DNA from: Bacteroidetes bacterium SB0662_bin_6
Lineage (GTDB): Bacteria > Bacteroidota > Rhodothermia > Rhodothermales > VXPQ01
Assembly (NCBI GenBank): GCA_009839485.1
Contig: VXPQ01000047.1
Coordinates: 17,696-81,695 of the forward strand
Length of the DNA stretch: 64,000 nucleotides
Direction: 5' to 3'
Shown here: one piece after another, positions 1 through 64,000 of the stretch
Position numbering within the stretch: position 1 is the stretch's first letter
Layout: each line of letters starts with the position of its first letter
Program-made: the position numbers and the translations under genes
Notes under the pieces: model-generated
Seen by the model: only the letters and a program-made list of their open reading frames with translations
The model's database searches: none
What the model was told of the DNA's origin: nothing

Positions 1-10
1 GCCGGGGGCT

Positions 11-110
11 GCGGCCGGCGCCCCGGCCCGGGCCCGGCCGGGGGGCCCCGGGCGCCGCCGCCGGCCGGCGCGCCCGGGGCGCCCCGCCGCCCCCCCCCCC
101 CCCCCCCCGC
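11..110. other. G/C-only low-complexity tract at contig edge
   Basis: From about position 11 to 111 the sequence contains only G and C, ending in a run of 19 C at 90-108. The reading frame of the Sco gene that follows is normal protein from codon 111 on, but upstream in the same frame it becomes poly-Pro/Gly/Arg. This fits a base-calling or assembly artefact at a contig end rather than genomic sequence. No gene, repeat or regulatory element can be supported in it. Confidence 0.75.
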
Positions 111-806
111 GATCTTGTTTTTCGAAACGAAGAGGGGGACGAGGTGGCTCTCGGTCAATACTTCGACGGGAAACGCCCCGTATTGTTGACGCTGATTTAT
201 CACGAGTGTCCCACCATGTGCAACATGGTGCTGCACGGGCTGACCGAAACGCTGAAGGAGATGCCTTGGACGCCCGGCGATCAATTCGATGTGGTGACGG
301 TGAGTTTCAATCCGCGCGAGACGCCGGCGCTGGCTGCGGAGAAGAAGGCCATGTACCTGAATATGCTGGGCAAGCCCGAAGCCGCGGACGGATGGCATTT
401 TCTTACGGGAGAGGACGCTTCGATTGCGGCGCTTACGGAAGCAGTGGGGTTCCGGTATAACTGGATCGAGGACGAGCAGATATACGCGCACCCGTTCACG
501 CTCATTTTTCTGAGCGGAGAGGGGACCGTGATGCGGTACATGCCCGGTATACAGTTCGCTCCCTCGGACGTGCGGGCTGCGCTCATCGAGGTGTCGGAAG
601 GGCGTGCGGGCTCGCCGCTCAACCGGGTTCTGCTGTATTGTCTGCAGTATGACCCGAACGCGAATTCGTATGTGATCCATGCCGTCAATCTGATGAAGTT
701 CAGCGGCGGCCTGGCTGTTGTCCTGCTGGGCGTATTCTTTGTTGCGATACGGCGCCGGGGGGCGCATCGCACATGGCCTACAACCACGCCCACACCCACG
801 GCATAA
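111..806 (+). CDS. sco: SCO1/SenC family copper chaperone, 5'-truncated
   Basis: Thioredoxin-fold protein that delivers copper to the CuA site of cytochrome c oxidase subunit II on the periplasmic side. The CPTMC motif (CxxxC) supplies two copper ligands and the conserved distal His sits in 'YAHPFT'. A C-terminal membrane segment near residues 190-210 is followed by a basic tail, as in the larger bacterial Sco proteins. The open frame runs back in phase through 'FRNEEGDEVALGQYF', the usual start of the Sco core, so the GTG at 144 is not the true start; the signal peptide and first part are lost in the G/C tract upstream. It stands first in the caa3 oxidase operon, the normal place for a Sco gene. 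Confidence 0.9.
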   Translation, partial: DLVFRNEEGDEVALGQYFDGKRPVLLTLIYHECPTMCNMVLHGLTETLKEMPWTPGDQFDVVTVSFNPRETPALAAEKKAMYLNMLGKPEAADGWHFLTGEDASIAALTEAVGFRYNWIEDEQIYAHPFTLIFLSGEGTVMRYMPGIQFAPSDVRAALIEVSEGRAGSPLNRVLLYCLQYDPNANSYVIHAVNLMKFSGGLAVVLLGVFFVAIRRRGAHRTWPTTTPTPTA

Positions 807-908
807 ATCCCCGGCCGGTTTTTCGCGCTCATACGGCGCTGCTCTTATTCAACGCATGAACATGTCCGCAGCAGGAGGCCCCGGCTCGGGAAACAGGAAT
901 CGGCAACC

Positions 909-1841
909 ATGACCGGATCGTTTTGGCTGCCCGATGGCGCGTCGACCCTGTCGTCCGAAATCGACAGCCTGTTCTACTTCGTAAACTGGGCAAGCATCAT
1001 CCTTTTCGTGGGGGTGGTGGTAGCTATAGCATACCTTGCGTATCGCTACCGGCGGCGGCGCGGCGGTCCCGCTCCGGTGCGTGTGAAGCCGAACAAGATG
1101 GTGGAAATCTCGTGGGTAGTGTTGCCTACGATCCTTGTGCTGATCGTTTTCAATTGGGGGTTCCGGTTGTTCATCGAGCAGAGCGTGGCGCCGCCGAACG
1201 CCTACGAGGTCTATGTGCGCAGCGCCATGTGGAGATGGGATTTCGAATATCCGACCGGCACCATCACGACCAACGAATTGCATGTGCCCGTAGACCGTCC
1301 CGTGCGCCTTGTCATGAGCAGCGACGACGTGCTGCACAGTTTTTTCGTGCCGGCCTTTCGCGTCAAGCAGGATGTATTGCCGGGCCGCTATTCTTCGGTC
1401 TGGTTCGAAGCCACGCGCGTGGATACGTTTCAGGTATTCTGTACGGAATACTGCGGATCGGGGCATTCCGTGATGCTGGCCTCGGTCATTACCCATTCGC
1501 AGGGGGATTTCGAGGCATGGCTGGCCTCGGCGGGCGTGGACGAGAACACCCCGCTTCCCGAACTGGGTGCGCAATTGTACCAGCAACAGGCTTGCTTCGC
1601 ATGCCACAGCCTGGATGGGAGGCCGGGCGCTGGTCCGACCTTCACAGGATTGTACGGGAAGACCGAAACGCTCGATGACGGATCCACTGTGGTGGTCGAC
1701 GACGACTACCTGCGCGAATCCATCGTCGAACCCGGCGCCAAGGTGGTGCAAGGGTATGTGGAAGGAGGAATGGCCCCCTACTTACATCTCAGCGAGCGGG
1801 AATTGTCCGCGCTGATCGCCTTTATCCGGGAGCAACAATAA
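909..1841 (+). CDS. ctaC: Cytochrome c oxidase subunit II with fused cytochrome c domain (caa3 type)
   Basis: Electron-entry subunit of a caa3-type oxidase, in the membrane with a periplasmic CuA domain. Two membrane segments (about residues 22-45 and 65-85) are followed by a cupredoxin domain. CuA ligands are visible: His in 'DVLHSFF' and the C-x3-C-x3-H-x2-M set in 'CTEYCGSGHSVM'. After about residue 218 comes a cytochrome c domain with a CFACH heme motif and a distal Met in 'GGMAPY'. The fused heme domain means soluble cytochrome c or a membrane donor feeds this domain directly. Starts ATG 102 bases after the Sco gene and is followed closely by subunit I. Confidence 0.95.
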   Translation: MTGSFWLPDGASTLSSEIDSLFYFVNWASIILFVGVVVAIAYLAYRYRRRRGGPAPVRVKPNKMVEISWVVLPTILVLIVFNWGFRLFIEQSVAPPNAYEVYVRSAMWRWDFEYPTGTITTNELHVPVDRPVRLVMSSDDVLHSFFVPAFRVKQDVLPGRYSSVWFEATRVDTFQVFCTEYCGSGHSVMLASVITHSQGDFEAWLASAGVDENTPLPELGAQLYQQQACFACHSLDGRPGAGPTFTGLYGKTETLDDGSTVVVDDDYLRESIVEPGAKVVQGYVEGGMAPYLHLSERELSALIAFIREQQ

Positions 1842-1862
1842 CGGGCGCACTCGGACGCCGCC

Positions 1863-3608
1863 GTGTACGAAGACGGATCGACGGAATCTATGACGGAAGA
1901 CATTGATCGGAGCGAAGCAGCGCAGAGCGGGGATGCCGAAGAGCATTCCGGGCACGGCGACTACATTACCCATGCGAAGAGCATCGGGTCATGGATGTTT
2001 TCCGTGGACCACAAGCGCATCGGTATTCTCTATGCCGTTACCGTAGCGATCGCCTTTCTTGCGGGAGGCGTCTTCGCATTGCTGGTGCGCGCCGAACTGC
2101 TGCTGCCCGGCGAGACGTTTCTGTCCGCCCAGAGCTACAACCAGTTGTTCTCGCTCCATGGCATCGTCATGGTGTTCGGGTTCATCATCCCCGCCATCCC
2201 CGGTTTTCTGGGCAATTTTCTGTTGCCCCTTCATCTGGGCGCAAAAGACGTAGCGTTTCCCCGGCTTAATCTGTTCAGCTACTATCTGTATCTGCTGGGC
2301 GTGATTCTCATCATCGTGGCGATGGTGGTCGGCAGCGTGGATACGGGATGGACCTTCTACACGCCCTATTCGGCGCGCACGGGTCCCGCCGTGCTGTTTC
2401 TGGCCATGGCCGTGTTCATTGCGGGATTCGCCTCGATTTTCACGGGGATCAATTTCATCGTGACGGTGCACAAGATGCGTGCGCCGGGCATGACGTGGAA
2501 CCGCCTTCCGCTTTTTGTCTGGAGTATCTATTCGACGAGCATCGTGCAGGTGCTCGCGACTCCCGTGCTCGGCATCACCGTATTGCTGCTGTTCCTGGAG
2601 CGTCTCCTCCAGATCGGCATTTTCGACCCGGCTCTTGGCGGAGACCCGATCCTTTTCCAGCATTTCTTCTGGTTCTACTCGCATCCGGCGGTGTACATCA
2701 TGATTCTGCCGGGCTTCGGGATCATTTCCGAATTGATCGCGACGTTTTCGAGGCAGCGCATTTACGGATACATGGCCATTGCGTTGTCTTCCGTGGCCAT
2801 TGCGATGCTTGGCTTTCTGGTCTGGGGGCATCATATGTTCGTCTCCGGGCAATCCGTTATCTCCTCGGTCATTTTCTCGCTGATTACGTACCTGATCGGC
2901 ATTCCGTCAGGGATCAAGGTGTTCAACTGGATCGCCACCATGTACAAAGGGTCCATCTCATTCAAGACCCCGATGCTGTATGCGCTTTCGTTTCTGGTGC
3001 TGTTCACGATCGGGGGCGTGACCGGCATCATGGTGGGTGTGCTGGCCGTGGACATTCACCTGCACGACACCTACTACGTGGTAGGACATTTTCATTATGT
3101 GATGATGGGCGGCACGGTCATTGCACTCCTCGGCGGATTGCATTACTGGTGGCCGAAAATCACGGGACGCATGTACAACGAGGTGTGCGGGCAGATCGCT
3201 GTGTTCCTGATCTTCGTGGGGCTGAACCTGGCCTTTTTCACGCAGCTCGTGCTGGGATCGCGGGGCATGCCCCGGCGCTATAACGACTATCTGCCCGAGT
3301 TCACATCCCTGCATCAGCTTTCCACGATAGGTTCGTGGATCATGGGGCTCGGTCTTTTTCTGGTGCTGGGATATTTGCTGTTTTCCCTTTTCCGGGGAAA
3401 GAAGGCCGGCGCGAATCCATGGGGGGGCGCTACGCTGGAATGGACTCATACGGGACCGCGTCCGGATCCTCATAATTTCCATCGGACGCCGTTTGTCACC
3501 CGGGGTCCCTACGAGTTTGACCGGATCGGAATATCCCGTTCCGAAACCGCCGAAGCAGATCAGGGCGAGGATCCGCCGGATGACGTTCTGAACCAGGACC
3601 GGACGTAA
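1863..3608 (+). CDS. ctaD: Cytochrome c oxidase subunit I, A2-type heme-copper oxygen reductase
   Basis: Catalytic subunit with 12 predicted membrane helices, binding heme a and the heme a3-CuB centre. CuB and heme ligands are visible: His in 'YSHPAVY', the 'GHHMF' pair, and '[12 protein letters not shown]'. The helix VI motif reads YSHPAVY, without the Glu of HPEVY; in family A oxidases the Tyr-Ser version marks the A2 subtype. Glu is present in the corresponding subunit I at 25007. The frame opens with GTG at 1863; ATG at 1890 gives a shorter, equally plausible N-terminus. Subunit III follows after 5 bases. Confidence 0.95.
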
Positions 3609-3613
3609 GTATC

Positions 3614-4285
3614 ATGGCTACTAATACGGGCACGGCAGAACAGACCGCACAGGAGCGCCCTATGGCGCATCTGAAGCATTACTTCGTTTCGTCCGATCAA
3701 CAGTTCGATGCGGCGAAACTCGGGATGTGGCTTTTCCTCATCACGGAGATCCTCCTTTTCAGCGGGATGTTCGTAGCCTACGCCGTGTATCGGGTCTGGT
3801 ACCCGGAGGTGTTTGCGGTCGCTTCCACCGAACTGAATCCCTGGCTGGGCGGCCTGAACACCGTGGTATTACTGGCCTCTTCTCTCACGGTGGCGCTGGC
3901 CATTCATGCGGCGCAGACCGACAACCGCAGGGCGCTGGTTACCAACCTGTTCATCACGGTGGCGCTGGCCGGTGTCTTCATGGTGGTGAAGTACTTCGAG
4001 TACACCCACAAATTTCATCTGGGCATCTTTCCCGGCGGCCATTTTGCGTATGCAGAGATGGACCAGCCCATCGTTCCGATCTTCTTCAGCATCTATTATG
4101 TGATGACCGGCATTCATGGGGTGCATGTGCTGGTCGGTATGGGCGTATTAAGCTGGCTGGGCGTGCGGGCGATGCGGGGGGATTTTCACAGCGGGTATTA
4201 TACGCCTGTGGAGCTTTCCGGCCTGTACTGGCACCTTGTAGACATCATCTGGATATTTCTTTTCCCATTGCTTTATCTCATTTAG
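3614..4285 (+). CDS. ctaE: Cytochrome c oxidase subunit III
   Basis: Membrane subunit of the caa3 oxidase that stabilises subunit I and its proton uptake path. About 223 residues with a hydrophilic N-terminus then five membrane segments. Family features include 'LGMWLFLITEILLFSGMF' early, the Glu in 'FEYTHKF', the 'GIHGVHVLVG' helix and the C-terminal 'YWHLVDIIWIFLFPLLY', all typical of subunit III. ATG start lies 5 bases after the ctaD stop, so the two are surely co-transcribed. Confidence 0.95.
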   Translation: MATNTGTAEQTAQERPMAHLKHYFVSSDQQFDAAKLGMWLFLITEILLFSGMFVAYAVYRVWYPEVFAVASTELNPWLGGLNTVVLLASSLTVALAIHAAQTDNRRALVTNLFITVALAGVFMVVKYFEYTHKFHLGIFPGGHFAYAEMDQPIVPIFFSIYYVMTGIHGVHVLVGMGVLSWLGVRAMRGDFHSGYYTPVELSGLYWHLVDIIWIFLFPLLYLI

Positions 4286-4317
4286 GTGCGAACCGGGCGC
4301 CGGTTCGTCTCGCGAGC

Positions 4318-4659
4318 ATGAAAGGGCATCATATCACTCCACGAAAAACGCTGTTGAAGGTATTCGTCGCCCTGGTGGCGCTGACTGCTCTGACGGCCCT
4401 CACGGCGCAAATCGATATAGGGGCGTTCAACATACCGCTGGCCCTGGCGATCGCCGGGACCAAGGCCCTGCTCGTGGTGCTTTTCTTCATGGCCCTCAAG
4501 TACGACAAACCGGTCAATGCGCTGTTTTTCGGGCTGGGGATTCTTTTCGTGGTCGTATTCCTCACATTTACCTTGTTCGACACCGCCTTCCGGGGCGATC
4601 TCGGCAATGTAGGGGAGGAAGCGATTTTGAACACGGAGGGGACGGAACAGGGCGAGTGA
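4318..4659 (+). CDS. ctaF: Cytochrome c oxidase subunit IV (prokaryotic type)
   Basis: Small accessory subunit of about 113 residues with three hydrophobic segments (about 15-35, 43-60, 65-88) and an acidic tail. The sequence 'KALLVVLFFMALKYD' in the middle helix matches the prokaryotic subunit IV family (COX4_pro). ATG at 4318 follows the ctaE stop by 32 bases; the frame is open far upstream but those residues are an out-of-frame reading of ctaE. It closes the first oxidase operon and runs tail-to-tail toward the gene at 4703. Confidence 0.85.
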   Translation: MKGHHITPRKTLLKVFVALVALTALTALTAQIDIGAFNIPLALAIAGTKALLVVLFFMALKYDKPVNALFFGLGILFVVVFLTFTLFDTAFRGDLGNVGEEAILNTEGTEQGE

Positions 4660-4702
4660 ACCGGAAACGTCTTGCGAAACGCCGCCCCGCCGATACGTCG
4701 TA

Positions 4703-6643
4703 TTACTTGAGCAGGGTCATCTTCTTCACAGAAACGTGTTGTTCGGTACGCAGCACGTAGAGGTACGTACCGCCAGCCAGACCCGCTCCATCGAACAAGA
4801 CACTGTAACGGCCCGCCGCCTGCATGCCGTCCACCAGCACGCGGACCTCGCGACCGAGCACGTCATAGACCGTAAGCGTGGTGGCCTGCGCCCGCTGGAG
4901 CGAAAACTCGATCGCCGTGGACGGATTGAACGGGTTCGGATAGTTCTGTTCCAGCGCGAAGGCCGCAGGAATTTCTCCATCCAAAGGCTCGACCGACGTC
5001 ACCCCTGTCTCATATATACCGGCGCCCATGATGGCTATAAACGATGCTGCGGTGTTATCGGGGAGGGTGAACGTAAACTCATACTGGCGGGCGAAAGTCA
5101 CCTTGGGTATGTCGGCGCTGTCGGTATCGTCGTCGGGATTGTCGAAATGATACTCGACGAAACCTCCCTCTTCGTTGCTCGCCGCCGCCGCGATAATCTG
5201 CGGGAGAATGAGTTCTCCAGTAACGGCGTCCCTGAGGGTTTGCGTGGGAGCCTGGAGCTCGTACTTCTCCGGAAACGCCCCGTGGAAGAACGTGTAGCCG
5301 GTGCCGTCCATGACAAAGAGGTAGGTGGGGCCGTGTCTCCAGTATCCGGTCGTGTCACGAAATACCCTCTTTACTTTAAGAAGAGCATCATAGCCTTCTG
5401 TATCATACAGTCCGAAAAGGTAATCCGCTGCCTCGTTCACGAACGCCTTCAGGCTCTCGCGATCCATCACCTCGCGGGCCGTTACCGCAGGACGGGGACC
5501 GGGGGCGAGCGTTTCTTCCGTGAGATGTTCTTCCCGAATATCGAGGCCGGCAGTCAGGAAGGCCGCACTGCCGTCGGGGTTAAAGTAAGACAGCGCGTAG
5601 CCGTCGTCGCCCTCGAACGTGAAAGTACTGCCAGTTACCGCCGCAGAAGCTGCCTGGCTGATCGCATCAAGCATAGTAGAATCGACCACTCCACCCGACA
5701 AAAGCAGATACTTGCCGTGCAGAGCCAGTGTGCCTCTGGGAGTCATCGTAGTAATGTAGGTGGAACCGTAATTCCAGGGTCCCTCATGCGTCAAAGCACA
5801 TCCGAGATACCCGGCCGCCAGCGGGGAGGCGCTGATTTGCAGTATGTACGCAAAATAATCGTTCACGAATTCTGTCAGGGTGGCCTCGGCGTTCTCCACC
5901 TGTTCAGCCGTGGTCGCGTTCGGGTCTACGGCCGGGAATTCATCCGGCCGCGGGCAGACATCATCCAATGCTTCCCCGGGCGGAAAATTCGGCGCCCCGG
6001 GAGTACCGTTCATCTGCGCCGATGCACTCCAGCATTCGGGCATATGGTTGTCGCATGTCGGATCGGTGAGCGCCAGGGTATAGCCGTCGCCGTCCGCTTC
6101 TTCGGGCCAGGGCGCCGAGTCGTCGTACGTGAGCGAGTCCACTATGGCGCCCGATGCGTCGAAGATGCGCACGAGCTCCCCACTGCCGGCCAGCCCGAAA
6201 TCATCCGCATCTCCGACTACATTGGATACATCAGGATGTATGGCGGAAAAACTGGCTGTATCCTGGGCGGCGACAAGGTATTCTCCACTGTTCAGGATCG
6301 TGCCGTCCGGAAACGCAAATACATGATCGTCTTCCGAGTCAGAGTAGGTCCATCCGGTCAGGTCCACATCGGTGGTGCCGGCATTGTACAATTCCACCCA
6401 GTCCTTACTATCATAATCGTCGTGCGAGTTGTAGTTGATCTCGTTGATGACGACGGTGTCGGCGGCTACTACCCTGCCGATGTCATTCCCGGAAGGCGAA
6501 GTTGCCGATACCGGTCGGCAGAATAACGAAAACATTCCCGCAACGATCAGGGCACAGCCTATACGTTGGAGGAGACGCGCGCTGTGGCGTGTGGGAGTCG
6601 CCCGAAAGGTTTTGGTTGTGTGACGAACTGTATCGAAGAGCAT
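4703..6643 (-). CDS. Secreted lamin-tail/Cache-like protein with T9SS sorting domain
   Basis: Large exported protein of about 646 residues. After an N-terminal hydrophobic signal (about 25-48) comes a lamin-tail domain ('INEINYNSHDD...DWVELYN', 'LTGWTYSDSEDD') over about 62-180. Two related blocks follow (about 220-350 and 380-520), each with a helix, a 'YGSTYI'/'HGPTYLF' strand and a later 'GDDGYALSYFNP'- or 'GGFVEYHFDNP'-like strand; this resembles single-Cache (sCache_2) sensor folds. The last 80 residues are a type IX secretion C-terminal domain with 'NYPNPFNPST', 'VYDVLGREV' and a final 'KKMTLLK'. Start chosen at ATG 6643; an ATG at 6766 would overlap the signal region of the divergent gene at 6784 and adds no signal sequence. 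Function unknown; likely cell-surface or released. Confidence 0.8.
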   Translation of the reverse strand: MLFDTVRHTTKTFRATPTRHSARLLQRIGCALIVAGMFSLFCRPVSATSPSGNDIGRVVAADTVVINEINYNSHDDYDSKDWVELYNAGTTDVDLTGWTYSDSEDDHVFAFPDGTILNSGEYLVAAQDTASFSAIHPDVSNVVGDADDFGLAGSGELVRIFDASGAIVDSLTYDDSAPWPEEADGDGYTLALTDPTCDNHMPECWSASAQMNGTPGAPNFPPGEALDDVCPRPDEFPAVDPNATTAEQVENAEATLTEFVNDYFAYILQISASPLAAGYLGCALTHEGPWNYGSTYITTMTPRGTLALHGKYLLLSGGVVDSTMLDAISQAASAAVTGSTFTFEGDDGYALSYFNPDGSAAFLTAGLDIREEHLTEETLAPGPRPAVTAREVMDRESLKAFVNEAADYLFGLYDTEGYDALLKVKRVFRDTTGYWRHGPTYLFVMDGTGYTFFHGAFPEKYELQAPTQTLRDAVTGELILPQIIAAAASNEEGGFVEYHFDNPDDDTDSADIPKVTFARQYEFTFTLPDNTAASFIAIMGAGIYETGVTSVEPLDGEIPAAFALEQNYPNPFNPSTAIEFSLQRAQATTLTVYDVLGREVRVLVDGMQAAGRYSVLFDGAGLAGGTYLYVLRTEQHVSVKKMTLLK

Positions 6644-6783
6644 GTGGATGCCGTGAGGTTGGAAAGGAATGCATAATGTTGCATCAATATCGCAAAATCC
6701 CGTCGAAATTTTTGCACTCTCGCCGCCGGTTACGTATTCTTTTCCCGCGAAACATCCTTTTACCACGAAGACCAGGGACGCGG

Positions 6784-8529
6784 ATGAAACTGCTTGCGAG
6801 GAGATTGCCCTCCGGGGTTCTCCTGTTTTTGATGCTTGCGGGTATAGCTTTTGTTGCGTTCTGGACGCCCGAAGCGTGGGCTCAGGAAGCCGCCGGGCAA
6901 GTCGAGTATCGCACCTTTCCCGTCGTAGGAAGCCGCGTGATAGTTTGGGTGATCGCCCAGTTGCACCTCATGTTCGGGGCGTTCGTGCTCGCCGTCCCGA
7001 TGTTCGCGCTTACGATCGAGTTCATCGGCTTCCGCAACGGCGACAAGCGCTACGACGATCTGGCGTATGAATTCACGCGCCTTTTGTCCGTCTCTTTTTC
7101 CTTTACGGCCAGTCTCGGCGCGCTTCTGACCTTTTTCCTGTTCATTCTGTATCCGCGGTTGATGGAGTATCTGGTCTCCATCTTCAGCTGGACATTCATG
7201 CTGTACGCAGCCGTCTTCTTCCTCGAAGCCGTCTTCCTGTACAGTTATTATTACGGATGGGGCAAGATGCCGAAGTGGTTGCATCTTGTCATCGGTCTTT
7301 GTCTGAACCTGGTAGGCATCGCCATCATTTTCATTGCCGACTCCTGGCTTACCTTCATGAATTCTCCCAACGGCATCGACGTCGAAGGGAATCTGCTCAG
7401 CACCTGGGACGCCATCAACAACTTCACATGGATGCCCATCAACATCCACCGGCTCATTGCGAATATCTGCTTCGGCGGGTCGATTGCGGCGGCGTACGGG
7501 GCCTACAAGTTTCTTGGCGCGAAGACCGACGAAGAGCGGGCGCACTACGACTGGATGGGCTACATGGGCAATTTCATTGCGATCGCCGCGCTGCTCCCGC
7601 TGCCGTTCGCGGGCTACTGGCTGGGCCGTGAAATCTACGCCTTTTCCCAGAGCCTTGGTATTGCGCTCATGGGCGGCACGTTCTCCTGGTTGTTCATCAT
7701 TCAGGCTGTGCTTATCGGCAACCTGTTTCTTGCAGCCAACTATTACCTGTGGTTGAGCATGGAGCGTATTCACGGGGCGGAGCGCTACCGCAAGTTCATC
7801 AAATGGTTGCTTGCTTCCATTACCGTCTGTTTCATCGTATGGGCGACGCCGCACTCCCTGGTCGCCACAGTCGAGGAAGCCCGCGCCATGGGCGGTTCCC
7901 ATCACCCGATTCTGAATGTGCTGGGCGTGATGTCGGCCAAAAACACCGCCGTCAACGTGCTCATTCTCACCACGTACCTGAGCTTCCTGTTTTACCGGCG
8001 GGCCAACAAGGAGGCGACCGTTTCGTGGGCGAAAACCGGCAATATCGTGCAGTTCGGCATCCTGGCGGTGGTCGTGGGTGTCGTCATTTTCCTCGGGGTG
8101 TACGGCTACTTCGTAGAGGCGTCCGTGCGGATCGGTTTGTCGATCCCGCAGGTGAGTCTCGTGCTCTTCGCCATGATTTCGATCACGATTATCGACGTCT
8201 TCATGTTCAGGAAGGCGAAGATTCTGGGACCGATCGAGTGGGGCAAGATTCCCAACCGGGCGCAGTACGCGCTCTTTTTCATTGCCATCACGTTTGCGTG
8301 GACGATGGGACTTATGGGCTACGTCCGCTCGGGTATTCGCCAGCACTGGCACGTCTATGGGGTTATGCGCGACACATCGGTGGATGCGTTTACACCCACG
8401 CTTGGCTACGCCGCCAATGTGGTGTCTGTGACGGTGCTGATTTTCTTTGCGTTTATCGCGGTCGTGTTTTTCCTTTCCAGTCTTGCGGGTAAGAAAAAAC
8501 TCGATGCCGGGGAGGGCACATCGTCATGA
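6784..8529 (+). CDS. CydA-like cytochrome bd-family oxidase subunit, no CydB partner
   Basis: Polytopic membrane protein (581 residues, N-terminal signal-like segment) of the cytochrome bd subunit I superfamily. A His in the first core helix ('AQLHLMFG') corresponds to the heme ligand His19 of E. coli CydA, 'FFLEAVFLYSYYYGW' matches the 'FFLEATFVGLFFFGW' helix (Glu107), and the His in 'INIHRLIAN' matches His186. The quinol-oxidase 'GRQPW' motif and the long Q-loop are absent, and the position of E. coli Glu99 appears to be Leu. No CydB follows; instead three cytochrome c genes are translationally coupled downstream. This suggests a CydA-like oxidoreductase fed by cytochrome c rather than quinol. 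Substrate (oxygen or another small molecule) cannot be told from sequence. Confidence 0.8.
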   Translation: MKLLARRLPSGVLLFLMLAGIAFVAFWTPEAWAQEAAGQVEYRTFPVVGSRVIVWVIAQLHLMFGAFVLAVPMFALTIEFIGFRNGDKRYDDLAYEFTRLLSVSFSFTASLGALLTFFLFILYPRLMEYLVSIFSWTFMLYAAVFFLEAVFLYSYYYGWGKMPKWLHLVIGLCLNLVGIAIIFIADSWLTFMNSPNGIDVEGNLLSTWDAINNFTWMPINIHRLIANICFGGSIAAAYGAYKFLGAKTDEERAHYDWMGYMGNFIAIAALLPLPFAGYWLGREIYAFSQSLGIALMGGTFSWLFIIQAVLIGNLFLAANYYLWLSMERIHGAERYRKFIKWLLASITVCFIVWATPHSLVATVEEARAMGGSHHPILNVLGVMSAKNTAVNVLILTTYLSFLFYRRANKEATVSWAKTGNIVQFGILAVVVGVVIFLGVYGYFVEASVRIGLSIPQVSLVLFAMISITIIDVFMFRKAKILGPIEWGKIPNRAQYALFFIAITFAWTMGLMGYVRSGIRQHWHVYGVMRDTSVDAFTPTLGYAANVVSVTVLIFFAFIAVVFFLSSLAGKKKLDAGEGTSS

Positions 8530-9350
8530 TGAACGCTGTCAAGATATGTGTCTTCACCGTCCTCGTGGCCGCATTCTATAGCTACGTTAGTCAGATGGTG
8601 CCGCAGACGGTGACGTATCCGCCCGAGGATACGGAACTCGGAGCCGACATGACCACGGAGGATCTGGTAGCTGCCGGCGAAGAAATCGCTTCGGGCAAGG
8701 GAACGTGTCTTACGTGTCATACCGTATCCGGGGAAACCGGGGGGCGTTTCCCCGATCTGGCGAACATTGGCCTGATTGCCGCGGAGCGCAAGGAAGGTTT
8801 AAGCGACGTGGAGTATCTGGCCGAGTCGCTCTACGAACCGAATGAATACATTGTCGAGGGCTTTTTGCCCGGCATGACTCCTATTTCCGACCCGCCCATC
8901 GATCTGAACGACCAGGAGATTCTTGCGGTGATTGCGTACCTCCAGAGTCTTGGCGGCGCCGCCACGGTTACGCTGGACACGGAGTTGCGCTGGCAGAGCG
9001 AAGAGAATGCCGCCGGTGCATCGACTGCTTCGCAAGCAAGTGCGTCTGCTGCGCCCTCTTCGGAAAACCTCTCCGGGGAAGAGTTATTCACCATGTACGC
9101 CTGTGGCGTCTGTCACAGCCTCACCGATCCCACACCCTTGCTGGGTCCCAGTTTGTACGATGTGGGAAACAATCTATCGACCGCCGAGATCTACGAGGCG
9201 ATCATGGATCCGGACGCCGTGCTGAATGAGGCATATCCGGCGGGTTTGATGACGGCGCAACTGAACGCTGTCGGATTCTACGACAAGATATCGTCCGGGC
9301 AGCTCAAAACGCTGGTTGATTACCTGGCGTCACAAAAGGGAGGATCATGA
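8526..9350 (+). CDS. Membrane-anchored diheme cytochrome c
   Basis: Exported cytochrome of 274 residues with one N-terminal anchor (about 5-22) and two cytochrome c domains: CLTCH near residue 61 and CGVCH near residue 195. Distal Met candidates occur in 'LPGMTP' and 'PAGLMTAQ'. The two domains are joined by a low-complexity Ala/Ser linker (about 160-178). Its ATG overlaps the stop of the CydA-like gene (ATGA), with a GGGGAGGG-like ribosome site just upstream, so the two are translated together and the protein is likely the direct electron donor or a subunit of that complex. Confidence 0.88.
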   Translation: MMNAVKICVFTVLVAAFYSYVSQMVPQTVTYPPEDTELGADMTTEDLVAAGEEIASGKGTCLTCHTVSGETGGRFPDLANIGLIAAERKEGLSDVEYLAESLYEPNEYIVEGFLPGMTPISDPPIDLNDQEILAVIAYLQSLGGAATVTLDTELRWQSEENAAGASTASQASASAAPSSENLSGEELFTMYACGVCHSLTDPTPLLGPSLYDVGNNLSTAEIYEAIMDPDAVLNEAYPAGLMTAQLNAVGFYDKISSGQLKTLVDYLASQKGGS

Positions 9351-10177
9351 ATATCATTATCCTGCTTGTGGTGTGTGCAGGGCTTGTAGCGCTGCGCTTC
9401 GTGCCGAAGATAAATATCCTCGGCTGGCTGGCGGGGTGGTTGATCGCTGCATTCGTTTTTCTGCGCTGGGGCATCGATCCGCCGCTGCCTACCTCGATCC
9501 AGGGGATGTTCATTGCCATCCTCACGCTTGCGTTGCTGGCGTATTTATCGGCGGATTCGTCACATTTCCGGTTTGTGCTGGACCGGTTCGTGGCATTCAC
9601 GACCCAGAGAAAGTATACGATTCCGCTGTTGGCGGTCATTGTGCTGTTGCCTTGTCTTGCGGCGCTCCGCGTGTATTTCGACGTGACGGAAGGACCGGCG
9701 CCTCCTCTCAGAAGCCGCACGATTCACCCGCCGCCGCCTGTGAGTATCGAAGTGGCCGGCAATACGATCGACCTTGTCAACGACGACAACCCGTACCGCG
9801 CTCTTGAAACGGAAGACCCGGCGGCGTTCGAGGAGCATGTGGAAAACGGGCGCCGCGTGTACTACGAAAACTGTGTGTACTGCCACGGGGACGATATGGC
9901 GGGAGACGGCCTTTTTGCCCATGGGTTCGACCCCATTCCCGCGAATTTCCAGGACGCCACGACCATCGCCATGCTTCAGGAAGGCTACATTTTCTGGCGC
10001 ATCGCCAAGGGCGGCCCGGGGCTGCCGAGCGAATCCACGCCCTGGCTTTCGGCCATGCCTGCCTGGGAAGACTTCCTCTCCGAAGAGGATATGTGGGATG
10101 TGACGCTTTTCCTGTACGATTTCACCGGACACCGGCCGCGGGCGCGGGAGGATCATGGTGGAGGCGGGGACCATTAG
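9347..10177 (+). CDS. Membrane protein with C-terminal monoheme cytochrome c domain
   Basis: About 276 residues. The first 105 residues carry three to four hydrophobic helices, followed by a periplasmic cytochrome c domain with CVYCHG (about residue 180) and a distal Met in 'SAMPAW'. It resembles the cytochrome c subunits that pair with membrane oxidoreductases and may anchor the electron-transfer chain between the neighbouring diheme cytochrome and the next gene. ATG overlaps the previous stop (ATGA) and is preceded by a GGGAGG ribosome site. The next gene starts inside its 3' end (23-base overlap). Confidence 0.85.
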   Translation: MNIIILLVVCAGLVALRFVPKINILGWLAGWLIAAFVFLRWGIDPPLPTSIQGMFIAILTLALLAYLSADSSHFRFVLDRFVAFTTQRKYTIPLLAVIVLLPCLAALRVYFDVTEGPAPPLRSRTIHPPPPVSIEVAGNTIDLVNDDNPYRALETEDPAAFEEHVENGRRVYYENCVYCHGDDMAGDGLFAHGFDPIPANFQDATTIAMLQEGYIFWRIAKGGPGLPSESTPWLSAMPAWEDFLSEEDMWDVTLFLYDFTGHRPRAREDHGGGGDH

Positions 10178-11771
10178 GAATAAAACCGACATAGCGATTC
10201 GTTCGTCTGCTTGCCGGGCAGGACGCGCCGTTGTGCGTTTTTCCCGATCGAGCCTCATATCATGCGTTCTGGGGGTGTGTTTGCCTGTCGTATTGCTTCC
10301 CCTGATCGTCTCGGCGCAACCCGCGCCGGACCTTGGCACCGACGAACAGCGCGAGGCCGGCCGCCTGCTGTACATGGATAAATGTGCGCAGTGCCATGGA
10401 GACACCGGTCAAGGGGATGGCGTGGCGGCGCCCTTCATGCGCCCGATGCCCCGCGACTTTACGGCAGGTATCTACAAGGTACGCACCACGCCGAGCGGAC
10501 AGTTGCCTACGGATGACGACATCGCGCGGGTGATTCGCGACGGCATGCCTTATACCGGTATGCCCCCCTGGCCGCAGTTGAGCGATGATGAAATTCGCAA
10601 CCTTGTCTACTACCTGAAAACTTTCAACGACGATTTCTCCGGACCCTACGGCGTTCCCGATGTAATCGAGATTCCTGATCCTCCATCGTTCAGCGAATCG
10701 TCTGCCGAACGGGGGCGCGTGGTCTACGAAGAGAACCAGTGTTTCGATTGCCATGGCATGGCCGCGCGCGGCGACGGGCCTTCCGCTGTGACATTGCAAG
10801 AGCAGTGGGGCAATCATATCCGCCCTGCCGACCTTACGAAGCGCTGGACCTTCATAGGGGGCAACACGCGCGAGGACATCTATCGCACGTTCACCACCGG
10901 CCTCGACGGTTCGCCCATGCCGTCCTACAGCATTACCCCGATCGAAGACAGCTGGGCCCTTGTCGATTACGTCTATTCGCTGTCGCAGGACGACCCGGAC
11001 TATGCGATCTCCGCGACCGCGCAGTATGCGAACGATCCCGTCGACCCGGTGCAGGGAAAGGCGGCTTTCGGCGAGGAACGCGGCGCCTATTTCCCCGTGG
11101 TCGGACAGGTCATTGAACCCGGAAGATCATTTATGCCCGGCGTAGACGGCATCGAGGTGAAAGCGCGCTACAATGCGGATGAGATCGCCATTCTTCTTTC
11201 ATGGCACGACATGTCCGCAGAGACAATGGGGAGCAATGCCCCGGACATGGAGGTTCCCCTTACGGAGCAGGTCGTTCGGGATACCGTGACAAGCATCTGG
11301 TCCGATGCGGTCGCCATACAGTTTCCTCAGGAACTTGTACCGGAAGGCCTGCCCTACTTCCTGTTCGGGGACGCAAGACAACCGGTCGATCTGTGGTTCG
11401 CCGATCTGGCTTCGGGAGAAGGCCGTTCGTACATCGGACGCGGGAGTGGTAACCTGCTCGCCGGCGAAACCTCCCCGTCCGTTCATGCGACCTACGAGGA
11501 CGGTGCATGGACCGCCGTCTTCACCATGCCGCGCGACGGGCGTTTTGCGGAAGACACCTTCGTTCCGATCGCTTTCTCGGTGTGGGACGGTTTCAACGAC
11601 GAGCGGGGTAATCGCCGGGGTCTCACGGGATGGTATTATCTCTATCTCGAGCCCTCCGAGCGTCCGTCGCCCGTGATGCCCATGCTGCGCGCCGCCGGGC
11701 TCACGCTTCTCGTGTTGCTGAGCATCGTCGGACTGGTGCGTTTCCGGCATCGTGCCTCCGTTACCGCCTGA
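10155..11771 (+). CDS. Diheme cytochrome c fused to an ethylbenzene dehydrogenase-type heme domain
   Basis: Exported, membrane-anchored protein of 538 residues. After an N-terminal hydrophobic segment (about 34-54) come two cytochrome c domains with CAQCHG (about 77) and CFDCHG (about 196). From about 280 to 510 the sequence matches the EB_dh heme-binding fold of gamma subunits from ethylbenzene dehydrogenase, selenate/chlorate reductase and nitrite oxidoreductase ('VKARYNADEIAILLSWHD', 'WSDAVAIQFP', 'LTGWYYLYLEP'). A C-terminal membrane helix (about 512-530) ends in a short basic tail. No molybdenum catalytic subunit is nearby, so here the domain probably serves the CydA-like complex. Three hemes are expected in one polypeptide. 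Confidence 0.85.
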   Translation: MVEAGTIRNKTDIAIRSSACRAGRAVVRFSRSSLISCVLGVCLPVVLLPLIVSAQPAPDLGTDEQREAGRLLYMDKCAQCHGDTGQGDGVAAPFMRPMPRDFTAGIYKVRTTPSGQLPTDDDIARVIRDGMPYTGMPPWPQLSDDEIRNLVYYLKTFNDDFSGPYGVPDVIEIPDPPSFSESSAERGRVVYEENQCFDCHGMAARGDGPSAVTLQEQWGNHIRPADLTKRWTFIGGNTREDIYRTFTTGLDGSPMPSYSITPIEDSWALVDYVYSLSQDDPDYAISATAQYANDPVDPVQGKAAFGEERGAYFPVVGQVIEPGRSFMPGVDGIEVKARYNADEIAILLSWHDMSAETMGSNAPDMEVPLTEQVVRDTVTSIWSDAVAIQFPQELVPEGLPYFLFGDARQPVDLWFADLASGEGRSYIGRGSGNLLAGETSPSVHATYEDGAWTAVFTMPRDGRFAEDTFVPIAFSVWDGFNDERGNRRGLTGWYYLYLEPSERPSPVMPMLRAAGLTLLVLLSIVGLVRFRHRASVTA

Positions 11772-11798
11772 TTCCCCCGAGGTCTTTCCCTCGTATCC

Positions 11799-13103
11799 AT
11801 GGAAGCCGCCCGTTCCCTGTCCTTTCTGTCTTCCCCCGGGGGGTATCGCCCCTCGCTCGTTTCCTGGAATCTGACCCGGAAATGCAATCTCAAGTGCCCC
11901 CATTGCTATATGGAAGGGGGTACCGCCGAAGAAAACGAATTGACTACGGAAGAATGTCTCGCGCTGCTCGACGAGATGGAGGCGCTCGGCACGGAGATGC
12001 TCATTCTTACCGGTGGAGAGCCGCTCTTGCGCCGTGATATCTACGAGATTGCGCAGACGGCCTCTGCAAAGGGAATGTGGGTGGTAATGGGTACAAATGG
12101 GGTCATGGTCAATGATTTCGTTGCCCGCAAGATGGTGGAATGCGGCGTCAAGGGGGTGGGCATCAGCATTGATTCCATTGATCCTGAGAAGCACAATGCC
12201 TTTCGCGGTGGACCGAATGCCTGGGAGCATTCGGTTCGCGCCCTCGAGATTTGCCGCCGGCATGGCCTCGAAGTGCTTGTGCAAACGACCGTTATGGACA
12301 TGAACCGGGATGAAATTCCGGAACTCATGGCGTTTGCACGGGAGAAAGGCGCCTGGTCCTTTAACCTGTATTTTCTGGTGCAGACGGGCCGGGGACAGGA
12401 AATGAACGATCTTCCCGCCGCCGCCACGGATACGATGCTTCGGGAAATGGTGAAGGTGCAGGACGAGTACCGTCCTATGCTGGTCCGGTCGAAATGTGCA
12501 CCGCAGTTCAAACAGATCGCGTATGACGAGGGCCTTGGCGGTCTGGAAAGCGGGGGATGCATGGCGGGTACGCAGTACTGCCGCATTACGCCGGGCGGGG
12601 ATGTCACGCCGTGCCCGTACATGACGGTGGTAGCCGGAAATGTCCGCGAACAGTCTTTCGCCGAGATATGGACTTCTTCTCCCGTGCTGACGGATTTACG
12701 CGATCCTTCCCGGCTCAAGGGCAAATGCGGCGCATGCGAATTCAACGAACTCTGCGGCGGATGCCGCTGCCGCGCCCAGGCCGCTTTTGAAGACTATCTC
12801 GCCGAAGATCCGGCCTGCCTTTATCAGCCGACCGGCAGGACCCTCGAACGATACGATATAGAGTGGTCTCCCGAAGCACAGCGGCGACTTGATCGCATAC
12901 CGATCTCTTTCATCCGTGAAAAGGTTCGCAAGGGTCTCGAAACCTATGCGGACCGACACGGCGTGCGCCGCATCTCCGCAGGCCTCATGCAGGAGGCCCT
13001 TGCAGGCATGGATCGCTCGGCGCCGTCCTTTTCGGCGGCCTCTGCGAAACCGCCGGACTCCGGGGTTATTAAAGAACCCGTTACTCCGGAACGACTTGTA
13101 TAA
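11799..13103 (+). CDS. SPASM radical SAM protein (NirJ/AhbD-like) with C-terminal PCP_red domain
   Basis: Cytosolic radical SAM enzyme of 434 residues. The CNLKCPHC motif (CX3CX2C) near residue 28 binds the SAM cluster and 'LTGGEPLLR' is the SAM-binding GGE segment. The C-terminal Cys-rich part ('GGCMAGTQYC', 'CPYM', 'CGACEFNELCGGCRCRA') is SPASM/twitch-like, as in the heme-modifying enzymes NirJ and AhbD and in peptide-modifying enzymes. After about residue 352 a helical segment beginning 'IEWSPEAQRRLDRIP' matches the PCP_red domain found at the end of light-independent protochlorophyllide reductase BchB. I infer a tetrapyrrole-directed role because of that domain and the cytochrome neighbours, but a peptide substrate is not excluded. 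Lies 27 bases after the cytochrome gene. Confidence 0.82.
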   Translation: MEAARSLSFLSSPGGYRPSLVSWNLTRKCNLKCPHCYMEGGTAEENELTTEECLALLDEMEALGTEMLILTGGEPLLRRDIYEIAQTASAKGMWVVMGTNGVMVNDFVARKMVECGVKGVGISIDSIDPEKHNAFRGGPNAWEHSVRALEICRRHGLEVLVQTTVMDMNRDEIPELMAFAREKGAWSFNLYFLVQTGRGQEMNDLPAAATDTMLREMVKVQDEYRPMLVRSKCAPQFKQIAYDEGLGGLESGGCMAGTQYCRITPGGDVTPCPYMTVVAGNVREQSFAEIWTSSPVLTDLRDPSRLKGKCGACEFNELCGGCRCRAQAAFEDYLAEDPACLYQPTGRTLERYDIEWSPEAQRRLDRIPISFIREKVRKGLETYADRHGVRRISAGLMQEALAGMDRSAPSFSAASAKPPDSGVIKEPVTPERLV

Positions 13104-13135
13104 CCAACCATACCCTTTCATTTACCAACTTATTC

Positions 13136-13930
13136 ATGGAAAAGCTTGACGCAAAAACGCTCACGGAGCAGGTGCAGGTAATCAACGGGGTCGCCCGTCT
13201 CAAAAAGAACGGCGCCGACCAGAACCTTGATGTCATTGAGCTCCCGGAGAAATTCATCCGGTGGCAGCTCGACTACAAGCACAGCATTTACGACGCCATC
13301 GAGCAGGATCAGTACATCGCGTTCAACGCGGGGCATCTGCCTGTTGTGGCCACATGGGCTGACGATGCGCTCGTTCCCAATCTGGCCAACAAGGGCGTAG
13401 GGTTCACCCCTAAGGATGAATATATCGACTATTATCTCGAACTGGTGGAGGATGCCGTCGCTCAGATCCAGGAATTGCCGCCCCATGCCGTCAACGAGAC
13501 GCGCGATCTGCGCATCCGCACGGCCCGCGAGTTGTATTCCCATCCCGAACATATCGACTGGCGGCGCGTCGGGCTCCTCGAGATTTTCGAGGGATCCACG
13601 CTCAAAAATCTTGTCGAAAACCCCTTTGCATCCGTGCTGTGGACCGGCAACTCCCCGGTATTCGTCAGTTTTCAGGCGGACTGTGTGGTGGAAATCATCG
13701 AGCCGGAGGACAAGCGGTATCGTTTCCCCTGGGCGATGCGCCGCCTGTTCGAATACGAACCGTTCCACGTGGTCCAGACCATTTACCCCTATTCGTACTG
13801 CTTCTGGATCTATCGCTGGAAGGACAAGACGCCCAAGCGCCGTTATCCCGGCAAGCGGAGCGACAACACCGTCAACGAGGCGGGCGGCGTGATCGACAAA
13901 CAGGCCTTCAACGGACAAGGGCGCGCATAG
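13136..13930 (+). CDS. Conserved-looking hypothetical protein in the PCP_red cluster
   Basis: A 264-residue soluble protein without signal peptide or membrane helix. I do not recognise a family. It is rich in aromatic residues, with a Trp/Tyr/Phe-dense C-terminal third ('YPYSYCFWIYRW') followed by a basic stretch. Only two Cys are visible (in 'ADCVVEI' and 'SYCFWIY'), so it is unlikely to hold an Fe-S cluster by itself. It sits between the radical SAM gene and the ferredoxin, in the same direction and about 30-50 bases from each, so it probably works with them. Confidence 0.7.
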   Translation: MEKLDAKTLTEQVQVINGVARLKKNGADQNLDVIELPEKFIRWQLDYKHSIYDAIEQDQYIAFNAGHLPVVATWADDALVPNLANKGVGFTPKDEYIDYYLELVEDAVAQIQELPPHAVNETRDLRIRTARELYSHPEHIDWRRVGLLEIFEGSTLKNLVENPFASVLWTGNSPVFVSFQADCVVEIIEPEDKRYRFPWAMRRLFEYEPFHVVQTIYPYSYCFWIYRWKDKTPKRRYPGKRSDNTVNEAGGVIDKQAFNGQGRA

Positions 13931-13982
13931 AAGGTCCTTTCCGGATCGCGTCGTATCCATTTTCACACATTGCTTTGCGACC

Positions 13983-14198
13983 ATGCCTCACATGATCACA
14001 GATGCCTGTGCGCAATGCGGCCTGTGCGTGGATGTGTGCCCGATCGGTGCGATTTCACCCGGAGATCCAATCTACGTCATCAACGATACCTGTTGCGATT
14101 TTATGGAATGTGTCGTCGAGTGTCCCGAGGAAGCCATTGTCCCGATCCCGGATTGGGAGGAACCCGTCGCCGTGTCCGATAGGGAGGTGGCGTCATGA
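13983..14198 (+). CDS. Two-cluster ferredoxin with altered second motif
   Basis: A 71-residue ferredoxin. The first motif is canonical (C9, C12, C15, C19 in 'CAQCGLCVDVCP'). The second is unusual: Cys residues are at 37, 38, 43 and 47 ('CCDFMECVVECP'), so the second Cys is adjacent to the first rather than three residues on. It probably still binds two 4Fe-4S clusters and could give electrons to the radical SAM enzyme upstream. The stop overlaps the start of the next gene (ATGA), which is preceded by a strong GGGAGG site. Confidence 0.88.
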   Translation: MPHMITDACAQCGLCVDVCPIGAISPGDPIYVINDTCCDFMECVVECPEEAIVPIPDWEEPVAVSDREVAS

Positions 14199-14791
14199 CC
14201 GGATCGCTGGTAACCCGTTTTGTACTGGAGGATTTTTTGGCTGCAGCAGCCCACAGCTATGCTGCTTCGGTCCCTGAGCAGGGACGTGCCGGGCGGCTGT
14301 TTCTGCTTGGAGAGACCTCACAAGTTCTGGAGGGATGGCGGTCATGGACGGATGCGGTGCGCCTGTATGCCGATGTGGAATACCGGCCCGAATGGGATGC
14401 GGCCGCGGCGCGCACCGCTGCACAGTTCGGCGTGGCGGTCGAGCAGGAATTTCCGGGGGATCTGATTCCTTTGCCAGCCGGCTTCGAACAACGACATCGG
14501 TCTGTCCGGGACTTGTCGGACTCCGGATTGAGTTTGTGGCATTTCGATCCGTACTCGGTGGCGTTTCGGCACGTGGCCCGCGGCGACGAGCCGGATTACC
14601 ACATTGTGCTGGCCTATGTGAAATATGGCTGGATCGGGAAGGAAGAAATGGAGGAGCGCCTTGAGGCGCTCCTGCCCGAATTTTCCATGGAAACGATTGC
14701 GCAGGACCCGGCGGAGTTTCGCCGTAAGTACAAGGGGCTGCTTCAAATGGGAGAGCGTCTCGAACCCGGCACGGTACACCGTCCTTTCTGA
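14195..14791 (+). CDS. Nucleotidyltransferase-fold-like protein (DUF6036-type), active site degenerate
   Basis: A 198-residue soluble protein. The pattern 'RLFLLGETSQVLEGWR' followed by a strand, then 'DLIPLPAGFEQRHR', 'LWHFDPYSVAFRHVARG' and a helical end resembles DUF6036-type nucleotidyltransferase-like proteins, where the first motif is GG-S/T and a DxD follows. Here the GG is GE and no DxD is visible ('TDAVRLYADV'), so catalytic activity is doubtful. Start overlaps the ferredoxin stop, indicating coupling. Family assignment rests on remembered patterns and is tentative. Confidence 0.6.
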   Translation: MTGSLVTRFVLEDFLAAAAHSYAASVPEQGRAGRLFLLGETSQVLEGWRSWTDAVRLYADVEYRPEWDAAAARTAAQFGVAVEQEFPGDLIPLPAGFEQRHRSVRDLSDSGLSLWHFDPYSVAFRHVARGDEPDYHIVLAYVKYGWIGKEEMEERLEALLPEFSMETIAQDPAEFRRKYKGLLQMGERLEPGTVHRPF

Positions 14792-14805
14792 TTCCACCTG
14801 TCATC

Positions 14806-15210
14806 ATGGAGGCATCCCGGGACATAGCACCGACTGATGCACTCGAAGCGCGTGCTGCCGAATTGGCCGCAAGGCGCCTTGACTGGAACGAGCTGGATTT
14901 TGTAGGCTGGAAGGAATTCCGCCGTATGGCGCCGGCCATTGTACGCATGGAAACGGGGCGGCTGGAGCGGATCATGGAAGAGACCGGACCGGGCAGCGAT
15001 GCGTACAACGCGATGGTGCGGGTGCGTTTCGAGATGAATGCGTTCGCCGAGGGAATGGAGCAGGCGGAACGCGCATCCCTCGCGGGTCGTGCTGACCATC
15101 TCCAGCGCGCCCTGCTTGCCGTTTCGCTCCTTGCAGAAGATTCCGAAACGCTGCGCTATGTGATGTACCGCCTTACCTACATTTACGACCGCCTCAAACT
15201 GATCTATTAG
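14806..15210 (+). CDS. Small helical hypothetical protein
   Basis: A 134-residue predominantly alpha-helical, charged protein of unknown family, without signal peptide, membrane helix or Cys. It contains two long amphipathic stretches (about 35-75 and 82-130) that could form a helical bundle. It lies 14 bases after the nucleotidyltransferase-like gene and 5 bases before the stress-protein fusion, so it belongs to the same operon. No specific function can be inferred. Confidence 0.65.
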   Translation: MEASRDIAPTDALEARAAELAARRLDWNELDFVGWKEFRRMAPAIVRMETGRLERIMEETGPGSDAYNAMVRVRFEMNAFAEGMEQAERASLAGRADHLQRALLAVSLLAEDSETLRYVMYRLTYIYDRLKLIY

Positions 15211-15215
15211 CCGTT

Positions 15216-17150
15216 ATGTACAAGACCATATTCGTTCCGGTCGATAATTCGGATCATTCGATGGCAAGCATCGACGTTGCCGTCGAACTGGCGAAGCGGT
15301 TCGATTCGGAGCTCGTGGGCAGCCATGCCTACGCAGCCCGTATGCACGATTACCGCTTCAAGCAGATGGAGTTTACGCTGCCCGAGGAATATCTCGTCGA
15401 AGAGGAAATGGAGAAGCAGCGGAAGGTGCACGACACGCTCATCACGATGGGTCTCGAACTGATTTCGGATTCGTACCTGACCGTGATGGACAAGCGGTGC
15501 CGCGAGGAAAAATTGCCCTTCCAGCCGAAGATGTATGACGGGAAGAACTGGAAGATTATCGTGCAGGATATCGAGGAGAGCGACTACGACCTGGTCGTGA
15601 TGGGGGCGCTCGGCCTCGGCGCTGTTCGTGACAGCGTGCTGGGCAGCGTATGCTCGCGGGTTGTCCGGCGGGCGCGTACCGACATGTTCATTGTCAAGGA
15701 TACCGATTCATTTGAGCGCCAGATGAACGGGCATGCCGTGGGCGAGGCCGACGGCGGCCATATCGTCGTGGGTATCGATGGCAGTCCCGAATCCTTCGCC
15801 GGCCTGAAAACGGCGCTCGAACTGGGCCGGAAGCTGGACAAGCGCGTGGAGGCGGTGTCGGTTTACGATCCCTATCTGCATTACGCGATGTTCAACAGCA
15901 TCGTGAATGTGCTTACCGAAAAGGCCTCGAAAGTATTCCGGTTCAAGGAGCAGGAGCAACTCCACGAAGAGGTCATCGACACGGGGCTTGCGAAGATATA
16001 CCAGTCGCATCTCGAAGTGGCGCATCGCATTGCCGCCGAAGAGGGCGTGGATCTCAAGATTACGCTGCTCGATGGCAAGGCCTTCGACAAGATTCTTCAG
16101 TATATGCGGCGCGAGAAGCCTTGGTTGCTGGTCCTGGGCCGTATCGGAGTGCATAGCGATGAGGACATGGACATCGGCAGCAACACCGAAAACCTGCTGC
16201 GAATGGCTTCCTGCAATGTGTTGTTGTCAAGCAGGCGGTATACCCCCCCGCTTGATGTGCAGGCCGAGGAATCCATGATCTGGACGGACGAGGCCACGGC
16301 GCTCGTCAATACGGCGCCCGACTTTGCCCGCAACATTGCGCGTACGACGATCCATCGATGGGCCATGGAGCGTGGCCACTCCGTGATTACGCTAAAGGTG
16401 GTCGAACAGGCCATGGCGACCATTCTCCCTGAATCCGCCATGCGGTCCATGGGCATCATTGCCGAAACCGTGGCCCGCGACAAAATCGCCGCGGTCGATG
16501 AAGTGACGTACGTATGCAGCCGGTGCGGCTACGCGGCGCGCGGATTCAAGCCCGCCGTGTGTGCTGTCTGCGGAGCTGCCCCCGAGCAGTTCCAGGAAAT
16601 CGACAAGGAGGCGCTTCGCAAACTGGCGCCGCTCGAAGGCGCCGTTGAAGAGGTTGAAACCTTCGACAAGAAGAAGATCAAGTGGACTCGGGATGCGCGC
16701 GAACTGCTCAGGAAGGTTCCTGACGGATACCAGATGCGCCGCGCCCGCGCGCAGATCGAAAAGAGCGCCCGGGTCAAGGGGCTCGATACGATCACCCGCG
16801 ACATGGTGGCCGAGGCAGTCAGCGATTTGCTCGAAGACACTTCCGTGCTTTCTGCGCCCGGTTCCGGGTTGAAGGAAAATCCGGCAGGGCAGGCTCCGGC
16901 CCGGGAAGCCGTTTCCGTCGAATTGATCGACAAGGGAGCGTACAAGTGGACACCGGAGGCCTGGGCTCGCCTCGAACGGGTGCCCGAAGGCTTCATGCGC
17001 GACAAGGCGAAAGAGCGGATGGAAGCGGCCGCAGACGGGCGTAACGCCACGATCATTACGATGGAGATTGTCGAAGAAGGCCTTGAGGTGTCCCGGAAAG
17101 CCATGGAAGAGGCCATTCGCAAGCAGCAGGAGGAAAAGGCCGCGTCGTGA
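15216..17150 (+). CDS. Tandem UspA - PCP_red - rubredoxin-like - PCP_red - PCP_red fusion protein
   Basis: A 644-residue soluble protein with an unusual architecture. Residues 1-165 and about 180-345 are two universal stress protein domains; both keep a glycine-rich nucleotide-binding pattern ('GALGLG..DSVLGS' and 'GRIGVHSDEDMDIGS'). A PCP_red-like helical domain at about 353-402 ('IWTDEATALVNTAP') is followed by a rubredoxin-like knuckle at about 431-460 with CSRCG and CAVCG. Two further PCP_red domains start near 488 ('IKWTRDARELLRKVP') and 576 ('YKWTPEAWARLERVP'). PCP_red is known from protochlorophyllide reductase and binds near tetrapyrrole; three copies joined to ATP-binding and metal-binding modules suggest a scaffold or chaperone for a tetrapyrrole or metal cofactor. 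Role is inferred only. Confidence 0.82.
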   Translation: MYKTIFVPVDNSDHSMASIDVAVELAKRFDSELVGSHAYAARMHDYRFKQMEFTLPEEYLVEEEMEKQRKVHDTLITMGLELISDSYLTVMDKRCREEKLPFQPKMYDGKNWKIIVQDIEESDYDLVVMGALGLGAVRDSVLGSVCSRVVRRARTDMFIVKDTDSFERQMNGHAVGEADGGHIVVGIDGSPESFAGLKTALELGRKLDKRVEAVSVYDPYLHYAMFNSIVNVLTEKASKVFRFKEQEQLHEEVIDTGLAKIYQSHLEVAHRIAAEEGVDLKITLLDGKAFDKILQYMRREKPWLLVLGRIGVHSDEDMDIGSNTENLLRMASCNVLLSSRRYTPPLDVQAEESMIWTDEATALVNTAPDFARNIARTTIHRWAMERGHSVITLKVVEQAMATILPESAMRSMGIIAETVARDKIAAVDEVTYVCSRCGYAARGFKPAVCAVCGAAPEQFQEIDKEALRKLAPLEGAVEEVETFDKKKIKWTRDARELLRKVPDGYQMRRARAQIEKSARVKGLDTITRDMVAEAVSDLLEDTSVLSAPGSGLKENPAGQAPAREAVSVELIDKGAYKWTPEAWARLERVPEGFMRDKAKERMEAAADGRNATIITMEIVEEGLEVSRKAMEEAIRKQQEEKAAS

Positions 17151-17171
17151 TGGGGCCATGGGGGTGCGGGG

Positions 17172-18065
17172 ATGAAAACCTGGCATGATATAGCAACCGA
17201 TGGGGGTTCCGATGTGGCGGGCCAGGTGGCGGTGCAGGCTGACCGGCTTGCGGAACGTCTCAGCGACATTCGCCATATCGTCGCGGTAATGAGTGGTAAG
17301 GGAGGGGTTGGAAAGAGCACTGTGGCGGTGAATCTTGCAGCGGCGCTGGCTCGCAATGGCGCGCGCATCGGTCTCGTGGATGGAGATATCAATGGCCCGT
17401 CGCTCGGGCGGATGACCGGTGTGCAGGCTGTGGGCCTGTCGCAGCGCACAAAAGGGACCGTTTCCCCTCCCGAAACAACCCTGGGCGTGCAGGTCATGTC
17501 CATGGCTCTGTTTTTGCACGACGAAACGACGCCCGTAGCGTGGGACGCTCCCTCGCAATCCGGCGGAGCCGCCTGGCGCGGGCTCCGTGAGGCAGGCGCC
17601 CTGCGGGAGCTCATTACCGATACCGCATGGGGCGCGCTCGATATGCTCCTTGTCGATCTGCCGCCGGGATCGGATCGCCTGCCAACCCTTGTTGATGTCA
17701 CCCCGCGCATTGATGCGGTCGTCGTAGTTACTATTCCTTCGGTGGTGGCTCTGGATGCGGTGGGGCGCTCCGTGCGTATGATCCGGGAACACCTCGATGT
17801 GTCGTCGCTGGGGCTTGTCGAAAACATGGCGTCGCACACTTGTCCGCATTGCGGACAGGCGGATCCGCTGTATTCGCCGGGCCGTACGGACCGGTTGGCC
17901 GAGGCCCTCGATGTGCCTGTGCTGGCTCGTATCCCCTTTGATCCTGCGCTCGGCATGGCTGCCGACGAAGGCCATTCATACCTGTGCGCACATCCGGATC
18001 GCCCGGCGGCGCGCGCCTTCACTGAACTGGCCGATCGCCTTCAACTTCTTCTCGATGCCTCATGA
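17172..18065 (+). CDS. Mrp/ApbC-family P-loop ATPase
   Basis: A 297-residue MinD/Mrp-type ATPase, usually an iron-sulfur cluster carrier. The deviant Walker A 'GKGGVGKST' is at about residue 41, the A' element is 'VDGDINGPS', and 'LLVDLPPGSD' is Walker B. Near the C-terminus 'CPHCG' supplies the CxxC that bridges a cluster at the dimer interface. 'PPGS' rather than the usual 'PPGT' is a small change. It probably loads clusters onto the ferredoxin or radical SAM protein of this cluster. Its stop overlaps the next start (ATGA). Confidence 0.9.
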   Translation: MKTWHDIATDGGSDVAGQVAVQADRLAERLSDIRHIVAVMSGKGGVGKSTVAVNLAAALARNGARIGLVDGDINGPSLGRMTGVQAVGLSQRTKGTVSPPETTLGVQVMSMALFLHDETTPVAWDAPSQSGGAAWRGLREAGALRELITDTAWGALDMLLVDLPPGSDRLPTLVDVTPRIDAVVVVTIPSVVALDAVGRSVRMIREHLDVSSLGLVENMASHTCPHCGQADPLYSPGRTDRLAEALDVPVLARIPFDPALGMAADEGHSYLCAHPDRPAARAFTELADRLQLLLDAS

Positions 18066-18541
18066 AATTTCTTTGTGTGGAATGTGACGAGGCCATGAGC
18101 CTCGCTGAAACGCGTGGGCCTGACCGCGGCTCCATGACGGTTGTATTCGGTTGCCCTGCATGCGGCAGGCAAACCGCCATGCTGACCAATTCGAGCGAGA
18201 CGCAGGTGGTACGCTCTCTTGGCGTGAAGATCGGCGGACAATCTGTACCTGCCGAGCCTATGGAAGGTATACGGGCCGGGCTGGCTGCCTCGTCGGTCGG
18301 GGTTTCCGATCCTGCTGCGGGCGGCGGCGCTTCGAAGTGCCCCTTTACGGGTATGGTCAACGAGGCTTTCGGGCGCAGTGACATGCCCTGGACGGACGGC
18401 GCGCGCCAGCGCATGGAGAATATTCCCGCTTCCGCCCGCGGCATGGTTATGCAGAGTGTGGAGCGCTATGCCGAAGCCGAGGGACTCGCCGAGGTGACCG
18501 AGGCCGTCCTGGACCGTGCGCGCAGCGGCATGGGCATGTAA
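18062..18541 (+). CDS. Zinc-ribbon plus PCP_red domain protein
   Basis: A 159-residue protein with an N-terminal metal-binding ribbon (CVEC at about 5-8 and CPAC at about 30-33), a Gly/Ala-rich linker, and a C-terminal PCP_red-like domain starting at 'MPWTDGARQRMENIP' near residue 108. The same helical domain is found in the radical SAM protein and in triplicate in the stress-protein fusion, which ties these genes together. Translationally coupled to the Mrp ATPase gene. I do not know a named family for the full protein. Confidence 0.75.
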   Translation: MKFLCVECDEAMSLAETRGPDRGSMTVVFGCPACGRQTAMLTNSSETQVVRSLGVKIGGQSVPAEPMEGIRAGLAASSVGVSDPAAGGGASKCPFTGMVNEAFGRSDMPWTDGARQRMENIPASARGMVMQSVERYAEAEGLAEVTEAVLDRARSGMGM

Positions 18542-18547
18542 CAAGCC

Positions 18548-19000
18548 ATGTTCACCTTTCGCGCCGTCGTTCTATGGATTCACCTGGCGGCGATCATCGT
18601 CTGGGTGGGCGGGATGATCGTCGTACCGTTTGTGGCGATGCCGGCCGTGCGTCGGTTTGCGGGCGAACACCTTGCCCCTGAACGCGCCGCTGCGCTTATC
18701 GAGACGCTGGTGCGCCGGTTTCAGCGGTTCAGCAGGGAGCTTTTCTTCACGATCCTGCTGACAGGGATTTTCAATCTCATCAATGCGGGGTGGCTGACGA
18801 ACTTCAGCTACCCGTCCGCCTATCTCCAACTGGTCGGCGCCAAATTCATCCTGTTCCTTACGATGGGCGTCAATCAGGCATGGTACAGTCTGAAGCTTGT
18901 GCCTCAAGGGAAAACGCGGACTGCCCTGTGGTCTGCGCTTGTCAATGCCCTGCTTGCTGCGGTCGTGCTGTACCTGGGGTTGAAGTTGCGGTTCGGATAG
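18548..19000 (+). CDS. Four-helix membrane protein, CopD-like
   Basis: A 150-residue integral membrane protein with four hydrophobic segments (about 5-28, 57-77, 90-110, 127-146). The opening 'VVLWIHLAAIIVWVGGMI' with His on the first helix and a 'VGAKFILFLTMG' third helix resemble CopD/HemJ-like heme or copper membrane proteins. It lies 7 bases after the ribbon/PCP_red gene and ends the cluster. A role in heme or copper handling for the CydA-like complex is an inference. Confidence 0.65.
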   Translation: MFTFRAVVLWIHLAAIIVWVGGMIVVPFVAMPAVRRFAGEHLAPERAAALIETLVRRFQRFSRELFFTILLTGIFNLINAGWLTNFSYPSAYLQLVGAKFILFLTMGVNQAWYSLKLVPQGKTRTALWSALVNALLAAVVLYLGLKLRFG

Positions 19001-19061
19001 CCGTGACGATCATAACTTACCCATTAAAACCTAAAAAATATAACACAAAATATTTACAACA
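19001..19061. other. AT-rich convergent intergenic segment
   Basis: Between the end of the 6784-19000 cluster and the opposite-strand gene at 19062 lies a short stretch that is strongly A/T, in contrast with the GC-rich surroundings. It probably holds the transcription stops of both convergent units; no clear hairpin is visible. Confidence 0.4.
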
Positions 19062-19544
19062 TTATTTTTTAAACTTGATTATTGCGGTGATTTCCTCGGA
19101 AGCCTTTCCGCCCGTTGCAAGCCTTCGCCGCAAATCCTCCACATTACCACCGATGTCTTCCAGCAGATAGCCTGCGTCCTTCATCAGGCTTCGCCAGCGG
19201 TCGTCCATGGGGATGCACCGCGAGGCGATCATCGCATCCGGCAGCATATCGATGCGCAGTTCGAAAAAACGGTGGAACCGCTCCATGGCAGCCAGTTCCA
19301 CAGGATCGAAAGCGTCTTTGAAGGTCTCCGCCGCCTCAGGCGCCAGATCGCCCTTCAGGCCATCCATATACCGCTCGCTCGGGACATACACGTCATCGAA
19401 CCAGGCGCAAGCCAGTTCATAGGCCAACCTCGGACGTCCAAGGCGCTGCGACAGCGTTTCCTGTGCTTCCTCGCTTGTCAGTAGGCCCAGCAGGGTGGCG
19501 ATGCGCTGGCGATGATCAGGGGTTGTTGTCGGCGTATCCCCCAT
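19062..19544 (-). CDS. Helical hypothetical protein
   Basis: A 160-residue soluble protein without a recognised family. It looks almost entirely helical and includes 'AYELACAWFDDVYVPSERY' and 'AMERFHRFFELRIDMLP', with several conserved-looking Trp, Arg and Asp. The gene is convergent with the oxidase cluster and stands alone. ATG start at 19544; the 189 bases upstream before the GLPGLI gene carry no other frame I would support. Confidence 0.65.
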   Translation of the reverse strand: MGDTPTTTPDHRQRIATLLGLLTSEEAQETLSQRLGRPRLAYELACAWFDDVYVPSERYMDGLKGDLAPEAAETFKDAFDPVELAAMERFHRFFELRIDMLPDAMIASRCIPMDDRWRSLMKDAGYLLEDIGGNVEDLRRRLATGGKASEEITAIIKFKK

Positions 19545-19733
19545 GTTATTTGACCGGTATCATAGTGGTAACAGGCCCTAAACTACTTCACGCCGACAAA
19601 CAATATATCCCTGCCGACGTTCGTTGTATTCGTGTTCCCTCGAGCTTGTCCGGGATGATCTCCGAACCGTTCATGTTTGTTACTGTACACACGCACCAGG
19701 TATATGCCTCTTGATACTGCGGTATTTCTCACA

Positions 19734-20549
19734 ATGCGTTCCGCCTTGAAGGCCATGGCGCCGATTCTGTTGGGATGCGCGGCTCTGTATGCTCTGCTCC
19801 CGACGACGGGGCTTGCCCAGACGTCGGGAACGATTCATTACCAGCGAACCGTAAAGCCGGAAATTCCCGAGGGGGTGGAACTCCCGCCAGAACTGCCCCA
19901 GGAAATCAGGGAGCAGTTACTGGCTTCGATGTCTGCGGTGGACACCACGGCCTGGGGTCTTCATTTTACGGAAAAGGCCTCGTTGATGACGCCTGCCTCC
20001 GATTCGGCGGCAATAGCCGATCGATCGGCGAGTCATTCCCGGGGCGATACGTTTGTACGTGTACGGATGAGGCGTTCGCAGGACCGTAGCGTAACGTACA
20101 CCGATCTCGAGGCCTGGACGGTTACCGAGCAAAAAGATTTTCTTGGGCGCACTTTCCTGATCCGGGGGGACCGTCCCGAATATGCCTGGCGCCTCACGGG
20201 GGAGCAAAGCGAATACCTCGGTTTTGCATGCCAGAAGGCGGTTACGGAAGCGGACAGCGCCATGGTGGAAGCCTGGTTTGCTCCGGAACTTCCCGTATCG
20301 ATCGGTCCCGCCTCGTTCGGAGGGCTGCCCGGCGCGATTCTGGTGTTGTCCATCGACGACGGGAATCTCACGACCTGGAACGCCACGCATGTTTCGCCCG
20401 GGATGCCTCAGGAGGCATTGATGGCGGCTCCGGAAAAAGGCAGGGAGGTTACGCAGGAGGAGTTCGCCGCTATCGTGAAGGAGAAAACGGAAGAGATGCA
20501 AAATCAGGGTGATAATGGACGCGTTGTTATTCGTCGGGTTGATCGCTGA
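19734..20549 (+). CDS. GLPGLI family protein
   Basis: Exported protein of about 271 residues of the Bacteroidota GLPGLI family (function unknown). The signature segment reads 'GGLPGAILVLSIDDG' near the last third, and 'YLGFACQKAV..DSAMVEAWFAPELP' before it is the usual lead-in. ATG 19734 begins a good signal peptide (basic start, hydrophobic core, 'TGLAQ'); in-frame starts at 19677 and 19704 only add residues before it. It is followed by a TonB-dependent barrel gene, the usual pairing for this family. Confidence 0.82.
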   Translation: MRSALKAMAPILLGCAALYALLPTTGLAQTSGTIHYQRTVKPEIPEGVELPPELPQEIREQLLASMSAVDTTAWGLHFTEKASLMTPASDSAAIADRSASHSRGDTFVRVRMRRSQDRSVTYTDLEAWTVTEQKDFLGRTFLIRGDRPEYAWRLTGEQSEYLGFACQKAVTEADSAMVEAWFAPELPVSIGPASFGGLPGAILVLSIDDGNLTTWNATHVSPGMPQEALMAAPEKGREVTQEEFAAIVKEKTEEMQNQGDNGRVVIRRVDR

Positions 20550-20603
20550 CGCGACCATACCATGCGTTGCTTGCGACCATCCTGATCTGTTTTCTTCCCG
20601 GTT

Positions 20604-23438
20604 ATGAAATCTGATGCCGTCCCTGTTATGAAACACGCGTACATTGGTTGGCGAGCGGTGGGCCTCGGAGTAGTTGTTTGTTTGCTCCCTTTTGTGTTCC
20701 GGCCGGAAACGGCTGCGGCGCAGGCCGGCCGTTTCGAAGTCACCGGCGTGGTGGTGGATTCGACGGGTGCGGGACTTTCGGGCGCAACCGTGGTGGCGCT
20801 CACTCGCGAGGATTCGGTACTGACCCGGTTCTCGACGACCAATCGGGACGGAGCGTTTACGCTGCGGCGCGTTCCTGAAGGGGCGTATATCCTGCAGGTC
20901 ACCTATGTCGGGTTTCGGACGCACCGGCAGGACATGGATCTGTCGGGCGGCGACTACGATGCGGGAACCATCGTGCTCGAATCCTCGACCGTCGAACTGG
21001 ACGAACTGGTCGTCGGCGCCGAGCATATTCCCATTGTGGTCAAAATGGATACGCTCGAATACAATGCCGCTGCCTTCGCGGTGCGCCCCAATGACATGGT
21101 GGAAGACCTGCTCCGGCGATTGCCCGGCGTAGAGGTGGAGGACGATGGCACGATCCGGGCGCAAGGCGAGGAAGTGCAGAAAGTGCTGGTAGAGGACAAG
21201 GAGTTTTTCGGGGACGATCCCACCATCGCTACCAGAAATCTGCCCGCGAATGTGGTCGAAAAGGTGCAGGTATACGATAAGGCGTCGGATATGGAGGAGT
21301 TTACCGGTATCGAGGATGGAGAAGACGTCAAAACCATCAATCTGGACCTGAAGGAGGAAGCGGAGAAAGGGTATTTCGGCCATGTGACCGGAGGGTACGG
21401 GAGCGAGGAACGCTACGACGGCGACGTTTCCGTAAACCGGTTCGACCCGTCCACCCAGTTGTCTCTCATCGGGAACGTCAACAACGTCAACCGGCAGAAT
21501 TTTTCGTTCGGCGATATCGCTACGCTGCTGGGAGGTCTGGAGGCCATGGGGGGGAGATTAATCCTTCAGGACGGCGGCGGTTTGTTCAATAACCGGGACG
21601 GGTTGTCCGAGACGTTTTCGGTCGGGTTGAATGCGAACAGGGATTTCGGGGCAAACACCTCGGCGCATGCCAGCTATTTTCTGTCGAACGTGGATAACCG
21701 GCAGGATCGCGTGGCGCAGCAGCAACAATTGCTTGGTCCCGTGCAGTCCTCTTTCGTCAACGAGACCGGAGGACGGACCACCGATAACCTGACCCACCGG
21801 CTGACGGTGAACGCCTTGCATGAATTTGGGGAAGGGCATGACCTGCGGCTGCGTGGCAACCTGAGGGCGGGTACTTCCTCCCTGACGAATATCTCGGAAA
21901 CCGCTACGCTGGCGAGGGGAGCGAGCGTGAACGAGGCCGTGATTGATTACCGATCGGAAAGCGATAATCTGGGCGGGAACGGCTCCCTTACATGGCGCCG
22001 CCGGCTGGACGAAAAAGGCCGGAGCCTCGTCGGGGAAGTGCGGGGCAGTCTGAACGACAATGAGATGTCCGGTAATCTCCATTCGATCACGAAATTCCTC
22101 GAGGAAGGGAACGTGCTTTCGAGTGACGAGATCATGCAGTTGCAAACCCGTCCCGGGAATTCATTCAGTTCGACACAGAGGCTTTCGTACATCGAGCCGG
22201 TGGGGACAGGCGGGAGACTGGAATTTCAGGTCGAGAGCCGGCAGTTGGAGGAAGAGCGCAGGCAGTCGGTGTTCGATATGGCATCCGGTGCGTCCATCTT
22301 CAACGACCGGCTTTCTTCCGGATACGACCGCAGCTATTCCTACGTACAGGGGGGTGTTCGATATCAGGCAAGCGGAGAAAGATTCAAGGCCGGCATAGGC
22401 GCCAATCTCCAAAGATCGTCGCTGGAAGGAATGATCGCGGATGCGGTAGGCGCGGCTTCCCGTCCGCGCATAGAAAACGCCTATACGCATGTGTTGCCCC
22501 GAGCGCACTTCGACTATGATTTGGGCGAGCGTATGGATTTCTCCCTGGAGTATTCCGCGCGTGCGCGCGAGCCGTCCGTTACGGACCTGCAACCCCTTAC
22601 AAACAACACGAACCCGCTGCTTGTGCGTGCGGGAAATCCTGCGCTGAAGCCGGAATATCGCCACAATATGAATCTGCGCTTTTCGTTCTACGATCCGTTC
22701 ACGTTTATGAAGCTGTTTGTATTTGCCCGGAGTGAATACGTAAACAACGACATTGTACAGTCGAGAATGGTGGACGAGCGGCTCCGGCAGGTCATTACCC
22801 CGGTCAATGCGGAGGGCGCCTGGATGTTTTCCGGAAGCACCCATTTCGGCATGCCTGTTCGTCCTCTTGGCGTGGAAGTCAATGTCGCCAACAATCCGTT
22901 CTTCGAACGCAGCCTCGAATACGTCAACGAAGCCGAGAACAGAGCGCGCATTTTTCGCCATACCATCGATGTCAGCCTGAATAACAGGAATACAGACCTG
23001 TTCGACATACGGGCAGGCGCCCGGTACACGTTCAATGCGGTGAGCTATTCGCTGAATGCAGCACAGAACCAGCAGTACGTCAACCGTACGTACTACGCCG
23101 ATGCAACCCTGTATCTCACCGAAAAATGGCGTGTAACCGGTTCGCTCGATTACCGGCTGTATTCCCGGGAAGTGTTTGGCGACGTGGACAGCGTACCCAT
23201 TCTGGGGGCTTCCATTGCGCGGTCCGTGATGAACGAACGCGCCGATATCGAACTGGCGGGATTCGATCTGCTTGGACGGAACGAGGATGTCCGGTTTTCC
23301 AACACGAACACCTACATCCGGGAGGAGCGGATCGCTTCGCTGGGGCGCCACATTCTGCTGAAATTTTCCTACCGGCTTTCTCCGGCGTCAGGCGCCGGAT
23401 TGAAGGGTAAGGGGCGCGACATACGAATAGATCTGTAG
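20604..23438 (+). CDS. TonB-dependent receptor-like outer membrane protein with carboxypeptidase-regulatory domain
   Basis: Outer membrane barrel of 944 residues. A signal peptide is followed by a CarboxypepD_reg-like beta domain (about 45-125, 'FEVTGVVVDSTGAGLSGATV', 'LQVTYVGFRTH'), then a plug-like region ('DLLRRLPGVEVEDDGTI', 'GEEVQKVLVEDKEF') and a long barrel ending in a short C-terminal strand. The organisation is that of the Bacteroidota 'outer membrane protein beta-barrel' family often found with GLPGLI genes. An in-frame ATG at 20628 is an equally good signal-peptide start. Substrate unknown. Confidence 0.87.
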   Translation: MKSDAVPVMKHAYIGWRAVGLGVVVCLLPFVFRPETAAAQAGRFEVTGVVVDSTGAGLSGATVVALTREDSVLTRFSTTNRDGAFTLRRVPEGAYILQVTYVGFRTHRQDMDLSGGDYDAGTIVLESSTVELDELVVGAEHIPIVVKMDTLEYNAAAFAVRPNDMVEDLLRRLPGVEVEDDGTIRAQGEEVQKVLVEDKEFFGDDPTIATRNLPANVVEKVQVYDKASDMEEFTGIEDGEDVKTINLDLKEEAEKGYFGHVTGGYGSEERYDGDVSVNRFDPSTQLSLIGNVNNVNRQNFSFGDIATLLGGLEAMGGRLILQDGGGLFNNRDGLSETFSVGLNANRDFGANTSAHASYFLSNVDNRQDRVAQQQQLLGPVQSSFVNETGGRTTDNLTHRLTVNALHEFGEGHDLRLRGNLRAGTSSLTNISETATLARGASVNEAVIDYRSESDNLGGNGSLTWRRRLDEKGRSLVGEVRGSLNDNEMSGNLHSITKFLEEGNVLSSDEIMQLQTRPGNSFSSTQRLSYIEPVGTGGRLEFQVESRQLEEERRQSVFDMASGASIFNDRLSSGYDRSYSYVQGGVRYQASGERFKAGIGANLQRSSLEGMIADAVGAASRPRIENAYTHVLPRAHFDYDLGERMDFSLEYSARAREPSVTDLQPLTNNTNPLLVRAGNPALKPEYRHNMNLRFSFYDPFTFMKLFVFARSEYVNNDIVQSRMVDERLRQVITPVNAEGAWMFSGSTHFGMPVRPLGVEVNVANNPFFERSLEYVNEAENRARIFRHTIDVSLNNRNTDLFDIRAGARYTFNAVSYSLNAAQNQQYVNRTYYADATLYLTEKWRVTGSLDYRLYSREVFGDVDSVPILGASIARSVMNERADIELAGFDLLGRNEDVRFSNTNTYIREERIASLGRHILLKFSYRLSPASGAGLKGKGRDIRIDL

Positions 23439-23485
23439 CCAGCGATCGACAGGGTCCGGCGCCTGTCCCGAAAGAAGTACGCTGG
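23439..23485. repeat. Nested inverted repeat after barrel gene
   Basis: Directly after the stop codon are outer arms CCAGCG (23439-23444) and CGCTGG (23480-23485), and inner arms GACAGG (23448-23453) and CCTGTC (23462-23467) around an 8-base loop. No T run follows. It could end the barrel transcript or stabilise its 3' end. Confidence 0.4.
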
Positions 23486-23643
23486 ATCGAAAACGCGGGT
23501 CCGGGACGCCCCTTTCCGCAAAACATAAGGGTACGACAAACCGCAGGCTGGCGGACGAATCCGGGGCCCGATGTTTTGCTTCAAGGCGCGTCCCGGACCC
23601 ACAGAACCATGTTCCAATCTCTGGATTCCTGCGCATCCCGCCG

Positions 23644-24015
23644 TCATGTCCCCAGATCAGGCAAATCCGTCCACTTCGGTTCGCCTTCGGGCTTGAAGTT
23701 CTGGGTCGCCACGAAATTCCATCCCTCGTGGAAATTGAGTTTGTATTTTCCGCCCCCGAAGCGTTCGAACAGATATGCCTCGGGATCCCGGAACAGGTCC
23801 ATGCATTCCGCTGCCGGGAGGCGGTCCAGTCCCTTGAAGCGGACCGAGCCGCGCCAGGGTTCCTGCACCAGAATGGTGACCGTGGCGGATCCCAGGAGGC
23901 GCAGGAAAGCGGTATCCAGATCGGACATGTCCGGGTCGTCTATTCCCCGGCGCTCGAAACGCTTGCGCACGTAAGGTTCGAACAGCGGCCAAAGCCATTC
24001 CATCTTTTCACACAA
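23644..24015 (-). CDS. Small hypothetical protein
   Basis: A 123-residue soluble protein of unknown family. It has an N-terminal helix with aromatic residues ('MEWLWPLFEPYVRKRFERR') and a C-terminal part with 'KYKLNFHEGWNFVATQNFKP', which looks like beta strands. It is divergent from the plastocyanin-like lipoprotein gene; the 88 bases between the two starts are AT-rich and must hold both promoters. The 205-base gap on its 3' side holds the inverted repeat after the barrel gene and nothing else I can support. Confidence 0.6.
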   Translation of the reverse strand: MCEKMEWLWPLFEPYVRKRFERRGIDDPDMSDLDTAFLRLLGSATVTILVQEPWRGSVRFKGLDRLPAAECMDLFRDPEAYLFERFGGGKYKLNFHEGWNFVATQNFKPEGEPKWTDLPDLGT

Positions 24016-24103
24016 ATTTATTTTTAGTATTGCTATACTATCGACGATAATCGTGCATAGATACGCACATACCGCTTCTTAACCAAACGCAGGAACGCAC
24101 CCC
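24016..24103. promoter_or_regulatory. AT-rich divergent promoter region
   Basis: The 88 bases between the divergent genes at 24015 (-) and 24104 (+) contain a marked A/T-rich block around 24010-24055 in otherwise GC-rich DNA, as expected for promoters on both strands. I cannot place individual -33/-7 elements with confidence. Confidence 0.3.
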
Positions 24104-24898
24104 ATGAACAGAATTACATTTTCCATGCTGCCGATCGCTCTGGTCGCGATGCTTATCGCGGGCTGCGGCGGCGGTGGCTCCGACGCCGGCAGTGACTCCG
24201 CGGAGGGCGGCGATACGGTTGCAGAGGAATATACGCCGGCGGGAAGTGCTGTGGTGTCGGGATCCATTCAGTTTACGGGCACGGCCCCCGAGCAACAAGA
24301 GCTAAATATCGACCGCGAGTGTATGGATATCCGCAGCGAGAGCGGCATGGCCGCTGCGCTCAGCGAAAAGGTGGTCGTGAACGACAACGGCACGTTGCGC
24401 TGGGTCTTCGTGTATGTGAAGGACGGCCTCGGAGATATGACGTTCCCGGCTTCTTCCGAACCGGTGGTGCTGGATCAGGTGGGATGCACGTATACCCCCC
24501 ATGTGTTCGGCGTACAGGCCGGACAGCCCATCCTGATTCGCAACAGCGACGCCTTGCTGCACAACATTCATGCGCAGCCGAATGAGAATCGTTCGTTCAA
24601 TTTCGGGATGCCTCTGGCGGGACAGGAGCGCACGGAAACGTTCCGGGTTCCCGAAATCGGGGCCCGCATCAAATGCGACGTGCATCCGTGGATGGAATCG
24701 TTCGCGGGCGTCACGGCGCATCCCTATTTCAGCACATCCGATGAGTCGGGTGCGTACTCCATAGACGGTCTGCCTGCAGGCGACTATGTCATCGAAGCCT
24801 GGCACGAAGAATACGGCGTGACGGAGCAGAGCGTGAGCGTGGCCGACGGCGAATCCGTTACGCTCGATTTTACCTTCGGCGACGGAGCAGAGGCATAA
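24104..24898 (+). CDS. Lipoprotein with plastocyanin-like copper site and carboxypeptidase-regulatory end
   Basis: A 264-residue lipoprotein: lipobox 'LIAGC' near residue 21 and a Gly/Ser/Asp-rich linker. The middle (about 95-205) resembles a cupredoxin: 'VFGVQAGQPILIRNSDALLHNIHA' gives the first His and 'IKCDVHPWM' the Cys-His-Met set, the standard order for a type 1 blue copper site. The last 55 residues ('SGAYSIDGLPAGDYVIEAWHEEYG') are a carboxypeptidase-regulatory-like beta domain. It lies just upstream of the second cytochrome oxidase operon and may act as an electron carrier or copper store for it; that is inference. Confidence 0.78.
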   Translation: MNRITFSMLPIALVAMLIAGCGGGGSDAGSDSAEGGDTVAEEYTPAGSAVVSGSIQFTGTAPEQQELNIDRECMDIRSESGMAAALSEKVVVNDNGTLRWVFVYVKDGLGDMTFPASSEPVVLDQVGCTYTPHVFGVQAGQPILIRNSDALLHNIHAQPNENRSFNFGMPLAGQERTETFRVPEIGARIKCDVHPWMESFAGVTAHPYFSTSDESGAYSIDGLPAGDYVIEAWHEEYGVTEQSVSVADGESVTLDFTFGDGAEA

Positions 24899-24918
24899 AC
24901 GCCGGCAACGACACGCGT

Positions 24919-24953
24919 CCGGCGCAGTGAGGCGGTTTTCCTCGCTGCGCCGG
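24919..24953. terminator. Strong hairpin between lipoprotein and oxidase operon
   Basis: Arms of 14 bases (24919-24932 and 24940-24953) pair with one wobble around a 7-base loop. It lies 20 bases after the lipoprotein stop. There is no T run after it, so if it is a terminator it is not a classical one; it could instead separate expression of the lipoprotein from the oxidase genes at 25007. Confidence 0.45.
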
Positions 24954-25006
24954 GCGTATGCCGCCCCCCCTCCATTTTTCCTGACGAATAAGTCCGATCG
25001 ATCATT

Positions 25007-26785
25007 ATGGCTGATCACGCAGCCGTCCCGGAAGGCCACCACGGGGAAGACGTTCACCACGACTCCTTCTGGAGGAAATACATTTTCTCGACCGACCACA
25101 AGGTCATCGGGATTCAGTACGGCATTACGGCGCTTCTTTTTCTGCTGTTCGGGTTCTCGCTCGTGATGCTCATGCGGTGGCAACTCGCCTATCCCGGAGA
25201 ACCTGTCCCGCTCATCGGCTGGCTTTTCACCGACGACACGATGCCCGGGGGGGTGATGCTCCCCGAATTCTACAACCAATTGGGCGCCATGCACGGCACC
25301 ATTATGGTGTTTCTCGGTATCGTGCCGCTGGCGGTGGGGGCGTTCGGCAACTACATTGTTCCGCTGCAGATCGGTGCGCCGGACATGGCGTTCCCGAAAC
25401 TCAACATGGCCAGCTACTGGGCCTTTTTCGTGGGCGGCGTGATCATGCTGGGCAGTTTCTTTGTGCCCGCCGGCGCCGCCAAGGCCGGCTGGACCTCGTA
25501 TGCCCCCTTGTCTGTCATCGAGTCGATGGGGCAGACGATGTGGCTTCTCGGCATGGTTTTTCTCATCACGTCGTCTCTGCTGGGCGCCGTCAATTTTCTG
25601 ACGACCATCGTGCAGCTTCGGGCCGAGGGGATGACCTTCATGCGGATGCCCTTCTTCGTGTGGGCGCAGTTTATCACGTCTTTTCTGTTGCTGCTGGCGT
25701 TTCCTCCCCTGGAGGCTGCTTCCTTTCTGATGCTGGCCGACCGCTTGCTCGACACCAGTTTCTTTATGCCGTCGGGGCTTGTCGTCAGCGGCGAGGTGGT
25801 CGATGTGGCGGGCGGAGGAAGCCCATTGCTCTGGCAGCATCTGTTCTGGTTCCTGGCTCACCCGGAGGTGTATGTGCTGGTGCTGCCGGCCATGGGGATC
25901 GTCGCGGAGATTATCGCCAACAACTCGCGAAGGCCGCTACGGGGATTCAAGGCGATGGTGTACTCCCTGATTTTCCTTGGCTTCATGTCGTTCATCGTCT
26001 GGGCGCATCACATGTTCATTACCGGAATGGGGCAGGTGATGAGCGTGTTTTTCCAGACCACCACGATGATCATTTCGATCCCGTCGGTGATTATTCTTAC
26101 GGCGCTTGTCTTGTCGCTGTGGGGCGGTTCCATCCGGTTTACGACACCCATGCTCTTTGCACTGGGCTTTCTGCCCATGTTCGGCATCGGCGGGCTTACG
26201 GGGTTGCCGCTGGGACTGGCGGCCACCGATATTCCTCTGCACGATACCTATTACGTGATAGGGCACTTTCATTATGTGGTGGCGCCGGGCACTATTCTCG
26301 CGCTCATGGCCGGCATTTATTACTGGTTCCCGAAGATGACCGGGCGGACCCTGAACGACACGCTCGGCAAGATTCACTTCTGGGGCACGATCGTCAGCAT
26401 GAATTTCATCTTCTTTCCCATGCTTATCCAGGGGTTAGCCGGCGTTTCGAGGCGGTTGTACGACGGAGGAGAGATTTACGCCCATGCACAGGATGTGATC
26501 GTCTACAACGAAGTGATGTCGATCGCCTCATGGGTGCTGTTCGTTTTCCAGATTCCGTTTATCGTGAATCTTCTTATCAGCCTGAAGAAGGGGAAAGCTG
26601 CCACAGACAACCACTGGGACGCCACGACCATCGAATGGTCGGCGGCCCCGTCTCCACCTGTCGGGCACGGCAACTTCCACGATTTGCCGCAGGTGTACCG
26701 GGATCCGTACGAATACAGTCACCCGGACCATGACGAAGATTACTGGCCGCAAAATGCTCCGCCTGCCGAGGCATCGGAAGATTAA
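25007..26785 (+). CDS. ctaD: Cytochrome c oxidase subunit I, A1-type
   Basis: Catalytic subunit of a second aa3-type oxidase, 592 residues with 12 membrane helices. CuB and heme ligands are seen in 'FLAHPEVYVLVLP', 'VWAHHMF' and 'HDTYYVIGHFHY'. The HPEVY motif keeps the Glu that marks the A1 subtype, unlike the Tyr-Ser version in the operon at 1863. A long His- and Asp/Glu-rich N-terminal extension precedes 'YIFSTDHKVIG'. Subunits III, IV and II follow, an order (I-III-IV-...-II) different from the first operon (II-I-III-IV). Confidence 0.95.
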   Translation: MADHAAVPEGHHGEDVHHDSFWRKYIFSTDHKVIGIQYGITALLFLLFGFSLVMLMRWQLAYPGEPVPLIGWLFTDDTMPGGVMLPEFYNQLGAMHGTIMVFLGIVPLAVGAFGNYIVPLQIGAPDMAFPKLNMASYWAFFVGGVIMLGSFFVPAGAAKAGWTSYAPLSVIESMGQTMWLLGMVFLITSSLLGAVNFLTTIVQLRAEGMTFMRMPFFVWAQFITSFLLLLAFPPLEAASFLMLADRLLDTSFFMPSGLVVSGEVVDVAGGGSPLLWQHLFWFLAHPEVYVLVLPAMGIVAEIIANNSRRPLRGFKAMVYSLIFLGFMSFIVWAHHMFITGMGQVMSVFFQTTTMIISIPSVIILTALVLSLWGGSIRFTTPMLFALGFLPMFGIGGLTGLPLGLAATDIPLHDTYYVIGHFHYVVAPGTILALMAGIYYWFPKMTGRTLNDTLGKIHFWGTIVSMNFIFFPMLIQGLAGVSRRLYDGGEIYAHAQDVIVYNEVMSIASWVLFVFQIPFIVNLLISLKKGKAATDNHWDATTIEWSAAPSPPVGHGNFHDLPQVYRDPYEYSHPDHDEDYWPQNAPPAEASED

Positions 26786-26841
26786 TGCGAGACCGGACTG
26801 CCTGCCGTATGTATGAAACCCGTTTGTGAACCCTGACCGCC

Positions 26842-27459
26842 ATGCAAATTCCATTCACCGTTGCGCCCCGGCCTGATACGGGCGTGAACAATGCAAAGAT
26901 CGGAGTGTGGCTTTTTCTCGCCTCCGAAGTCATGCTGTTCGGCGGGCTGTTCTCGGCATATATCTTCCTGCGCATCGGCGCGCCCGAATGGCCCGGCGAG
27001 ATCGGGGGACATATGTACGAACGGGCTTCGGACATTCTGAACGTTCCGCTGGCCACCCTCAATACGATCATACTTATCGGGTCGAGCGTCACGATGGTGA
27101 TGTCCTGGGCGTCCCTTGCGATGCAACGGTTCGACCGGTACCGGTTGTATATGGGCGCCACCATTGCGCTCGGCTTCGCCTTCCTGGTGGTAAAGGCTTT
27201 CGAGTACGGCGAAAAGTTCAGCCACGGGTACCTGCCCGCCGAGAACAATTTCCTTGCCATCTACTTCGTGCTGACCGGCCTGCACGGCCTCCACGTGATC
27301 GGCGGCATTATCGTCAACATGTACTTCATGTGGCCGGGCGCCCGCATGTGGAAGACGAACCCGAAACAATTTACGAACCGGATCGAGATCGCAGGACTTT
27401 ACTGGCACTTTGTCGATCTCGTGTGGATATTCCTCTTTCCGACGATTTATCTGCTTTAA
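26842..27459 (+). CDS. ctaE: Cytochrome c oxidase subunit III
   Basis: Membrane subunit of 205 residues with five hydrophobic helices. Family hallmarks are 'IGVWLFLASEVMLFGGLFSAY', 'KAFEYGEKF', 'LTGLHGLHVIGG' and the C-terminal 'YWHFVDLVWIFLFPTIYLL'. It is shorter at the N-terminus than its counterpart at 3614. Starts 56 bases after subunit I and belongs to the same operon. Confidence 0.94.
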   Translation: MQIPFTVAPRPDTGVNNAKIGVWLFLASEVMLFGGLFSAYIFLRIGAPEWPGEIGGHMYERASDILNVPLATLNTIILIGSSVTMVMSWASLAMQRFDRYRLYMGATIALGFAFLVVKAFEYGEKFSHGYLPAENNFLAIYFVLTGLHGLHVIGGIIVNMYFMWPGARMWKTNPKQFTNRIEIAGLYWHFVDLVWIFLFPTIYLL

Positions 27460-27498
27460 CACGCCAGGCGCGCAGGCCTGGCCAACGTACAGCGCATT

Positions 27499-27816
27499 AT
27501 GAGCGAGCATTCTGTTGAGGAAATAAAAAAGCATGTCCGCGTGTACATGCTTGTTTTTGGATCGCTGGCTGTCCTTACGGTGGTCACGGTAGTCGTGGGC
27601 TATCTTGAACTTCCCTTTGTGCCGGCGCTCATTGTCGCCTTGCTGATCGCGACCGTCAAGGCGGGGCTGGTGGCGGCCTATTTCATGCACCTCGTTTCGG
27701 AGGAGCAGGTTATCCGGTGGCTCGTCTGGTTGAGCCTCGCGTTATTGCTGGTTATGTTCCTTCTGTTCAGCGTGTATTACGTGGATCAGGGAGGCACGGA
27801 GATTTTCGGATTCTGA
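27499..27816 (+). CDS. ctaF: Cytochrome c oxidase subunit IV (prokaryotic type)
   Basis: A 105-residue protein with three membrane helices (about 17-38, 43-63, 75-94). The motif 'LLIATVKAGLVAAYFMHL' in the middle helix is the prokaryotic subunit IV signature. It lies between subunit III and two small membrane genes in the operon. The next ATG is 3 bases after its stop. Confidence 0.9.
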   Translation: MSEHSVEEIKKHVRVYMLVFGSLAVLTVVTVVVGYLELPFVPALIVALLIATVKAGLVAAYFMHLVSEEQVIRWLVWLSLALLLVMFLLFSVYYVDQGGTEIFGF

Positions 27817-27818
27817 CC

Positions 27819-28028
27819 ATGTCGTTGAAGGCCTTCCATATCGTGTTCATCGTGGCCTCTGCGCTGTTGTCCCTGGGCTTCGGGGTATGGGCGCTTACGG
27901 ACAATGGCGCGTTGTCGGCTGCGGCTGCGGGAGTTGCGTTTCTCGTGGGCGCCGCCCTGGTTGTCTACGGTGTGCGTTTTCTGAAGAAGGTGACGCGTAC
28001 GGGCTATATCGCCGGAGGAAAATTATGA
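27819..28028 (+). CDS. Small two-helix membrane protein of the oxidase operon
   Basis: A 69-residue protein with two hydrophobic segments (about 6-26 and 32-52) and a basic C-terminus. The ATG at 27819 comes right after the ctaF stop; an upstream in-frame extension would only overlap ctaF. Its stop overlaps the next start (ATGA at 28025). Unknown family; position suggests an assembly or accessory subunit of the A1 oxidase. Confidence 0.65.
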   Translation: MSLKAFHIVFIVASALLSLGFGVWALTDNGALSAAAAGVAFLVGAALVVYGVRFLKKVTRTGYIAGGKL

Positions 28029-28315
28029 CAGGCGCCGTTCGTCGTATCGCTGTTTCCGCCGCAGTGCTTGGCTCTGCATGGCTGGTGCTGCTTCCTTATA
28101 CGGCCGCCGCTTGCGAGGTGTGCTGGGGCGCCAACGCTGTGGAAAATTCGACGACCCAAGGCATCAGCATGGCCATGCTGCTTCTGATAGGCGTAACGGG
28201 TTTCGTGGGCGGGGGCGTGAGTGCGTTTTTTATTCGCCTGCGCCGCCGGGCCCGGTTGCTTGCCCGGGGCGAGGCCGTGATGACGGAAGAGGGCGAATTG
28301 CGCCCTGTGAAGTGA
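28025..28315 (+). CDS. Small exported membrane protein with N-terminal CxxC
   Basis: A 96-residue protein with a signal-like segment (about 10-28) followed by 'ACEVCWG' and then one membrane helix (about 45-65) and a basic tail. The CxxC right after the signal suggests a metal or disulfide role on the periplasmic face, and such small proteins are common in oxidase operons of this phylum. Start is coupled to the preceding gene and preceded by a strong GGAGG site. Confidence 0.7.
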   Translation: MTGAVRRIAVSAAVLGSAWLVLLPYTAAACEVCWGANAVENSTTQGISMAMLLLIGVTGFVGGGVSAFFIRLRRRARLLARGEAVMTEEGELRPVK

Positions 28316-28395
28316 GACTTCGCTCGATGTAACGATGCATATGACAGCGCACCGAATCATACCATGAATGTCCATCCATCCGCCCGGCAATTCAC

Positions 28396-29166
28396 ATGTT
28401 AAAGTGGCTTGACCTCACGAATTATCTTGGACTGCCTGAGGCGGCGTCGGCGCACAGTGCGGAAATCGACGCCATGATGGGGCTGGTGCACTGGCTGATG
28501 CTGGTGATGTTCCTCATCTGGGCGCCCTTCTTTGTATATACGTTGTACCGATTCCGGGCTTCCAGAAATCCCAAAGCCGACTACTACGGTACAAAGTCGC
28601 ACTTCTCGACCTACCATGAAGTGGGCGTGATCGTTGCGGAACTGGTGCTGCTTTTCGCGTTTGCGATTCCGACCTGGGCGACGCTCCGCGCGGAGGACAA
28701 CTACCCGTCCGAGGAGGAGTCCACCGTCGTACATGTGATTGCCGAGCAGTTCGCCTGGAACATCCATTATCCGGGGCCCGATGGCGTGTTCGGGCAGCGG
28801 GACGTTCATTTGGTGGACCTGCTAACCAATCCGATCGGTCTGCAACCGGACGATCCGGCCGCTGCGGACGACATCGTGACCGTCAATGAACTGCATGTGC
28901 CGGTGAACAAGCCGGTGATCGTGCACCTCACGTCCAAGGATGTGATTCACAGTTTCACGCTGACCGAAATGCGGGTCAAGCAGGACGCTATTCCCGGATT
29001 GTCCATTCCCCTTTATTTCACGCCCATCCGCACGGGCGACTGGGAAATCGCTTGTGCGCAACTCTGTGGCCTGGGCCACTATCGGATGCGCGGCTACTTC
29101 ACGGTGCACACCGCGGAGGGGTATGCCGCATGGCTGGCGGAGCAGTCCGAACGGGCCGGGGTATAG
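28396..29166 (+). CDS. ctaC: Cytochrome c oxidase subunit II (CuA, no heme domain)
   Basis: A 256-residue subunit II with two membrane helices (about 28-52 and 75-95) and a periplasmic cupredoxin domain. CuA ligands: His in 'DVIHSFT' and the C-x3-C-x3-H-x2-M set in 'CAQLCGLGHYRM'; 'EQFAWNIHYPG' is the aromatic electron-entry segment. There is no fused cytochrome c, so this enzyme needs a separate cytochrome or copper donor, unlike the caa3 enzyme at 909. It closes the A1-oxidase operon. Confidence 0.95.
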   Translation: MLKWLDLTNYLGLPEAASAHSAEIDAMMGLVHWLMLVMFLIWAPFFVYTLYRFRASRNPKADYYGTKSHFSTYHEVGVIVAELVLLFAFAIPTWATLRAEDNYPSEEESTVVHVIAEQFAWNIHYPGPDGVFGQRDVHLVDLLTNPIGLQPDDPAAADDIVTVNELHVPVNKPVIVHLTSKDVIHSFTLTEMRVKQDAIPGLSIPLYFTPIRTGDWEIACAQLCGLGHYRMRGYFTVHTAEGYAAWLAEQSERAGV

Positions 29167-29271
29167 CGGTCTTCTCGGGGGGCCTGTTCCGGCCCCGCAC
29201 CCACTCCATGAAACGCCCGGTACCGGTCGGCGTTAGCAGAGGTATCGTTTTCCCGTACATGCCATGCATCC

Positions 29272-32145
29272 ATGACCACACATAGAATCGTTGCGGGCGC
29301 CGTTTTTCTGTTCGCGCTCGTGCTGTACGGGCTCACTGTAGCGCCGACCGCCTCTTTCTGGGATGCCGGCGAGTTCATCGCCATCGCCAATCTGCTCGAG
29401 GTATCCCACCCCCCCGGAGCGCCGTTTTACATGCTCGTCGGGCGCCTCTTCTCCATGTTCGCGCCGACCGCGTACGTGGCTCTTTCCGTAAACTTCGTGT
29501 CCGTGCTCGCCAGCGCCGTGACGGTGCTGCTCACGCACCTGATCATCGTGCGGCTCGTGCGCGAATGGCAGGTTCAGGAAAGGGGTCAGGAGGACCCGTC
29601 CCCGGAACACCGCATTGCCGCCCTGTCCGGTGGCGTCGTAGGCGCTATCACGTTCGCCGCCACGGATTCGTTCTGGTTCAATGCCGTCGAGGCTGAAGTC
29701 TACGGTCTCTCGATGTGTTTCACGGCCCTGGTCGTCTGGCTGGTTATGAAGTGGAGTGAGGAGGCCCGCAAAGAAGAAAAGACGTTTGCCGGGAACCAAC
29801 TCCCGACAGGGCGACATGCTCACCGGCACCTTGTCCTCATCTCCTATCTGGTAGGCCTTGCTATCGGCGTACATCTGCTCAATCTGCTTGCCGTATTCTT
29901 CATTGCCCTGATCGTTTATTTCACGGAAATCGAAAAACCTTCCTGGGGATCGGGGAAACGATGGCGCGGCATACTGTGGACCGGATGCGCCTCCGTAGTC
30001 ATTTTCCTGGTCGTGTACCCCGGCGTGGTGCAGTATCTGCCCACCATCGCCGGACAAACCGGGAGTCCCCTTTTCTTTATGCTGTTCGTGATTGCCGCCG
30101 CAACATTCGGCGTATGGTACACGCACAAAAAAAAGTGGGCTACGGCGAATCTCGTCGCTCTGAGCCTGGCCGTCGTGCTTATCGGGTATTCGAGTTATGC
30201 GCTGATCTTCATCCGCAGCGCTGCAGATCCTCCCATCGACGAGAACGATCCGGAAACGACCGAGGCGATCGTTTCCTACCTGAAACGCGAACAATACGGC
30301 GAATTGCCGCTCCTGAAGGGGTACACGTTCGACAACCGGATCCGCAACATCGACTATGCGAACGAGAAATTCTTTCCTCGCAGATATTCGCCGGAACCGG
30401 CGCACCATCCCCATTATGCGCTGTACGATTCGGATTGGCAATTTTTCCTGAGATACCAGATCGGACACATGTATATCCGCTATTTCCTGTGGCAATTCAT
30501 GGGCAGGGCAAGCGATGTGCAGGATGCGCCGCCGGCCACCGGCTTCGGGTTTATCGATGAGCGTATCGGGGCGAACGACTACCTCATGACGACTCCCTCG
30601 ACAAGGGCGTCCCGGAACGTGTACTATGCGCTGCCATTGCTTCTGGGCCTGATCGGCGCCGGTTTTCACTTCAACAGGGACTGGCGTCGGGCGCTGAGCG
30701 TGCTTACGCTATTTCTCATCACGGGCATCGGCATTATCGTATATCTGAACCAGACGCCGTTGCAACCTCGCGAGCGGGACTACGCCTATGTGGCCAGCTT
30801 CTTCGCATTTTCCTTGTGGATCGGGTTGGGGGCTACCGGCATCCTGTACTCTCTGCGTGAAATGATCCATACTGCGTGGGACCAGCGAAAGGTGCGCAGC
30901 GCCATGCTCGCGCTGGGGGTGGTCCTGTTCCTTGCAGCGCCTGCCTGGATGGTACGGGAGAACTGGTTCGATCACGACCGATCCGGCAATTACATCGCGA
31001 CGGATTACGCCTGGAACATGCTGAACGGTCTGGAAGAGGAAGCCATCCTCTTCACCAACGGGGACAACGATACGTTCCCCCTCTGGTATCTGCAGGAGGT
31101 TGAGGGCCAGCGGACGGATGTGCGCGTCGTCAACCTGTCGCTGCTCAATACCTCATGGTATATCCGGCAACTCAAGAACCAGTGGTCGCGGGAATCGTCG
31201 CCGCTCCCCCTCTCCATGTCCGACGACATGATCGACCAGATCAGTGTGGCAGCGTGGATTCCGCGCGACATCGAACTGCCGGTGAATACCGACCGGTTCG
31301 CACCGGAATCCGAGATATTCCTTCCGGGAATCGCCGACACCAATCTGATCATGAACCCGATGCGCTGGCGATTGGAGGGACGGCCTTACAACGACGAACA
31401 CAACATCGTATATGTCGCCGATCAGGCCTCGCTGGATATCGTGGCCACGAACGCGCGGCAGGGGTGGCAGCGTCCCGTGTACTTTGCCGTGACGGTAAGC
31501 CCGGACGGCCAGCTCGATCTGCAGGATTTCTTTCACCTTGAGGGGCAGGCGTTCAAGATCGTGCCTATCCGGCACGGGGAACGTTTCGGCCGGGTCGCGC
31601 CTTCCGTAGCGCCCGGCATTCTGGGCAATTTCCGGTTCCGCAACCTGAACAACCCGAAGGTCTATTACGACGAGACCATCCGCGGTATGGCGGACAACTA
31701 CCGCAACATCTTCGCGCATACCGCCCAATCGATTGCCTTCGCCGGGGAAACGCAGCAGGCAACGGCGCTGCTCGATACCCTTATGGTAAAGGTGCCGTTC
31801 GATACGATCCCGGGCGACGAGCAATCCTACCTGTTGCTGGCGCGGGCTTATTTCGAAGCCGGGGAGATCGAGAAAGCCACCGAGGTTGCAAAGGGCGCCG
31901 AACCACTGGTCCTGCGGCGCATCGAACATGGAGAGACGAACCGCGATCTGGAACTTGCCGCATCGTATGTGCAAGTACTTCGGGGCATTTATCTCCAGGC
32001 AAGCGATTATGAAGCCGCGTCGGCGCTCAACGGACGCCTTGCGGACATTCTTGGAGACTCCACGATCAGGATGTCGGCGGAAGATTACCGGCGTATGAAC
32101 GAGGAATACGAACAATCGCTCGAACAGGAAACCCCTCCCGAATAA
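29272..32145 (+). CDS. DUF2723 family membrane protein with C-terminal TPR-like region
   Basis: A 957-residue protein with about a dozen N-terminal membrane helices and a large C-terminal soluble region. The opening 'LTVAPTASFWDAGEFIA' with the acidic D-x-GE motif in the first external loop is the hallmark of DUF2723, a glycosyltransferase-C-like family of Bacteroidota. The end (about 800-945) is helical and repeats a TPR-like pattern ('LLARAYFEAGEIEKATEVA'). It probably transfers a lipid-linked sugar on the outer face of the inner membrane; the acceptor is unknown. Confidence 0.85.
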   Translation: MTTHRIVAGAVFLFALVLYGLTVAPTASFWDAGEFIAIANLLEVSHPPGAPFYMLVGRLFSMFAPTAYVALSVNFVSVLASAVTVLLTHLIIVRLVREWQVQERGQEDPSPEHRIAALSGGVVGAITFAATDSFWFNAVEAEVYGLSMCFTALVVWLVMKWSEEARKEEKTFAGNQLPTGRHAHRHLVLISYLVGLAIGVHLLNLLAVFFIALIVYFTEIEKPSWGSGKRWRGILWTGCASVVIFLVVYPGVVQYLPTIAGQTGSPLFFMLFVIAAATFGVWYTHKKKWATANLVALSLAVVLIGYSSYALIFIRSAADPPIDENDPETTEAIVSYLKREQYGELPLLKGYTFDNRIRNIDYANEKFFPRRYSPEPAHHPHYALYDSDWQFFLRYQIGHMYIRYFLWQFMGRASDVQDAPPATGFGFIDERIGANDYLMTTPSTRASRNVYYALPLLLGLIGAGFHFNRDWRRALSVLTLFLITGIGIIVYLNQTPLQPRERDYAYVASFFAFSLWIGLGATGILYSLREMIHTAWDQRKVRSAMLALGVVLFLAAPAWMVRENWFDHDRSGNYIATDYAWNMLNGLEEEAILFTNGDNDTFPLWYLQEVEGQRTDVRVVNLSLLNTSWYIRQLKNQWSRESSPLPLSMSDDMIDQISVAAWIPRDIELPVNTDRFAPESEIFLPGIADTNLIMNPMRWRLEGRPYNDEHNIVYVADQASLDIVATNARQGWQRPVYFAVTVSPDGQLDLQDFFHLEGQAFKIVPIRHGERFGRVAPSVAPGILGNFRFRNLNNPKVYYDETIRGMADNYRNIFAHTAQSIAFAGETQQATALLDTLMVKVPFDTIPGDEQSYLLLARAYFEAGEIEKATEVAKGAEPLVLRRIEHGETNRDLELAASYVQVLRGIYLQASDYEAASALNGRLADILGDSTIRMSAEDYRRMNEEYEQSLEQETPPE

Positions 32146-32215
32146 GCCCTGCAGACCGGCGGAAGCTCCGGCACGATTCTTCGTCCGAGAGTGTGAATTT
32201 TCGACGGAAGCGGGC

Positions 32216-32245
32216 TTTGCCTGTATATTTTTTTTCGTATATTCA
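32216..32245 (+). promoter_or_regulatory. Possible Bacteroidota-type promoter for the cold-shock gene
   Basis: TTTG at 32216-32219 and TATATTCA at 32238-32245 are 18 bases apart, close to the Bacteroidota TTTG / TAnnTTTG arrangement. A run of eight T lies between. This would leave a transcript leader of roughly 100 bases before the start at 32351, as is common for cold-shock genes. Confidence 0.4.
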
Positions 32246-32350
32246 TTATGCGCCCGATTTTTTCCATAAACTCGGTGCAGACTCCACGAAAAACCTCGTG
32301 CCAAACAGACTGCCTGCCACCAACCGATCCCGAATTTCAGAGGCATTGTC

Positions 32351-32647
32351 ATGAGCACGCACCGAAGCATCGTAAAATGGTTCGATGCCAAAAGAGGGTA
32401 CGGCTTCATCGTGCATCCCGACGGAGAGGCGGACATTTTTGTGCATTATTCCTCGATTCAGACGGAGGAACGGTTCAAAACGTTGCGTAAGGAACAGGCT
32501 GTTACGTTCGATCTGGAGGAAGGCGACAAGGGGTTGCATGCCGTCAATGTCGTGCCCGACGAAGAACCGGAGGACTTTGGCAGTCCCTTGTCGGAAGACG
32601 ATGAGGTTCCCCCGGAAACAGAGGAATATCCCGAGGAGACGTACTGA
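32351..32647 (+). CDS. Cold-shock domain protein with acidic tail
   Basis: A 98-residue single-stranded nucleic acid-binding protein. Residues 1-68 form the cold-shock domain with the RNP1-type 'GYGFIV' and RNP2-type 'DIFVHYS' motifs. The last 30 residues are an acidic, Pro/Glu-rich tail not present in CspA. It probably acts as an RNA chaperone. The roughly 205-base AT-rich leader suggests its own promoter and possible temperature control through the 5' leader. Confidence 0.9.
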   Translation: MSTHRSIVKWFDAKRGYGFIVHPDGEADIFVHYSSIQTEERFKTLRKEQAVTFDLEEGDKGLHAVNVVPDEEPEDFGSPLSEDDEVPPETEEYPEETY

Positions 32648-32703
32648 GGCGCAGTCCGGCCCCTTCCTCAAACAATCCTTCGTTTTTCGCAGGCGCTCCT
32701 GTT

Positions 32704-33159
32704 ATGCCCTTCGCATTTTCCGACAAGGATTTTGATCGTATTGCCAGCGTGCTGGGAGTACCGGCCCGGCGCGAACCCGCATTGGTCCGCTACGAACTTC
32801 TGGACAAAGCAAGCGGTCGACGGCTCTCGCTGGAAATCACGCCCGAACTGGATCTGCCCGAGGACGTGCGGCACGATCAGGCCGCAAATCTCATTTCCGT
32901 ATACGCTATCGGCTCTTTCCTGCAGCTCCAGGGATGCACAGGGTTTATCGCCAGTGAAGAACTGGGTGAAGTTCTTTTTTTCGCACGCCGTGCAGGCGCC
33001 GCCCATGGGCTCGTGATAGAACGGGAAGCGGGATGCTCCCTGTATTCCAACGTGGACGAACGCCTGCTCTCCGCCGACTTCACGCAGTTGGCCCCGGAAC
33101 TCGTAATGAGCAGCGTTGCGCTCTCGATGACCGAGACGCTCTTCGACGACCTCCGTTGA
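32704..33159 (+). CDS. Hypothetical protein upstream of ybeY
   Basis: A 151-residue soluble protein of unknown family, with mixed alpha/beta character and the hydrophobic stretch 'LISVYAIGSFLQLQGCTGFI'. It is compact and lacks a signal peptide. Its stop overlaps the ybeY start (TGATG), so the two are translationally coupled and probably linked in ribosome or RNA metabolism. Confidence 0.7.
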   Translation: MPFAFSDKDFDRIASVLGVPARREPALVRYELLDKASGRRLSLEITPELDLPEDVRHDQAANLISVYAIGSFLQLQGCTGFIASEELGEVLFFARRAGAAHGLVIEREAGCSLYSNVDERLLSADFTQLAPELVMSSVALSMTETLFDDLR

Positions 33160-33629
33160 TGCGCGGGGATAAAACCCATCCGGAAGGCGATTTTACGGTC
33201 GCGTTGCAGCATCCTTCCTGCAAGCTTCCGGCAGATCGTTGTCGCCGGGTACTGACGCATGTACTGTCTGCCGAGGGTGTAACGGCCCGGCACCTTGTGC
33301 TGGTGGTGGCCGGCCGCGAGACAGTACAGGATCTGCACCGGCGCTACCGGGCATGCGATGAGCCTACAGACGTACTGGCCTTCGATTATCATCCCGAAGA
33401 AGAGAAAGCAGGGAAACGGGTCGTGGATGGGGAAATCTATATTGATTTCGATACGGCGCGTGAACGTTGTCGCGAATTCGGGGTGGACGCAGAGGAGGAA
33501 GCCATGCGCTATGCCATCCATGGCCTCTTGCACCTGATCGGTTATCTCGACAAAACCCCGGCGGAGAAAGCAAAAATGCATGCGCTCGAAGACCGTTACC
33601 TGCACGCAACAAGACATTCGTCGTCATGA
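33159..33629 (+). CDS. ybeY: Endoribonuclease YbeY
   Basis: Single-strand endoribonuclease for 16S rRNA 3'-end maturation and ribosome quality control, about 156 residues. 'DVLAFDY' is the conserved core strand and 'HGLLHLIGYLDKTPAEK' the metal-binding helix-turn. The usual third His ligand (HGxLHLxGYDH) is Asp here, the form seen in Bacteroidota. Start ATG 33159 was chosen because it overlaps the previous stop; upstream in-frame sequence is a shadow of the preceding gene. Confidence 0.92.
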   Translation: MRGDKTHPEGDFTVALQHPSCKLPADRCRRVLTHVLSAEGVTARHLVLVVAGRETVQDLHRRYRACDEPTDVLAFDYHPEEEKAGKRVVDGEIYIDFDTARERCREFGVDAEEEAMRYAIHGLLHLIGYLDKTPAEKAKMHALEDRYLHATRHSSS

Positions 33630-33749
33630 TTGGCGGGAATCTTCTGTTTTACCGTCGTATCCGTTGATAATTTCGTGCCGATTCCGTAATACGAAGAGGG
33701 GCGCATCTGCGCTGCATCATAAGGTTGTTCGACCTAAAGAGGTATCCTA

Positions 33750-34064
33750 ATGCAAACACAGATTACGGCTCGTCATTTCGATGCTCCTTCCACGCTCAGA
33801 GAATATGCCGAAACCCGACTGGCGAAACTCGAACGGGTGTATGACGGCATTACGGAAGCGCGCATCGTATTATCGGAGAATGGGCATCCGGACAAGATCA
33901 AAACCGCTGAAATGATTGTGCATGTGTACCATCAGACACTCACGGCTGCGAGCGACGGCGCCACCCATGAGGAGGCGGTCGACGAATGCGCGAAGATACT
34001 TCGCCGCCGGCTCAAGAAATACAAGGCGCGGCTGCGCTCCACAAATCGGAACTACCAGAAGTAG
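33750..34064 (+). CDS. hpf: Short ribosome hibernation promoting factor (HPF/RaiA)
   Basis: A 104-residue protein of the short HPF/YfiA family that binds the 30S decoding region and protects idle ribosomes. The pattern 'TLREYAETRLAKLERVYDGI' and the basic C-terminal helix 'ILRRRLKKYKARLR' are typical. There is no long C-terminal dimerisation domain. It is followed after 3 bases by a DoxX protein. The 120 bases upstream probably hold its promoter. Confidence 0.9.
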   Translation: MQTQITARHFDAPSTLREYAETRLAKLERVYDGITEARIVLSENGHPDKIKTAEMIVHVYHQTLTAASDGATHEEAVDECAKILRRRLKKYKARLRSTNRNYQK

Positions 34065-34067
34065 ATT

Positions 34068-35228
34068 ATGCATACGTCCATGACTCTGCCCGAGCGCATC
34101 GAGGCGAACCGCGATCTGGCCTTCGATCTGCTTCGCATCTATCTCGGGGTCGGGCTCTTTGTCCGCGGCCTGTTTTTTTTGATTCGCCCGGACGCCTTTA
34201 CCGCGCTCGTAGCGGGAAGCGAGGCGTCCCTGCTTGCATCGTCCGGTGTGATGTATATCGTGGTGTGCGCGCACCTTCTGGGAGGCGCCATGATTACGGT
34301 CGGTCTGTTTACGCGTCTGGCTGTGCTGCTGCAAGTACCTATTCTATTGGGCGCCGTCTTTCTCGTCCATCTCAGGGGCGGCGTATTCACGGCAGGACAG
34401 TCGCTGGAATTCTCGGCGCTCGTACTGTTTCTGCTGATCCCGATTTTTCTGCACGGATCCGGCCGGTGGTCCGTCGATGCATCATGGAGTACGCGGCGAT
34501 TCGTCCCGTTCCGTTCGATTGGCGAACAATTCGAGCGCCTCGGAAACATCGCGTTCGAACTACTGAGAATCTATCTTGGGATCGGACTCTTTGCGCGAGG
34601 AGTCCTGTTTATCTCGAACTCTTCCGCGTTCATCGATCTGCTCGGTCCCTCCTCGTCGGCCTGGCTTACCTCCGTGGTGCTGATCCACTATGTCGCGCTG
34701 TCCCATCTCGTCGGCGGAGTCATGATCGCCGTCGGCCTTTTCACGCGCGTGGCTGCGCTGGTCCAGTTACCGATTCTCATCGGGGCCGTTTTCGTCGTGC
34801 ATATGCAGAGCGGGTTCCTCGCTGCCACGCAGTCGCTGGAGTTCTCGGCGCTCGTCCTGTTCCTGCTGATCCTGCTCGTGCTGTGGGGATCCGGAAGATT
34901 ATCGGTAGACAAGTACATCGTGGAACGGCCTGCAGATGCAGAGCACTACCGTCATGCACAGGCGCTGGACAAAGAGGCTACCGAGGCGGAACCCCTCCTG
35001 CCTTCAGAATATTCCCCACCGCCCGCCGCTGCCTGTTCCTGCGGACATGGCAGGGATCATCCGCGCGTTTCGCCCCATGTCCGCTACGGCATGTTCAGCG
35101 CGGTGTTCTTTCTGGCCGGCGCTACGGGCCCACCCAAGGAGATCGTGTTTCGATGCGGGAATTGCGGGGAGGTCGTGACCCGATCACGAGAACCGGAGGT
35201 GTTGCGGCGGCATCGGTATCAGCGGTAG
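34068..35228 (+). CDS. Tandem DoxX membrane protein with Cys/His-rich tail
   Basis: A 386-residue protein in which a four-helix DoxX domain occurs twice (about 15-140 and 155-285). The two halves align closely: 'FDLLRIYLGVGLFVRGLFF' with 'FELLRIYLGIGLFARGVLF', and 'LLGGAMITVGLFTRLA' with 'LVGGVMIAVGLFTRVA'. The C-terminal 95 residues are soluble, with 'CSCGHG' and 'CGNCG' elements that could bind zinc. DoxX proteins are quinone-related membrane proteins of uncertain role; this tandem-plus-tail form is uncommon. It lies just before the restriction-modification island. Confidence 0.82.
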   Translation: MHTSMTLPERIEANRDLAFDLLRIYLGVGLFVRGLFFLIRPDAFTALVAGSEASLLASSGVMYIVVCAHLLGGAMITVGLFTRLAVLLQVPILLGAVFLVHLRGGVFTAGQSLEFSALVLFLLIPIFLHGSGRWSVDASWSTRRFVPFRSIGEQFERLGNIAFELLRIYLGIGLFARGVLFISNSSAFIDLLGPSSSAWLTSVVLIHYVALSHLVGGVMIAVGLFTRVAALVQLPILIGAVFVVHMQSGFLAATQSLEFSALVLFLLILLVLWGSGRLSVDKYIVERPADAEHYRHAQALDKEATEAEPLLPSEYSPPPAAACSCGHGRDHPRVSPHVRYGMFSAVFFLAGATGPPKEIVFRCGNCGEVVTRSREPEVLRRHRYQR

Positions 35229-35255
35229 GGGGTTGCAAATCCTGAGTACGCGCGC

Positions 35256-37694
35256 ATGGCCCTGAAGAAGTCTCAACTTTATTCCTCGCTCTGGCAAAGC
35301 TGCGACGAGTTGCGCGGCGGTATGGACGCTTCGCAGTACAAGGACTATGTCCTGACGCTGCTGTTCATGAAGTACGTCTCAGACAAGCCCGACACGCTCA
35401 TCGAAGTGCCCGACGGCGGCGGCTTCGCCGACATGGCGAGACTCAAAGGCGACAAGGAAATCGGGGATAAGATCAACAAGATCATAGGAAAGCTCGCCGA
35501 GGAAAATGCCCTCAAGGGTGTCATTGACCAAGCCGATTTCAACGACGAAAGCAAACTCGGCAAGGGCAAGGAGATGCAGGACCGGCTCTCGAAACTGGTC
35601 GCCATATTCGAGGATCTCGATTTTCGCACCAATCGCGCCGGGGGTGACGACCTTTTGGGCGACGCGTACGAGTATCTGATGATGCACTTCGCCACCGAGT
35701 CCGGCAAAAGTAAAGGGCAGTTCTATACGCCTGCCGAAGTCTCGCGCATTATGGCGAAGGTCATTGGTATTGAGCGCGCTGGCGAACTGAGGGAACCCAC
35801 TGTCTACGACCCCACGTGTGGCTCAGGCTCGCTCTTGATCAAGGCGTATGACGAAGCCGCCACGCCGAAACTTGCCATCTACGGTCAGGAGATGGACAAT
35901 GCTACCTGGGCGCTGGCGCGGATGAACATGGTTCTGCACGGTCATCCGACTGCCGAGTTGTGGAATGGAAACACTTTGGCTGCTCCATACTTCACGAATC
36001 GGAACGATGGCCTCAAGACATTCGATTTTGCTGTCGCTAATCCGCCCTTCTCCGCCAAAGCTTGGACGAACGGGCTCGATCCGGACCACGACCAATTCAG
36101 GCGCTTCGAATACGGCATTCCCCCACCAAAAAACGGGGACTACGCTTTCCTTCTGCATCTCATCGCATCGCTCAATAACAAGGGCAAGGGCGCGATCATT
36201 CTGCCTCATGGCGTATTGTTTCGCGGGAACAAGGAGGCCGATATTCGCAAAAAGCTGATCCTGCACCGCTTCATCAAGGGCGTCATCGGTTTGCCCGCCA
36301 ACCTGTTTTACGGTACCGGCATACCCGCTTGCATTCTGATTATCGACAAGGAGCATGCCCGTGCCCGCGCCGGCATTTTCATGATTGACGCAAGCAAGGG
36401 CTTTCTCAAGGACGGTAACAAGAACCGCCTGCGCGCGCAGGACATCTACAAGATTGTGGATGTGTTCAACAAGCAGGAAGAATTGCCCGGCTATGCCCGT
36501 ATGGTTCCGGTATCGGAGATTGCCGACCCGACCAACGACTTCAATCTCAATATCCCGCGCTATATCGACTCCAGTGAGCCTGAGGACCTGCACGATCTCA
36601 ATGCTCACTTGAAAGGCGGCATTCCCGATCGCGATATCGATGCGCTTGAAGAATATTGGAGTGTTTTCCCCTCGCTGCGTCAGGCATTATTTGCGGGCAA
36701 CGGTCGGTTGGGCTACAGCGATGCCCGAATCGAGGCAAGGCAAGTAAAAAACACGATCCTCGACCACAACGAATTCAAGAACTACAGCGAGAAGATTACG
36801 GCTGTCTTCGACGTTTGGCGCGAGACGCACGAACCGCTCCTGAAGGGACTTGCACTGGGAGCCAAGCCTAAGGATGTCATCCGTACCCTGTCGAAAGACC
36901 TGCTGGCGCGTTTCATCGATCTGCCGCTGCTCGATCAGTACGATGTCTACCAGCGGTTGATGAACTACTGGGACGAGATCATGCAGGACGATGTGTATCT
37001 GATCGTAGCAGATGGTTGGGCCGATGCCGTCAGGCCGCGCGGGATCATTGAGGACAAGGAAAAGAAAATCAAGGAGACGCCGGATCTGACTGTCAAGCGC
37101 AAGAAATACAAGATGGATCTGGTTCCTCCGGAATTGATCGTCGCGCGTTACTTTGCCGATGAGCAGACTGAGATCGAGGGGCTACAGGCCATGCAGGAGG
37201 CTGCGGCTCGCGAACTGGAGGAATTTGTCGAAGAACACTCAGGGGAGGAAGGCTTGCTGGCAGAGGTGCTTAACGACAAGGGCAAGGTCACTAAAACTGC
37301 GGTGGCAGCAAGGCTCAAGGCCATGCGGAACGAGCCGGAGAGTAATGAGGAACAGCTCATACTCATGCGCTGCCTGACATTGATCGAAGCCGAGTCGAAG
37401 GCGGGGAAAGCCGTTAAGGACCATCAGAGTGTGCTGAACGAGTGGGTGCTGGCCCGCTATGCCTCGCTTACCGAAACCGCAATCAAGTTGCTGGTCGTAG
37501 AGGATAAATGGTTTGCAGGCATCCGGGCTGCTATCGAGAGCGAGGTCGAACGGCTCACACAACGGCTCGCCGGTCGGGTTAAGGAATTGGAGGAACGCTA
37601 TACTCAGACGCTGCCGGAGTTGGAGCAGGAGGTGGAGGCATTCGGTATGAAAGTCGAGGGGCACTTGAGGCGGATGGGGTTGAAGTGGAAATGA
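35256..37694 (+). CDS. hsdM: Type I restriction-modification methyltransferase subunit
   Basis: N6-adenine methyltransferase of 812 residues. N-terminal HsdM helical domain ('LYSSLWQSCDELRGGMD', 'MKYVSDK') precedes the SAM-binding motif 'DPTCGSGSLL' and catalytic 'NPPF'. The C-terminal 300 residues are helical and long for the family, ending in a coiled-coil-like region. With HsdS it methylates the host recognition site; with HsdR it forms the restriction complex. First gene of the defence operon. Confidence 0.95.
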   Translation: MALKKSQLYSSLWQSCDELRGGMDASQYKDYVLTLLFMKYVSDKPDTLIEVPDGGGFADMARLKGDKEIGDKINKIIGKLAEENALKGVIDQADFNDESKLGKGKEMQDRLSKLVAIFEDLDFRTNRAGGDDLLGDAYEYLMMHFATESGKSKGQFYTPAEVSRIMAKVIGIERAGELREPTVYDPTCGSGSLLIKAYDEAATPKLAIYGQEMDNATWALARMNMVLHGHPTAELWNGNTLAAPYFTNRNDGLKTFDFAVANPPFSAKAWTNGLDPDHDQFRRFEYGIPPPKNGDYAFLLHLIASLNNKGKGAIILPHGVLFRGNKEADIRKKLILHRFIKGVIGLPANLFYGTGIPACILIIDKEHARARAGIFMIDASKGFLKDGNKNRLRAQDIYKIVDVFNKQEELPGYARMVPVSEIADPTNDFNLNIPRYIDSSEPEDLHDLNAHLKGGIPDRDIDALEEYWSVFPSLRQALFAGNGRLGYSDARIEARQVKNTILDHNEFKNYSEKITAVFDVWRETHEPLLKGLALGAKPKDVIRTLSKDLLARFIDLPLLDQYDVYQRLMNYWDEIMQDDVYLIVADGWADAVRPRGIIEDKEKKIKETPDLTVKRKKYKMDLVPPELIVARYFADEQTEIEGLQAMQEAAARELEEFVEEHSGEEGLLAEVLNDKGKVTKTAVAARLKAMRNEPESNEEQLILMRCLTLIEAESKAGKAVKDHQSVLNEWVLARYASLTETAIKLLVVEDKWFAGIRAAIESEVERLTQRLAGRVKELEERYTQTLPELEQEVEAFGMKVEGHLRRMGLKWK

Positions 37695-37738
37695 ACAGGC
37701 TATTACAAGTAGCTTGAAAAGCCGATAAGAAAGAATCT

Positions 37739-38908
37739 ATGGGTGCCTTACAGAATTTCAACAAAGAGTGGTGCAAAACGACACTGGGTAAAGTGTCTAC
37801 AATTAAAAATGGAGCTACCCCGAATACGCAAATCCCAAGATTCTGGAACGGAACGATCCCTTGGTGCACGCCAACGGATATAACACGTACGCCAGGAAAG
37901 TATCTGACCGTTACAGAACGGTATATCACCGAAGCCGGCTTGCAAAGTTGCGGTGCAAGTCTCTTGCCTCGTGGCTCCATACTGTTATGTAGTCGCGCCA
38001 CGATCGGTGAGGTGAAAATCGCCGCAAGCGAGATATGCACGAATCAGGGTTTTAAGTCACTCGTAGTACCAACAGGTACCTCGAATGAATTTCTCTATTA
38101 TCTCCTATCTACCCTGAAGTCACAAATGTTGGGGCGTGCGGCTGGTTCCACATTCCTTGAAATTGGGAAACGGGACCTCGAGTCAATCGCGATCTCAATG
38201 CCCAGAGAAGATGAGCAACGCGCCATCGCCGAGGCGTTATCGGATGTGGATGGGTTGCTTGCGGCGTTGGAGGCGTTGATCGCCAAGAAGCGGGCCATTA
38301 AGCAGGCCGTCATGCAGCAACTCCTCACTGGGAAGAGCCGCCTGCCGGGGTTTAGTGGGGAGTGGGAGAGGAAGCAGCTCGGAAGTGCCTTAACAGTTAG
38401 GCATGGACGAAGCCAACGGTATATAACCGGTCCTGACGGCAAATATCCGATTCTCGCAAGTGGAGGCGAGATAGGTCGTACGGATGTGTCCCTGTACGAC
38501 AAGCCGTCCGTACTGATTGGGCGAAAGGGTACAATCGACGATCCGCAGTACGTATCCTCACCATTCTGGACAGTTGACACCTTATTCTACACGGAAATCG
38601 CCGATGGGATGTCTGTCAAGTTTCTCTATTACAAGTTTTGCATGATTCCTTGGCGAAGTTATAACGAGGCGTCTGGAGTCCCTAGTCTAAATTCTCGTAC
38701 TATCGAGAATATCGAAGTCAACTTGCCGAAATCGGACGAGCAACACGCCATTGCTGCTGTTCTTTCTGACATGGATGCCGAGATCACTGCACTGGAAGGA
38801 CGCAGGGATAAGACCCATGCTTTCAAGCAAGGCATGATGCAGCAGCTTCTAACGGGCCGGGTGCGGCTGGTCCAACCAACATACACTACGGAGGACATTG
38901 TATGCTGA
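37739..38908 (+). CDS. hsdS: Type I restriction-modification specificity subunit
   Basis: A 389-residue DNA-recognition subunit with two target-recognition domains (about 1-150 and 205-335) separated by a conserved helix ('AIAEALSDVDGLLAALEAL', 'QQLLTGKSRLPGF') and ending in the matching repeat ('AIAAVLSDMDAEITALE', 'QQLLTGRVRLV'). The two-domain/two-helix repeat is classical for HsdS and predicts a bipartite site. Base composition is visibly more A/T-rich than hsdM, common for target-recognition domains. Stop overlaps the next start by 7 bases. Confidence 0.94.
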   Translation: MGALQNFNKEWCKTTLGKVSTIKNGATPNTQIPRFWNGTIPWCTPTDITRTPGKYLTVTERYITEAGLQSCGASLLPRGSILLCSRATIGEVKIAASEICTNQGFKSLVVPTGTSNEFLYYLLSTLKSQMLGRAAGSTFLEIGKRDLESIAISMPREDEQRAIAEALSDVDGLLAALEALIAKKRAIKQAVMQQLLTGKSRLPGFSGEWERKQLGSALTVRHGRSQRYITGPDGKYPILASGGEIGRTDVSLYDKPSVLIGRKGTIDDPQYVSSPFWTVDTLFYTEIADGMSVKFLYYKFCMIPWRSYNEASGVPSLNSRTIENIEVNLPKSDEQHAIAAVLSDMDAEITALEGRRDKTHAFKQGMMQQLLTGRVRLVQPTYTTEDIVC

Positions 38909-39441
38909 ATATCTTCGCCAAGTGTCTCTTGGTATCAACATCTCTTTCACCCGTGCTCATTGCGGTAGCTATAAATCAGTTCGAGCACGGGGAACCATGT
39001 ACGACCTGGATATGGTGGCTTGTAGCGGCTTTTGTTCTCGCGTTACTCTGCTGGGCTCTTTTGAGATATGCTGAGAGAAAAGTACAAGAATGTTTGCTCT
39101 TTATCAAGGAGTTTGAACGCAAAGATCAGGAAGTGCTCACATTTCTTTTTATCTATCTTCTGCCTTTCCTTCGATCAGAACAATCAATATTTGCTACTGG
39201 CTGGCTCACAAGTGGGTACATTTTGGCGATTATTATCCTTGCCATCGCATATGCCGACGCCTTTCATTTCAATCCTGTGATGCGTATATTATTTCGCTAT
39301 CGTTTTTATGCTATAAAGAACGATCATGGAATATCCAATCTTCTGATTAGCAAAACAGATCTTCAACAGTCTGGCCAAAAAATAAAAACTGTTAGGCTCG
39401 CACGGAACGTACACTTACATACAGGCAACACACATGCTTGA
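38902..39441 (+). CDS. kwaA: Kiwa defence system membrane protein KwaA
   Basis: A 179-residue membrane protein with four hydrophobic segments (about 3-24, 35-57, 80-92, 97-117) and a cytosolic C-terminal tail. Its size, topology and position directly before a DUF4868 gene match KwaA, the sensor subunit of the Kiwa antiphage system. The assignment leans on the partner. Start overlaps the hsdS stop and its own stop overlaps kwaB, so all are translated as one unit. AT-rich compared with the genes outside the island. Confidence 0.75.
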   Translation: MLNIFAKCLLVSTSLSPVLIAVAINQFEHGEPCTTWIWWLVAAFVLALLCWALLRYAERKVQECLLFIKEFERKDQEVLTFLFIYLLPFLRSEQSIFATGWLTSGYILAIIILAIAYADAFHFNPVMRILFRYRFYAIKNDHGISNLLISKTDLQQSGQKIKTVRLARNVHLHTGNTHA

Positions 39442-40315
39442 AAATTTACATCTTGCGGCTATTGTAAAAAAGACCGGAACAATTCGCCTCCTGCGAATTC
39501 CACTGCACCAAAGGTTACAGGGCAAGCTCGCGGAGAGTTGGCATGAACAGTACACTACCTTCACGGGTGATGTTCAGGAGATCGATTTCGATGCTGGTTA
39601 CAAACCTGAACAACATGAGCGTTTCCGAATACAGGATTATGAACTTCCCGAATGGTTGGTAGGGAAAGACAGTCTCTCGGTGCCGTATCTTGACACCATA
39701 AATAACAACGATGTGGTTCTTGATGCCATCCAGGGAATCATTGCGTTCGCCCGAGATAGCCAAGGTGCGGAATTGATGCTGTTCCAGAACTTCAGTCGCT
39801 CTCATGTGATCAAGCCTGGATACATCCTGCTTCTTGAAAAGGATACCTATACAACTATGAAGAAACCTGCCTTGACTCTTGATACAAAATTGAGCGCTGT
39901 TTACCTGGCAGCTGATAAAAAATTGCTCTTTCACAGTTTTCGGACGGTCAACACGTTCCTACCTCTCACGGATTTCTACGAAGAGGCATCCGAGCGTGAG
40001 ATTCGGAGCATCCTACAACACGAGCGTCTGTATCCAGAGGATGCAGATGCCCTTGCTACTGGTGCTAATCAATGGTCCCGTAAGCGTTTTGCTATGCTAC
40101 GGGATTCAAGGGTTCTTGATGAATACACTGCGCAACAGATTGCTGATCAGTCTAAGGGGTACGCAGTCAATATTCGTCTGAAAGGCGACCAGATTGTCTT
40201 TCCGGCTGATCGGGCTGAAGCTAAACGTCTTCTCCAGTTCCTCAATGAAGAGTTGTTTCGAGGCGCCATCACGGAAACCCTCTACGAGACCAATTCGAAG
40301 CGAGAGGCCGACTAA
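39434..40315 (+). CDS. kwaB: Kiwa defence system protein KwaB (DUF4868)
   Basis: A 293-residue cytosolic protein that matches DUF4868 in pattern: 'DFDAGYKPEQHE', 'LSAVYLAADKKLLFHSF', 'FLPLTDFYEEA', 'LLQFLNEELF' and the terminal 'YETNSKREAD'. KwaB is the DNA-binding effector partner of KwaA in Kiwa. It overlaps kwaA by 8 bases. The pair sits between hsdS and hsdR, so Kiwa here is built into the type I restriction operon. Confidence 0.82.
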   Translation: MLENLHLAAIVKKTGTIRLLRIPLHQRLQGKLAESWHEQYTTFTGDVQEIDFDAGYKPEQHERFRIQDYELPEWLVGKDSLSVPYLDTINNNDVVLDAIQGIIAFARDSQGAELMLFQNFSRSHVIKPGYILLLEKDTYTTMKKPALTLDTKLSAVYLAADKKLLFHSFRTVNTFLPLTDFYEEASEREIRSILQHERLYPEDADALATGANQWSRKRFAMLRDSRVLDEYTAQQIADQSKGYAVNIRLKGDQIVFPADRAEAKRLLQFLNEELFRGAITETLYETNSKREAD

Positions 40316-40335
40316 AATTGCACTTATCCATTACA

Positions 40336-40854
40336 ATGCCCTCGCGCGACATCAGATACTATATCCCCCTCCGTATCTTTATCAGCAGCGTACAGAAGGA
40401 GTTCGCAGGCGAACGGGAGATGCTTGCCGACTATTTGTGCAATGATCCGTTGATCCGGCGCTGTGTGGCGGCCAGCTTACGGGAACCGGAGTTTGTTGCC
40501 AGCGGGGGCTTCGTGACAACGATTCGGCGACCGGATTATGCGACGCAACTGGCAAGGGTCCAAGCCGGGGTCCAGGAAGGGGTGCAAGCAGGTGGGCAGC
40601 CAGAGTTGCAGCCAGACCGGGAGGAAGCCAGGAGAAAAACTAGGGGGAAAACTAGGAGGAAAACTAGGGAGAAAATTCTGGCCCTGATTGCAGCTGATTC
40701 TTCAATTACTATAAAAGAACTGGCGAACCGACTCGAAATCACGCCCAAGGGAATCGAATGGCAGATTCGTGAGATGAAACGAATGGGTATCTTTGAGCGG
40801 ATCGGGCCCGCCAGAGGCGGTTATTGGAAAATAATGGAAACGGACAATGAGTAA
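40336..40854 (+). CDS. Collapsed DUF4062-AlbA/HTH regulator (internal deletion derivative)
   Basis: A 172-residue protein that appears to join two ends of a much longer family. Residues about 9-45 ('PLRIFISSVQKEFAGEREML', 'NDPLIRR') are the start of DUF4062, normally followed by an AlbA_2/Schlafen-like ATP-binding region of several hundred residues. Here the frame jumps to what is usually the end: 'EPEFVASGGF', a low-complexity Gln/Arg/Lys linker, and a winged helix ('SITIKELANRLEITPKGIEW', 'RIGPARGGYWKI'). I read it as a functional or decaying deletion derivative that could act as a small DNA-binding regulator of the operon. Overlaps hsdR by 8 bases. Confidence 0.6.
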   Translation: MPSRDIRYYIPLRIFISSVQKEFAGEREMLADYLCNDPLIRRCVAASLREPEFVASGGFVTTIRRPDYATQLARVQAGVQEGVQAGGQPELQPDREEARRKTRGKTRRKTREKILALIAADSSITIKELANRLEITPKGIEWQIREMKRMGIFERIGPARGGYWKIMETDNE

Positions 40855-43800
40855 GGTCGGCGAACGAGAACGGCTCACACAGCAGCGAGTAATCGAGTTC
40901 TTTCTGGACGCGCTGGGCTATGCCTATCTCGGTAACTGGGAAGACCGTGCTCACAACCGGAACATTGAGGATGAACTGCTCGCCGACTGGCTGAAGAAGC
41001 GGGGCCACAGTGACAAGATTGCCGACAAGGCGCACTCCGAATTGAGCAAAGCGGTAGCGCTCGGCGGTAGTAAAACGCTGTACGACGCCAATCGCGAGGT
41101 CTACGGCCTACTCCGCTACGGTGTAAAGGTGCAACCGGGTGTGGGCGAGCGGAACGTTACGGTCTGGCTGATCGACTGGGAGAACCCTGCCAACAACCAC
41201 TTCGCCATCGCCGAGGAAGTAACCGTCACCCACAGGGGTACCAAGCGGCCGGACCTCGTGCTGTATGTCAACGGCATTGCCTTGGGTGTACTCGAGTTGA
41301 AGCGTTCGATCGTGTCGGTGACCAAGGGTATTCGCCAGAATCTCGACAACCAGAAAAAAGAATTCATCCAGCCGTTTTTCGCCACCATGCAGCTCGTGAT
41401 GGCGGGCAACGAAACCGAGGGGCTGCGCTACGGCGTGATCGAAACGCCGGAGAAGTACTGGTTGCGCTGGAAAGAGGCCAATGCCCACCCGGATGCCGGA
41501 GACAATCCGTTGCTCCGGGAATTGAGCCAACTCTGCGACAAGGAGCGATTCCTTGAGATCATGCATGATTTTATGGTCTTTGATGCGGGCGTAAAGAAGG
41601 TCTGCCGCCACAACCAGTGCTTTGGCGTGCGAGCAGCGCAGACCCGCGTGAAGCGCCGGGAGGGCGGCATCATCTGGCACACCCAGGGCAGCGGCAAGAG
41701 TCTGACCATGGTCTGGCTGGCCAAGTGGATTCGCGAGAACGTCACCGACCCCCGGGTATTGATCATCACCGATCGCACCGAACTCGACGAACAGATTGAG
41801 AAAGTCTTCAAAGGGGTCAGTGAGGACATCCACCGCACAAGCAGCGGCGCCGATCTGGTGCGCGTACTAAATACCAATGACGAATGGCTGATGGGCTCGC
41901 TGATTCAGAAGTTCGGTACATCGGAGGAAGGCGACGTAGACACATTCATCGAAGAAATACAGAGCCAGTTGCCCAAGGACTTCCACCCCAAGGGCAATAT
42001 CTTCGTCTTTGTAGACGAGTGCCATCGCACCCAGTCCGGCAAGTTGCACAATGCAATGAAGGAGTTGCTTCCGGGCGCCATGCTGATCGGCTTCACAGGG
42101 ACGCCGCTGCTCAAAAACGACAAGCGGCGAAGCATCGAGACCTTCGGGCCGTACATCCACACCTACAAGTACGACGAAGCGGTCAGCGACGGCGTGGTGC
42201 TGGACCTCCGGTACGAAGCGCGCGATATCGACCAGAATATCACGTCGCAGGCAAAGATCGACCAGTGGTTCGAAGCAAAAACGCGGGGACTGACCGATTT
42301 GGCGAGAGCGCAACTTAAGAAGCGTTGGGGTACGATGCGGAGCGTGTTGAGTGCACAGGATCGCTTGGAGAAGATCGTAGCCGACATCCTGCTCGACATG
42401 GAGACGGAAGACCGGCTGAAAAGCGGTCACGGCAATGCGATGCTCGTTTCCAGCAGCATCTACTCCGCTTGCCGCTTCTTCGAAATGTTTCAGCAGCGTG
42501 GTCTGGCGGGCAAGTGTGCTATCGTCACTTCCTACAAACCGGCCCCGGCCGACATCAAGGGCGAGGAAACGGGCGAGGGACTCACCGAAAAGCTGCGCCA
42601 GTACGAAATCTACCGCAAGATGCTCGCGGCGTATTTCAACGAGCCGGAAGACAAGGCGATGAAAAAGGTCGGGCAGTTTGAAAAGGAGGTAAAGAAGCGT
42701 TTCGTTGACGAACCGGGTCAAATGAAACTGCTGATTGTGGTGGACAAGTTACTCACAGGCTTCGACGCTCCGCCTGCAACGTACCTTTACATCGACAAGC
42801 AGATGCAGGATCACGGCTTGTTCCAGGCGATTTGCCGGGTCAACCGTCTCGACGGCGAGGACAAGGAATACGGCTACATCATCGACTACAAGGACTTGTT
42901 TCGCTCGCTGGAAAAATCCGTCAAGGACTATACCGGCGAGGCGTTCGACGGCTACGACGCCGCCGACGTAGAAGGTCTGTTGCAGGACCGCCTGGAGCAA
43001 GGCCGGAAGCGTCTTGACGAAACGCGCGAGGCCATCAAGGCGCTCTGCGAACCGGTTGCGCCGCCATGCGATACCCCGGCGTATCTGCATTACTTCTGCG
43101 CCCGCGATAGCGGCGACGCCGCGCAACTTAAAGGCAACGAACCGAAGCGGTTGTCTCTTTACAAACAAACGGCGGCATTTCTCCGGGCCTACGCCAATCT
43201 GGCCAACGAGATGCGCGACGCCGGCTATTCCGAGGCCGAGGCGCAAGAGATCAAAGAAGAGGTAAACCATTACGAGAAAGTACGTCAGGAGGTCAAACTG
43301 GCCAGCGGCGACTACATCGACCTGAAGGTCTACGAGCCCGCCATGCGACACCTGCTTGACACATACATCCGGGCGGAAGAAAGCGAGACGCTTTCAACGT
43401 TCGACGACAAGACGCTCGTCCAATTGATCGTCGAGCGCGGAGAGGAAGCGGTCGATGAGTTGCCCGGAAGCATCCGGGGGAATCGCGAAGCGATCGCCGA
43501 GACGATCGAAAACAATGTCCGACGGTTGATCATCGATGAAATGGCGGTCAATCCCAGATACTACGAGAAGATGTCGGAACTGCTGGACAACCTGATCCGG
43601 CAGCGTAAGCAGGAAGCCATCGACTACAAGGAGTATCTCAAGCGAATTGTCGATATGGCGAAGGATGTCAGCAAGCCGGAGAACCGGACTTCGTATCCCC
43701 CCGGTATCAATACGTCTTCATTGAGAGCTCTGTACGATAACTTGGCTAATAACCAATCCGGAGGAGGATATGCAGCGGTACACGAGCCATCTTCATCCGT

Positions 43801-43978
43801 TAGAAAGGAAACCGCGATTGCTCTGGACAGCGCGATCCGCGACGTTAAAAAGGCCGACTGGCGGGGAAACGTAATGAAAGAACGAGAAGTCCGGCACGCC
43901 ATCAGGTCGGCGCTCAACGGCAACGACGCTCTCGTAGACCACATATTCGAACTCGTAAAGAATCAGCCGGATTACTGA
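40847..43978 (+). CDS. hsdR: Type I restriction endonuclease subunit
   Basis: A 1043-residue translocase-nuclease. The N-terminal PD-(D/E)xK nuclease is visible as 'KRPDLVLYVNG..GVLELKRS'. The helicase motor has 'HTQGSGKSLTMVWL' (Walker A), 'FVDECHRTQ' (motif II, DECH) and 'GFTGTPL' (motif III), then 'LLTGFDAP' and 'ICRVNRLDGEDK' late motifs. It cuts unmethylated DNA after translocation. It follows the Kiwa genes and is coupled to the preceding small gene. Confidence 0.96.
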   Translation: MSKVGERERLTQQRVIEFFLDALGYAYLGNWEDRAHNRNIEDELLADWLKKRGHSDKIADKAHSELSKAVALGGSKTLYDANREVYGLLRYGVKVQPGVGERNVTVWLIDWENPANNHFAIAEEVTVTHRGTKRPDLVLYVNGIALGVLELKRSIVSVTKGIRQNLDNQKKEFIQPFFATMQLVMAGNETEGLRYGVIETPEKYWLRWKEANAHPDAGDNPLLRELSQLCDKERFLEIMHDFMVFDAGVKKVCRHNQCFGVRAAQTRVKRREGGIIWHTQGSGKSLTMVWLAKWIRENVTDPRVLIITDRTELDEQIEKVFKGVSEDIHRTSSGADLVRVLNTNDEWLMGSLIQKFGTSEEGDVDTFIEEIQSQLPKDFHPKGNIFVFVDECHRTQSGKLHNAMKELLPGAMLIGFTGTPLLKNDKRRSIETFGPYIHTYKYDEAVSDGVVLDLRYEARDIDQNITSQAKIDQWFEAKTRGLTDLARAQLKKRWGTMRSVLSAQDRLEKIVADILLDMETEDRLKSGHGNAMLVSSSIYSACRFFEMFQQRGLAGKCAIVTSYKPAPADIKGEETGEGLTEKLRQYEIYRKMLAAYFNEPEDKAMKKVGQFEKEVKKRFVDEPGQMKLLIVVDKLLTGFDAPPATYLYIDKQMQDHGLFQAICRVNRLDGEDKEYGYIIDYKDLFRSLEKSVKDYTGEAFDGYDAADVEGLLQDRLEQGRKRLDETREAIKALCEPVAPPCDTPAYLHYFCARDSGDAAQLKGNEPKRLSLYKQTAAFLRAYANLANEMRDAGYSEAEAQEIKEEVNHYEKVRQEVKLASGDYIDLKVYEPAMRHLLDTYIRAEESETLSTFDDKTLVQLIVERGEEAVDELPGSIRGNREAIAETIENNVRRLIIDEMAVNPRYYEKMSELLDNLIRQRKQEAIDYKEYLKRIVDMAKDVSKPENRTSYPPGINTSSLRALYDNLANNQSGGGYAAVHEPSSSVRKETAIALDSAIRDVKKADWRGNVMKEREVRHAIRSALNGNDALVDHIFELVKNQPDY

Positions 43979-43979
43979 G

Positions 43980-44702
43980 GTGGCGGGTCATTTCATCAAC
44001 ATACGAGGAACGACGGTTGAAATCGTCCGCAAGGACATCAAGAACCTTCATGTGGGCGTATATCCGCCGAACGGCCGGGTTCGGGTGGCGGCCCCGCTGT
44101 ATCTGGATGACGACGCCGTAAGACTGGCTGTCATCTCGCGACTCGGATGGATTCGTAGAAAACAAGCGGATTTCGAGCAGCAACACCGCCAGTCCCGGCG
44201 GGAATTCGTGACCGGCGAAAGCCATTACTTCCAGGGGCGTCGCTACCGGCTCGACGTAACCGAGCACAATAGCCTGCCAACGGTTCGCCTGCTCAATAAC
44301 ACGACGATGGGGTTAAGCGTTCGCCCGGGAACCGACCGGGATATGCGGGAGGCCGTGCTGTACCGATGGTATCGCCGCGAACTCCGCGATCAGTTATCGG
44401 CGCTTGTCGCCAAGTGGGAGCCGCGAGTCGGCGTCACCGTCGCTGACGTGCGTATCAGGAAAATGAAAACGCTTTGGGGATCGTGCAATATCGAAGCGGG
44501 ACGCATCTGGCTGAATCTCGAACTGGTCAAGAAGCCGGCGTCATGTCTGGAATATGTGTTCGTGCACGAAATGGTCCATTTGATAGAACGTAAACACAAT
44601 GCCCGGTTTCAAGCATTGATGGACCGGTTCATGCCCCAGTGGCGCATGCATAGGGACGAACTCAACCGGGCGCCTCTCGCGCACGCGGACTGGCGTTACT
44701 GA
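43980..44702 (+). CDS. YgjP/SprT-like zinc metalloprotease
   Basis: A 240-residue protein of the M48/DUF45 (YgjP-like) family, often attached to type I restriction operons. The active-site helix is 'VHEMVHLIERKHNARF' (HExxH plus a later His), preceded by 'KTLWGSCN', another family hallmark. The GTG start lies one base after the hsdR stop, so the two genes are coupled. Its role in restriction systems is not settled; it may process a subunit or act in DNA-protein repair. Confidence 0.85.
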   Translation: MAGHFINIRGTTVEIVRKDIKNLHVGVYPPNGRVRVAAPLYLDDDAVRLAVISRLGWIRRKQADFEQQHRQSRREFVTGESHYFQGRRYRLDVTEHNSLPTVRLLNNTTMGLSVRPGTDRDMREAVLYRWYRRELRDQLSALVAKWEPRVGVTVADVRIRKMKTLWGSCNIEAGRIWLNLELVKKPASCLEYVFVHEMVHLIERKHNARFQALMDRFMPQWRMHRDELNRAPLAHADWRY

Positions 44703-44745
44703 TTCGTTTGTGCATTTTAACCCTCTCTTGTTATCGGCAGCGGGA

Positions 44746-44768
44746 GTTATTCGGAATTTCCGAACAAC
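44746..44768. repeat. 23-base near-perfect palindrome
   Basis: Arms 44746-44756 and 44758-44768 pair at 10 of 11 positions around a single central T (core TTCGGAA / TTCCGAA). It lies 44 bases after the metalloprotease stop and about 160 bases before the next gene. It could be an operator or a weak terminator; no T run follows. The rest of this 228-base gap holds nothing else I can support. Confidence 0.45.
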
Positions 44769-44930
44769 CGGATTAGCGTGGCGCAATAACCCGAACCCAT
44801 CGAAACTTATCAAGGCACCTTGAGTTTGGGAAAGTTGCCGTCCGAGAACGAGGGAGCTCTCGATAGAACTGCTTCACGAAATTTTGTTGTCTTCGGCAAC
44901 ATGACTTCAACAAACCATAAGGCGTGAAAA

Positions 44931-45713
44931 ATGCCAGAATGCTTCGTAATCCGACCGTTCGACCCCAAGTTTGACAAGAGATTCGATGACATCTACGAGC
45001 CAGCTTTACAACAAGCGGGCTTTGAAGCATATCGAGTTGATCGAGACCCTGCCGTTGACGTACCGATTGCTGCAATAGAGGAGGGTATTCGTAACGCAAG
45101 CATCTGTCTGGCAGATATCACGATGGATAATCCCAATGTGTGGTATGAATTGGGCTATGCGTATGCTACGGGCTGTCCTGTGATCTTAATTTGTTCGGAC
45201 GAGCGAACGCAAAAGAGATATCCATTTGATATTCAGCATCGTAACATAACTAAATACAAAACTGATTCCAAGAGAGATTTTGACCTCCTTGGTGATAAGA
45301 TAAAGAAACGAGCTGTCGCGATATTCAAAAAGGGTATTAGGGCGAAAAAAATTATCGAAAACAAGCAGGTGGTTGGGCAAGAGACATTATCTGAGAAAGA
45401 AATACGAGTGCTTTCTATCATAGCGGGACAGACGATTCTTCCAGAAAATTCGGTAAGCATACATGATCTGCAACAAGCTGTAGAGCATAAAGGCTTGATG
45501 CGGGTTGATTTAGGTGTGGCACTTCGAAGACTTGAAAAAAGAGAATTTATAGAAATTGAATTAGAAGAAGATGTTGATACTTTTGGCAGGGAATACGAAG
45601 AGCAGGTTATTTTTCTTACCGAAGAAGGTTGGAATTGGGTCGATGACAATGATCATGTTTTATATAAAGCAGACAATGATGAAAGTAACCTCGATAACGA
45701 TCTTCCTTTCTAA
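44931..45713 (+). CDS. TIR/deoxyribosyltransferase-like protein with winged-helix domain
   Basis: A 260-residue protein. Residues 1-115 have the flavodoxin-like pattern of nucleoside 2-deoxyribosyltransferase and TIR-like effectors: 'CFVIRPFDPKFDKRFDDIY' at the start and 'ADITMDNPNVWYELGYAYA' with the likely catalytic Glu. Residues about 135-230 form a winged-helix domain ('LSEKEIRVLSIIAGQ', 'VALRRLEKREFIEIE', 'VIFLTEEGWNWV'). In defence islands such enzymes attack NAD or nucleotides. The gene is strongly A/T-rich relative to its neighbours, a sign of transfer. The 166-base gap that follows holds no frame I would support. Confidence 0.72.
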   Translation: MPECFVIRPFDPKFDKRFDDIYEPALQQAGFEAYRVDRDPAVDVPIAAIEEGIRNASICLADITMDNPNVWYELGYAYATGCPVILICSDERTQKRYPFDIQHRNITKYKTDSKRDFDLLGDKIKKRAVAIFKKGIRAKKIIENKQVVGQETLSEKEIRVLSIIAGQTILPENSVSIHDLQQAVEHKGLMRVDLGVALRRLEKREFIEIELEEDVDTFGREYEEQVIFLTEEGWNWVDDNDHVLYKADNDESNLDNDLPF

Positions 45714-45879
45714 GATAATCCCTTCCAAACCAAACTGATATTTGATCGAGGTGGATTTTCGCTTGAGCGAATGCTGCTTGGTTCGGTATGCGGGAAGTTA
45801 ATGTCTAGCACTGGCATGCGCGGATACCGCACACTGAACCGGTCCGACACTCATTAACTACACATTACTTGCTTTCCAC

Positions 45880-46569
45880 TCACCTCCACACCTCCATCGT
45901 AACCCCGGCTCCCGCCACAACCAGCACAATCTCCCCCCGGACCCTGGATTTTTCGTCGAGAAAAGCCGCCAGTTCCCTTACCGTTCCCCGCCGGACTTCT
46001 TCGAATTTTTTGGTCATTTCCCGCGCGACCGCTGCCGGACGATCGGGTCCGAAGATCTCTGCAAACTGGTTCATCGTGGCGGCGGCCCGGTGCGGCGATT
46101 CGTAAAACACCATGGTTCGCGGTTCGTCCCGGAGTGCTTCGAGCCGGGAGCGGCGCCCCTTTTTTGCGGGCAGGAAGCCTTCGAAAACGAAGCGCTCCGC
46201 GGGCAGCGCCGAGACGGTGAGCGCAGGGATGATAGCAGTAGCCCCGGGCAGTGCTTCCACGGGGATATCGTGTTGCCTGCATGCCCGCACCAGATAGAAT
46301 CCCGGATCTGAAATTCCCGGCGATCCCGCGTCGCTTATCAGGGCGATGCGTTGCCCCGCCTGCATGCGTTCGACGAGCTCCGGCGCCCGGTGCCGCTCGT
46401 TGTGTTCATGGTAGCTGACGGTGGGCGTGCGAATCTCGTAGCGGGCAAGAAGTATGCCCGAGGTGCGCGTGTCCTCGCAGGCGATCAGATCCACTTCCTT
46501 CAGAATACGGAGGGCGCGGAGCGTAATGTCTTCGAGGTTGCCGATCGGCGTGGGGACGAGATACAGCAT
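45880..46569 (-). CDS. rsmI: 16S rRNA 2'-O-ribose C1402 methyltransferase RsmI
   Basis: A 229-residue SAM-dependent methyltransferase of the tetrapyrrole-methylase fold. Family markers: 'LVPTPIGNLEDITLRAL' at the start, 'CEDTRTSGILL', 'ISDAGSPGISDPG' and 'PGATAIIPAL'. It methylates C1402 in the 16S rRNA decoding centre. Slightly shorter at the C-terminus than E. coli RsmI, as in many Bacteroidota. Followed upstream on the same strand by an LptF/G permease gene. Confidence 0.96.
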   Translation of the reverse strand: MLYLVPTPIGNLEDITLRALRILKEVDLIACEDTRTSGILLARYEIRTPTVSYHEHNERHRAPELVERMQAGQRIALISDAGSPGISDPGFYLVRACRQHDIPVEALPGATAIIPALTVSALPAERFVFEGFLPAKKGRRSRLEALRDEPRTMVFYESPHRAAATMNQFAEIFGPDRPAAVAREMTKKFEEVRRGTVRELAAFLDEKSRVRGEIVLVVAGAGVTMEVWR

Positions 46570-46602
46570 CGGGCAGGTAGAGAGATCGTGCGGCGTGCGC
46601 CG

Positions 46603-48036
46603 TCAGGATTTATGTCTTTGCAACAGGCGCAGAAGCCGGGTGCGGAGAGGTGGCGTGGCGCGCAGATCCAGCGTGACGTAGACCATCAGCCATAGTCCTG
46701 CCGCGATCATCACAAGGTTGGCGATCCACATACCGATCCAGGGCTCCAGAAAGCCGCGGTCGGCCAGCTTTTCACCCTGCACGAGCGTCACCCAGTAAAA
46801 AAGGAAGATGCCCGCTGCCGGAATGCCTGCCGAGCTGAGCCCGCTGCGCCGGGTGCTCAGTCCCAAGGGGGCGCCGATGAGCATGAAAATAAGACACGCG
46901 ATAGCGATTGAGTACTTCTTGTGGATCTCCACGAGAAACCGGTCGGCGCGCTGCAATTCCCAGGCGATGCCGCGCTGCGTATCGTCCATGACCATACGGA
47001 TATTCCGGGCATCCTCTATGGCTCTGGTAAGGATCTGTTCGTCACTCGGAGGAGCGCGTCCGGCCGATGCGGCTATCCCGGTTTCTTCGGTCGGGAGCGC
47101 TGCAAGGAAGGGCTCTCTTGTACCCGGCATTCGGGTCTCCGGCGCATTGCTCCCGAAGCTCCCCGGTTTGAAATATGCGGCAAGGCGGACAAGAGACGAA
47201 TCGACGCTCTGCTGGAGGGAATCCACGAAGCCGATCATGTCCCGGGTGGGCATGGTGCGATCCGAACGATTTGTCCGGCTTTCCTCCGAACGCTCGAAAG
47301 CGAATTCGGAAGCGTCCAGCGTCATGCGGTACCTGTCGAAGGTGAGCCGCTCGTAGCGCTCTTCGCTTCGGTAAAACTGCTGCCCCTCCGGCATGCGATG
47401 TATTTCGCCATCGAACAGGGTGAGCGCCAGTTCCGGCCGATCCGGCAGGGGGAGCAGCCGTCCCTCGCGCGCCTTGATCACGGCCTGGGCATTGTCCGTG
47501 TAGTCATAGATGAGAATATCCTCAAGCGTTCCGGAGCCGGCGGCAACATGCTGCACGAGGATGCTGTAGTCTCGTACTCCTTCGTAGAACATGCCGGGGC
47601 GCAACTCGAAGTCCGGGCGCTTCTTGCGTATGTCGTACCACAGGTTGCGGGCGCGGAAGTTTGCTTCCGGCAACACACGGTTATTGAAGTATGTCATGCC
47701 GGTCGCGACAAATACCCCAATCAGGAGCGTGGGCCAGATAAGCCGGACAGGTGAGACGCCGGACGCCTTGATCACGACCCAGGCCCTGGATTCGGCGATG
47801 CGTCCGAACGTCATCATGGTGCCGATAAGGAGGGACATCGGCACGGCGAGGACCACCATATACGCCAGGTTGTAGGCGATCAGTTCAAGCAGGACCCCAA
47901 GAGGCAGCCCCTTACCCGCCAGATCGGGTAGATACTTGATCAGAAACTGCATCACCAGCAGGAACATGAGCGTTCCCAACCATCCGAGAACGCGTCCCGG
48001 GAGCATACGCAGAATGAGTCCGTGAAGCCGTTTCAT
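46603..48036 (-). CDS. LptF/LptG family lipopolysaccharide export permease
   Basis: Inner-membrane permease of the LptB2FG transporter that extracts lipopolysaccharide, about 477 residues. Three N-terminal helices ('LIAYNLAYMVVLAVPMSLLIG', 'GMTYFNNRVLPEANF'), a large periplasmic beta-jellyroll (about 150-330) and three C-terminal helices are the YjgP/YjgQ plan. Which of LptF or LptG it is cannot be said. Start ATG 48036 was chosen because it overlaps the stop of the upstream hydrolase gene (ATGA); residues further upstream are a shadow of that gene. Confidence 0.9.
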   Translation of the reverse strand: MKRLHGLILRMLPGRVLGWLGTLMFLLVMQFLIKYLPDLAGKGLPLGVLLELIAYNLAYMVVLAVPMSLLIGTMMTFGRIAESRAWVVIKASGVSPVRLIWPTLLIGVFVATGMTYFNNRVLPEANFRARNLWYDIRKKRPDFELRPGMFYEGVRDYSILVQHVAAGSGTLEDILIYDYTDNAQAVIKAREGRLLPLPDRPELALTLFDGEIHRMPEGQQFYRSEERYERLTFDRYRMTLDASEFAFERSEESRTNRSDRTMPTRDMIGFVDSLQQSVDSSLVRLAAYFKPGSFGSNAPETRMPGTREPFLAALPTEETGIAASAGRAPPSDEQILTRAIEDARNIRMVMDDTQRGIAWELQRADRFLVEIHKKYSIAIACLIFMLIGAPLGLSTRRSGLSSAGIPAAGIFLFYWVTLVQGEKLADRGFLEPWIGMWIANLVMIAAGLWLMVYVTLDLRATPPLRTRLLRLLQRHKS

Positions 48037-48674
48037 GAGGGGAATAGAAGGAACGGGTTCGTTTGCCGTTCCTCTCCAATGGTCGTGACAGGGCCGTGAC
48101 CAGGATAGACATGCACCGTGTCCCCGAGGGGAACGAGCTTTTCGAAAATGGACCGCATCAGTTCGGGCAGGTCGCCGCGCCACAGATCCGTCCGCCCGAT
48201 GGAGCCCTGGAACAGCACATCTCCGGAAATCAGTGCCTGCGAGGCGGCGTCGTAGAAGGAGATCGATCCCGGAGAATGTCCCGGCGTATGCAGCACATCG
48301 AGCGATGTGTTGCCGAAATGCACCTGGTCTTCTTCGTTCAGAAAGCCCTCCGGTTCAGGCGGGGTTTCGATGGAGTCCCCGAAAAATTGAGCTTGTGCCT
48401 CGGCCTGGACAATAAAAGCCCGATCTTCGCGGTGCATCAGAAAGCCCATCCCGAATGTCCGCGCAAAGTGGGCGCATCCGAAGATATGGTCGATGTGTCC
48501 ATGCGTTAGCAGCAGGCGGCGGACGGTCAGTTTCCGGTCGGCGATGTAGCGTTCGACCTGTGCGCATTCTTCCGGGGTCGAGCAGGACGGATCGATCAGC
48601 ACCGCCTCGCCTTCGTCATGGCAGACATAACAATTCGTCTCGAACGGATTGCAGGTAAATCCCTGTATCTGCAT
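48033..48674 (-). CDS. Metallo-beta-lactamase fold hydrolase (glyoxalase II-like)
   Basis: A 213-residue MBL-fold hydrolase. 'LTHGHIDHIFG' is the HxHxDH metal motif, 'HTPGHSPGS' and 'ISGDVLFQGSIGRTD' give the remaining ligands, and 'YPGHGPVTTIGEE' the last His. It resembles small glyoxalase II-like thioesterases. An in-frame TTG at 48707 is less likely than the ATG at 48674. Coupled to the downstream permease by an ATGA overlap. Confidence 0.9.
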   Translation of the reverse strand: MQIQGFTCNPFETNCYVCHDEGEAVLIDPSCSTPEECAQVERYIADRKLTVRRLLLTHGHIDHIFGCAHFARTFGMGFLMHREDRAFIVQAEAQAQFFGDSIETPPEPEGFLNEEDQVHFGNTSLDVLHTPGHSPGSISFYDAASQALISGDVLFQGSIGRTDLWRGDLPELMRSIFEKLVPLGDTVHVYPGHGPVTTIGEERQTNPFLLFPS

Positions 48675-48780
48675 GGCGCGGCGCACTGAGTCGATCGATT
48701 CGGACAAAACTCTTGCTACATACGCCGCCTGTTCGCGTTCCGCTCTATGTGCCCGGGTTGGCCCCGGAGCGAATACGAGA

Positions 48781-48814
48781 ACGGCCCCGCCTGCTATGCA
48801 GGCGGGGCCGTTTT
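48781..48814 (+). terminator. Strong rho-independent-terminator-like hairpin
   Basis: A perfect 14-base stem (48781-48794 with 48798-48811) around the loop TAT, followed by TTTT on the plus strand. Both neighbouring genes are on the minus strand, so the T run points the wrong way for them; it may work in both directions or belong to an unrecognised short plus-strand transcript. It separates the hydrolase gene from the TonB gene. Confidence 0.7.
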
Positions 48815-48897
48815 AAAGCAGTGCTTGCCGGATCAAACGACAGGAAAAGAGGATCGAAAGGTGCTTCCCGACCTGATCCTGTATACGTCCTGTATCC

Positions 48898-49707
48898 TTA
48901 TGTCTGCGGAAGCTTGAAGGTAATCGGGATGGCCATCCGCACCTTGACGGGTTTGCCGTCCTGCATGCCGGGCGTGAACTTTACTCCCTTCAGTACGCGT
49001 ACCGCTTCCTCGTCAAGGCCGGAACCCACACCCTGGGCAACCACCACGTCCTGTACGTCGCCTTGTTCGTTGACCACGAAGTGTACGAATACGCGTCCTT
49101 CCACACCCGCCTCGCGGGCGCTTTCAGGGTACATCACCTTGCTTTGGATAGCAGCCATCCCCCCGACAAGTTCAGGCATATCGTCGACAACCACGTATAT
49201 GCCATCTTGCGGCGTTCGGAGAGCTTCCTCAGAGAGCGCGTCCGGTTTGAGCTTGAAAGTAATCGGTATCGACATCCGCACCTTGACGGGTTTGCCCTCC
49301 TGCATGCCGGGCGTGAATTTCGCTTCGCTCACGACACGCATGGCCTCCTCGTCAAGGTCGGAGCTAACACCCCGGCTAATCACGACGTCCTGTACGCCGC
49401 CTTCTTCGTTGACCACGAATTGCACGAATACGCGTCCTTCCACGCCCGCCTTGACGGCGCTTTCAGGGTACATCACCTTGCTTTGGATAGCAGCCATCCC
49501 CCCGACAAGTTCAGGCATATCGTCGACAACCACGTGTACGCCATCTTTCGGCTCTAAAAAGGAAGCAGGTATGTCGCCCTCCAACAGATCAGAAACGTCT
49601 GCAGGGGTCAAAGCAGATCGGGGTAAAACGAGATACGCCAGTACGAATCCGGCGCAAAGCGCCACCGAGGCGATAACGATCCTGTTTTTCATGAGCGCAG
49701 TCAGCAT
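48898..49707 (-). CDS. TonB-like protein with two C-terminal domains
   Basis: A 269-residue energy transducer-like protein. An N-terminal membrane anchor (about 8-30) is followed by two TonB C-terminal domains (about 58-155 and 168-268), each with 'MPELVGGMAAIQSKV..YPESA', 'EGRVFV.FVVNE' and 'FTPGMQ.GKPVKVRM.IPITFKL'. TonB transmits proton-motive force to outer membrane receptors; two domains in one chain is unusual. No ExbB/ExbD is nearby. The domains are near-identical in DNA, so the duplication is recent. An in-frame ATG at 49692 is also possible. Confidence 0.88.
   Translation of the reverse strand: MLTALMKNRIVIASVALCAGFVLAYLVLPRSALTPADVSDLLEGDIPASFLEPKDGVHVVVDDMPELVGGMAAIQSKVMYPESAVKAGVEGRVFVQFVVNEEGGVQDVVISRGVSSDLDEEAMRVVSEAKFTPGMQEGKPVKVRMSIPITFKLKPDALSEEALRTPQDGIYVVVDDMPELVGGMAAIQSKVMYPESAREAGVEGRVFVHFVVNEQGDVQDVVVAQGVGSGLDEEAVRVLKGVKFTPGMQDGKPVKVRMAIPITFKLPQT
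49117..49196. repeat. Copy 1 of 80-base identical repeat within the TonB gene
   Basis: Identical to 49456-49535, offset by 339 bases (113 codons). It encodes the most conserved start of each TonB C-terminal domain, so it marks a tandem in-frame duplication. Confidence 0.85.
49456..49535. repeat. Copy 2 of 80-base identical repeat within the TonB gene
   Basis: Second copy of the segment at 49117-49196, in phase with it; the two could recombine to delete or add one domain. Confidence 0.85.
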
Positions 49708-49757
49708 GGCTTCTTCCGTGGTGTTTGTGGGTGAATCCGTGGGGGGTTAAAAGAATA

Positions 49758-49787
49758 ATGAATAAAGTTTTTCAGGTAAAATTGCAA
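49758..49787 (-). promoter_or_regulatory. Possible promoter of the TonB gene
   Basis: Read on the minus strand, TTG at 49787-49785 is followed after about 18 bases by the A/T-rich TTTATTCATT (49767-49758), loosely like the Bacteroidota TTTG / TAnnTTTG promoter, 50-80 bases before the start at 49707. The rest of the 217-base gap to bshA shows nothing else. Confidence 0.3.
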
Positions 49788-49924
49788 CGGGGAGCGTGAT
49801 AAACCCGCCGATTCGCTCCTGGAGCGCGCAACAAGACCACCCAATGCCCTCGCCCATGCGGATTTAATCAGAGGCTCCTTAAATGATGCTTTCTCCACCA
49901 GTGGGCAAGCCCGGCGTCATGGCG

Positions 49925-51058
49925 TCAGGCCGCTTGCAGAGCCTGCTCGTAATAGGCCTCGTACATGGGCACGATCCGGTCCTGGTCGAACATCTCCACG
50001 GCCCGGCGGCGGGCGCCCTCCGCAAGACGCTGCTGCAGCGCATCGTCGCTTAGAATGGCGCGGGTTTTTTCCGTCAGCGCATCGATGTCGCCCAGCGGGC
50101 ACAGGAAGCCCGTTTCGCCGTCCACATTCAGTTCCGGCAGCCCCCCGATATTGCTCGACACGATCGGCACATTGCACGCCATGGCTTCCAGCGCAGCCAG
50201 GCCGAACGTTTCCGAGCCGCTGGGAATGAGAAACACATCGGCGATCGATAGCAACTCCTCGATCGGCTCCTGTTTGCCAAGAAAGCGGATCTGTCCCCAT
50301 ACGCCCAGTTCGCGGGCCAGCCGTTCGGCGGACATCCGGTCCGGTCCGTCTCCTGCGAGCAGGAGATTCACTGCCATGCCCTCCTGCACGAGGCGGTGGA
50401 AGACCCGAATCACGTCCTCCACGCGTTTCACGGGGCGAAAATTCGAGACGTGCACGATGACTTTCCCGCCGTCAGGGCACACCGCCTGCTTGAAGGCTTT
50501 GTTTTCGCAGCGGCGGAAGCGCGTCGTGTCGATGAAATTGGGAATGACTTCGATTGGCGCATCGACCTGAAAATGCCGCTTCGTTTCGCTGCGGAGATAT
50601 TCGGAGACAGCCGTTACGCCGTCGGAGTGGTTGATCGCATGATTCACCACCGGAGCAAAGCCCGGGTCCTGTCCCACCAGCGTAATGTCTGTGCCGTGGA
50701 GCGTAGTGAATACCGGAACGTACAGCCCCTGTTCACGCAGGATTTCCCGGGCCAGTACGGCGCTTGTGGCATGGGGAATGGCGTAATGCACATGCAGGAT
50801 ATCGAGGTGCTCGAACCGGGCCACGTCAACCATCTTGCCCGTAAGGGCCAGCGAATAGGGGGGATATTCGAAGAGGGGGTATGTGTTGACAGCTACCTCA
50901 TGGAAGGAAATGTTTTCCGTCACATGCGCCAGCCGGAACGGCATGGAGTAGGCGATGAAATGAATCTGATGTCCTCTGAGCGCAAGAGCCTTGCCCAATT
51001 CCGTGGCAACGACCCCGCTTCCCCCGTACACGGGGTAACATGTAATGCCGATATTCAC
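49925..51058 (-). CDS. bshA: N-acetyl-alpha-D-glucosaminyl L-malate synthase
   Basis: GT4-family glycosyltransferase of 377 residues that joins UDP-GlcNAc to L-malate, the first step of bacillithiol synthesis. Typical features: 'CYPVYGGSGVVATELG' at the start, 'HVHYAIPHATSA', 'TLHGTDITLVG' and the late 'PSGSETFGLAALEAMAC' with the EX7E-type donor site. Bacillithiol is the low-molecular-weight thiol in many Bacteroidota. The other bsh genes are not in the window. Confidence 0.93.
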   Translation of the reverse strand: MNIGITCYPVYGGSGVVATELGKALALRGHQIHFIAYSMPFRLAHVTENISFHEVAVNTYPLFEYPPYSLALTGKMVDVARFEHLDILHVHYAIPHATSAVLAREILREQGLYVPVFTTLHGTDITLVGQDPGFAPVVNHAINHSDGVTAVSEYLRSETKRHFQVDAPIEVIPNFIDTTRFRRCENKAFKQAVCPDGGKVIVHVSNFRPVKRVEDVIRVFHRLVQEGMAVNLLLAGDGPDRMSAERLARELGVWGQIRFLGKQEPIEELLSIADVFLIPSGSETFGLAALEAMACNVPIVSSNIGGLPELNVDGETGFLCPLGDIDALTEKTRAILSDDALQQRLAEGARRRAVEMFDQDRIVPMYEAYYEQALQAA

Positions 51059-51199
51059 AGGCGTGTGTCTGTTTGTCCGGCTCGCGGAGCAATGAATCTG
51101 TTCGATATACGTAAGGCAGAAACTTGCGTTTGCGGTTAAGGTTGCAGTGTATGGTCCTTATGCATGCCGGGTTGCAAACTATCTTTGCGGGGCGTTTTT

Positions 51200-51883
51200 A
51201 TGCAAAAAGCATTCTTCGGTACGATCGGTTTGGTCCTGATACTTTGCGGGGTCGCGGCGATACCCGCAAACGCCCAGATGGGTATCGCTGGAGGAGTGGT
51301 ATTTTCCGAACTGGGAGACATCACGGCGGGTGACCATACGGCGTCCCTCAAGCGGGTTCCCGGATGGCACGTTCATCTGTGGGTCAATCTGCCGCTGGGG
51401 TCGTTCTCGCTGCGTCCCGGATTGCGGTATATGGATGCAGGCCGGCTTTTCGATCCGTCCAATGCGACGGGATTTATCACGACGCCGGATCCGGTGGATC
51501 CTGGCGGTGCTCCGGATACCGGGTTTCCGGATGCTACCGGCTCCGTCAGCGATGACCACTTCGTCACCTACATTGAAATCCCGGTAGACGTGCGGTACCA
51601 GTACGACCGTTCTTTCATTTCTCCGTATGTACTGGTCGGGCCTGTTCTGCGATTCGCCACGGATACCACCAACCAGGACCGTTTGCGTACGCTCAGCATG
51701 GCCGCCGCCGTAGGGGTGGGTCTGGAAATTCGATTGGCCGGCTTGCGGTTTTACCCTGAGGTCAAGCGCGCCTTCGGCATATCGGGATTCACCAACGACG
51801 AGTATGAGTTTGCCGATGTGGTCATACGTCCCGACGAGCAGCGTCTTGACGCCACCATGGTCAGTATCGGCATCGGTTTTTGA
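51200..51883 (+). CDS. Outer membrane beta-barrel protein (PorT-like)
   Basis: About 227 residues. A signal peptide (ending near 'PANAQ') precedes an eight-strand-like barrel with alternating hydrophobic residues and a C-terminal 'VSIGIGF'. The plan 'GIAGGVVFSELGDIT', 'SLRPGLRYMD', 'YIEIPVDVRYQY' is that of the Bacteroidota 'porin family / outer membrane beta-barrel' group that contains PorT. Start ATG 51200 is chosen for the signal peptide; an upstream ATG at 51164 adds non-signal residues. Confidence 0.8.
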   Translation: MQKAFFGTIGLVLILCGVAAIPANAQMGIAGGVVFSELGDITAGDHTASLKRVPGWHVHLWVNLPLGSFSLRPGLRYMDAGRLFDPSNATGFITTPDPVDPGGAPDTGFPDATGSVSDDHFVTYIEIPVDVRYQYDRSFISPYVLVGPVLRFATDTTNQDRLRTLSMAAAVGVGLEIRLAGLRFYPEVKRAFGISGFTNDEYEFADVVIRPDEQRLDATMVSIGIGF

Positions 51884-51925
51884 CGTTTCCGGTCGGCTCC
51901 TGGTCTTGGTACATTTCGGTGCGTC

Positions 51926-53113
51926 ATGCTGCCCCTGAATATCGTAGCTGACGAGAACATTCCGCTGGTGAGCGACCTGTTTGGTTCGCTTGGGTCGATA
52001 CACACCCTGTCCGGGAGGGATATGACTCCGGAGACGGTCCGGCATGCGGATGTGCTGCTTGTGCGCAGCGTCACCCGCGTCGATGCGGCGTTGCTCGAAG
52101 GCAGCGCGGTCCGGTTCGTGGGATCGGCGACATCCGGCCTGGATCATATCGACGCCGCGTATCTGCGACAGCGCGGGATTCCGTTCGCCTACGCGCCGGG
52201 CTCAAACGCGGATTCCGTGGTTGAGTACGTACTGGCGACGCTTCTTTATCTGGCGGTAAACCGGGGGGAGCCCCTCGAGAACAAGACGCTGGGCGTTGTG
52301 GGATGCGGGCGCATCGGGAGCCGGATGGCCATGCGGGCCGCCGCGCTGGGCATGAGGGTGCTGTTGTGCGATCCGCCGCTTGCGGAGGCGGACGACCCGT
52401 CGGGAACGGCCCGGAACTATCTTCCGCTGGATACCCTGATCGAGCAGGCGGATGCGCTCACGTTTCATGTACCGCTTGTCCGGGAAGGACCGCATCCTAC
52501 ATGGCATATGATCGGTCGCGGCGAACTGACCGCACTGCGTCCCGGAACCTGGTTGATTAATACGTCGCGCGGAGCCGTTTTCGACAACGAGGCGCTTCTT
52601 GAGGCCTTGCAGCACGCTGAAAGACGACTTGCTGTGGCGCTTGATGTGTGGGAAGGCGAGCCCGTTCCGTCTGCGGCGCTGGTGAACTCCGTGGACATCG
52701 CCACGCCCCATATCGCCGGGTACTCGTACGACGGCAAGGTGGCGGGCACGTACATGCTGCGCGACGCCATTGCGTCGCTGCCGGGCATGAATATGCCTGG
52801 AGCAGAGGGCGTTGCCGGCGAAGGGTACGGGAGCGCGGAGACGCTCCCGGTATGTGCCCCGGATCCTGTCTTGCCGGCAACGGATTGGTTATGCCATCTG
52901 GCGCAAAGCATGTACGATATATGGCGCGATGACCTTCGCATGAGGCGGTCATGGCCCGACTCGGATGAGGAGGCGGCGCTGCACTTCAGACAACTCCGGC
53001 GAACGTACCCCCGGCGACGCGCCTTTTCGCTGCGGCGATTGCCTGAAGGGCATGCGCCGGAAGCGTTGCGCAAGGCGGCGCGGGACGGGCTGGGGATACA
53101 GATCAACTCGTGA
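51926..53113 (+). CDS. pdxB: 4-phosphoerythronate dehydrogenase
   Basis: NAD-dependent dehydrogenase of 395 residues in the DXP-dependent pyridoxal phosphate pathway. 'NIVADENIPL' at the start, 'VRSVTRVDAALL', 'GSATSGLDHID', 'GVVGCGRIGSRMA' (Rossmann fold) and 'INTSRGAVFDNEAL' are PdxB hallmarks, and the C-terminal dimerisation domain is present. It is convergent with era and pdxJ; pdxJ acts later in the same pathway. Confidence 0.94.
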   Translation: MLPLNIVADENIPLVSDLFGSLGSIHTLSGRDMTPETVRHADVLLVRSVTRVDAALLEGSAVRFVGSATSGLDHIDAAYLRQRGIPFAYAPGSNADSVVEYVLATLLYLAVNRGEPLENKTLGVVGCGRIGSRMAMRAAALGMRVLLCDPPLAEADDPSGTARNYLPLDTLIEQADALTFHVPLVREGPHPTWHMIGRGELTALRPGTWLINTSRGAVFDNEALLEALQHAERRLAVALDVWEGEPVPSAALVNSVDIATPHIAGYSYDGKVAGTYMLRDAIASLPGMNMPGAEGVAGEGYGSAETLPVCAPDPVLPATDWLCHLAQSMYDIWRDDLRMRRSWPDSDEEAALHFRQLRRTYPRRRAFSLRRLPEGHAPEALRKAARDGLGIQINS

Positions 53114-53133
53114 TCCGGCGCGGCGTTTTCCCG

Positions 53134-54087
53134 TCAGGCCCGGTAACCGAACGAGCGCAGAAAGGCAGGTCGATTGCGCCAGTCGCTTCGGACTTTCACA
53201 TGCAGATCCAGGTATACGGATCGGCCCAGAAAAACCTCGATATCCTTCCTCGCCGCCGTGCCCAGCCGCTTGAGGGCATGGCCCCTTTTCCCGATCAGGA
53301 TTCCCTTCTGCGTATCCGCCGTGAGCACGATTTCGGCGGATACGAAGTCCTTTTCGTGCTCTCGTTCCTCAAAGTGCACAATGCGTACTTCGGTGGAGTA
53401 TGGAATCTCCTGCCGGTACAACCGGAATACTTTCTCCCTGATGATCTCGGCCACGAAGAAGCGTTCCGGGCGGTCGCTGATCATGTCCTTCGGGTAGAGA
53501 GGCGGCCCGATCGGGAGGCGTTGCAGGATGGCAGCCAGCAGAATGTCCAGGTTCGTACCCTTTCGGGCCGAAATCGGCACGACCTCGTTGAAATCGCCCA
53601 GCGCGAGCCAGGCCTCTGCGAGAGGCAGGGCGTCTTCCTGCCGGATAAGGTCCATTTTGTTCAGGGCGAGTATGGCGGGTCGGCCCTGGACGATATCCAT
53701 CCCGGGTGTGTCGGGTACGCCGCGAGAGGCGTCGGCTATGAATACCAGCAGGTCTGCATCGGCCACCGCGTCCCGCACAGCGTGCATCATCGCCCTGTGC
53801 AGTCCGTACCGAGGAACCACGATGCCGGGGGTGTCGAGGAAAATGATCTGATGATCGTCCGCAGACAACATGGCGGGGATCCGGTGGCGCGTGGTTTGCG
53901 GTTTCCGGGTAACAATGGAAAGTTTTTGCCCGATGAGGGCATTCAGCAGGGTGCTCTTCCCCACATTCGGTTGTCCCGCCAGGGCGACATAGCCGCATCG
54001 GTGGCCTTCAGGGGCGTCTTCCGGCATCAGGAGCGGCGAATCCATGGATTTTTTCGATGCGTGGACGTGTGCCGGGCGGTGCGTCAC
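53134..54087 (-). CDS. era: GTPase Era
   Basis: Ribosome-assembly GTPase of about 317 residues. G1 'GQPNVGKST', G3 'DTPG' and G4 'NKMD' are present, followed by a C-terminal KH domain with 'GQRG/GKRGHALKRLG'-type signature ('IGKRGHALKRLGTAAR'). The first 30 residues are an extension. GTG 54087 overlaps the pdxJ stop (GTGA), supporting coupled translation; ATGs at 54045 and 54027 are alternatives. Confidence 0.95.
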   Translation of the reverse strand: MTHRPAHVHASKKSMDSPLLMPEDAPEGHRCGYVALAGQPNVGKSTLLNALIGQKLSIVTRKPQTTRHRIPAMLSADDHQIIFLDTPGIVVPRYGLHRAMMHAVRDAVADADLLVFIADASRGVPDTPGMDIVQGRPAILALNKMDLIRQEDALPLAEAWLALGDFNEVVPISARKGTNLDILLAAILQRLPIGPPLYPKDMISDRPERFFVAEIIREKVFRLYRQEIPYSTEVRIVHFEEREHEKDFVSAEIVLTADTQKGILIGKRGHALKRLGTAARKDIEVFLGRSVYLDLHVKVRSDWRNRPAFLRSFGYRA

Positions 54088-54809
54088 GATTTTACGAGCT
54101 CTCGCATTTCCCGAACCGCCTGTTCCATACCGACAAGCATGGCCCTGGCCATCACGGCAAAGCCAATGGAAACTTCCCGAACATGGGGGACTGCGGCTCG
54201 AAACGCGGGGTAGTTGCAGTAGTCGAGCCCATGGCCGGCGTGTACGATCAGGCCGGCGGCGTGGGCGTGTTCAGCAGCCCGGGCCAGATCATCCGTACAT
54301 CGTTTGCGTTCGTTTGCGTTGCCGGCATTGGCGAAGTCCCCGGTGTGCAGTTCGATGCCGTCGGCCCCGGTTTCCACGGTTGCCTCGATCTGGTTGCACA
54401 CGGGATCGACGAAGAGCGCCACTTCTTTTATGCCTGCCTCCCGCAATTGCGTAACGACGTCGCGGAGACGCTCCTTGCGGGCGATCACGTCCAGTCCGTG
54501 TTCCGTGGTTACTTCCTCCCGCCGTTCCGGCACGAGGGTAGCCAGATCCGGTTGCACCTCGCAGCAGATACGCACCACATCGGGATCCGTGGACAGCTCA
54601 AAATCAAATTTTGTGCGGAGCATTTCCTTCAGGAGGCGCACATCGCGTTCGGTGATATGGCGGCGGTCTTCCCGTAAATGGACCACGATGCCGTCGGCCC
54701 CCGCGGCTTCGGCGGCGGCGGCGGCATGGACCGGATCAGGCAGCGTTTCCTTGCGGGCGTTGCGCAGCGTGGCCACATGATCTATGTTGATGAGCAGGTC
54801 GGTTGCCAT
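54084..54809 (-). CDS. pdxJ: Pyridoxine 5'-phosphate synthase
   Basis: TIM-barrel enzyme of 241 residues that condenses DXP with aminoacetone phosphate to pyridoxine 5'-phosphate. 'INIDHVATLRNAR' at the start, 'IVVHLREDRRHI', 'ELSTDPDVVRI', 'TGADGIELHTGDFA' and 'VHAGHGLDYCN' are family hallmarks. It is the first gene of a pdxJ-era unit. The 225 bases upstream to the gene at 55035 show no further frame. Confidence 0.96.
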   Translation of the reverse strand: MATDLLINIDHVATLRNARKETLPDPVHAAAAAEAAGADGIVVHLREDRRHITERDVRLLKEMLRTKFDFELSTDPDVVRICCEVQPDLATLVPERREEVTTEHGLDVIARKERLRDVVTQLREAGIKEVALFVDPVCNQIEATVETGADGIELHTGDFANAGNANERKRCTDDLARAAEHAHAAGLIVHAGHGLDYCNYPAFRAAVPHVREVSIGFAVMARAMLVGMEQAVREMRELVKS

Positions 54810-55034
54810 GGAAATGATCGGTATGGGGCGGAAAGGCAGGCCCGCTTACCACAATATCGCAATCTGCGGGAGAAATTCCGTTCTCTGTGCAGATAGCCTT
54901 TGCATGGTTGCTTTTCGGGGGATGTTCATGTATTTTTTCGCAGAGGCGGGCGTCGTCGTGCGTATGTACCGTGAAGTAAGGTTCCCGTTTCTTATTCGTC
55001 AGACAATCAGACACTGCGGGAACAGGAGCGCACT

Positions 55035-55496
55035 ATGGCGTCAGGCAGTCAGAACAAACGTGTTCTTATTCAGGTGGCCCTGGGGGTACTTATCCTCTTC
55101 ATGGGGTATTTCCTTTATGTTTCGATTACCGAACCCTGGGCGGCCGTGGAGCGCCAAGAGGAACTCACGGACCGTACGCGCCTGCGCATGAGTAATATCC
55201 GGGCGGCGCTCATCCGGTTCGACGAACGAAACGGGCGTTTCCCGGGTTCTCTGGACAGCCTGCATATCTGGGTGCAAACCGATTCGACGATACAGGCGCA
55301 CAGCGACAGTCTGTTCGGTAGCGGTACGAATATCGATTCCTTTATTGTTTCGCCTCGTACAGGGAAGCAATTCGAATACGCAATCAACGATACGTCGCGC
55401 GTCATGGTGTATCTGCTCAGCGATCCGGATTCCGGTGATGAGATCGGAACCCTTGAACCGGATCCTACCCGGTTGAACGCCGCAAGCTGGGAGTAG
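55035..55496 (+). CDS. Anchored hypothetical protein, pseudopilin-like layout
   Basis: A 153-residue protein with a single N-terminal membrane helix (about 10-28) and a periplasmic domain. It begins with a basic N-terminus then a hydrophobic stretch and an amphipathic helix ('NIRAALIRFDERNGRFPGSL'), resembling the layout of pseudopilins, though no G/FTLxE processing site is clear. Gene order with the next actin-fold gene suggests a shared envelope role. Confidence 0.6.
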   Translation: MASGSQNKRVLIQVALGVLILFMGYFLYVSITEPWAAVERQEELTDRTRLRMSNIRAALIRFDERNGRFPGSLDSLHIWVQTDSTIQAHSDSLFGSGTNIDSFIVSPRTGKQFEYAINDTSRVMVYLLSDPDSGDEIGTLEPDPTRLNAASWE

Positions 55497-55543
55497 TCTC
55501 GCAGGCGGCGGCGGAACGCCGCTGCATAGTGCTAACCTGATCC

Positions 55544-56506
55544 ATGGACGCGTACGTACGGGCGGGGGTCGATATAACAGGCCGTGCGGTCCGCTACGCC
55601 GAGGTATCGCAATCTGCGTCGGAGCGCCGGCTATCGCGGCTCGGGCGCATTGACGTGGACGAGGATCTTCTCAACAGCGTGCTTTCCGGCGGGGACGATG
55701 AGCGCGTTCATGCGGTTTCAGAGGCGCTTGCAGAGGCGTTTTCCGGACCGGAGGACAGCCGCGGGATTGACGATCTGCGTATCGCGATTTCTCCCCGGGA
55801 AGGTCATTCCTTTCGTGTGCCGGTTTCTTCGGAAGCCGGACCGGATGCCCGGCGGAGTTGTCTCAGGCAAGCAACCGATCTGCTCGTAGCGCCGGAAAAG
55901 CCGCTGCGCATCACTGCCGATGTGGTTTGCCATGGAGCAATGCCTCGGGGCGCTGAAGAGGCATGGATGCATGTGCTGGCGGTTGAAGAACGTCTTGACG
56001 AACGCCTGCGGCGTCTTGTTCGGGACGTACCGGCGAAGCACACGCGGCTCATGTCCGGCGCCCACGCGGCGGTCAGTATGATCGGATGCGCGGAGGCTGC
56101 AAGGGAAGACGCCGGTGAAAATTCCTGTGTTCTGGGGATCGGCTGGTATGCCGACCGGCTCGACTATATTTTTTGCACCGGAAAGGTCTGGCGTTTTGGC
56201 GGGTTTGCGGAAGGCATAGAACCGATCGATGCGGCATACCTCGGTGTACACACGGCGTCCCGGTTCGGAATCCCCCCGTCGGGCGTAAAAACAGTCTACA
56301 TGTACGGGGAGACTGCTCCCGACGCCTTGTTTTCCGAACTTCGGGCCGTGTTCGGCGGGGATATCCGGGTGCTGCATCCTGCGGCGCTTCAGGACGTTCC
56401 TGTTACCTCTCCGCCGTCGGACGTGGACGTTCCGGCATATGCCGGGTGCATCGGCGGCGCCCTGTATGAAGGCGAGGAATTTTTTTATAGTGTGAGCAGA
56501 CCCTAA
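55544..56506 (+). CDS. Actin/PilM-fold hypothetical protein
   Basis: A 320-residue cytosolic protein resembling ASKHA ATPases of the PilM kind: 'VRAGVDITGRAVRYAEVS' at the start as a phosphate-1-like strand, 'VLAVEERLDERLRRL' in the middle, and 'VLGIGWYADRLDYIF' as a second strand motif. The nucleotide site looks degenerate. It could be a pilus- or secretion-related scaffold, but no pil genes are in the window, so the call is weak. Follows the anchored protein by 47 bases. Confidence 0.55.
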   Translation: MDAYVRAGVDITGRAVRYAEVSQSASERRLSRLGRIDVDEDLLNSVLSGGDDERVHAVSEALAEAFSGPEDSRGIDDLRIAISPREGHSFRVPVSSEAGPDARRSCLRQATDLLVAPEKPLRITADVVCHGAMPRGAEEAWMHVLAVEERLDERLRRLVRDVPAKHTRLMSGAHAAVSMIGCAEAAREDAGENSCVLGIGWYADRLDYIFCTGKVWRFGGFAEGIEPIDAAYLGVHTASRFGIPPSGVKTVYMYGETAPDALFSELRAVFGGDIRVLHPAALQDVPVTSPPSDVDVPAYAGCIGGALYEGEEFFYSVSRP

Positions 56507-56526
56507 CTCATTTACATCGTTGCGTC

Positions 56527-57129
56527 GTGAGAATTATTGCGGGAAAATTCGCTCGCAGAAAACTTTTCGCTCCGAAAGGTCTTCTGACCCGACCGACCAC
56601 GAACCGGACGCGGGAATCGCTTTTTCACCTTGCGGAAAACCGGAGAGGATTCGCCGACGCATCCGTGCTTGATCTGTTCGCCGGCGCCGGCACCATAGGC
56701 TTCGAGGCGCTTTCCCGCGGGGCCCGCTCGGTCGTTTTTGTGGAAAAAGAAGGACGCGTGCTTCAGGTGGCCCGGCGGAATGCGCGCAAACTGGATGTGG
56801 AGGATCAATGCATCTTTTTACGGGCGGATGCCGTACGCTACCTGCGCCGCTACAAGGGACCGGCGTTCGATTTCATTTTTGCCGATCCACCGTATAGCCT
56901 CGAAGCCATGCCGGAAATGCCTTCCTTGGCGCTGCCGCATACCGCGGAAGGGGGCCTGTTTATCCTCGAACATGACCGGCGTATCTTTTTCGACCGGGAA
57001 CCGGCGCATCCCGACCTGGACGTTTCCCGGTCATACGGGCGTACCGTGGTGTCGGTGTTTCGGCGTGCGCAGGCTGTGGTCCCGGACCCTGCCGCCGCCG
57101 AGCATGCTTCCCGCCCTGTTTTTTCCTGA
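56527..57129 (+). CDS. rsmD: 16S rRNA (guanine(966)-N2)-methyltransferase RsmD
   Basis: A 200-residue SAM methyltransferase. 'RIIAGKFARRKL' at the start, 'RPTTNRTRESLF', 'VLDLFAGAGTIGFEALSRG' (SAM motif I) and catalytic 'FADPPY' are hallmarks. It methylates G966 in 16S rRNA. GTG start. Precedes coaD by 12 bases, the usual pair in bacteria. Confidence 0.96.
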   Translation: MRIIAGKFARRKLFAPKGLLTRPTTNRTRESLFHLAENRRGFADASVLDLFAGAGTIGFEALSRGARSVVFVEKEGRVLQVARRNARKLDVEDQCIFLRADAVRYLRRYKGPAFDFIFADPPYSLEAMPEMPSLALPHTAEGGLFILEHDRRIFFDREPAHPDLDVSRSYGRTVVSVFRRAQAVVPDPAAAEHASRPVFS

Positions 57130-57141
57130 TCGCCGCCGCAT

Positions 57142-57621
57142 ATGAAACTGGCGCTTTATCCCGGCACATTCGATCCGTTTACATTCGGACATCTCGATAT
57201 CCTCGAACGCGCAGTGGCGTTGTTCGACAGGGTGGAGGTGACGGTGGCTGTCAATGCCGAAAAGGAAACGGTTTTCCCCATCGAGGAGCGGTGCGAGCTG
57301 ATCCGCCAGTGCATACGGCATTTGACCGGCGTCGAAGTGGTAGCCCATGAGGGGCTGATTGCGGACCGCGCCCGGGAGACCGGCGCTACTGTGCTGATTC
57401 GGGGGCTTCGGCAGTCCCGCGATTTCGATTACGAACTGCCCATGGCGCTGGCGAACCGGGCGCTACAGGAAGATCTCGAAACCGTCTTTTTACCTGCTTC
57501 GGGCCGGCATGCCCTGGTAAGCGGCACGCTGGTGCGTGACATTCTTCGCTGGAACGGCGATGTCTCGGCCTTCGTGCCTGAGCCTGTGCTGAATGCGCTT
57601 GTGCGGCGTACCCGTCCCTAG
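57142..57621 (+). CDS. coaD: Phosphopantetheine adenylyltransferase
   Basis: Penultimate step of coenzyme A synthesis, 159 residues. 'YPGTFDPFTFGHLDILERA' with the (T/H)xGH nucleotide motif (TFGH here), 'GLRQSRDFDYELPMALANR' and 'VSGTLVRDI' (the S-S/G-T-x-V-R motif) are all present. Forms an operon with rsmD. Normal length for the family. Confidence 0.96.
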   Translation: MKLALYPGTFDPFTFGHLDILERAVALFDRVEVTVAVNAEKETVFPIEERCELIRQCIRHLTGVEVVAHEGLIADRARETGATVLIRGLRQSRDFDYELPMALANRALQEDLETVFLPASGRHALVSGTLVRDILRWNGDVSAFVPEPVLNALVRRTRP

Positions 57622-57656
57622 TGTCAACAGGCCCTAATCTTTTGTGATTCCTGATT

Positions 57657-58853
57657 ATGATCCGTTTCAATCCCAATGTGGAAGCCGTTCAGCCGTCCGC
57701 TACGCTGGCGATGAGCGGGCGTGCAAAGCAATTGCGGCGAGAGGGTCTTCCCGTCATTGGCCTTAGCGCCGGAGAACCTGATTTCGACACCCCGGCGCCG
57801 ATCGTCGAGGCGGGTCAGGCCGCCATCCGGGAAGGGTATACCCGGTATACGGAGAACATGGGTATGCTCGCATTGCGCGAAGCGATTTGCCGAAAATTCG
57901 AGGAGGATAACGGGCTTGCGTACACACCGGATCAGATCCTTTGCTCCAGCGGCGCCAAGCAGTCGGTCGCCCTTGCCGTTGCCGCGCTCTGTCGTCCCGG
58001 GGACGAGGTGCTTATTCCGGCGCCGTACTGGGTGAGTTATCCGGAGATGGTGCGCCTCGCGGGCGCTACGCCAAAGCCGCTTGCCACCACCGCCGCCGGT
58101 GAATACCGCCTCAGTCCTTCTGCTCTGGAGGAAGCCATAGGCGGGGCCACGCGCATGCTGATCCTGTGCTCGCCCTCCAATCCCACCGGTTCCGTGTATC
58201 CCCGGGAGGAACTGGAGGCGCTGGCCGAGGTGTTGCGACGGCATCCGGATGTGTTCGTGCTCTCGGACGAGATTTACGAACATGTTCTTTTCGATGCGGA
58301 GCATGTTGCGTTTGCCTCGCTCCCCGGCATGAAGGAGCGGACGATCACGGTAAATGGTTTCTCGAAAGCCTATGCCATGACCGGCTGGCGCCTGGGGTAT
58401 ATGGCGGCCGACCCGGCCATTGTAAAAACGGCCGCGAAAATACAGGGGCAGACGACTTCGGCGCCGTGCAGCATTACCCAGAGGGCCGGTATTGCCGCGC
58501 TGGAAATGGACAAGCGGTATGTGACGGACATGGTCAGCCGGTTCCGCATCCGGCGCGATTTCATGCTTGAGCAACTTGACGCGATCGACGGCATTCATTG
58601 TCCGCGGCCCGAGGGAGCCTTTTATCTTTTCCCGGACATATCCTCCTATCTTGGTTCAACGTCCGCTTCCGGCAGGGCGATCGAAACCAGCGAGGACCTG
58701 TGTTTCTATATCCTCGAAGAGCATCATGTGGCGCTTGTGCCGGGGGGCGCCTTCGGCGATCCCGGAGGCCTGCGTATTTCGTACGCTGCTTCCACGGAAG
58801 ATTTGCAGGAAGCCATGCGCCGGATTTCCAAGGGGCTTTCCGGGCTCCGTTGA
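57657..58853 (+). CDS. Class I aspartate aminotransferase family enzyme
   Basis: PLP enzyme of 398 residues. 'LSAGEPDFDTP' at the start, 'SPSNPTGSVY', 'LSDEIYEHV' and the lysine motif 'NGFSKAYAMTGWRLGY' are typical of the bacterial Ib aspartate aminotransferases (AspC/AatA). It probably makes aspartate from oxaloacetate; substrate range could be wider. Starts 35 bases after coaD. Confidence 0.93.
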   Translation: MIRFNPNVEAVQPSATLAMSGRAKQLRREGLPVIGLSAGEPDFDTPAPIVEAGQAAIREGYTRYTENMGMLALREAICRKFEEDNGLAYTPDQILCSSGAKQSVALAVAALCRPGDEVLIPAPYWVSYPEMVRLAGATPKPLATTAAGEYRLSPSALEEAIGGATRMLILCSPSNPTGSVYPREELEALAEVLRRHPDVFVLSDEIYEHVLFDAEHVAFASLPGMKERTITVNGFSKAYAMTGWRLGYMAADPAIVKTAAKIQGQTTSAPCSITQRAGIAALEMDKRYVTDMVSRFRIRRDFMLEQLDAIDGIHCPRPEGAFYLFPDISSYLGSTSASGRAIETSEDLCFYILEEHHVALVPGGAFGDPGGLRISYAASTEDLQEAMRRISKGLSGLR

Positions 58854-58901
58854 CGCTCGTTTGCTTCCTGACGCACACTGCCTCTTCCGCGTATATCCCG
58901 T

Positions 58902-60128
58902 ATGTATCCGTCGCATAGCGAGCCTTCCGTATTCTCTGCAGAGACAGATCATGCTGTCGGAGCCGGTTCCGGGGGATCCGATGTGCGTAAAGGCCGGGAT
59001 CGCTACTGGCTCCATGCACTGCTCTTTGTCGTTACGCTGGCGACCACGGTGTGGGAAGGAGGTAATCTGACGGGCCGCCTGGCGGTGTATGCGAGCGAGG
59101 GGTGGCCGGCATTCCTGGCAGACGGTTTGCGCTTTGGGTTATCCCTGCTTCTTTTTTTGACCGTGCACGAATTCGGACATTATTTCGCCGCCCGGTTTCA
59201 TAGCGTGGCCACTTCGCTTCCCTACTACATTCCCCTTCCTTTCTTCGGGGTGGGTACCCTGGGTGCGGTGATCCGCATCAGAGAACCGGTGCCCAGCCTG
59301 CGGAAGTTGTTCGATATCGGGGTCGCCGGGCCACTTGCCGGTTTTGCAGTCGCTCTTATTCTTCTCCTTGCGGCCTTTGCCGCATTGCCGCCCGCCTCGT
59401 ACATCTTCGGCGTGGGGCCGGGGCACGAGGCCATCCAGCAGTATGTCGAACAATTCGGCAGGTATCCGGACAGCCTGACCGGATCGAGCGATGGGGCGAT
59501 TACGCTGGTCGTCGGCGACACGCTGTTGTATATGCTGCTCAAGCAATTTTTCACGGATGTGCCTCCCAATTGGGAGATGTACCACTACCCCATGTTGTTT
59601 GCGGGGTGGCTGGGTCTGTTTTTTACGGCGCTGAACATGCTTCCCATCGGGCAGCTCGACGGGGGACATATTACGTATGCGCTATTCGGACGGGTCTGGC
59701 ATGCCCGCCTCGCCCGGGGTTTTTTCATGGTGCTGCTGCTTTCGGGCGCCATCGGGTTCGTGCTCGAAATCTCGCCGCTTCTCTATGAACTATCTCCGTC
59801 TCTTGGTAGCCTCTCCTGGTTTATTCTTGCAGGGATCCTGTATTTGTATCTGGCGAAACTGTTCGACGGGAATCTGACGCGCATTGCACCGGCCATGGCG
59901 GGCATTATGGTCCTAACTGCGCTTGCAGAGAATATCCTGCCGTGGATGCAGAACGTTGCCTACAGCGGCTGGCTGCTCTGGTGCCTGTTGCTCATGTTTC
60001 TGGTCAGGATAGATCACCCCCCTGTACTTCATGAGCAACCGTTGACTCCCGGCCGCATGGCGCTGGGCCTTCTCAGCCTGTTTATCTTTATCCTGTGTTT
60101 CAGCTTCAGGCCGCTGTATATCGCATGA
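58902..60128 (+). CDS. Site-2 protease-like M50 metallopeptidase
   Basis: Membrane metalloprotease of 408 residues. After a soluble start and a membrane helix, 'VHEFGHYFAARF' (HExxH) supplies two zinc ligands and 'NMLPIGQLDGGHI' the aspartate that completes the site. About eight hydrophobic segments. There is no PDZ domain, unlike RseP. It may cut within the membrane in stress signalling, but no substrate is in the window. The 231 bases after it hold no frame I would support. Confidence 0.9.
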   Translation: MYPSHSEPSVFSAETDHAVGAGSGGSDVRKGRDRYWLHALLFVVTLATTVWEGGNLTGRLAVYASEGWPAFLADGLRFGLSLLLFLTVHEFGHYFAARFHSVATSLPYYIPLPFFGVGTLGAVIRIREPVPSLRKLFDIGVAGPLAGFAVALILLLAAFAALPPASYIFGVGPGHEAIQQYVEQFGRYPDSLTGSSDGAITLVVGDTLLYMLLKQFFTDVPPNWEMYHYPMLFAGWLGLFFTALNMLPIGQLDGGHITYALFGRVWHARLARGFFMVLLLSGAIGFVLEISPLLYELSPSLGSLSWFILAGILYLYLAKLFDGNLTRIAPAMAGIMVLTALAENILPWMQNVAYSGWLLWCLLLMFLVRIDHPPVLHEQPLTPGRMALGLLSLFIFILCFSFRPLYIA

Positions 60129-60359
60129 CGATTCTATGGTTGCTTGCGTCCATATATCTTCCGGGAGGTATATTTCACCCTTCGGGATCTTTTGTGTCGA
60201 AGGCTTGTTAAGAGCCCCTGTCCGGCATCCGTCGTAACGCTTTTGCACGTGCTGCGTACTTTCCGGTCGCACCCTCTCTTTTCCACCTGTGGAGCATTGA
60301 TGAGCGCAGATTGATACGGTTTCGTTTTTTCCGAATCTGAACCCTTCGGGACGCTCGTC

Positions 60360-61136
60360 TTGCTTCATTCCTTTCGTTATCCGGCAGCGGTTCTTGCCGC
60401 AGCAATTCTCGCCCTGAGTGCGTGCGATCAGGCTCCCGGCCTGCTTGACGATGCGGGCACTCCGCCGGAGTTGTCCGATTTTTCCTTCTCGCCGCATCAG
60501 TTTATTGCGTCGCCCGGCGACGGCAATGCCAATGTAGTCGTTCCGCTTTCCATGGAGGTGACGGTACGGGATCCCGACCATGATGTGGAGGCTGTCTCTT
60601 TCGTGGTGTTCGGAGACGAGACGATTGCTGAAGGCGTGCTTGCTTTGGGTTCCGGCGGGCGGTACGCGGGCCATTCCGACGTGATCATTCCGGCCGGGGA
60701 GGTCGGGGTCTATACCGTGCTGGTTTTCGCGGAAGACCTAAAAGGGATGCTCAGCAACCAGGTGCGCGGCATGATGCATGTTTCGGCGGAGGGCGGACCG
60801 CCGGTCATAAGCATGGTCGTGGCGCCGGATACCCTGCGCCGTCCCGGGCCGGGCGAACCCGCTAAGTTGCTGGAGTTGATAGCCGTTGTATCCGATCCGG
60901 ACGGGCTTTCCAATATCGTCTCGGTCGAATTCTGGAATGTGGAAAGACCCGGGACAAAGATCGGCATGTTCGACGAGGGGACGGATGGCGATGCGGAGGC
61001 TGCCGATGGCCGCTATACGCGCGTCGTGCGGATTGAATCGTCGAATGACCCCGGGGCGACCACGTTGGCCTTCCAGGCCAGAGATAGAGCCGGTCTTCTC
61101 AGCGATATCGTGGAAGCAACGGTGGTGGTGGAATGA
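60360..61136 (+). CDS. Lipoprotein with Ig-like domains
   Basis: A 258-residue lipoprotein: lipobox 'LSAC' near residue 21. The rest is two beta-sandwich, cadherin/PKD-like domains ('VTVRDPDHDVEAVSFVVFG' and 'VVSDPDGLSNIVSVEFW'), with 'DEGTDGDAEAADGRYTR' near the end. TTG is the only start giving the signal peptide. Its stop overlaps the next start (ATGA). Likely a surface partner of the secreted protein that follows. Confidence 0.75.
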   Translation: MLHSFRYPAAVLAAAILALSACDQAPGLLDDAGTPPELSDFSFSPHQFIASPGDGNANVVVPLSMEVTVRDPDHDVEAVSFVVFGDETIAEGVLALGSGGRYAGHSDVIIPAGEVGVYTVLVFAEDLKGMLSNQVRGMMHVSAEGGPPVISMVVAPDTLRRPGPGEPAKLLELIAVVSDPDGLSNIVSVEFWNVERPGTKIGMFDEGTDGDAEAADGRYTRVVRIESSNDPGATTLAFQARDRAGLLSDIVEATVVVE

Positions 61137-62710
61137 GACGGGTATTCTTTATCATATTGACCGGTATTCTACTCGTTCCACAGGGGCGGGCTCAGTTTGG
61201 CCAGTTTGGCCGGACCGACGAATTTTTGCCTGCGGCCGGCATTCTGCGCAACAGTGTAACGAACCTGCATGCGGAGGGCGACAGGTTGTGGATCGGGCCG
61301 TTTCTGAATATGACCCCGGACGACGGGCGCACCTGGTTCGTTGCAGACGTCGATTCGCTGGCGGCCCGCCGTCTTAACGTGTATTCGCTGGACGTGGAAG
61401 GCGTTTTTGTGTGGGCAGGCATCGGTTCTTCGAGAATGGAGGACGGGCAGGCGATCAGCAGCGTGGCCGGGTATGTTTTCTCCACGGACGGGGGCGCAAC
61501 CTTTATCTGGCGCCCGTCTCATCTGGACGACCCGGACGACACCACCGAGGAATATGGCGTATCCGTGTTGCCTGCCCTGCCCATTATTGCGCCGGAGCAA
61601 AGTCCTCCCTTCGACATCGACTACGATCCGGGGCGGGACGAGGTATGGATTGCGGCGTGGGCCAGCGGCATACGTCGATCCCGGGATGAGGGGCAGACCT
61701 GGGAGCGCGTCGTGCTGCCCCCCGATTTCCTGCATGCCATTCACCCGGATTCGTCGTACGACTTTTTCGTGTCGCCTGTATCGCGGGACGAGATGAACGG
61801 ACATCTGAACCACCGGGGATTCAGCGTGCTGGTGGACCGGACCGGCACGATTTGGGCCGGTACGGCGGGCGGCGTGAACCGGTCGTACGATGGCATGGCG
61901 TGGCAACGATTCACCGCCGACGGCACGGCATTTTCACTGACGGGCAATTGGGTTACTTCCATAGAAGAGCAGCCCCTGCCCGGGGGACGAGGGCAAAATC
62001 CAAGGCAAAATCCAATCTGGATGGCCACATGGCCGGTGAACGATCCGGCCCGGCAGGGACCGCCGGAGCAGTACGGCGTGACCGTGAGCAGGGACGGGGG
62101 CGAGACGTTCGAGCAGATGCTCCTTGGCGAAAAAGTCCACGATTTTGCCTTTCGGGGAAGCAGGACGGTGTATGTCGCCGGGGAAAACGGATTGTTCGTT
62201 ACGCACGACGGCGGGGTGACCTGGCGAACGATTCGCCGTTTTCGGGATGCCGAGGACCCCGATCGGATCGTGCGCCCGGACCTCTCCGTGTATTCCGTGG
62301 CCACGACGGACGCGGCGCTGTGGGTGGGTACATCGGACGGGCTCATGAAGAGCACGGACGGCGGGAACACCTGGCGCATTTATCGAACCGATGTGCCGTT
62401 GCACCCGGATACGCCAACCGATGACCAGCCGGATGTGGATACCTATGCGTATCCGAATCCGTTTTCGCCTGCCAACGACCGGTTCGTTCGCATCCGGTAC
62501 GATTCGGACGGGGGCGCCGATCGCATTCGCATATTTGACTTTCGGATGAACCTCGTGCGCGAACTGGCCGCAAACGACGGCGCCGGAGGCGAGCGTGAAG
62601 TCACATGGGACGGAGCCGACCACAACGGATTCCGGGTGGCGAACGGGGTGTATTTCTATGCCGTAGTCGGCGGACAGGCCGCGCACGGGAAAATCCAGGT
62701 GCTCGAATGA
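61133..62710 (+). CDS. Secreted beta-propeller protein with FlgD-like/T9SS C-terminal domain
   Basis: A 525-residue exported protein. A signal peptide is followed by repeated BNR/Asp-box-like elements ('FSTDGGATFIW', 'RDEGQTWERV', 'SRDGGETFEQ', 'THDGGVTWRT', 'STDGGNTWRI'), a sialidase-type beta propeller. The end has 'YAYPNPFSPANDRFVRIRY', 'IFDFRMNLVREL', 'EVTWDGADHNGFRVANGVYFY', the FlgD Ig-like/type IX sorting pattern. Substrate unknown. Coupled to both neighbours by overlapping start and stop codons. Confidence 0.85.
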   Translation: MRRVFFIILTGILLVPQGRAQFGQFGRTDEFLPAAGILRNSVTNLHAEGDRLWIGPFLNMTPDDGRTWFVADVDSLAARRLNVYSLDVEGVFVWAGIGSSRMEDGQAISSVAGYVFSTDGGATFIWRPSHLDDPDDTTEEYGVSVLPALPIIAPEQSPPFDIDYDPGRDEVWIAAWASGIRRSRDEGQTWERVVLPPDFLHAIHPDSSYDFFVSPVSRDEMNGHLNHRGFSVLVDRTGTIWAGTAGGVNRSYDGMAWQRFTADGTAFSLTGNWVTSIEEQPLPGGRGQNPRQNPIWMATWPVNDPARQGPPEQYGVTVSRDGGETFEQMLLGEKVHDFAFRGSRTVYVAGENGLFVTHDGGVTWRTIRRFRDAEDPDRIVRPDLSVYSVATTDAALWVGTSDGLMKSTDGGNTWRIYRTDVPLHPDTPTDDQPDVDTYAYPNPFSPANDRFVRIRYDSDGGADRIRIFDFRMNLVRELAANDGAGGEREVTWDGADHNGFRVANGVYFYAVVGGQAAHGKIQVLE

Positions 62711-63744
62711 CCGCAGCAATGGCGCATAAGACGATCCGTTGCCTCCTCGGATTGCTGGTCCTGATGCCAGCGGCCAACGCATGGGGGCAGTCGGCGGGGG
62801 CCTTTTCGAGAATGGGCTTTGGCGCCCGCGGCATGGCGCTGGGGAATGCGCTCGCCGCAGACGCGCGCGGCGATGCTTCTCCCTATTATAATCCGGCCCT
62901 TGCGCCGCAAGCCACAGGACAGCATATCATGGCGTCGGCGGCTATCATGCGTTTCGACAGGGAGATGCAGTTTGTACAATTCTCGACGCCCATCCAGCCG
63001 AGTGCCGGACTTGCCGCCGGGCTTATCCATGCCGGGGTGTCCGATATCGACGGGAGGGACGCCAGCGGGTACCACACGCAAACATATTCGACCGATGAAT
63101 TTGCGTTTTTTCTGGCGTTCGGCACGCATCTCGGCCAACGTGTGTCGCTGGGTGTCGGCCTGCAACTTTTCCGCACCGATCTTTTCGACGAGATCGAGCC
63201 GGTTAACAGTATTGGCATTGACGCCGGGGTGACGGTGGACGTGACCGACCGTTTGCGCCTTGCGTTCGTTACGGACGATCTGCTGGCCCGCTATTCCTGG
63301 GATTCTTCCGGTCTGTACGGAGCGGAGGGCGGCACGACGTCCGACCGGTTTCCCCTGCGTTTGCGCGTGGGCGCCTCGTACAGTATGATGGGGGATCGTT
63401 TGCAGTTGCTTGCCGAATACGAGTCCCGCATTTCGGATCTGGAATACCGGGTCCGCAGTATGCAACGTGTCGGCCCCGTGCCGTTCGAAGCGTTCGAGGA
63501 GCGCCGGGCGACCTTGCACGAGGCCGGTGTGCGCGCCGGCGTCGAGTACGAACTCTCGGAGATTCTGGTGCTTCGCGGCGGCATAGACCGTATCGGCAAT
63601 GCCCTCTCGGGGAACACGCCATCCGCCGGATTTGAAATCGAACAACCGGTAGGTGGCCTTGCTGTTCGAGTCGAGTACGGCCTGTTGCTCGAGCCGCACG
63701 GTACGGGCCTGCTGCACCTGATTACGCTCCGGATGCTACTGTGA
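62707..63744 (+). CDS. PorV/PorQ-like outer membrane barrel protein
   Basis: About 345 residues. Signal peptide ending near 'NAWGQ', then 'FSRMGFGARGMALGNALAADARGDASPYYNPALA', the hallmark opening of the PorV/PorQ family, outer membrane FadL-like barrels linked to type IX secretion. The remainder is beta-strand rich and ends in 'LLHLITLRMLL'. Start at 62707 overlaps the previous stop (ATGA). A possible partner for the secreted propeller before it. Confidence 0.85.
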   Translation: MTAAMAHKTIRCLLGLLVLMPAANAWGQSAGAFSRMGFGARGMALGNALAADARGDASPYYNPALAPQATGQHIMASAAIMRFDREMQFVQFSTPIQPSAGLAAGLIHAGVSDIDGRDASGYHTQTYSTDEFAFFLAFGTHLGQRVSLGVGLQLFRTDLFDEIEPVNSIGIDAGVTVDVTDRLRLAFVTDDLLARYSWDSSGLYGAEGGTTSDRFPLRLRVGASYSMMGDRLQLLAEYESRISDLEYRVRSMQRVGPVPFEAFEERRATLHEAGVRAGVEYELSEILVLRGGIDRIGNALSGNTPSAGFEIEQPVGGLAVRVEYGLLLEPHGTGLLHLITLRMLL

Positions 63745-63761
63745 GGATACAGGATACTCTT

Positions 63762-64000
63762 ATGAAAACGCGCTTGTGCATGCTGGGAATGCTTGCGTTT
63801 TTTGCTGCATGGCCGGCGGCGGCGCAGCAGGAAGGCGGGTTTGCGTTTCTGCGTAATGGAATAAATGCCGAGGCGGGCGCCATGGGAGATGCGCAAGTTG
63901 CATGGAGCCGCGATGCATTCAGCACGTTCTGGAATCCGGCCGGTCTGGCCGCGGCCGAACGCAATACGGCCTCGTTGTCTTATTATGCCTGGGTGCTCGG
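63762..64000 (+). CDS. PorV/PorQ-like protein, cut by the window end
   Basis: The first 79 residues of another barrel protein: signal peptide ending 'PAAAQ', then 'FAFLRNGINAEAGAMGDAQVAW' and 'FWNPAGLAAAERN', again the PorV/PorQ opening. It starts 17 bases after the preceding family member, making a tandem pair. The 3' end lies beyond the window. Confidence 0.8.
   Translation, partial: MKTRLCMLGMLAFFAAWPAAAQQEGGFAFLRNGINAEAGAMGDAQVAWSRDAFSTFWNPAGLAAAERNTASLSYYAWVL

Follow-up and report, generated by a model that had tools for sequence, protein, structure and literature searches.

In the available parts of their published descriptions, Nitrospira, Nitrospina and anammox bacteria carry a cluster of genes for a cytochrome bd-like protein, an alternative NxrC and two cytochromes c, and their bd-like protein resembles only the N-terminal half of CydA (PMC3578206; PMC6606698). 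PMC3578206 describes the cytochrome bd-like complexes that nitrifiers and anammox bacteria possess as enigmatic, and an OR-N group of Nitrospira-type bd-like proteins has been named in PMC12342949. A literature search on the assembly of these complexes found nothing.

Tandem Usp proteins of solved structure (UspE/YdaA, Rv2623 and TTHA0350) end after the second Usp domain, at 235-311 residues. The PCP_red domain (PF08369) is named after BchB, which acts on a porphyrin; our literature search found no paper on the domain, hence none that assigns a ligand to it, and no function of its own for the PCP_red domain at the end of BchB.

Here, we describe, by computational analysis throughout, a 64,000-nucleotide stretch of DNA (the window) in which the two themes meet. 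As in the Nitrospira, Nitrospina and anammox cluster, with the likeness judged from the available parts of the published descriptions, genes for a bd-like protein, a monoheme cytochrome c, a diheme cytochrome c and an NxrC-like diheme subunit are contiguous. The window differs in that a cassette of radical-SAM, PCP_red, Usp and Mrp genes lies alongside, partners that the same parts of those descriptions do not report for the bd-like clusters of nitrifiers (PMC3578206; PMC6606698). It also differs in that no NxrA-like molybdoenzyme was found in the genome (96% complete), where the one PF00384 match is short and covers 77 of 353 positions; participation of the cluster in nitrite oxidation was rejected on this ground.

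Results

Between positions 6697 and 19000 of the window, the genes share a strand, are spaced by -23 to +52 bp and follow one another in this order:

6697..8529, + strand: cytochrome bd-like membrane protein (Pfam Cyt_bd_oxida_I, 2-239 of 418, 87.8 bits)
8526..9350, + strand: diheme c-type cytochrome (CLTCH, CGVCH)
9347..10177, + strand: membrane-anchored monoheme c-type cytochrome
10155..11771, + strand: diheme c-type protein with an ethylbenzene-dehydrogenase-gamma-like (EB_dh) domain and a C-terminal hydrophobic segment, 'alternative NxrC'-like (Pfam, two CxxCH)
11799..13103, + strand: radical SAM/SPASM protein with a C-terminal PCP_red domain (Pfam), nearest to NirJ2/AhbD
13136..13930, + strand: orf264, conserved protein
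13983..14198, + strand: dicluster-type ferredoxin, 71 aa (Pfam)
14195..14791, + strand: orf198, conserved protein
14806..15210, + strand: orf134, conserved small protein
15216..17150, + strand: fusion protein, Usp-Usp-PCP_red-rubredoxin-like-PCP_red-PCP_red, 644 aa (ORF, Pfam, 14 aligned full-length homologues)
17172..18065, + strand: ApbC/Mrp (NUBPL)-type ATPase (Pfam ParA/NUBPL, E = 1.9e-69)
18062..18541, + strand: Zn-ribbon protein with a C-terminal PCP_red domain (Pfam PCP_red, 44.9 bits) and an invariant CPF motif
18548..19000, + strand: small CopD-like membrane protein, last in the operon (CopD 28.7 bits, under the cut-off of 32.1)

The true start of the bd-like protein is probably internal to its frame. 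Its likeness to CydA is confined to the N-terminal half (Pfam), and its conserved His and Glu residues align with, or adjoin, those of canonical CydA. In the EB_dh protein, the diheme part is strongly similar to chain B of PDB 6H5L, a 'conserved hypothetical cytochrome protein' (E = 2.3e-51) of Kuenenia, an anammox bacterium. On either side of the operon is a set of heme-copper oxidase genes (window positions 144-4659 and 25007-29163), and a gene of the NrfD family, as found in alternative complex III, is located outside the window, some 3.4-4.4 kb upstream (G000:C47:13306-14268). Among the 80 genomes of the order tested, Cytochrome_B is missing from 76 and an NrfD-family protein is present in all 80, so the bd-like cluster is not needed as the sole substitute for complex III, and this explanation was set aside.

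The partner genes point to heme-type and Fe-S chemistry by family. The best NCBIfam matches of the radical-SAM protein are two heme-pathway enzymes, NirJ2 at 351 bits and the heme b synthase AhbD at 305 bits, with which it shares the radical SAM and SPASM domains; it differs from both in its PCP_red tail and in scores under the equivalog cut-off of 500. The ferredoxin, which at 71 aa falls below the 80-aa limit of the ORF lists, was found in nearly all relatives. Its second motif is one Cys short (C-x-D-F-x2-C-x3-C), and the second cluster may therefore be a [3Fe-4S] cluster or have a non-Cys ligand. In the Mrp-type ATPase, the Walker A and CxxC motifs are invariant in the alignment. The CPF motif of the Zn-ribbon protein, mostly KCPFTG, precedes its PCP_red domain and resembles a heme regulatory (CP) motif. 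Three proteins, orf264, orf198 and orf134, have no Pfam family over cut-off; orf134 adjoins the fusion gene on its upstream side in the relatives examined, while orf264, missing from the operons of several relatives, and orf198 are optional. The CopD-like gene adjoins the operon in some but not all relatives.

The gene at 15216..17150 had been singled out by an initial annotation, made from sequence alone, as joining two nucleotide-binding Usp domains, three PCP_red-like domains and a rubredoxin-like knuckle in one chain. The reading frame, Pfam and AlphaFold2/Foldseek bear out this order, and all 15 aligned full-length sequences (the window protein and 14 others 65-99% identical to it) have the same architecture:

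15216..15698, + strand: Usp domain 1, aa 1-161 (Pfam 77.6 bits; G-x2-G-x9-GS at aa 130-144; helical insert at aa 38-90)
15756..16229, + strand: Usp domain 2, aa 181-338 (Pfam 65.5 bits; G-x2-G-x9-GS at aa 308-322; helical insert at aa 212-272)
16281..16415, + strand: PCP_red 1, aa ~356-400 (Pfam 44.6 bits)
16503..16601, + strand: rubredoxin-like/Zn-ribbon knuckle, aa ~430-462, CxxC-x11-CxxC spanning aa 434-452 (Pfam 25.4 bits, cut-off 26.5)
16683..16817, + strand: PCP_red 2, aa ~490-534 (Pfam 38.3 bits)
16947..17078, + strand: PCP_red 3, aa 578-621 (Pfam 44.7 bits)

With the whole protein as query, Usp (E = 4.2e-39, two stretches) and PCP_red (E = 1.6e-29, three stretches) scored over cut-off, and the separate segments did so as well (cut-offs of 24 bits for Usp, PF00582, and 32.5 bits for PCP_red, under which some segments of distant relatives fall). 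No nitrogenase-like (Oxidored_nitro) catalytic region was detected in the fusion protein by Pfam. The AlphaFold2 model of the full-length protein (mean pLDDT 69) matched tandem Usp structures in Foldseek, with clear matches for the Usp part only; large transporter matches of this model were disregarded (rmsd 10-19 A). Confidence in the models is moderate because homologues of the fusion are few and similar to one another. A model of the C-terminal part (mean pLDDT 71.5) places helices at the PCP_red helix positions and matches two NMR structures with probability 1.00, namely 2L09 (rmsd 1.4 A) and, from BchB, the PCP_red structure 2KRU (rmsd 2.3 A), so that the segments are PCP_red-like and not unrelated helices. 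A profile of 13 sequences matched 2L09 (E = 2.9e-5) and the ChlB chain 2XDQ_B (E = 0.0043) at PCP_red 3, and it also matched 2KRU. HMM, profile and fold thus agree that the domain is that of BchB/ChlB; the fusion differs from BchB/ChlB in having three copies in one protein and no nitrogenase-like catalytic part. Foldseek also gave a weak similarity to the C-terminal helical domains of AAA+ proteins.

The Usp part resembles the tandem Usp proteins UspE/YdaA, Rv2623 and TTHA0350 in its two domains with an ATP-type motif (Foldseek E of 1e-12 to 1e-8), and differs from these in a long, highly conserved helical insert in each domain and in a C-terminal arm of about 300 aa. Both domains keep the nucleotide-binding signature G-x2-G-x9-G-[S/T] unbroken in 15 of 15 sequences. 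By HMM and motif the domains are of the ATP-binding type, and on family grounds they would be expected to bind nucleotide; their nearest Usp sequences among PDB entries are those of Rv1636 and of MSMEG_3811, whose structure was solved with cAMP. Conservation in the fusion peaks in the helical inserts as well as in the nucleotide motifs. Invariant positions in the 15 sequences make up 75% of insert 38-90, compared with 52% of Usp domain 1 as a whole, and 74% of insert 212-272, compared with 64% of Usp domain 2. Such strong conservation suggests that the inserts form a specific binding face.

The rubredoxin-like assignment of the knuckle held up in part. Its four cysteines (434, 437, 449 and 452) are invariant in the 15 full-length sequences, the 13-sequence profile matched Pyrococcus furiosus rubrerythrin at this segment (E = 6e-6), and Foldseek on the C-terminal model likewise returned rubrerythrins (probability 0.97). 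The score against RUBY_RBDX (PF21349), on the other hand, was 25.4 bits for the segment alone and 20.3 bits (E = 3.7e-4) within the whole protein, both under the cut-off. Metal binding is likely by family resemblance, and the sequence would fit iron, as in rubredoxin, or zinc alike.

What the initial annotation had not described is that two further PCP_red proteins are encoded together with the fusion in a single operon. The genome of the window has five PCP_red domains, one on the radical-SAM/SPASM protein, three on the fusion and one on the Zn-ribbon protein, and a PF08369 search of the genome found none outside the operon. Five is the usual count in other carriers; some have fewer, and one genome (G452) has an additional match under the cut-off. 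In a tree of PCP_red domains, the copies form clades by position, with support of 1.0 for the first and 0.97 for the second copy of the fusion and weak support for the third copy and for the radical-SAM and Zn-ribbon copies; the copies therefore probably specialised before the lineages split. An alignment of all copies shows a Glu that most of them share; in PCP_red 1, the residue at this position is an invariant His380.

Fusions of a HemG-like flavodoxin (Flavodoxin_5) with PCP_red were also seen at three loci (L128:3355-4002, L129:3576-4199 and L130:3852-4481). Their genomes carry BchB-type PCP_red proteins as well and are called Chlorobi-like for that reason; we found no description of this flavodoxin architecture.

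The fusion was found in 27 of 114 genomes of the same order, with membership taken from kinship classes and near-identical named MAGs, and in 15 of 49 genera; homologues are mostly 63-99% identical. Among 296 sampled genomes of the phylum, 8 had the fusion, every one from this order; the collection-wide scan used exact peptide patterns, which distant fusions in other phyla would escape. Over the 114 order genomes, PF08369 matched in the same 27. A bd-like protein of at least 71% identity is present in 28 of the 114, namely the 27 fusion carriers and one 74%-complete genome (Fisher p about 2.5e-25, phylogeny ignored). Relatives keep the order bd-like, cytochromes, EB_dh, radical SAM, ferredoxin, orf134, fusion, Mrp and Zn-ribbon-PCP_red, with protein identities of roughly 45-75% for most genes and lower for orf134. 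One genus (g9) and several families (f4, f5, f8 and f52) include genomes with and genomes without the gene set, which has therefore been gained or lost together, more than once; the fusion and the bd-like gene behave as a unit in this respect.

The relatives that carry a name are MAGs, all assigned to Rhodothermales/Rhodothermaceae except for one 'uncultured Bacteroidetes' and one Marinimicrobia MAG. The Marinimicrobia contig (L018:1-10598) contains part of the fusion operon with a short remnant of orf198; neither a bd-like gene nor a ferredoxin match was found on its 10.6 kb, and the fusion was found in none of 148 further Marinimicrobia genomes. This copy may reflect horizontal transfer or a mis-binned contig. 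In one relative, the EB_dh and radical-SAM genes are separated by a TnpB/OrfB-like transposon ORF, identified by eye (L022:14633-15805). The only relatives on plasmids were archaeal tandem Usp proteins (23-25% identity) and ordinary radical SAM proteins.

Discussion

The fusion is conserved and travels with the bd-like gene cluster, and it is therefore probably a dedicated assembly or cofactor-handling factor for the complex that this cluster encodes. As a more definite proposal, which we put forward tentatively, it could be a cytosolic assembly factor dedicated to the bd-like/c-type cytochrome complex, acting as a nucleotide-gated scaffold or carrier in the maturation of its cofactors. The two Usp domains would bind ATP, or another adenine nucleotide, and so set the state of the protein, with their conserved helical inserts as a docking face, while the C-terminal arm would carry the Cys4 metal site and the three PCP_red modules. 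The fusion would work with the NirJ2/AhbD-related radical-SAM/SPASM-PCP_red protein and with the Zn-ribbon-PCP_red protein; the ferredoxin is a likely electron donor and the ApbC/Mrp-type ATPase a likely Fe-S carrier, and heme-type chemistry would fall to the radical-SAM protein, roles suggested by the families of these partners. Together they would prepare or deliver a cofactor for the bd-like complex, with a modified heme or an Fe-S cluster as the likeliest candidates, and PCP_red would be the module that the pathway's proteins have in common for docking or for holding a tetrapyrrole.

The conserved operon order, the co-inheritance, the presence of five PCP_red domains in the operon, the intact Usp motifs, the nearness of the radical-SAM partner to NirJ2 and AhbD, and the ferredoxin and Mrp-type ATPase genes argue for the assembly role. 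So does the occurrence of PCP_red elsewhere as an appendage of redox enzymes (BchB, HemG-like flavodoxin). With BchB, the HemG-like flavodoxin, the AhbD-like radical-SAM protein, the Zn-ribbon/CPF protein and the Usp fusion as hosts, the most economical reading of what they share is that PCP_red serves redox and cofactor pathways as a module for docking or for holding a tetrapyrrole; binding of a tetrapyrrole is suggested by the company that the domain keeps, and its name should not be read as a function. Against the assembly role are the scores of the radical-SAM protein below the AhbD and NirJ2 cut-offs and the Marinimicrobia contig, which has the fusion and no bd-like gene. The nitrifier bd-like clusters, for which no such partners are reported in the available parts of their descriptions, also count against it, and the cassette is perhaps not required by all bd-like complexes (PMC3578206; PMC6606698).

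The main rivals of the assembly-factor reading are a regulator and a pure docking protein. As a regulator or sensor, the tandem Usp part would read ATP (or cAMP) and the Cys4 site redox state or metal, and the arm would respond to energy or oxygen by switching how active or how abundant the complex is. The nucleotide motifs, intact throughout, and the proximity of Rv1636 and cAMP-bound MSMEG_3811 are consistent with such a sensor, as are the heme-copper oxidase gene sets on either side of the cluster and the Usp genes of Nitrospira marina, which adjoin operons that rise under low oxygen (PMC8115632). We nevertheless regard a regulator as unlikely, as it leaves unexplained both the recurrence of PCP_red on the radical-SAM and Zn-ribbon proteins and the locking of the gene into a maturation-like gene set.

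That recurrence speaks for a pure docking function. The fusion, with its threefold PCP_red, would then be a multivalent scaffold for the radical-SAM, Zn-ribbon and Mrp proteins and would bind no tetrapyrrole; the position-specific clades, with their probable early specialisation, and the weak similarity to AAA+ helical domains fit this as well. However, the partners resemble heme and Fe-S enzymes and BchB acts on a porphyrin, and we consider docking alone improbable too. The co-occurrence of a ferredoxin, a P-loop ATPase and PCP_red lends a superficial likeness to a DPOR-like reductase formed by the fusion, the Mrp ATPase and the ferredoxin. This reading was rejected as extremely improbable, since the nitrogenase-like catalytic domain was found by Pfam in none of the scanned operon proteins, and the Mrp protein is of the ApbC/NUBPL type, with BchL as a weak match (26.5 bits, compared with 345).

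The initial annotation had proposed an energy-sensing scaffold or a cofactor chaperone. That proposal fits all of the findings, with the ATP-site motifs and the knuckle intact in the aligned relatives, and is partly supported overall; in the light of the operon, a role in the cofactors or the assembly of a bd-like respiratory complex becomes both more specific and more likely. The assembly-factor reading can be extended, although we think the extension quite doubtful, to one in which PCP_red serves generally as a module that holds tetrapyrroles or docks within a pathway, the operon makes a modified heme and installs it in bd-like complexes, and the Usp fusion is the ATP-gated carrier that hands the cofactor over.

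Our literature search found no published description of a Usp-PCP_red fusion architecture; the combination is new, and its component domains were already known. If the modified-heme reading is true, the operon would be a new kind of heme-maturation system. The five PCP_red domains, gathered in one operon of heme and Fe-S flavour and absent elsewhere in the genome, make the role of the domain directly testable with small proteins, and the cassette, inherited with the bd-like complex, supplies named genes with which the assembly of that complex can be tested.
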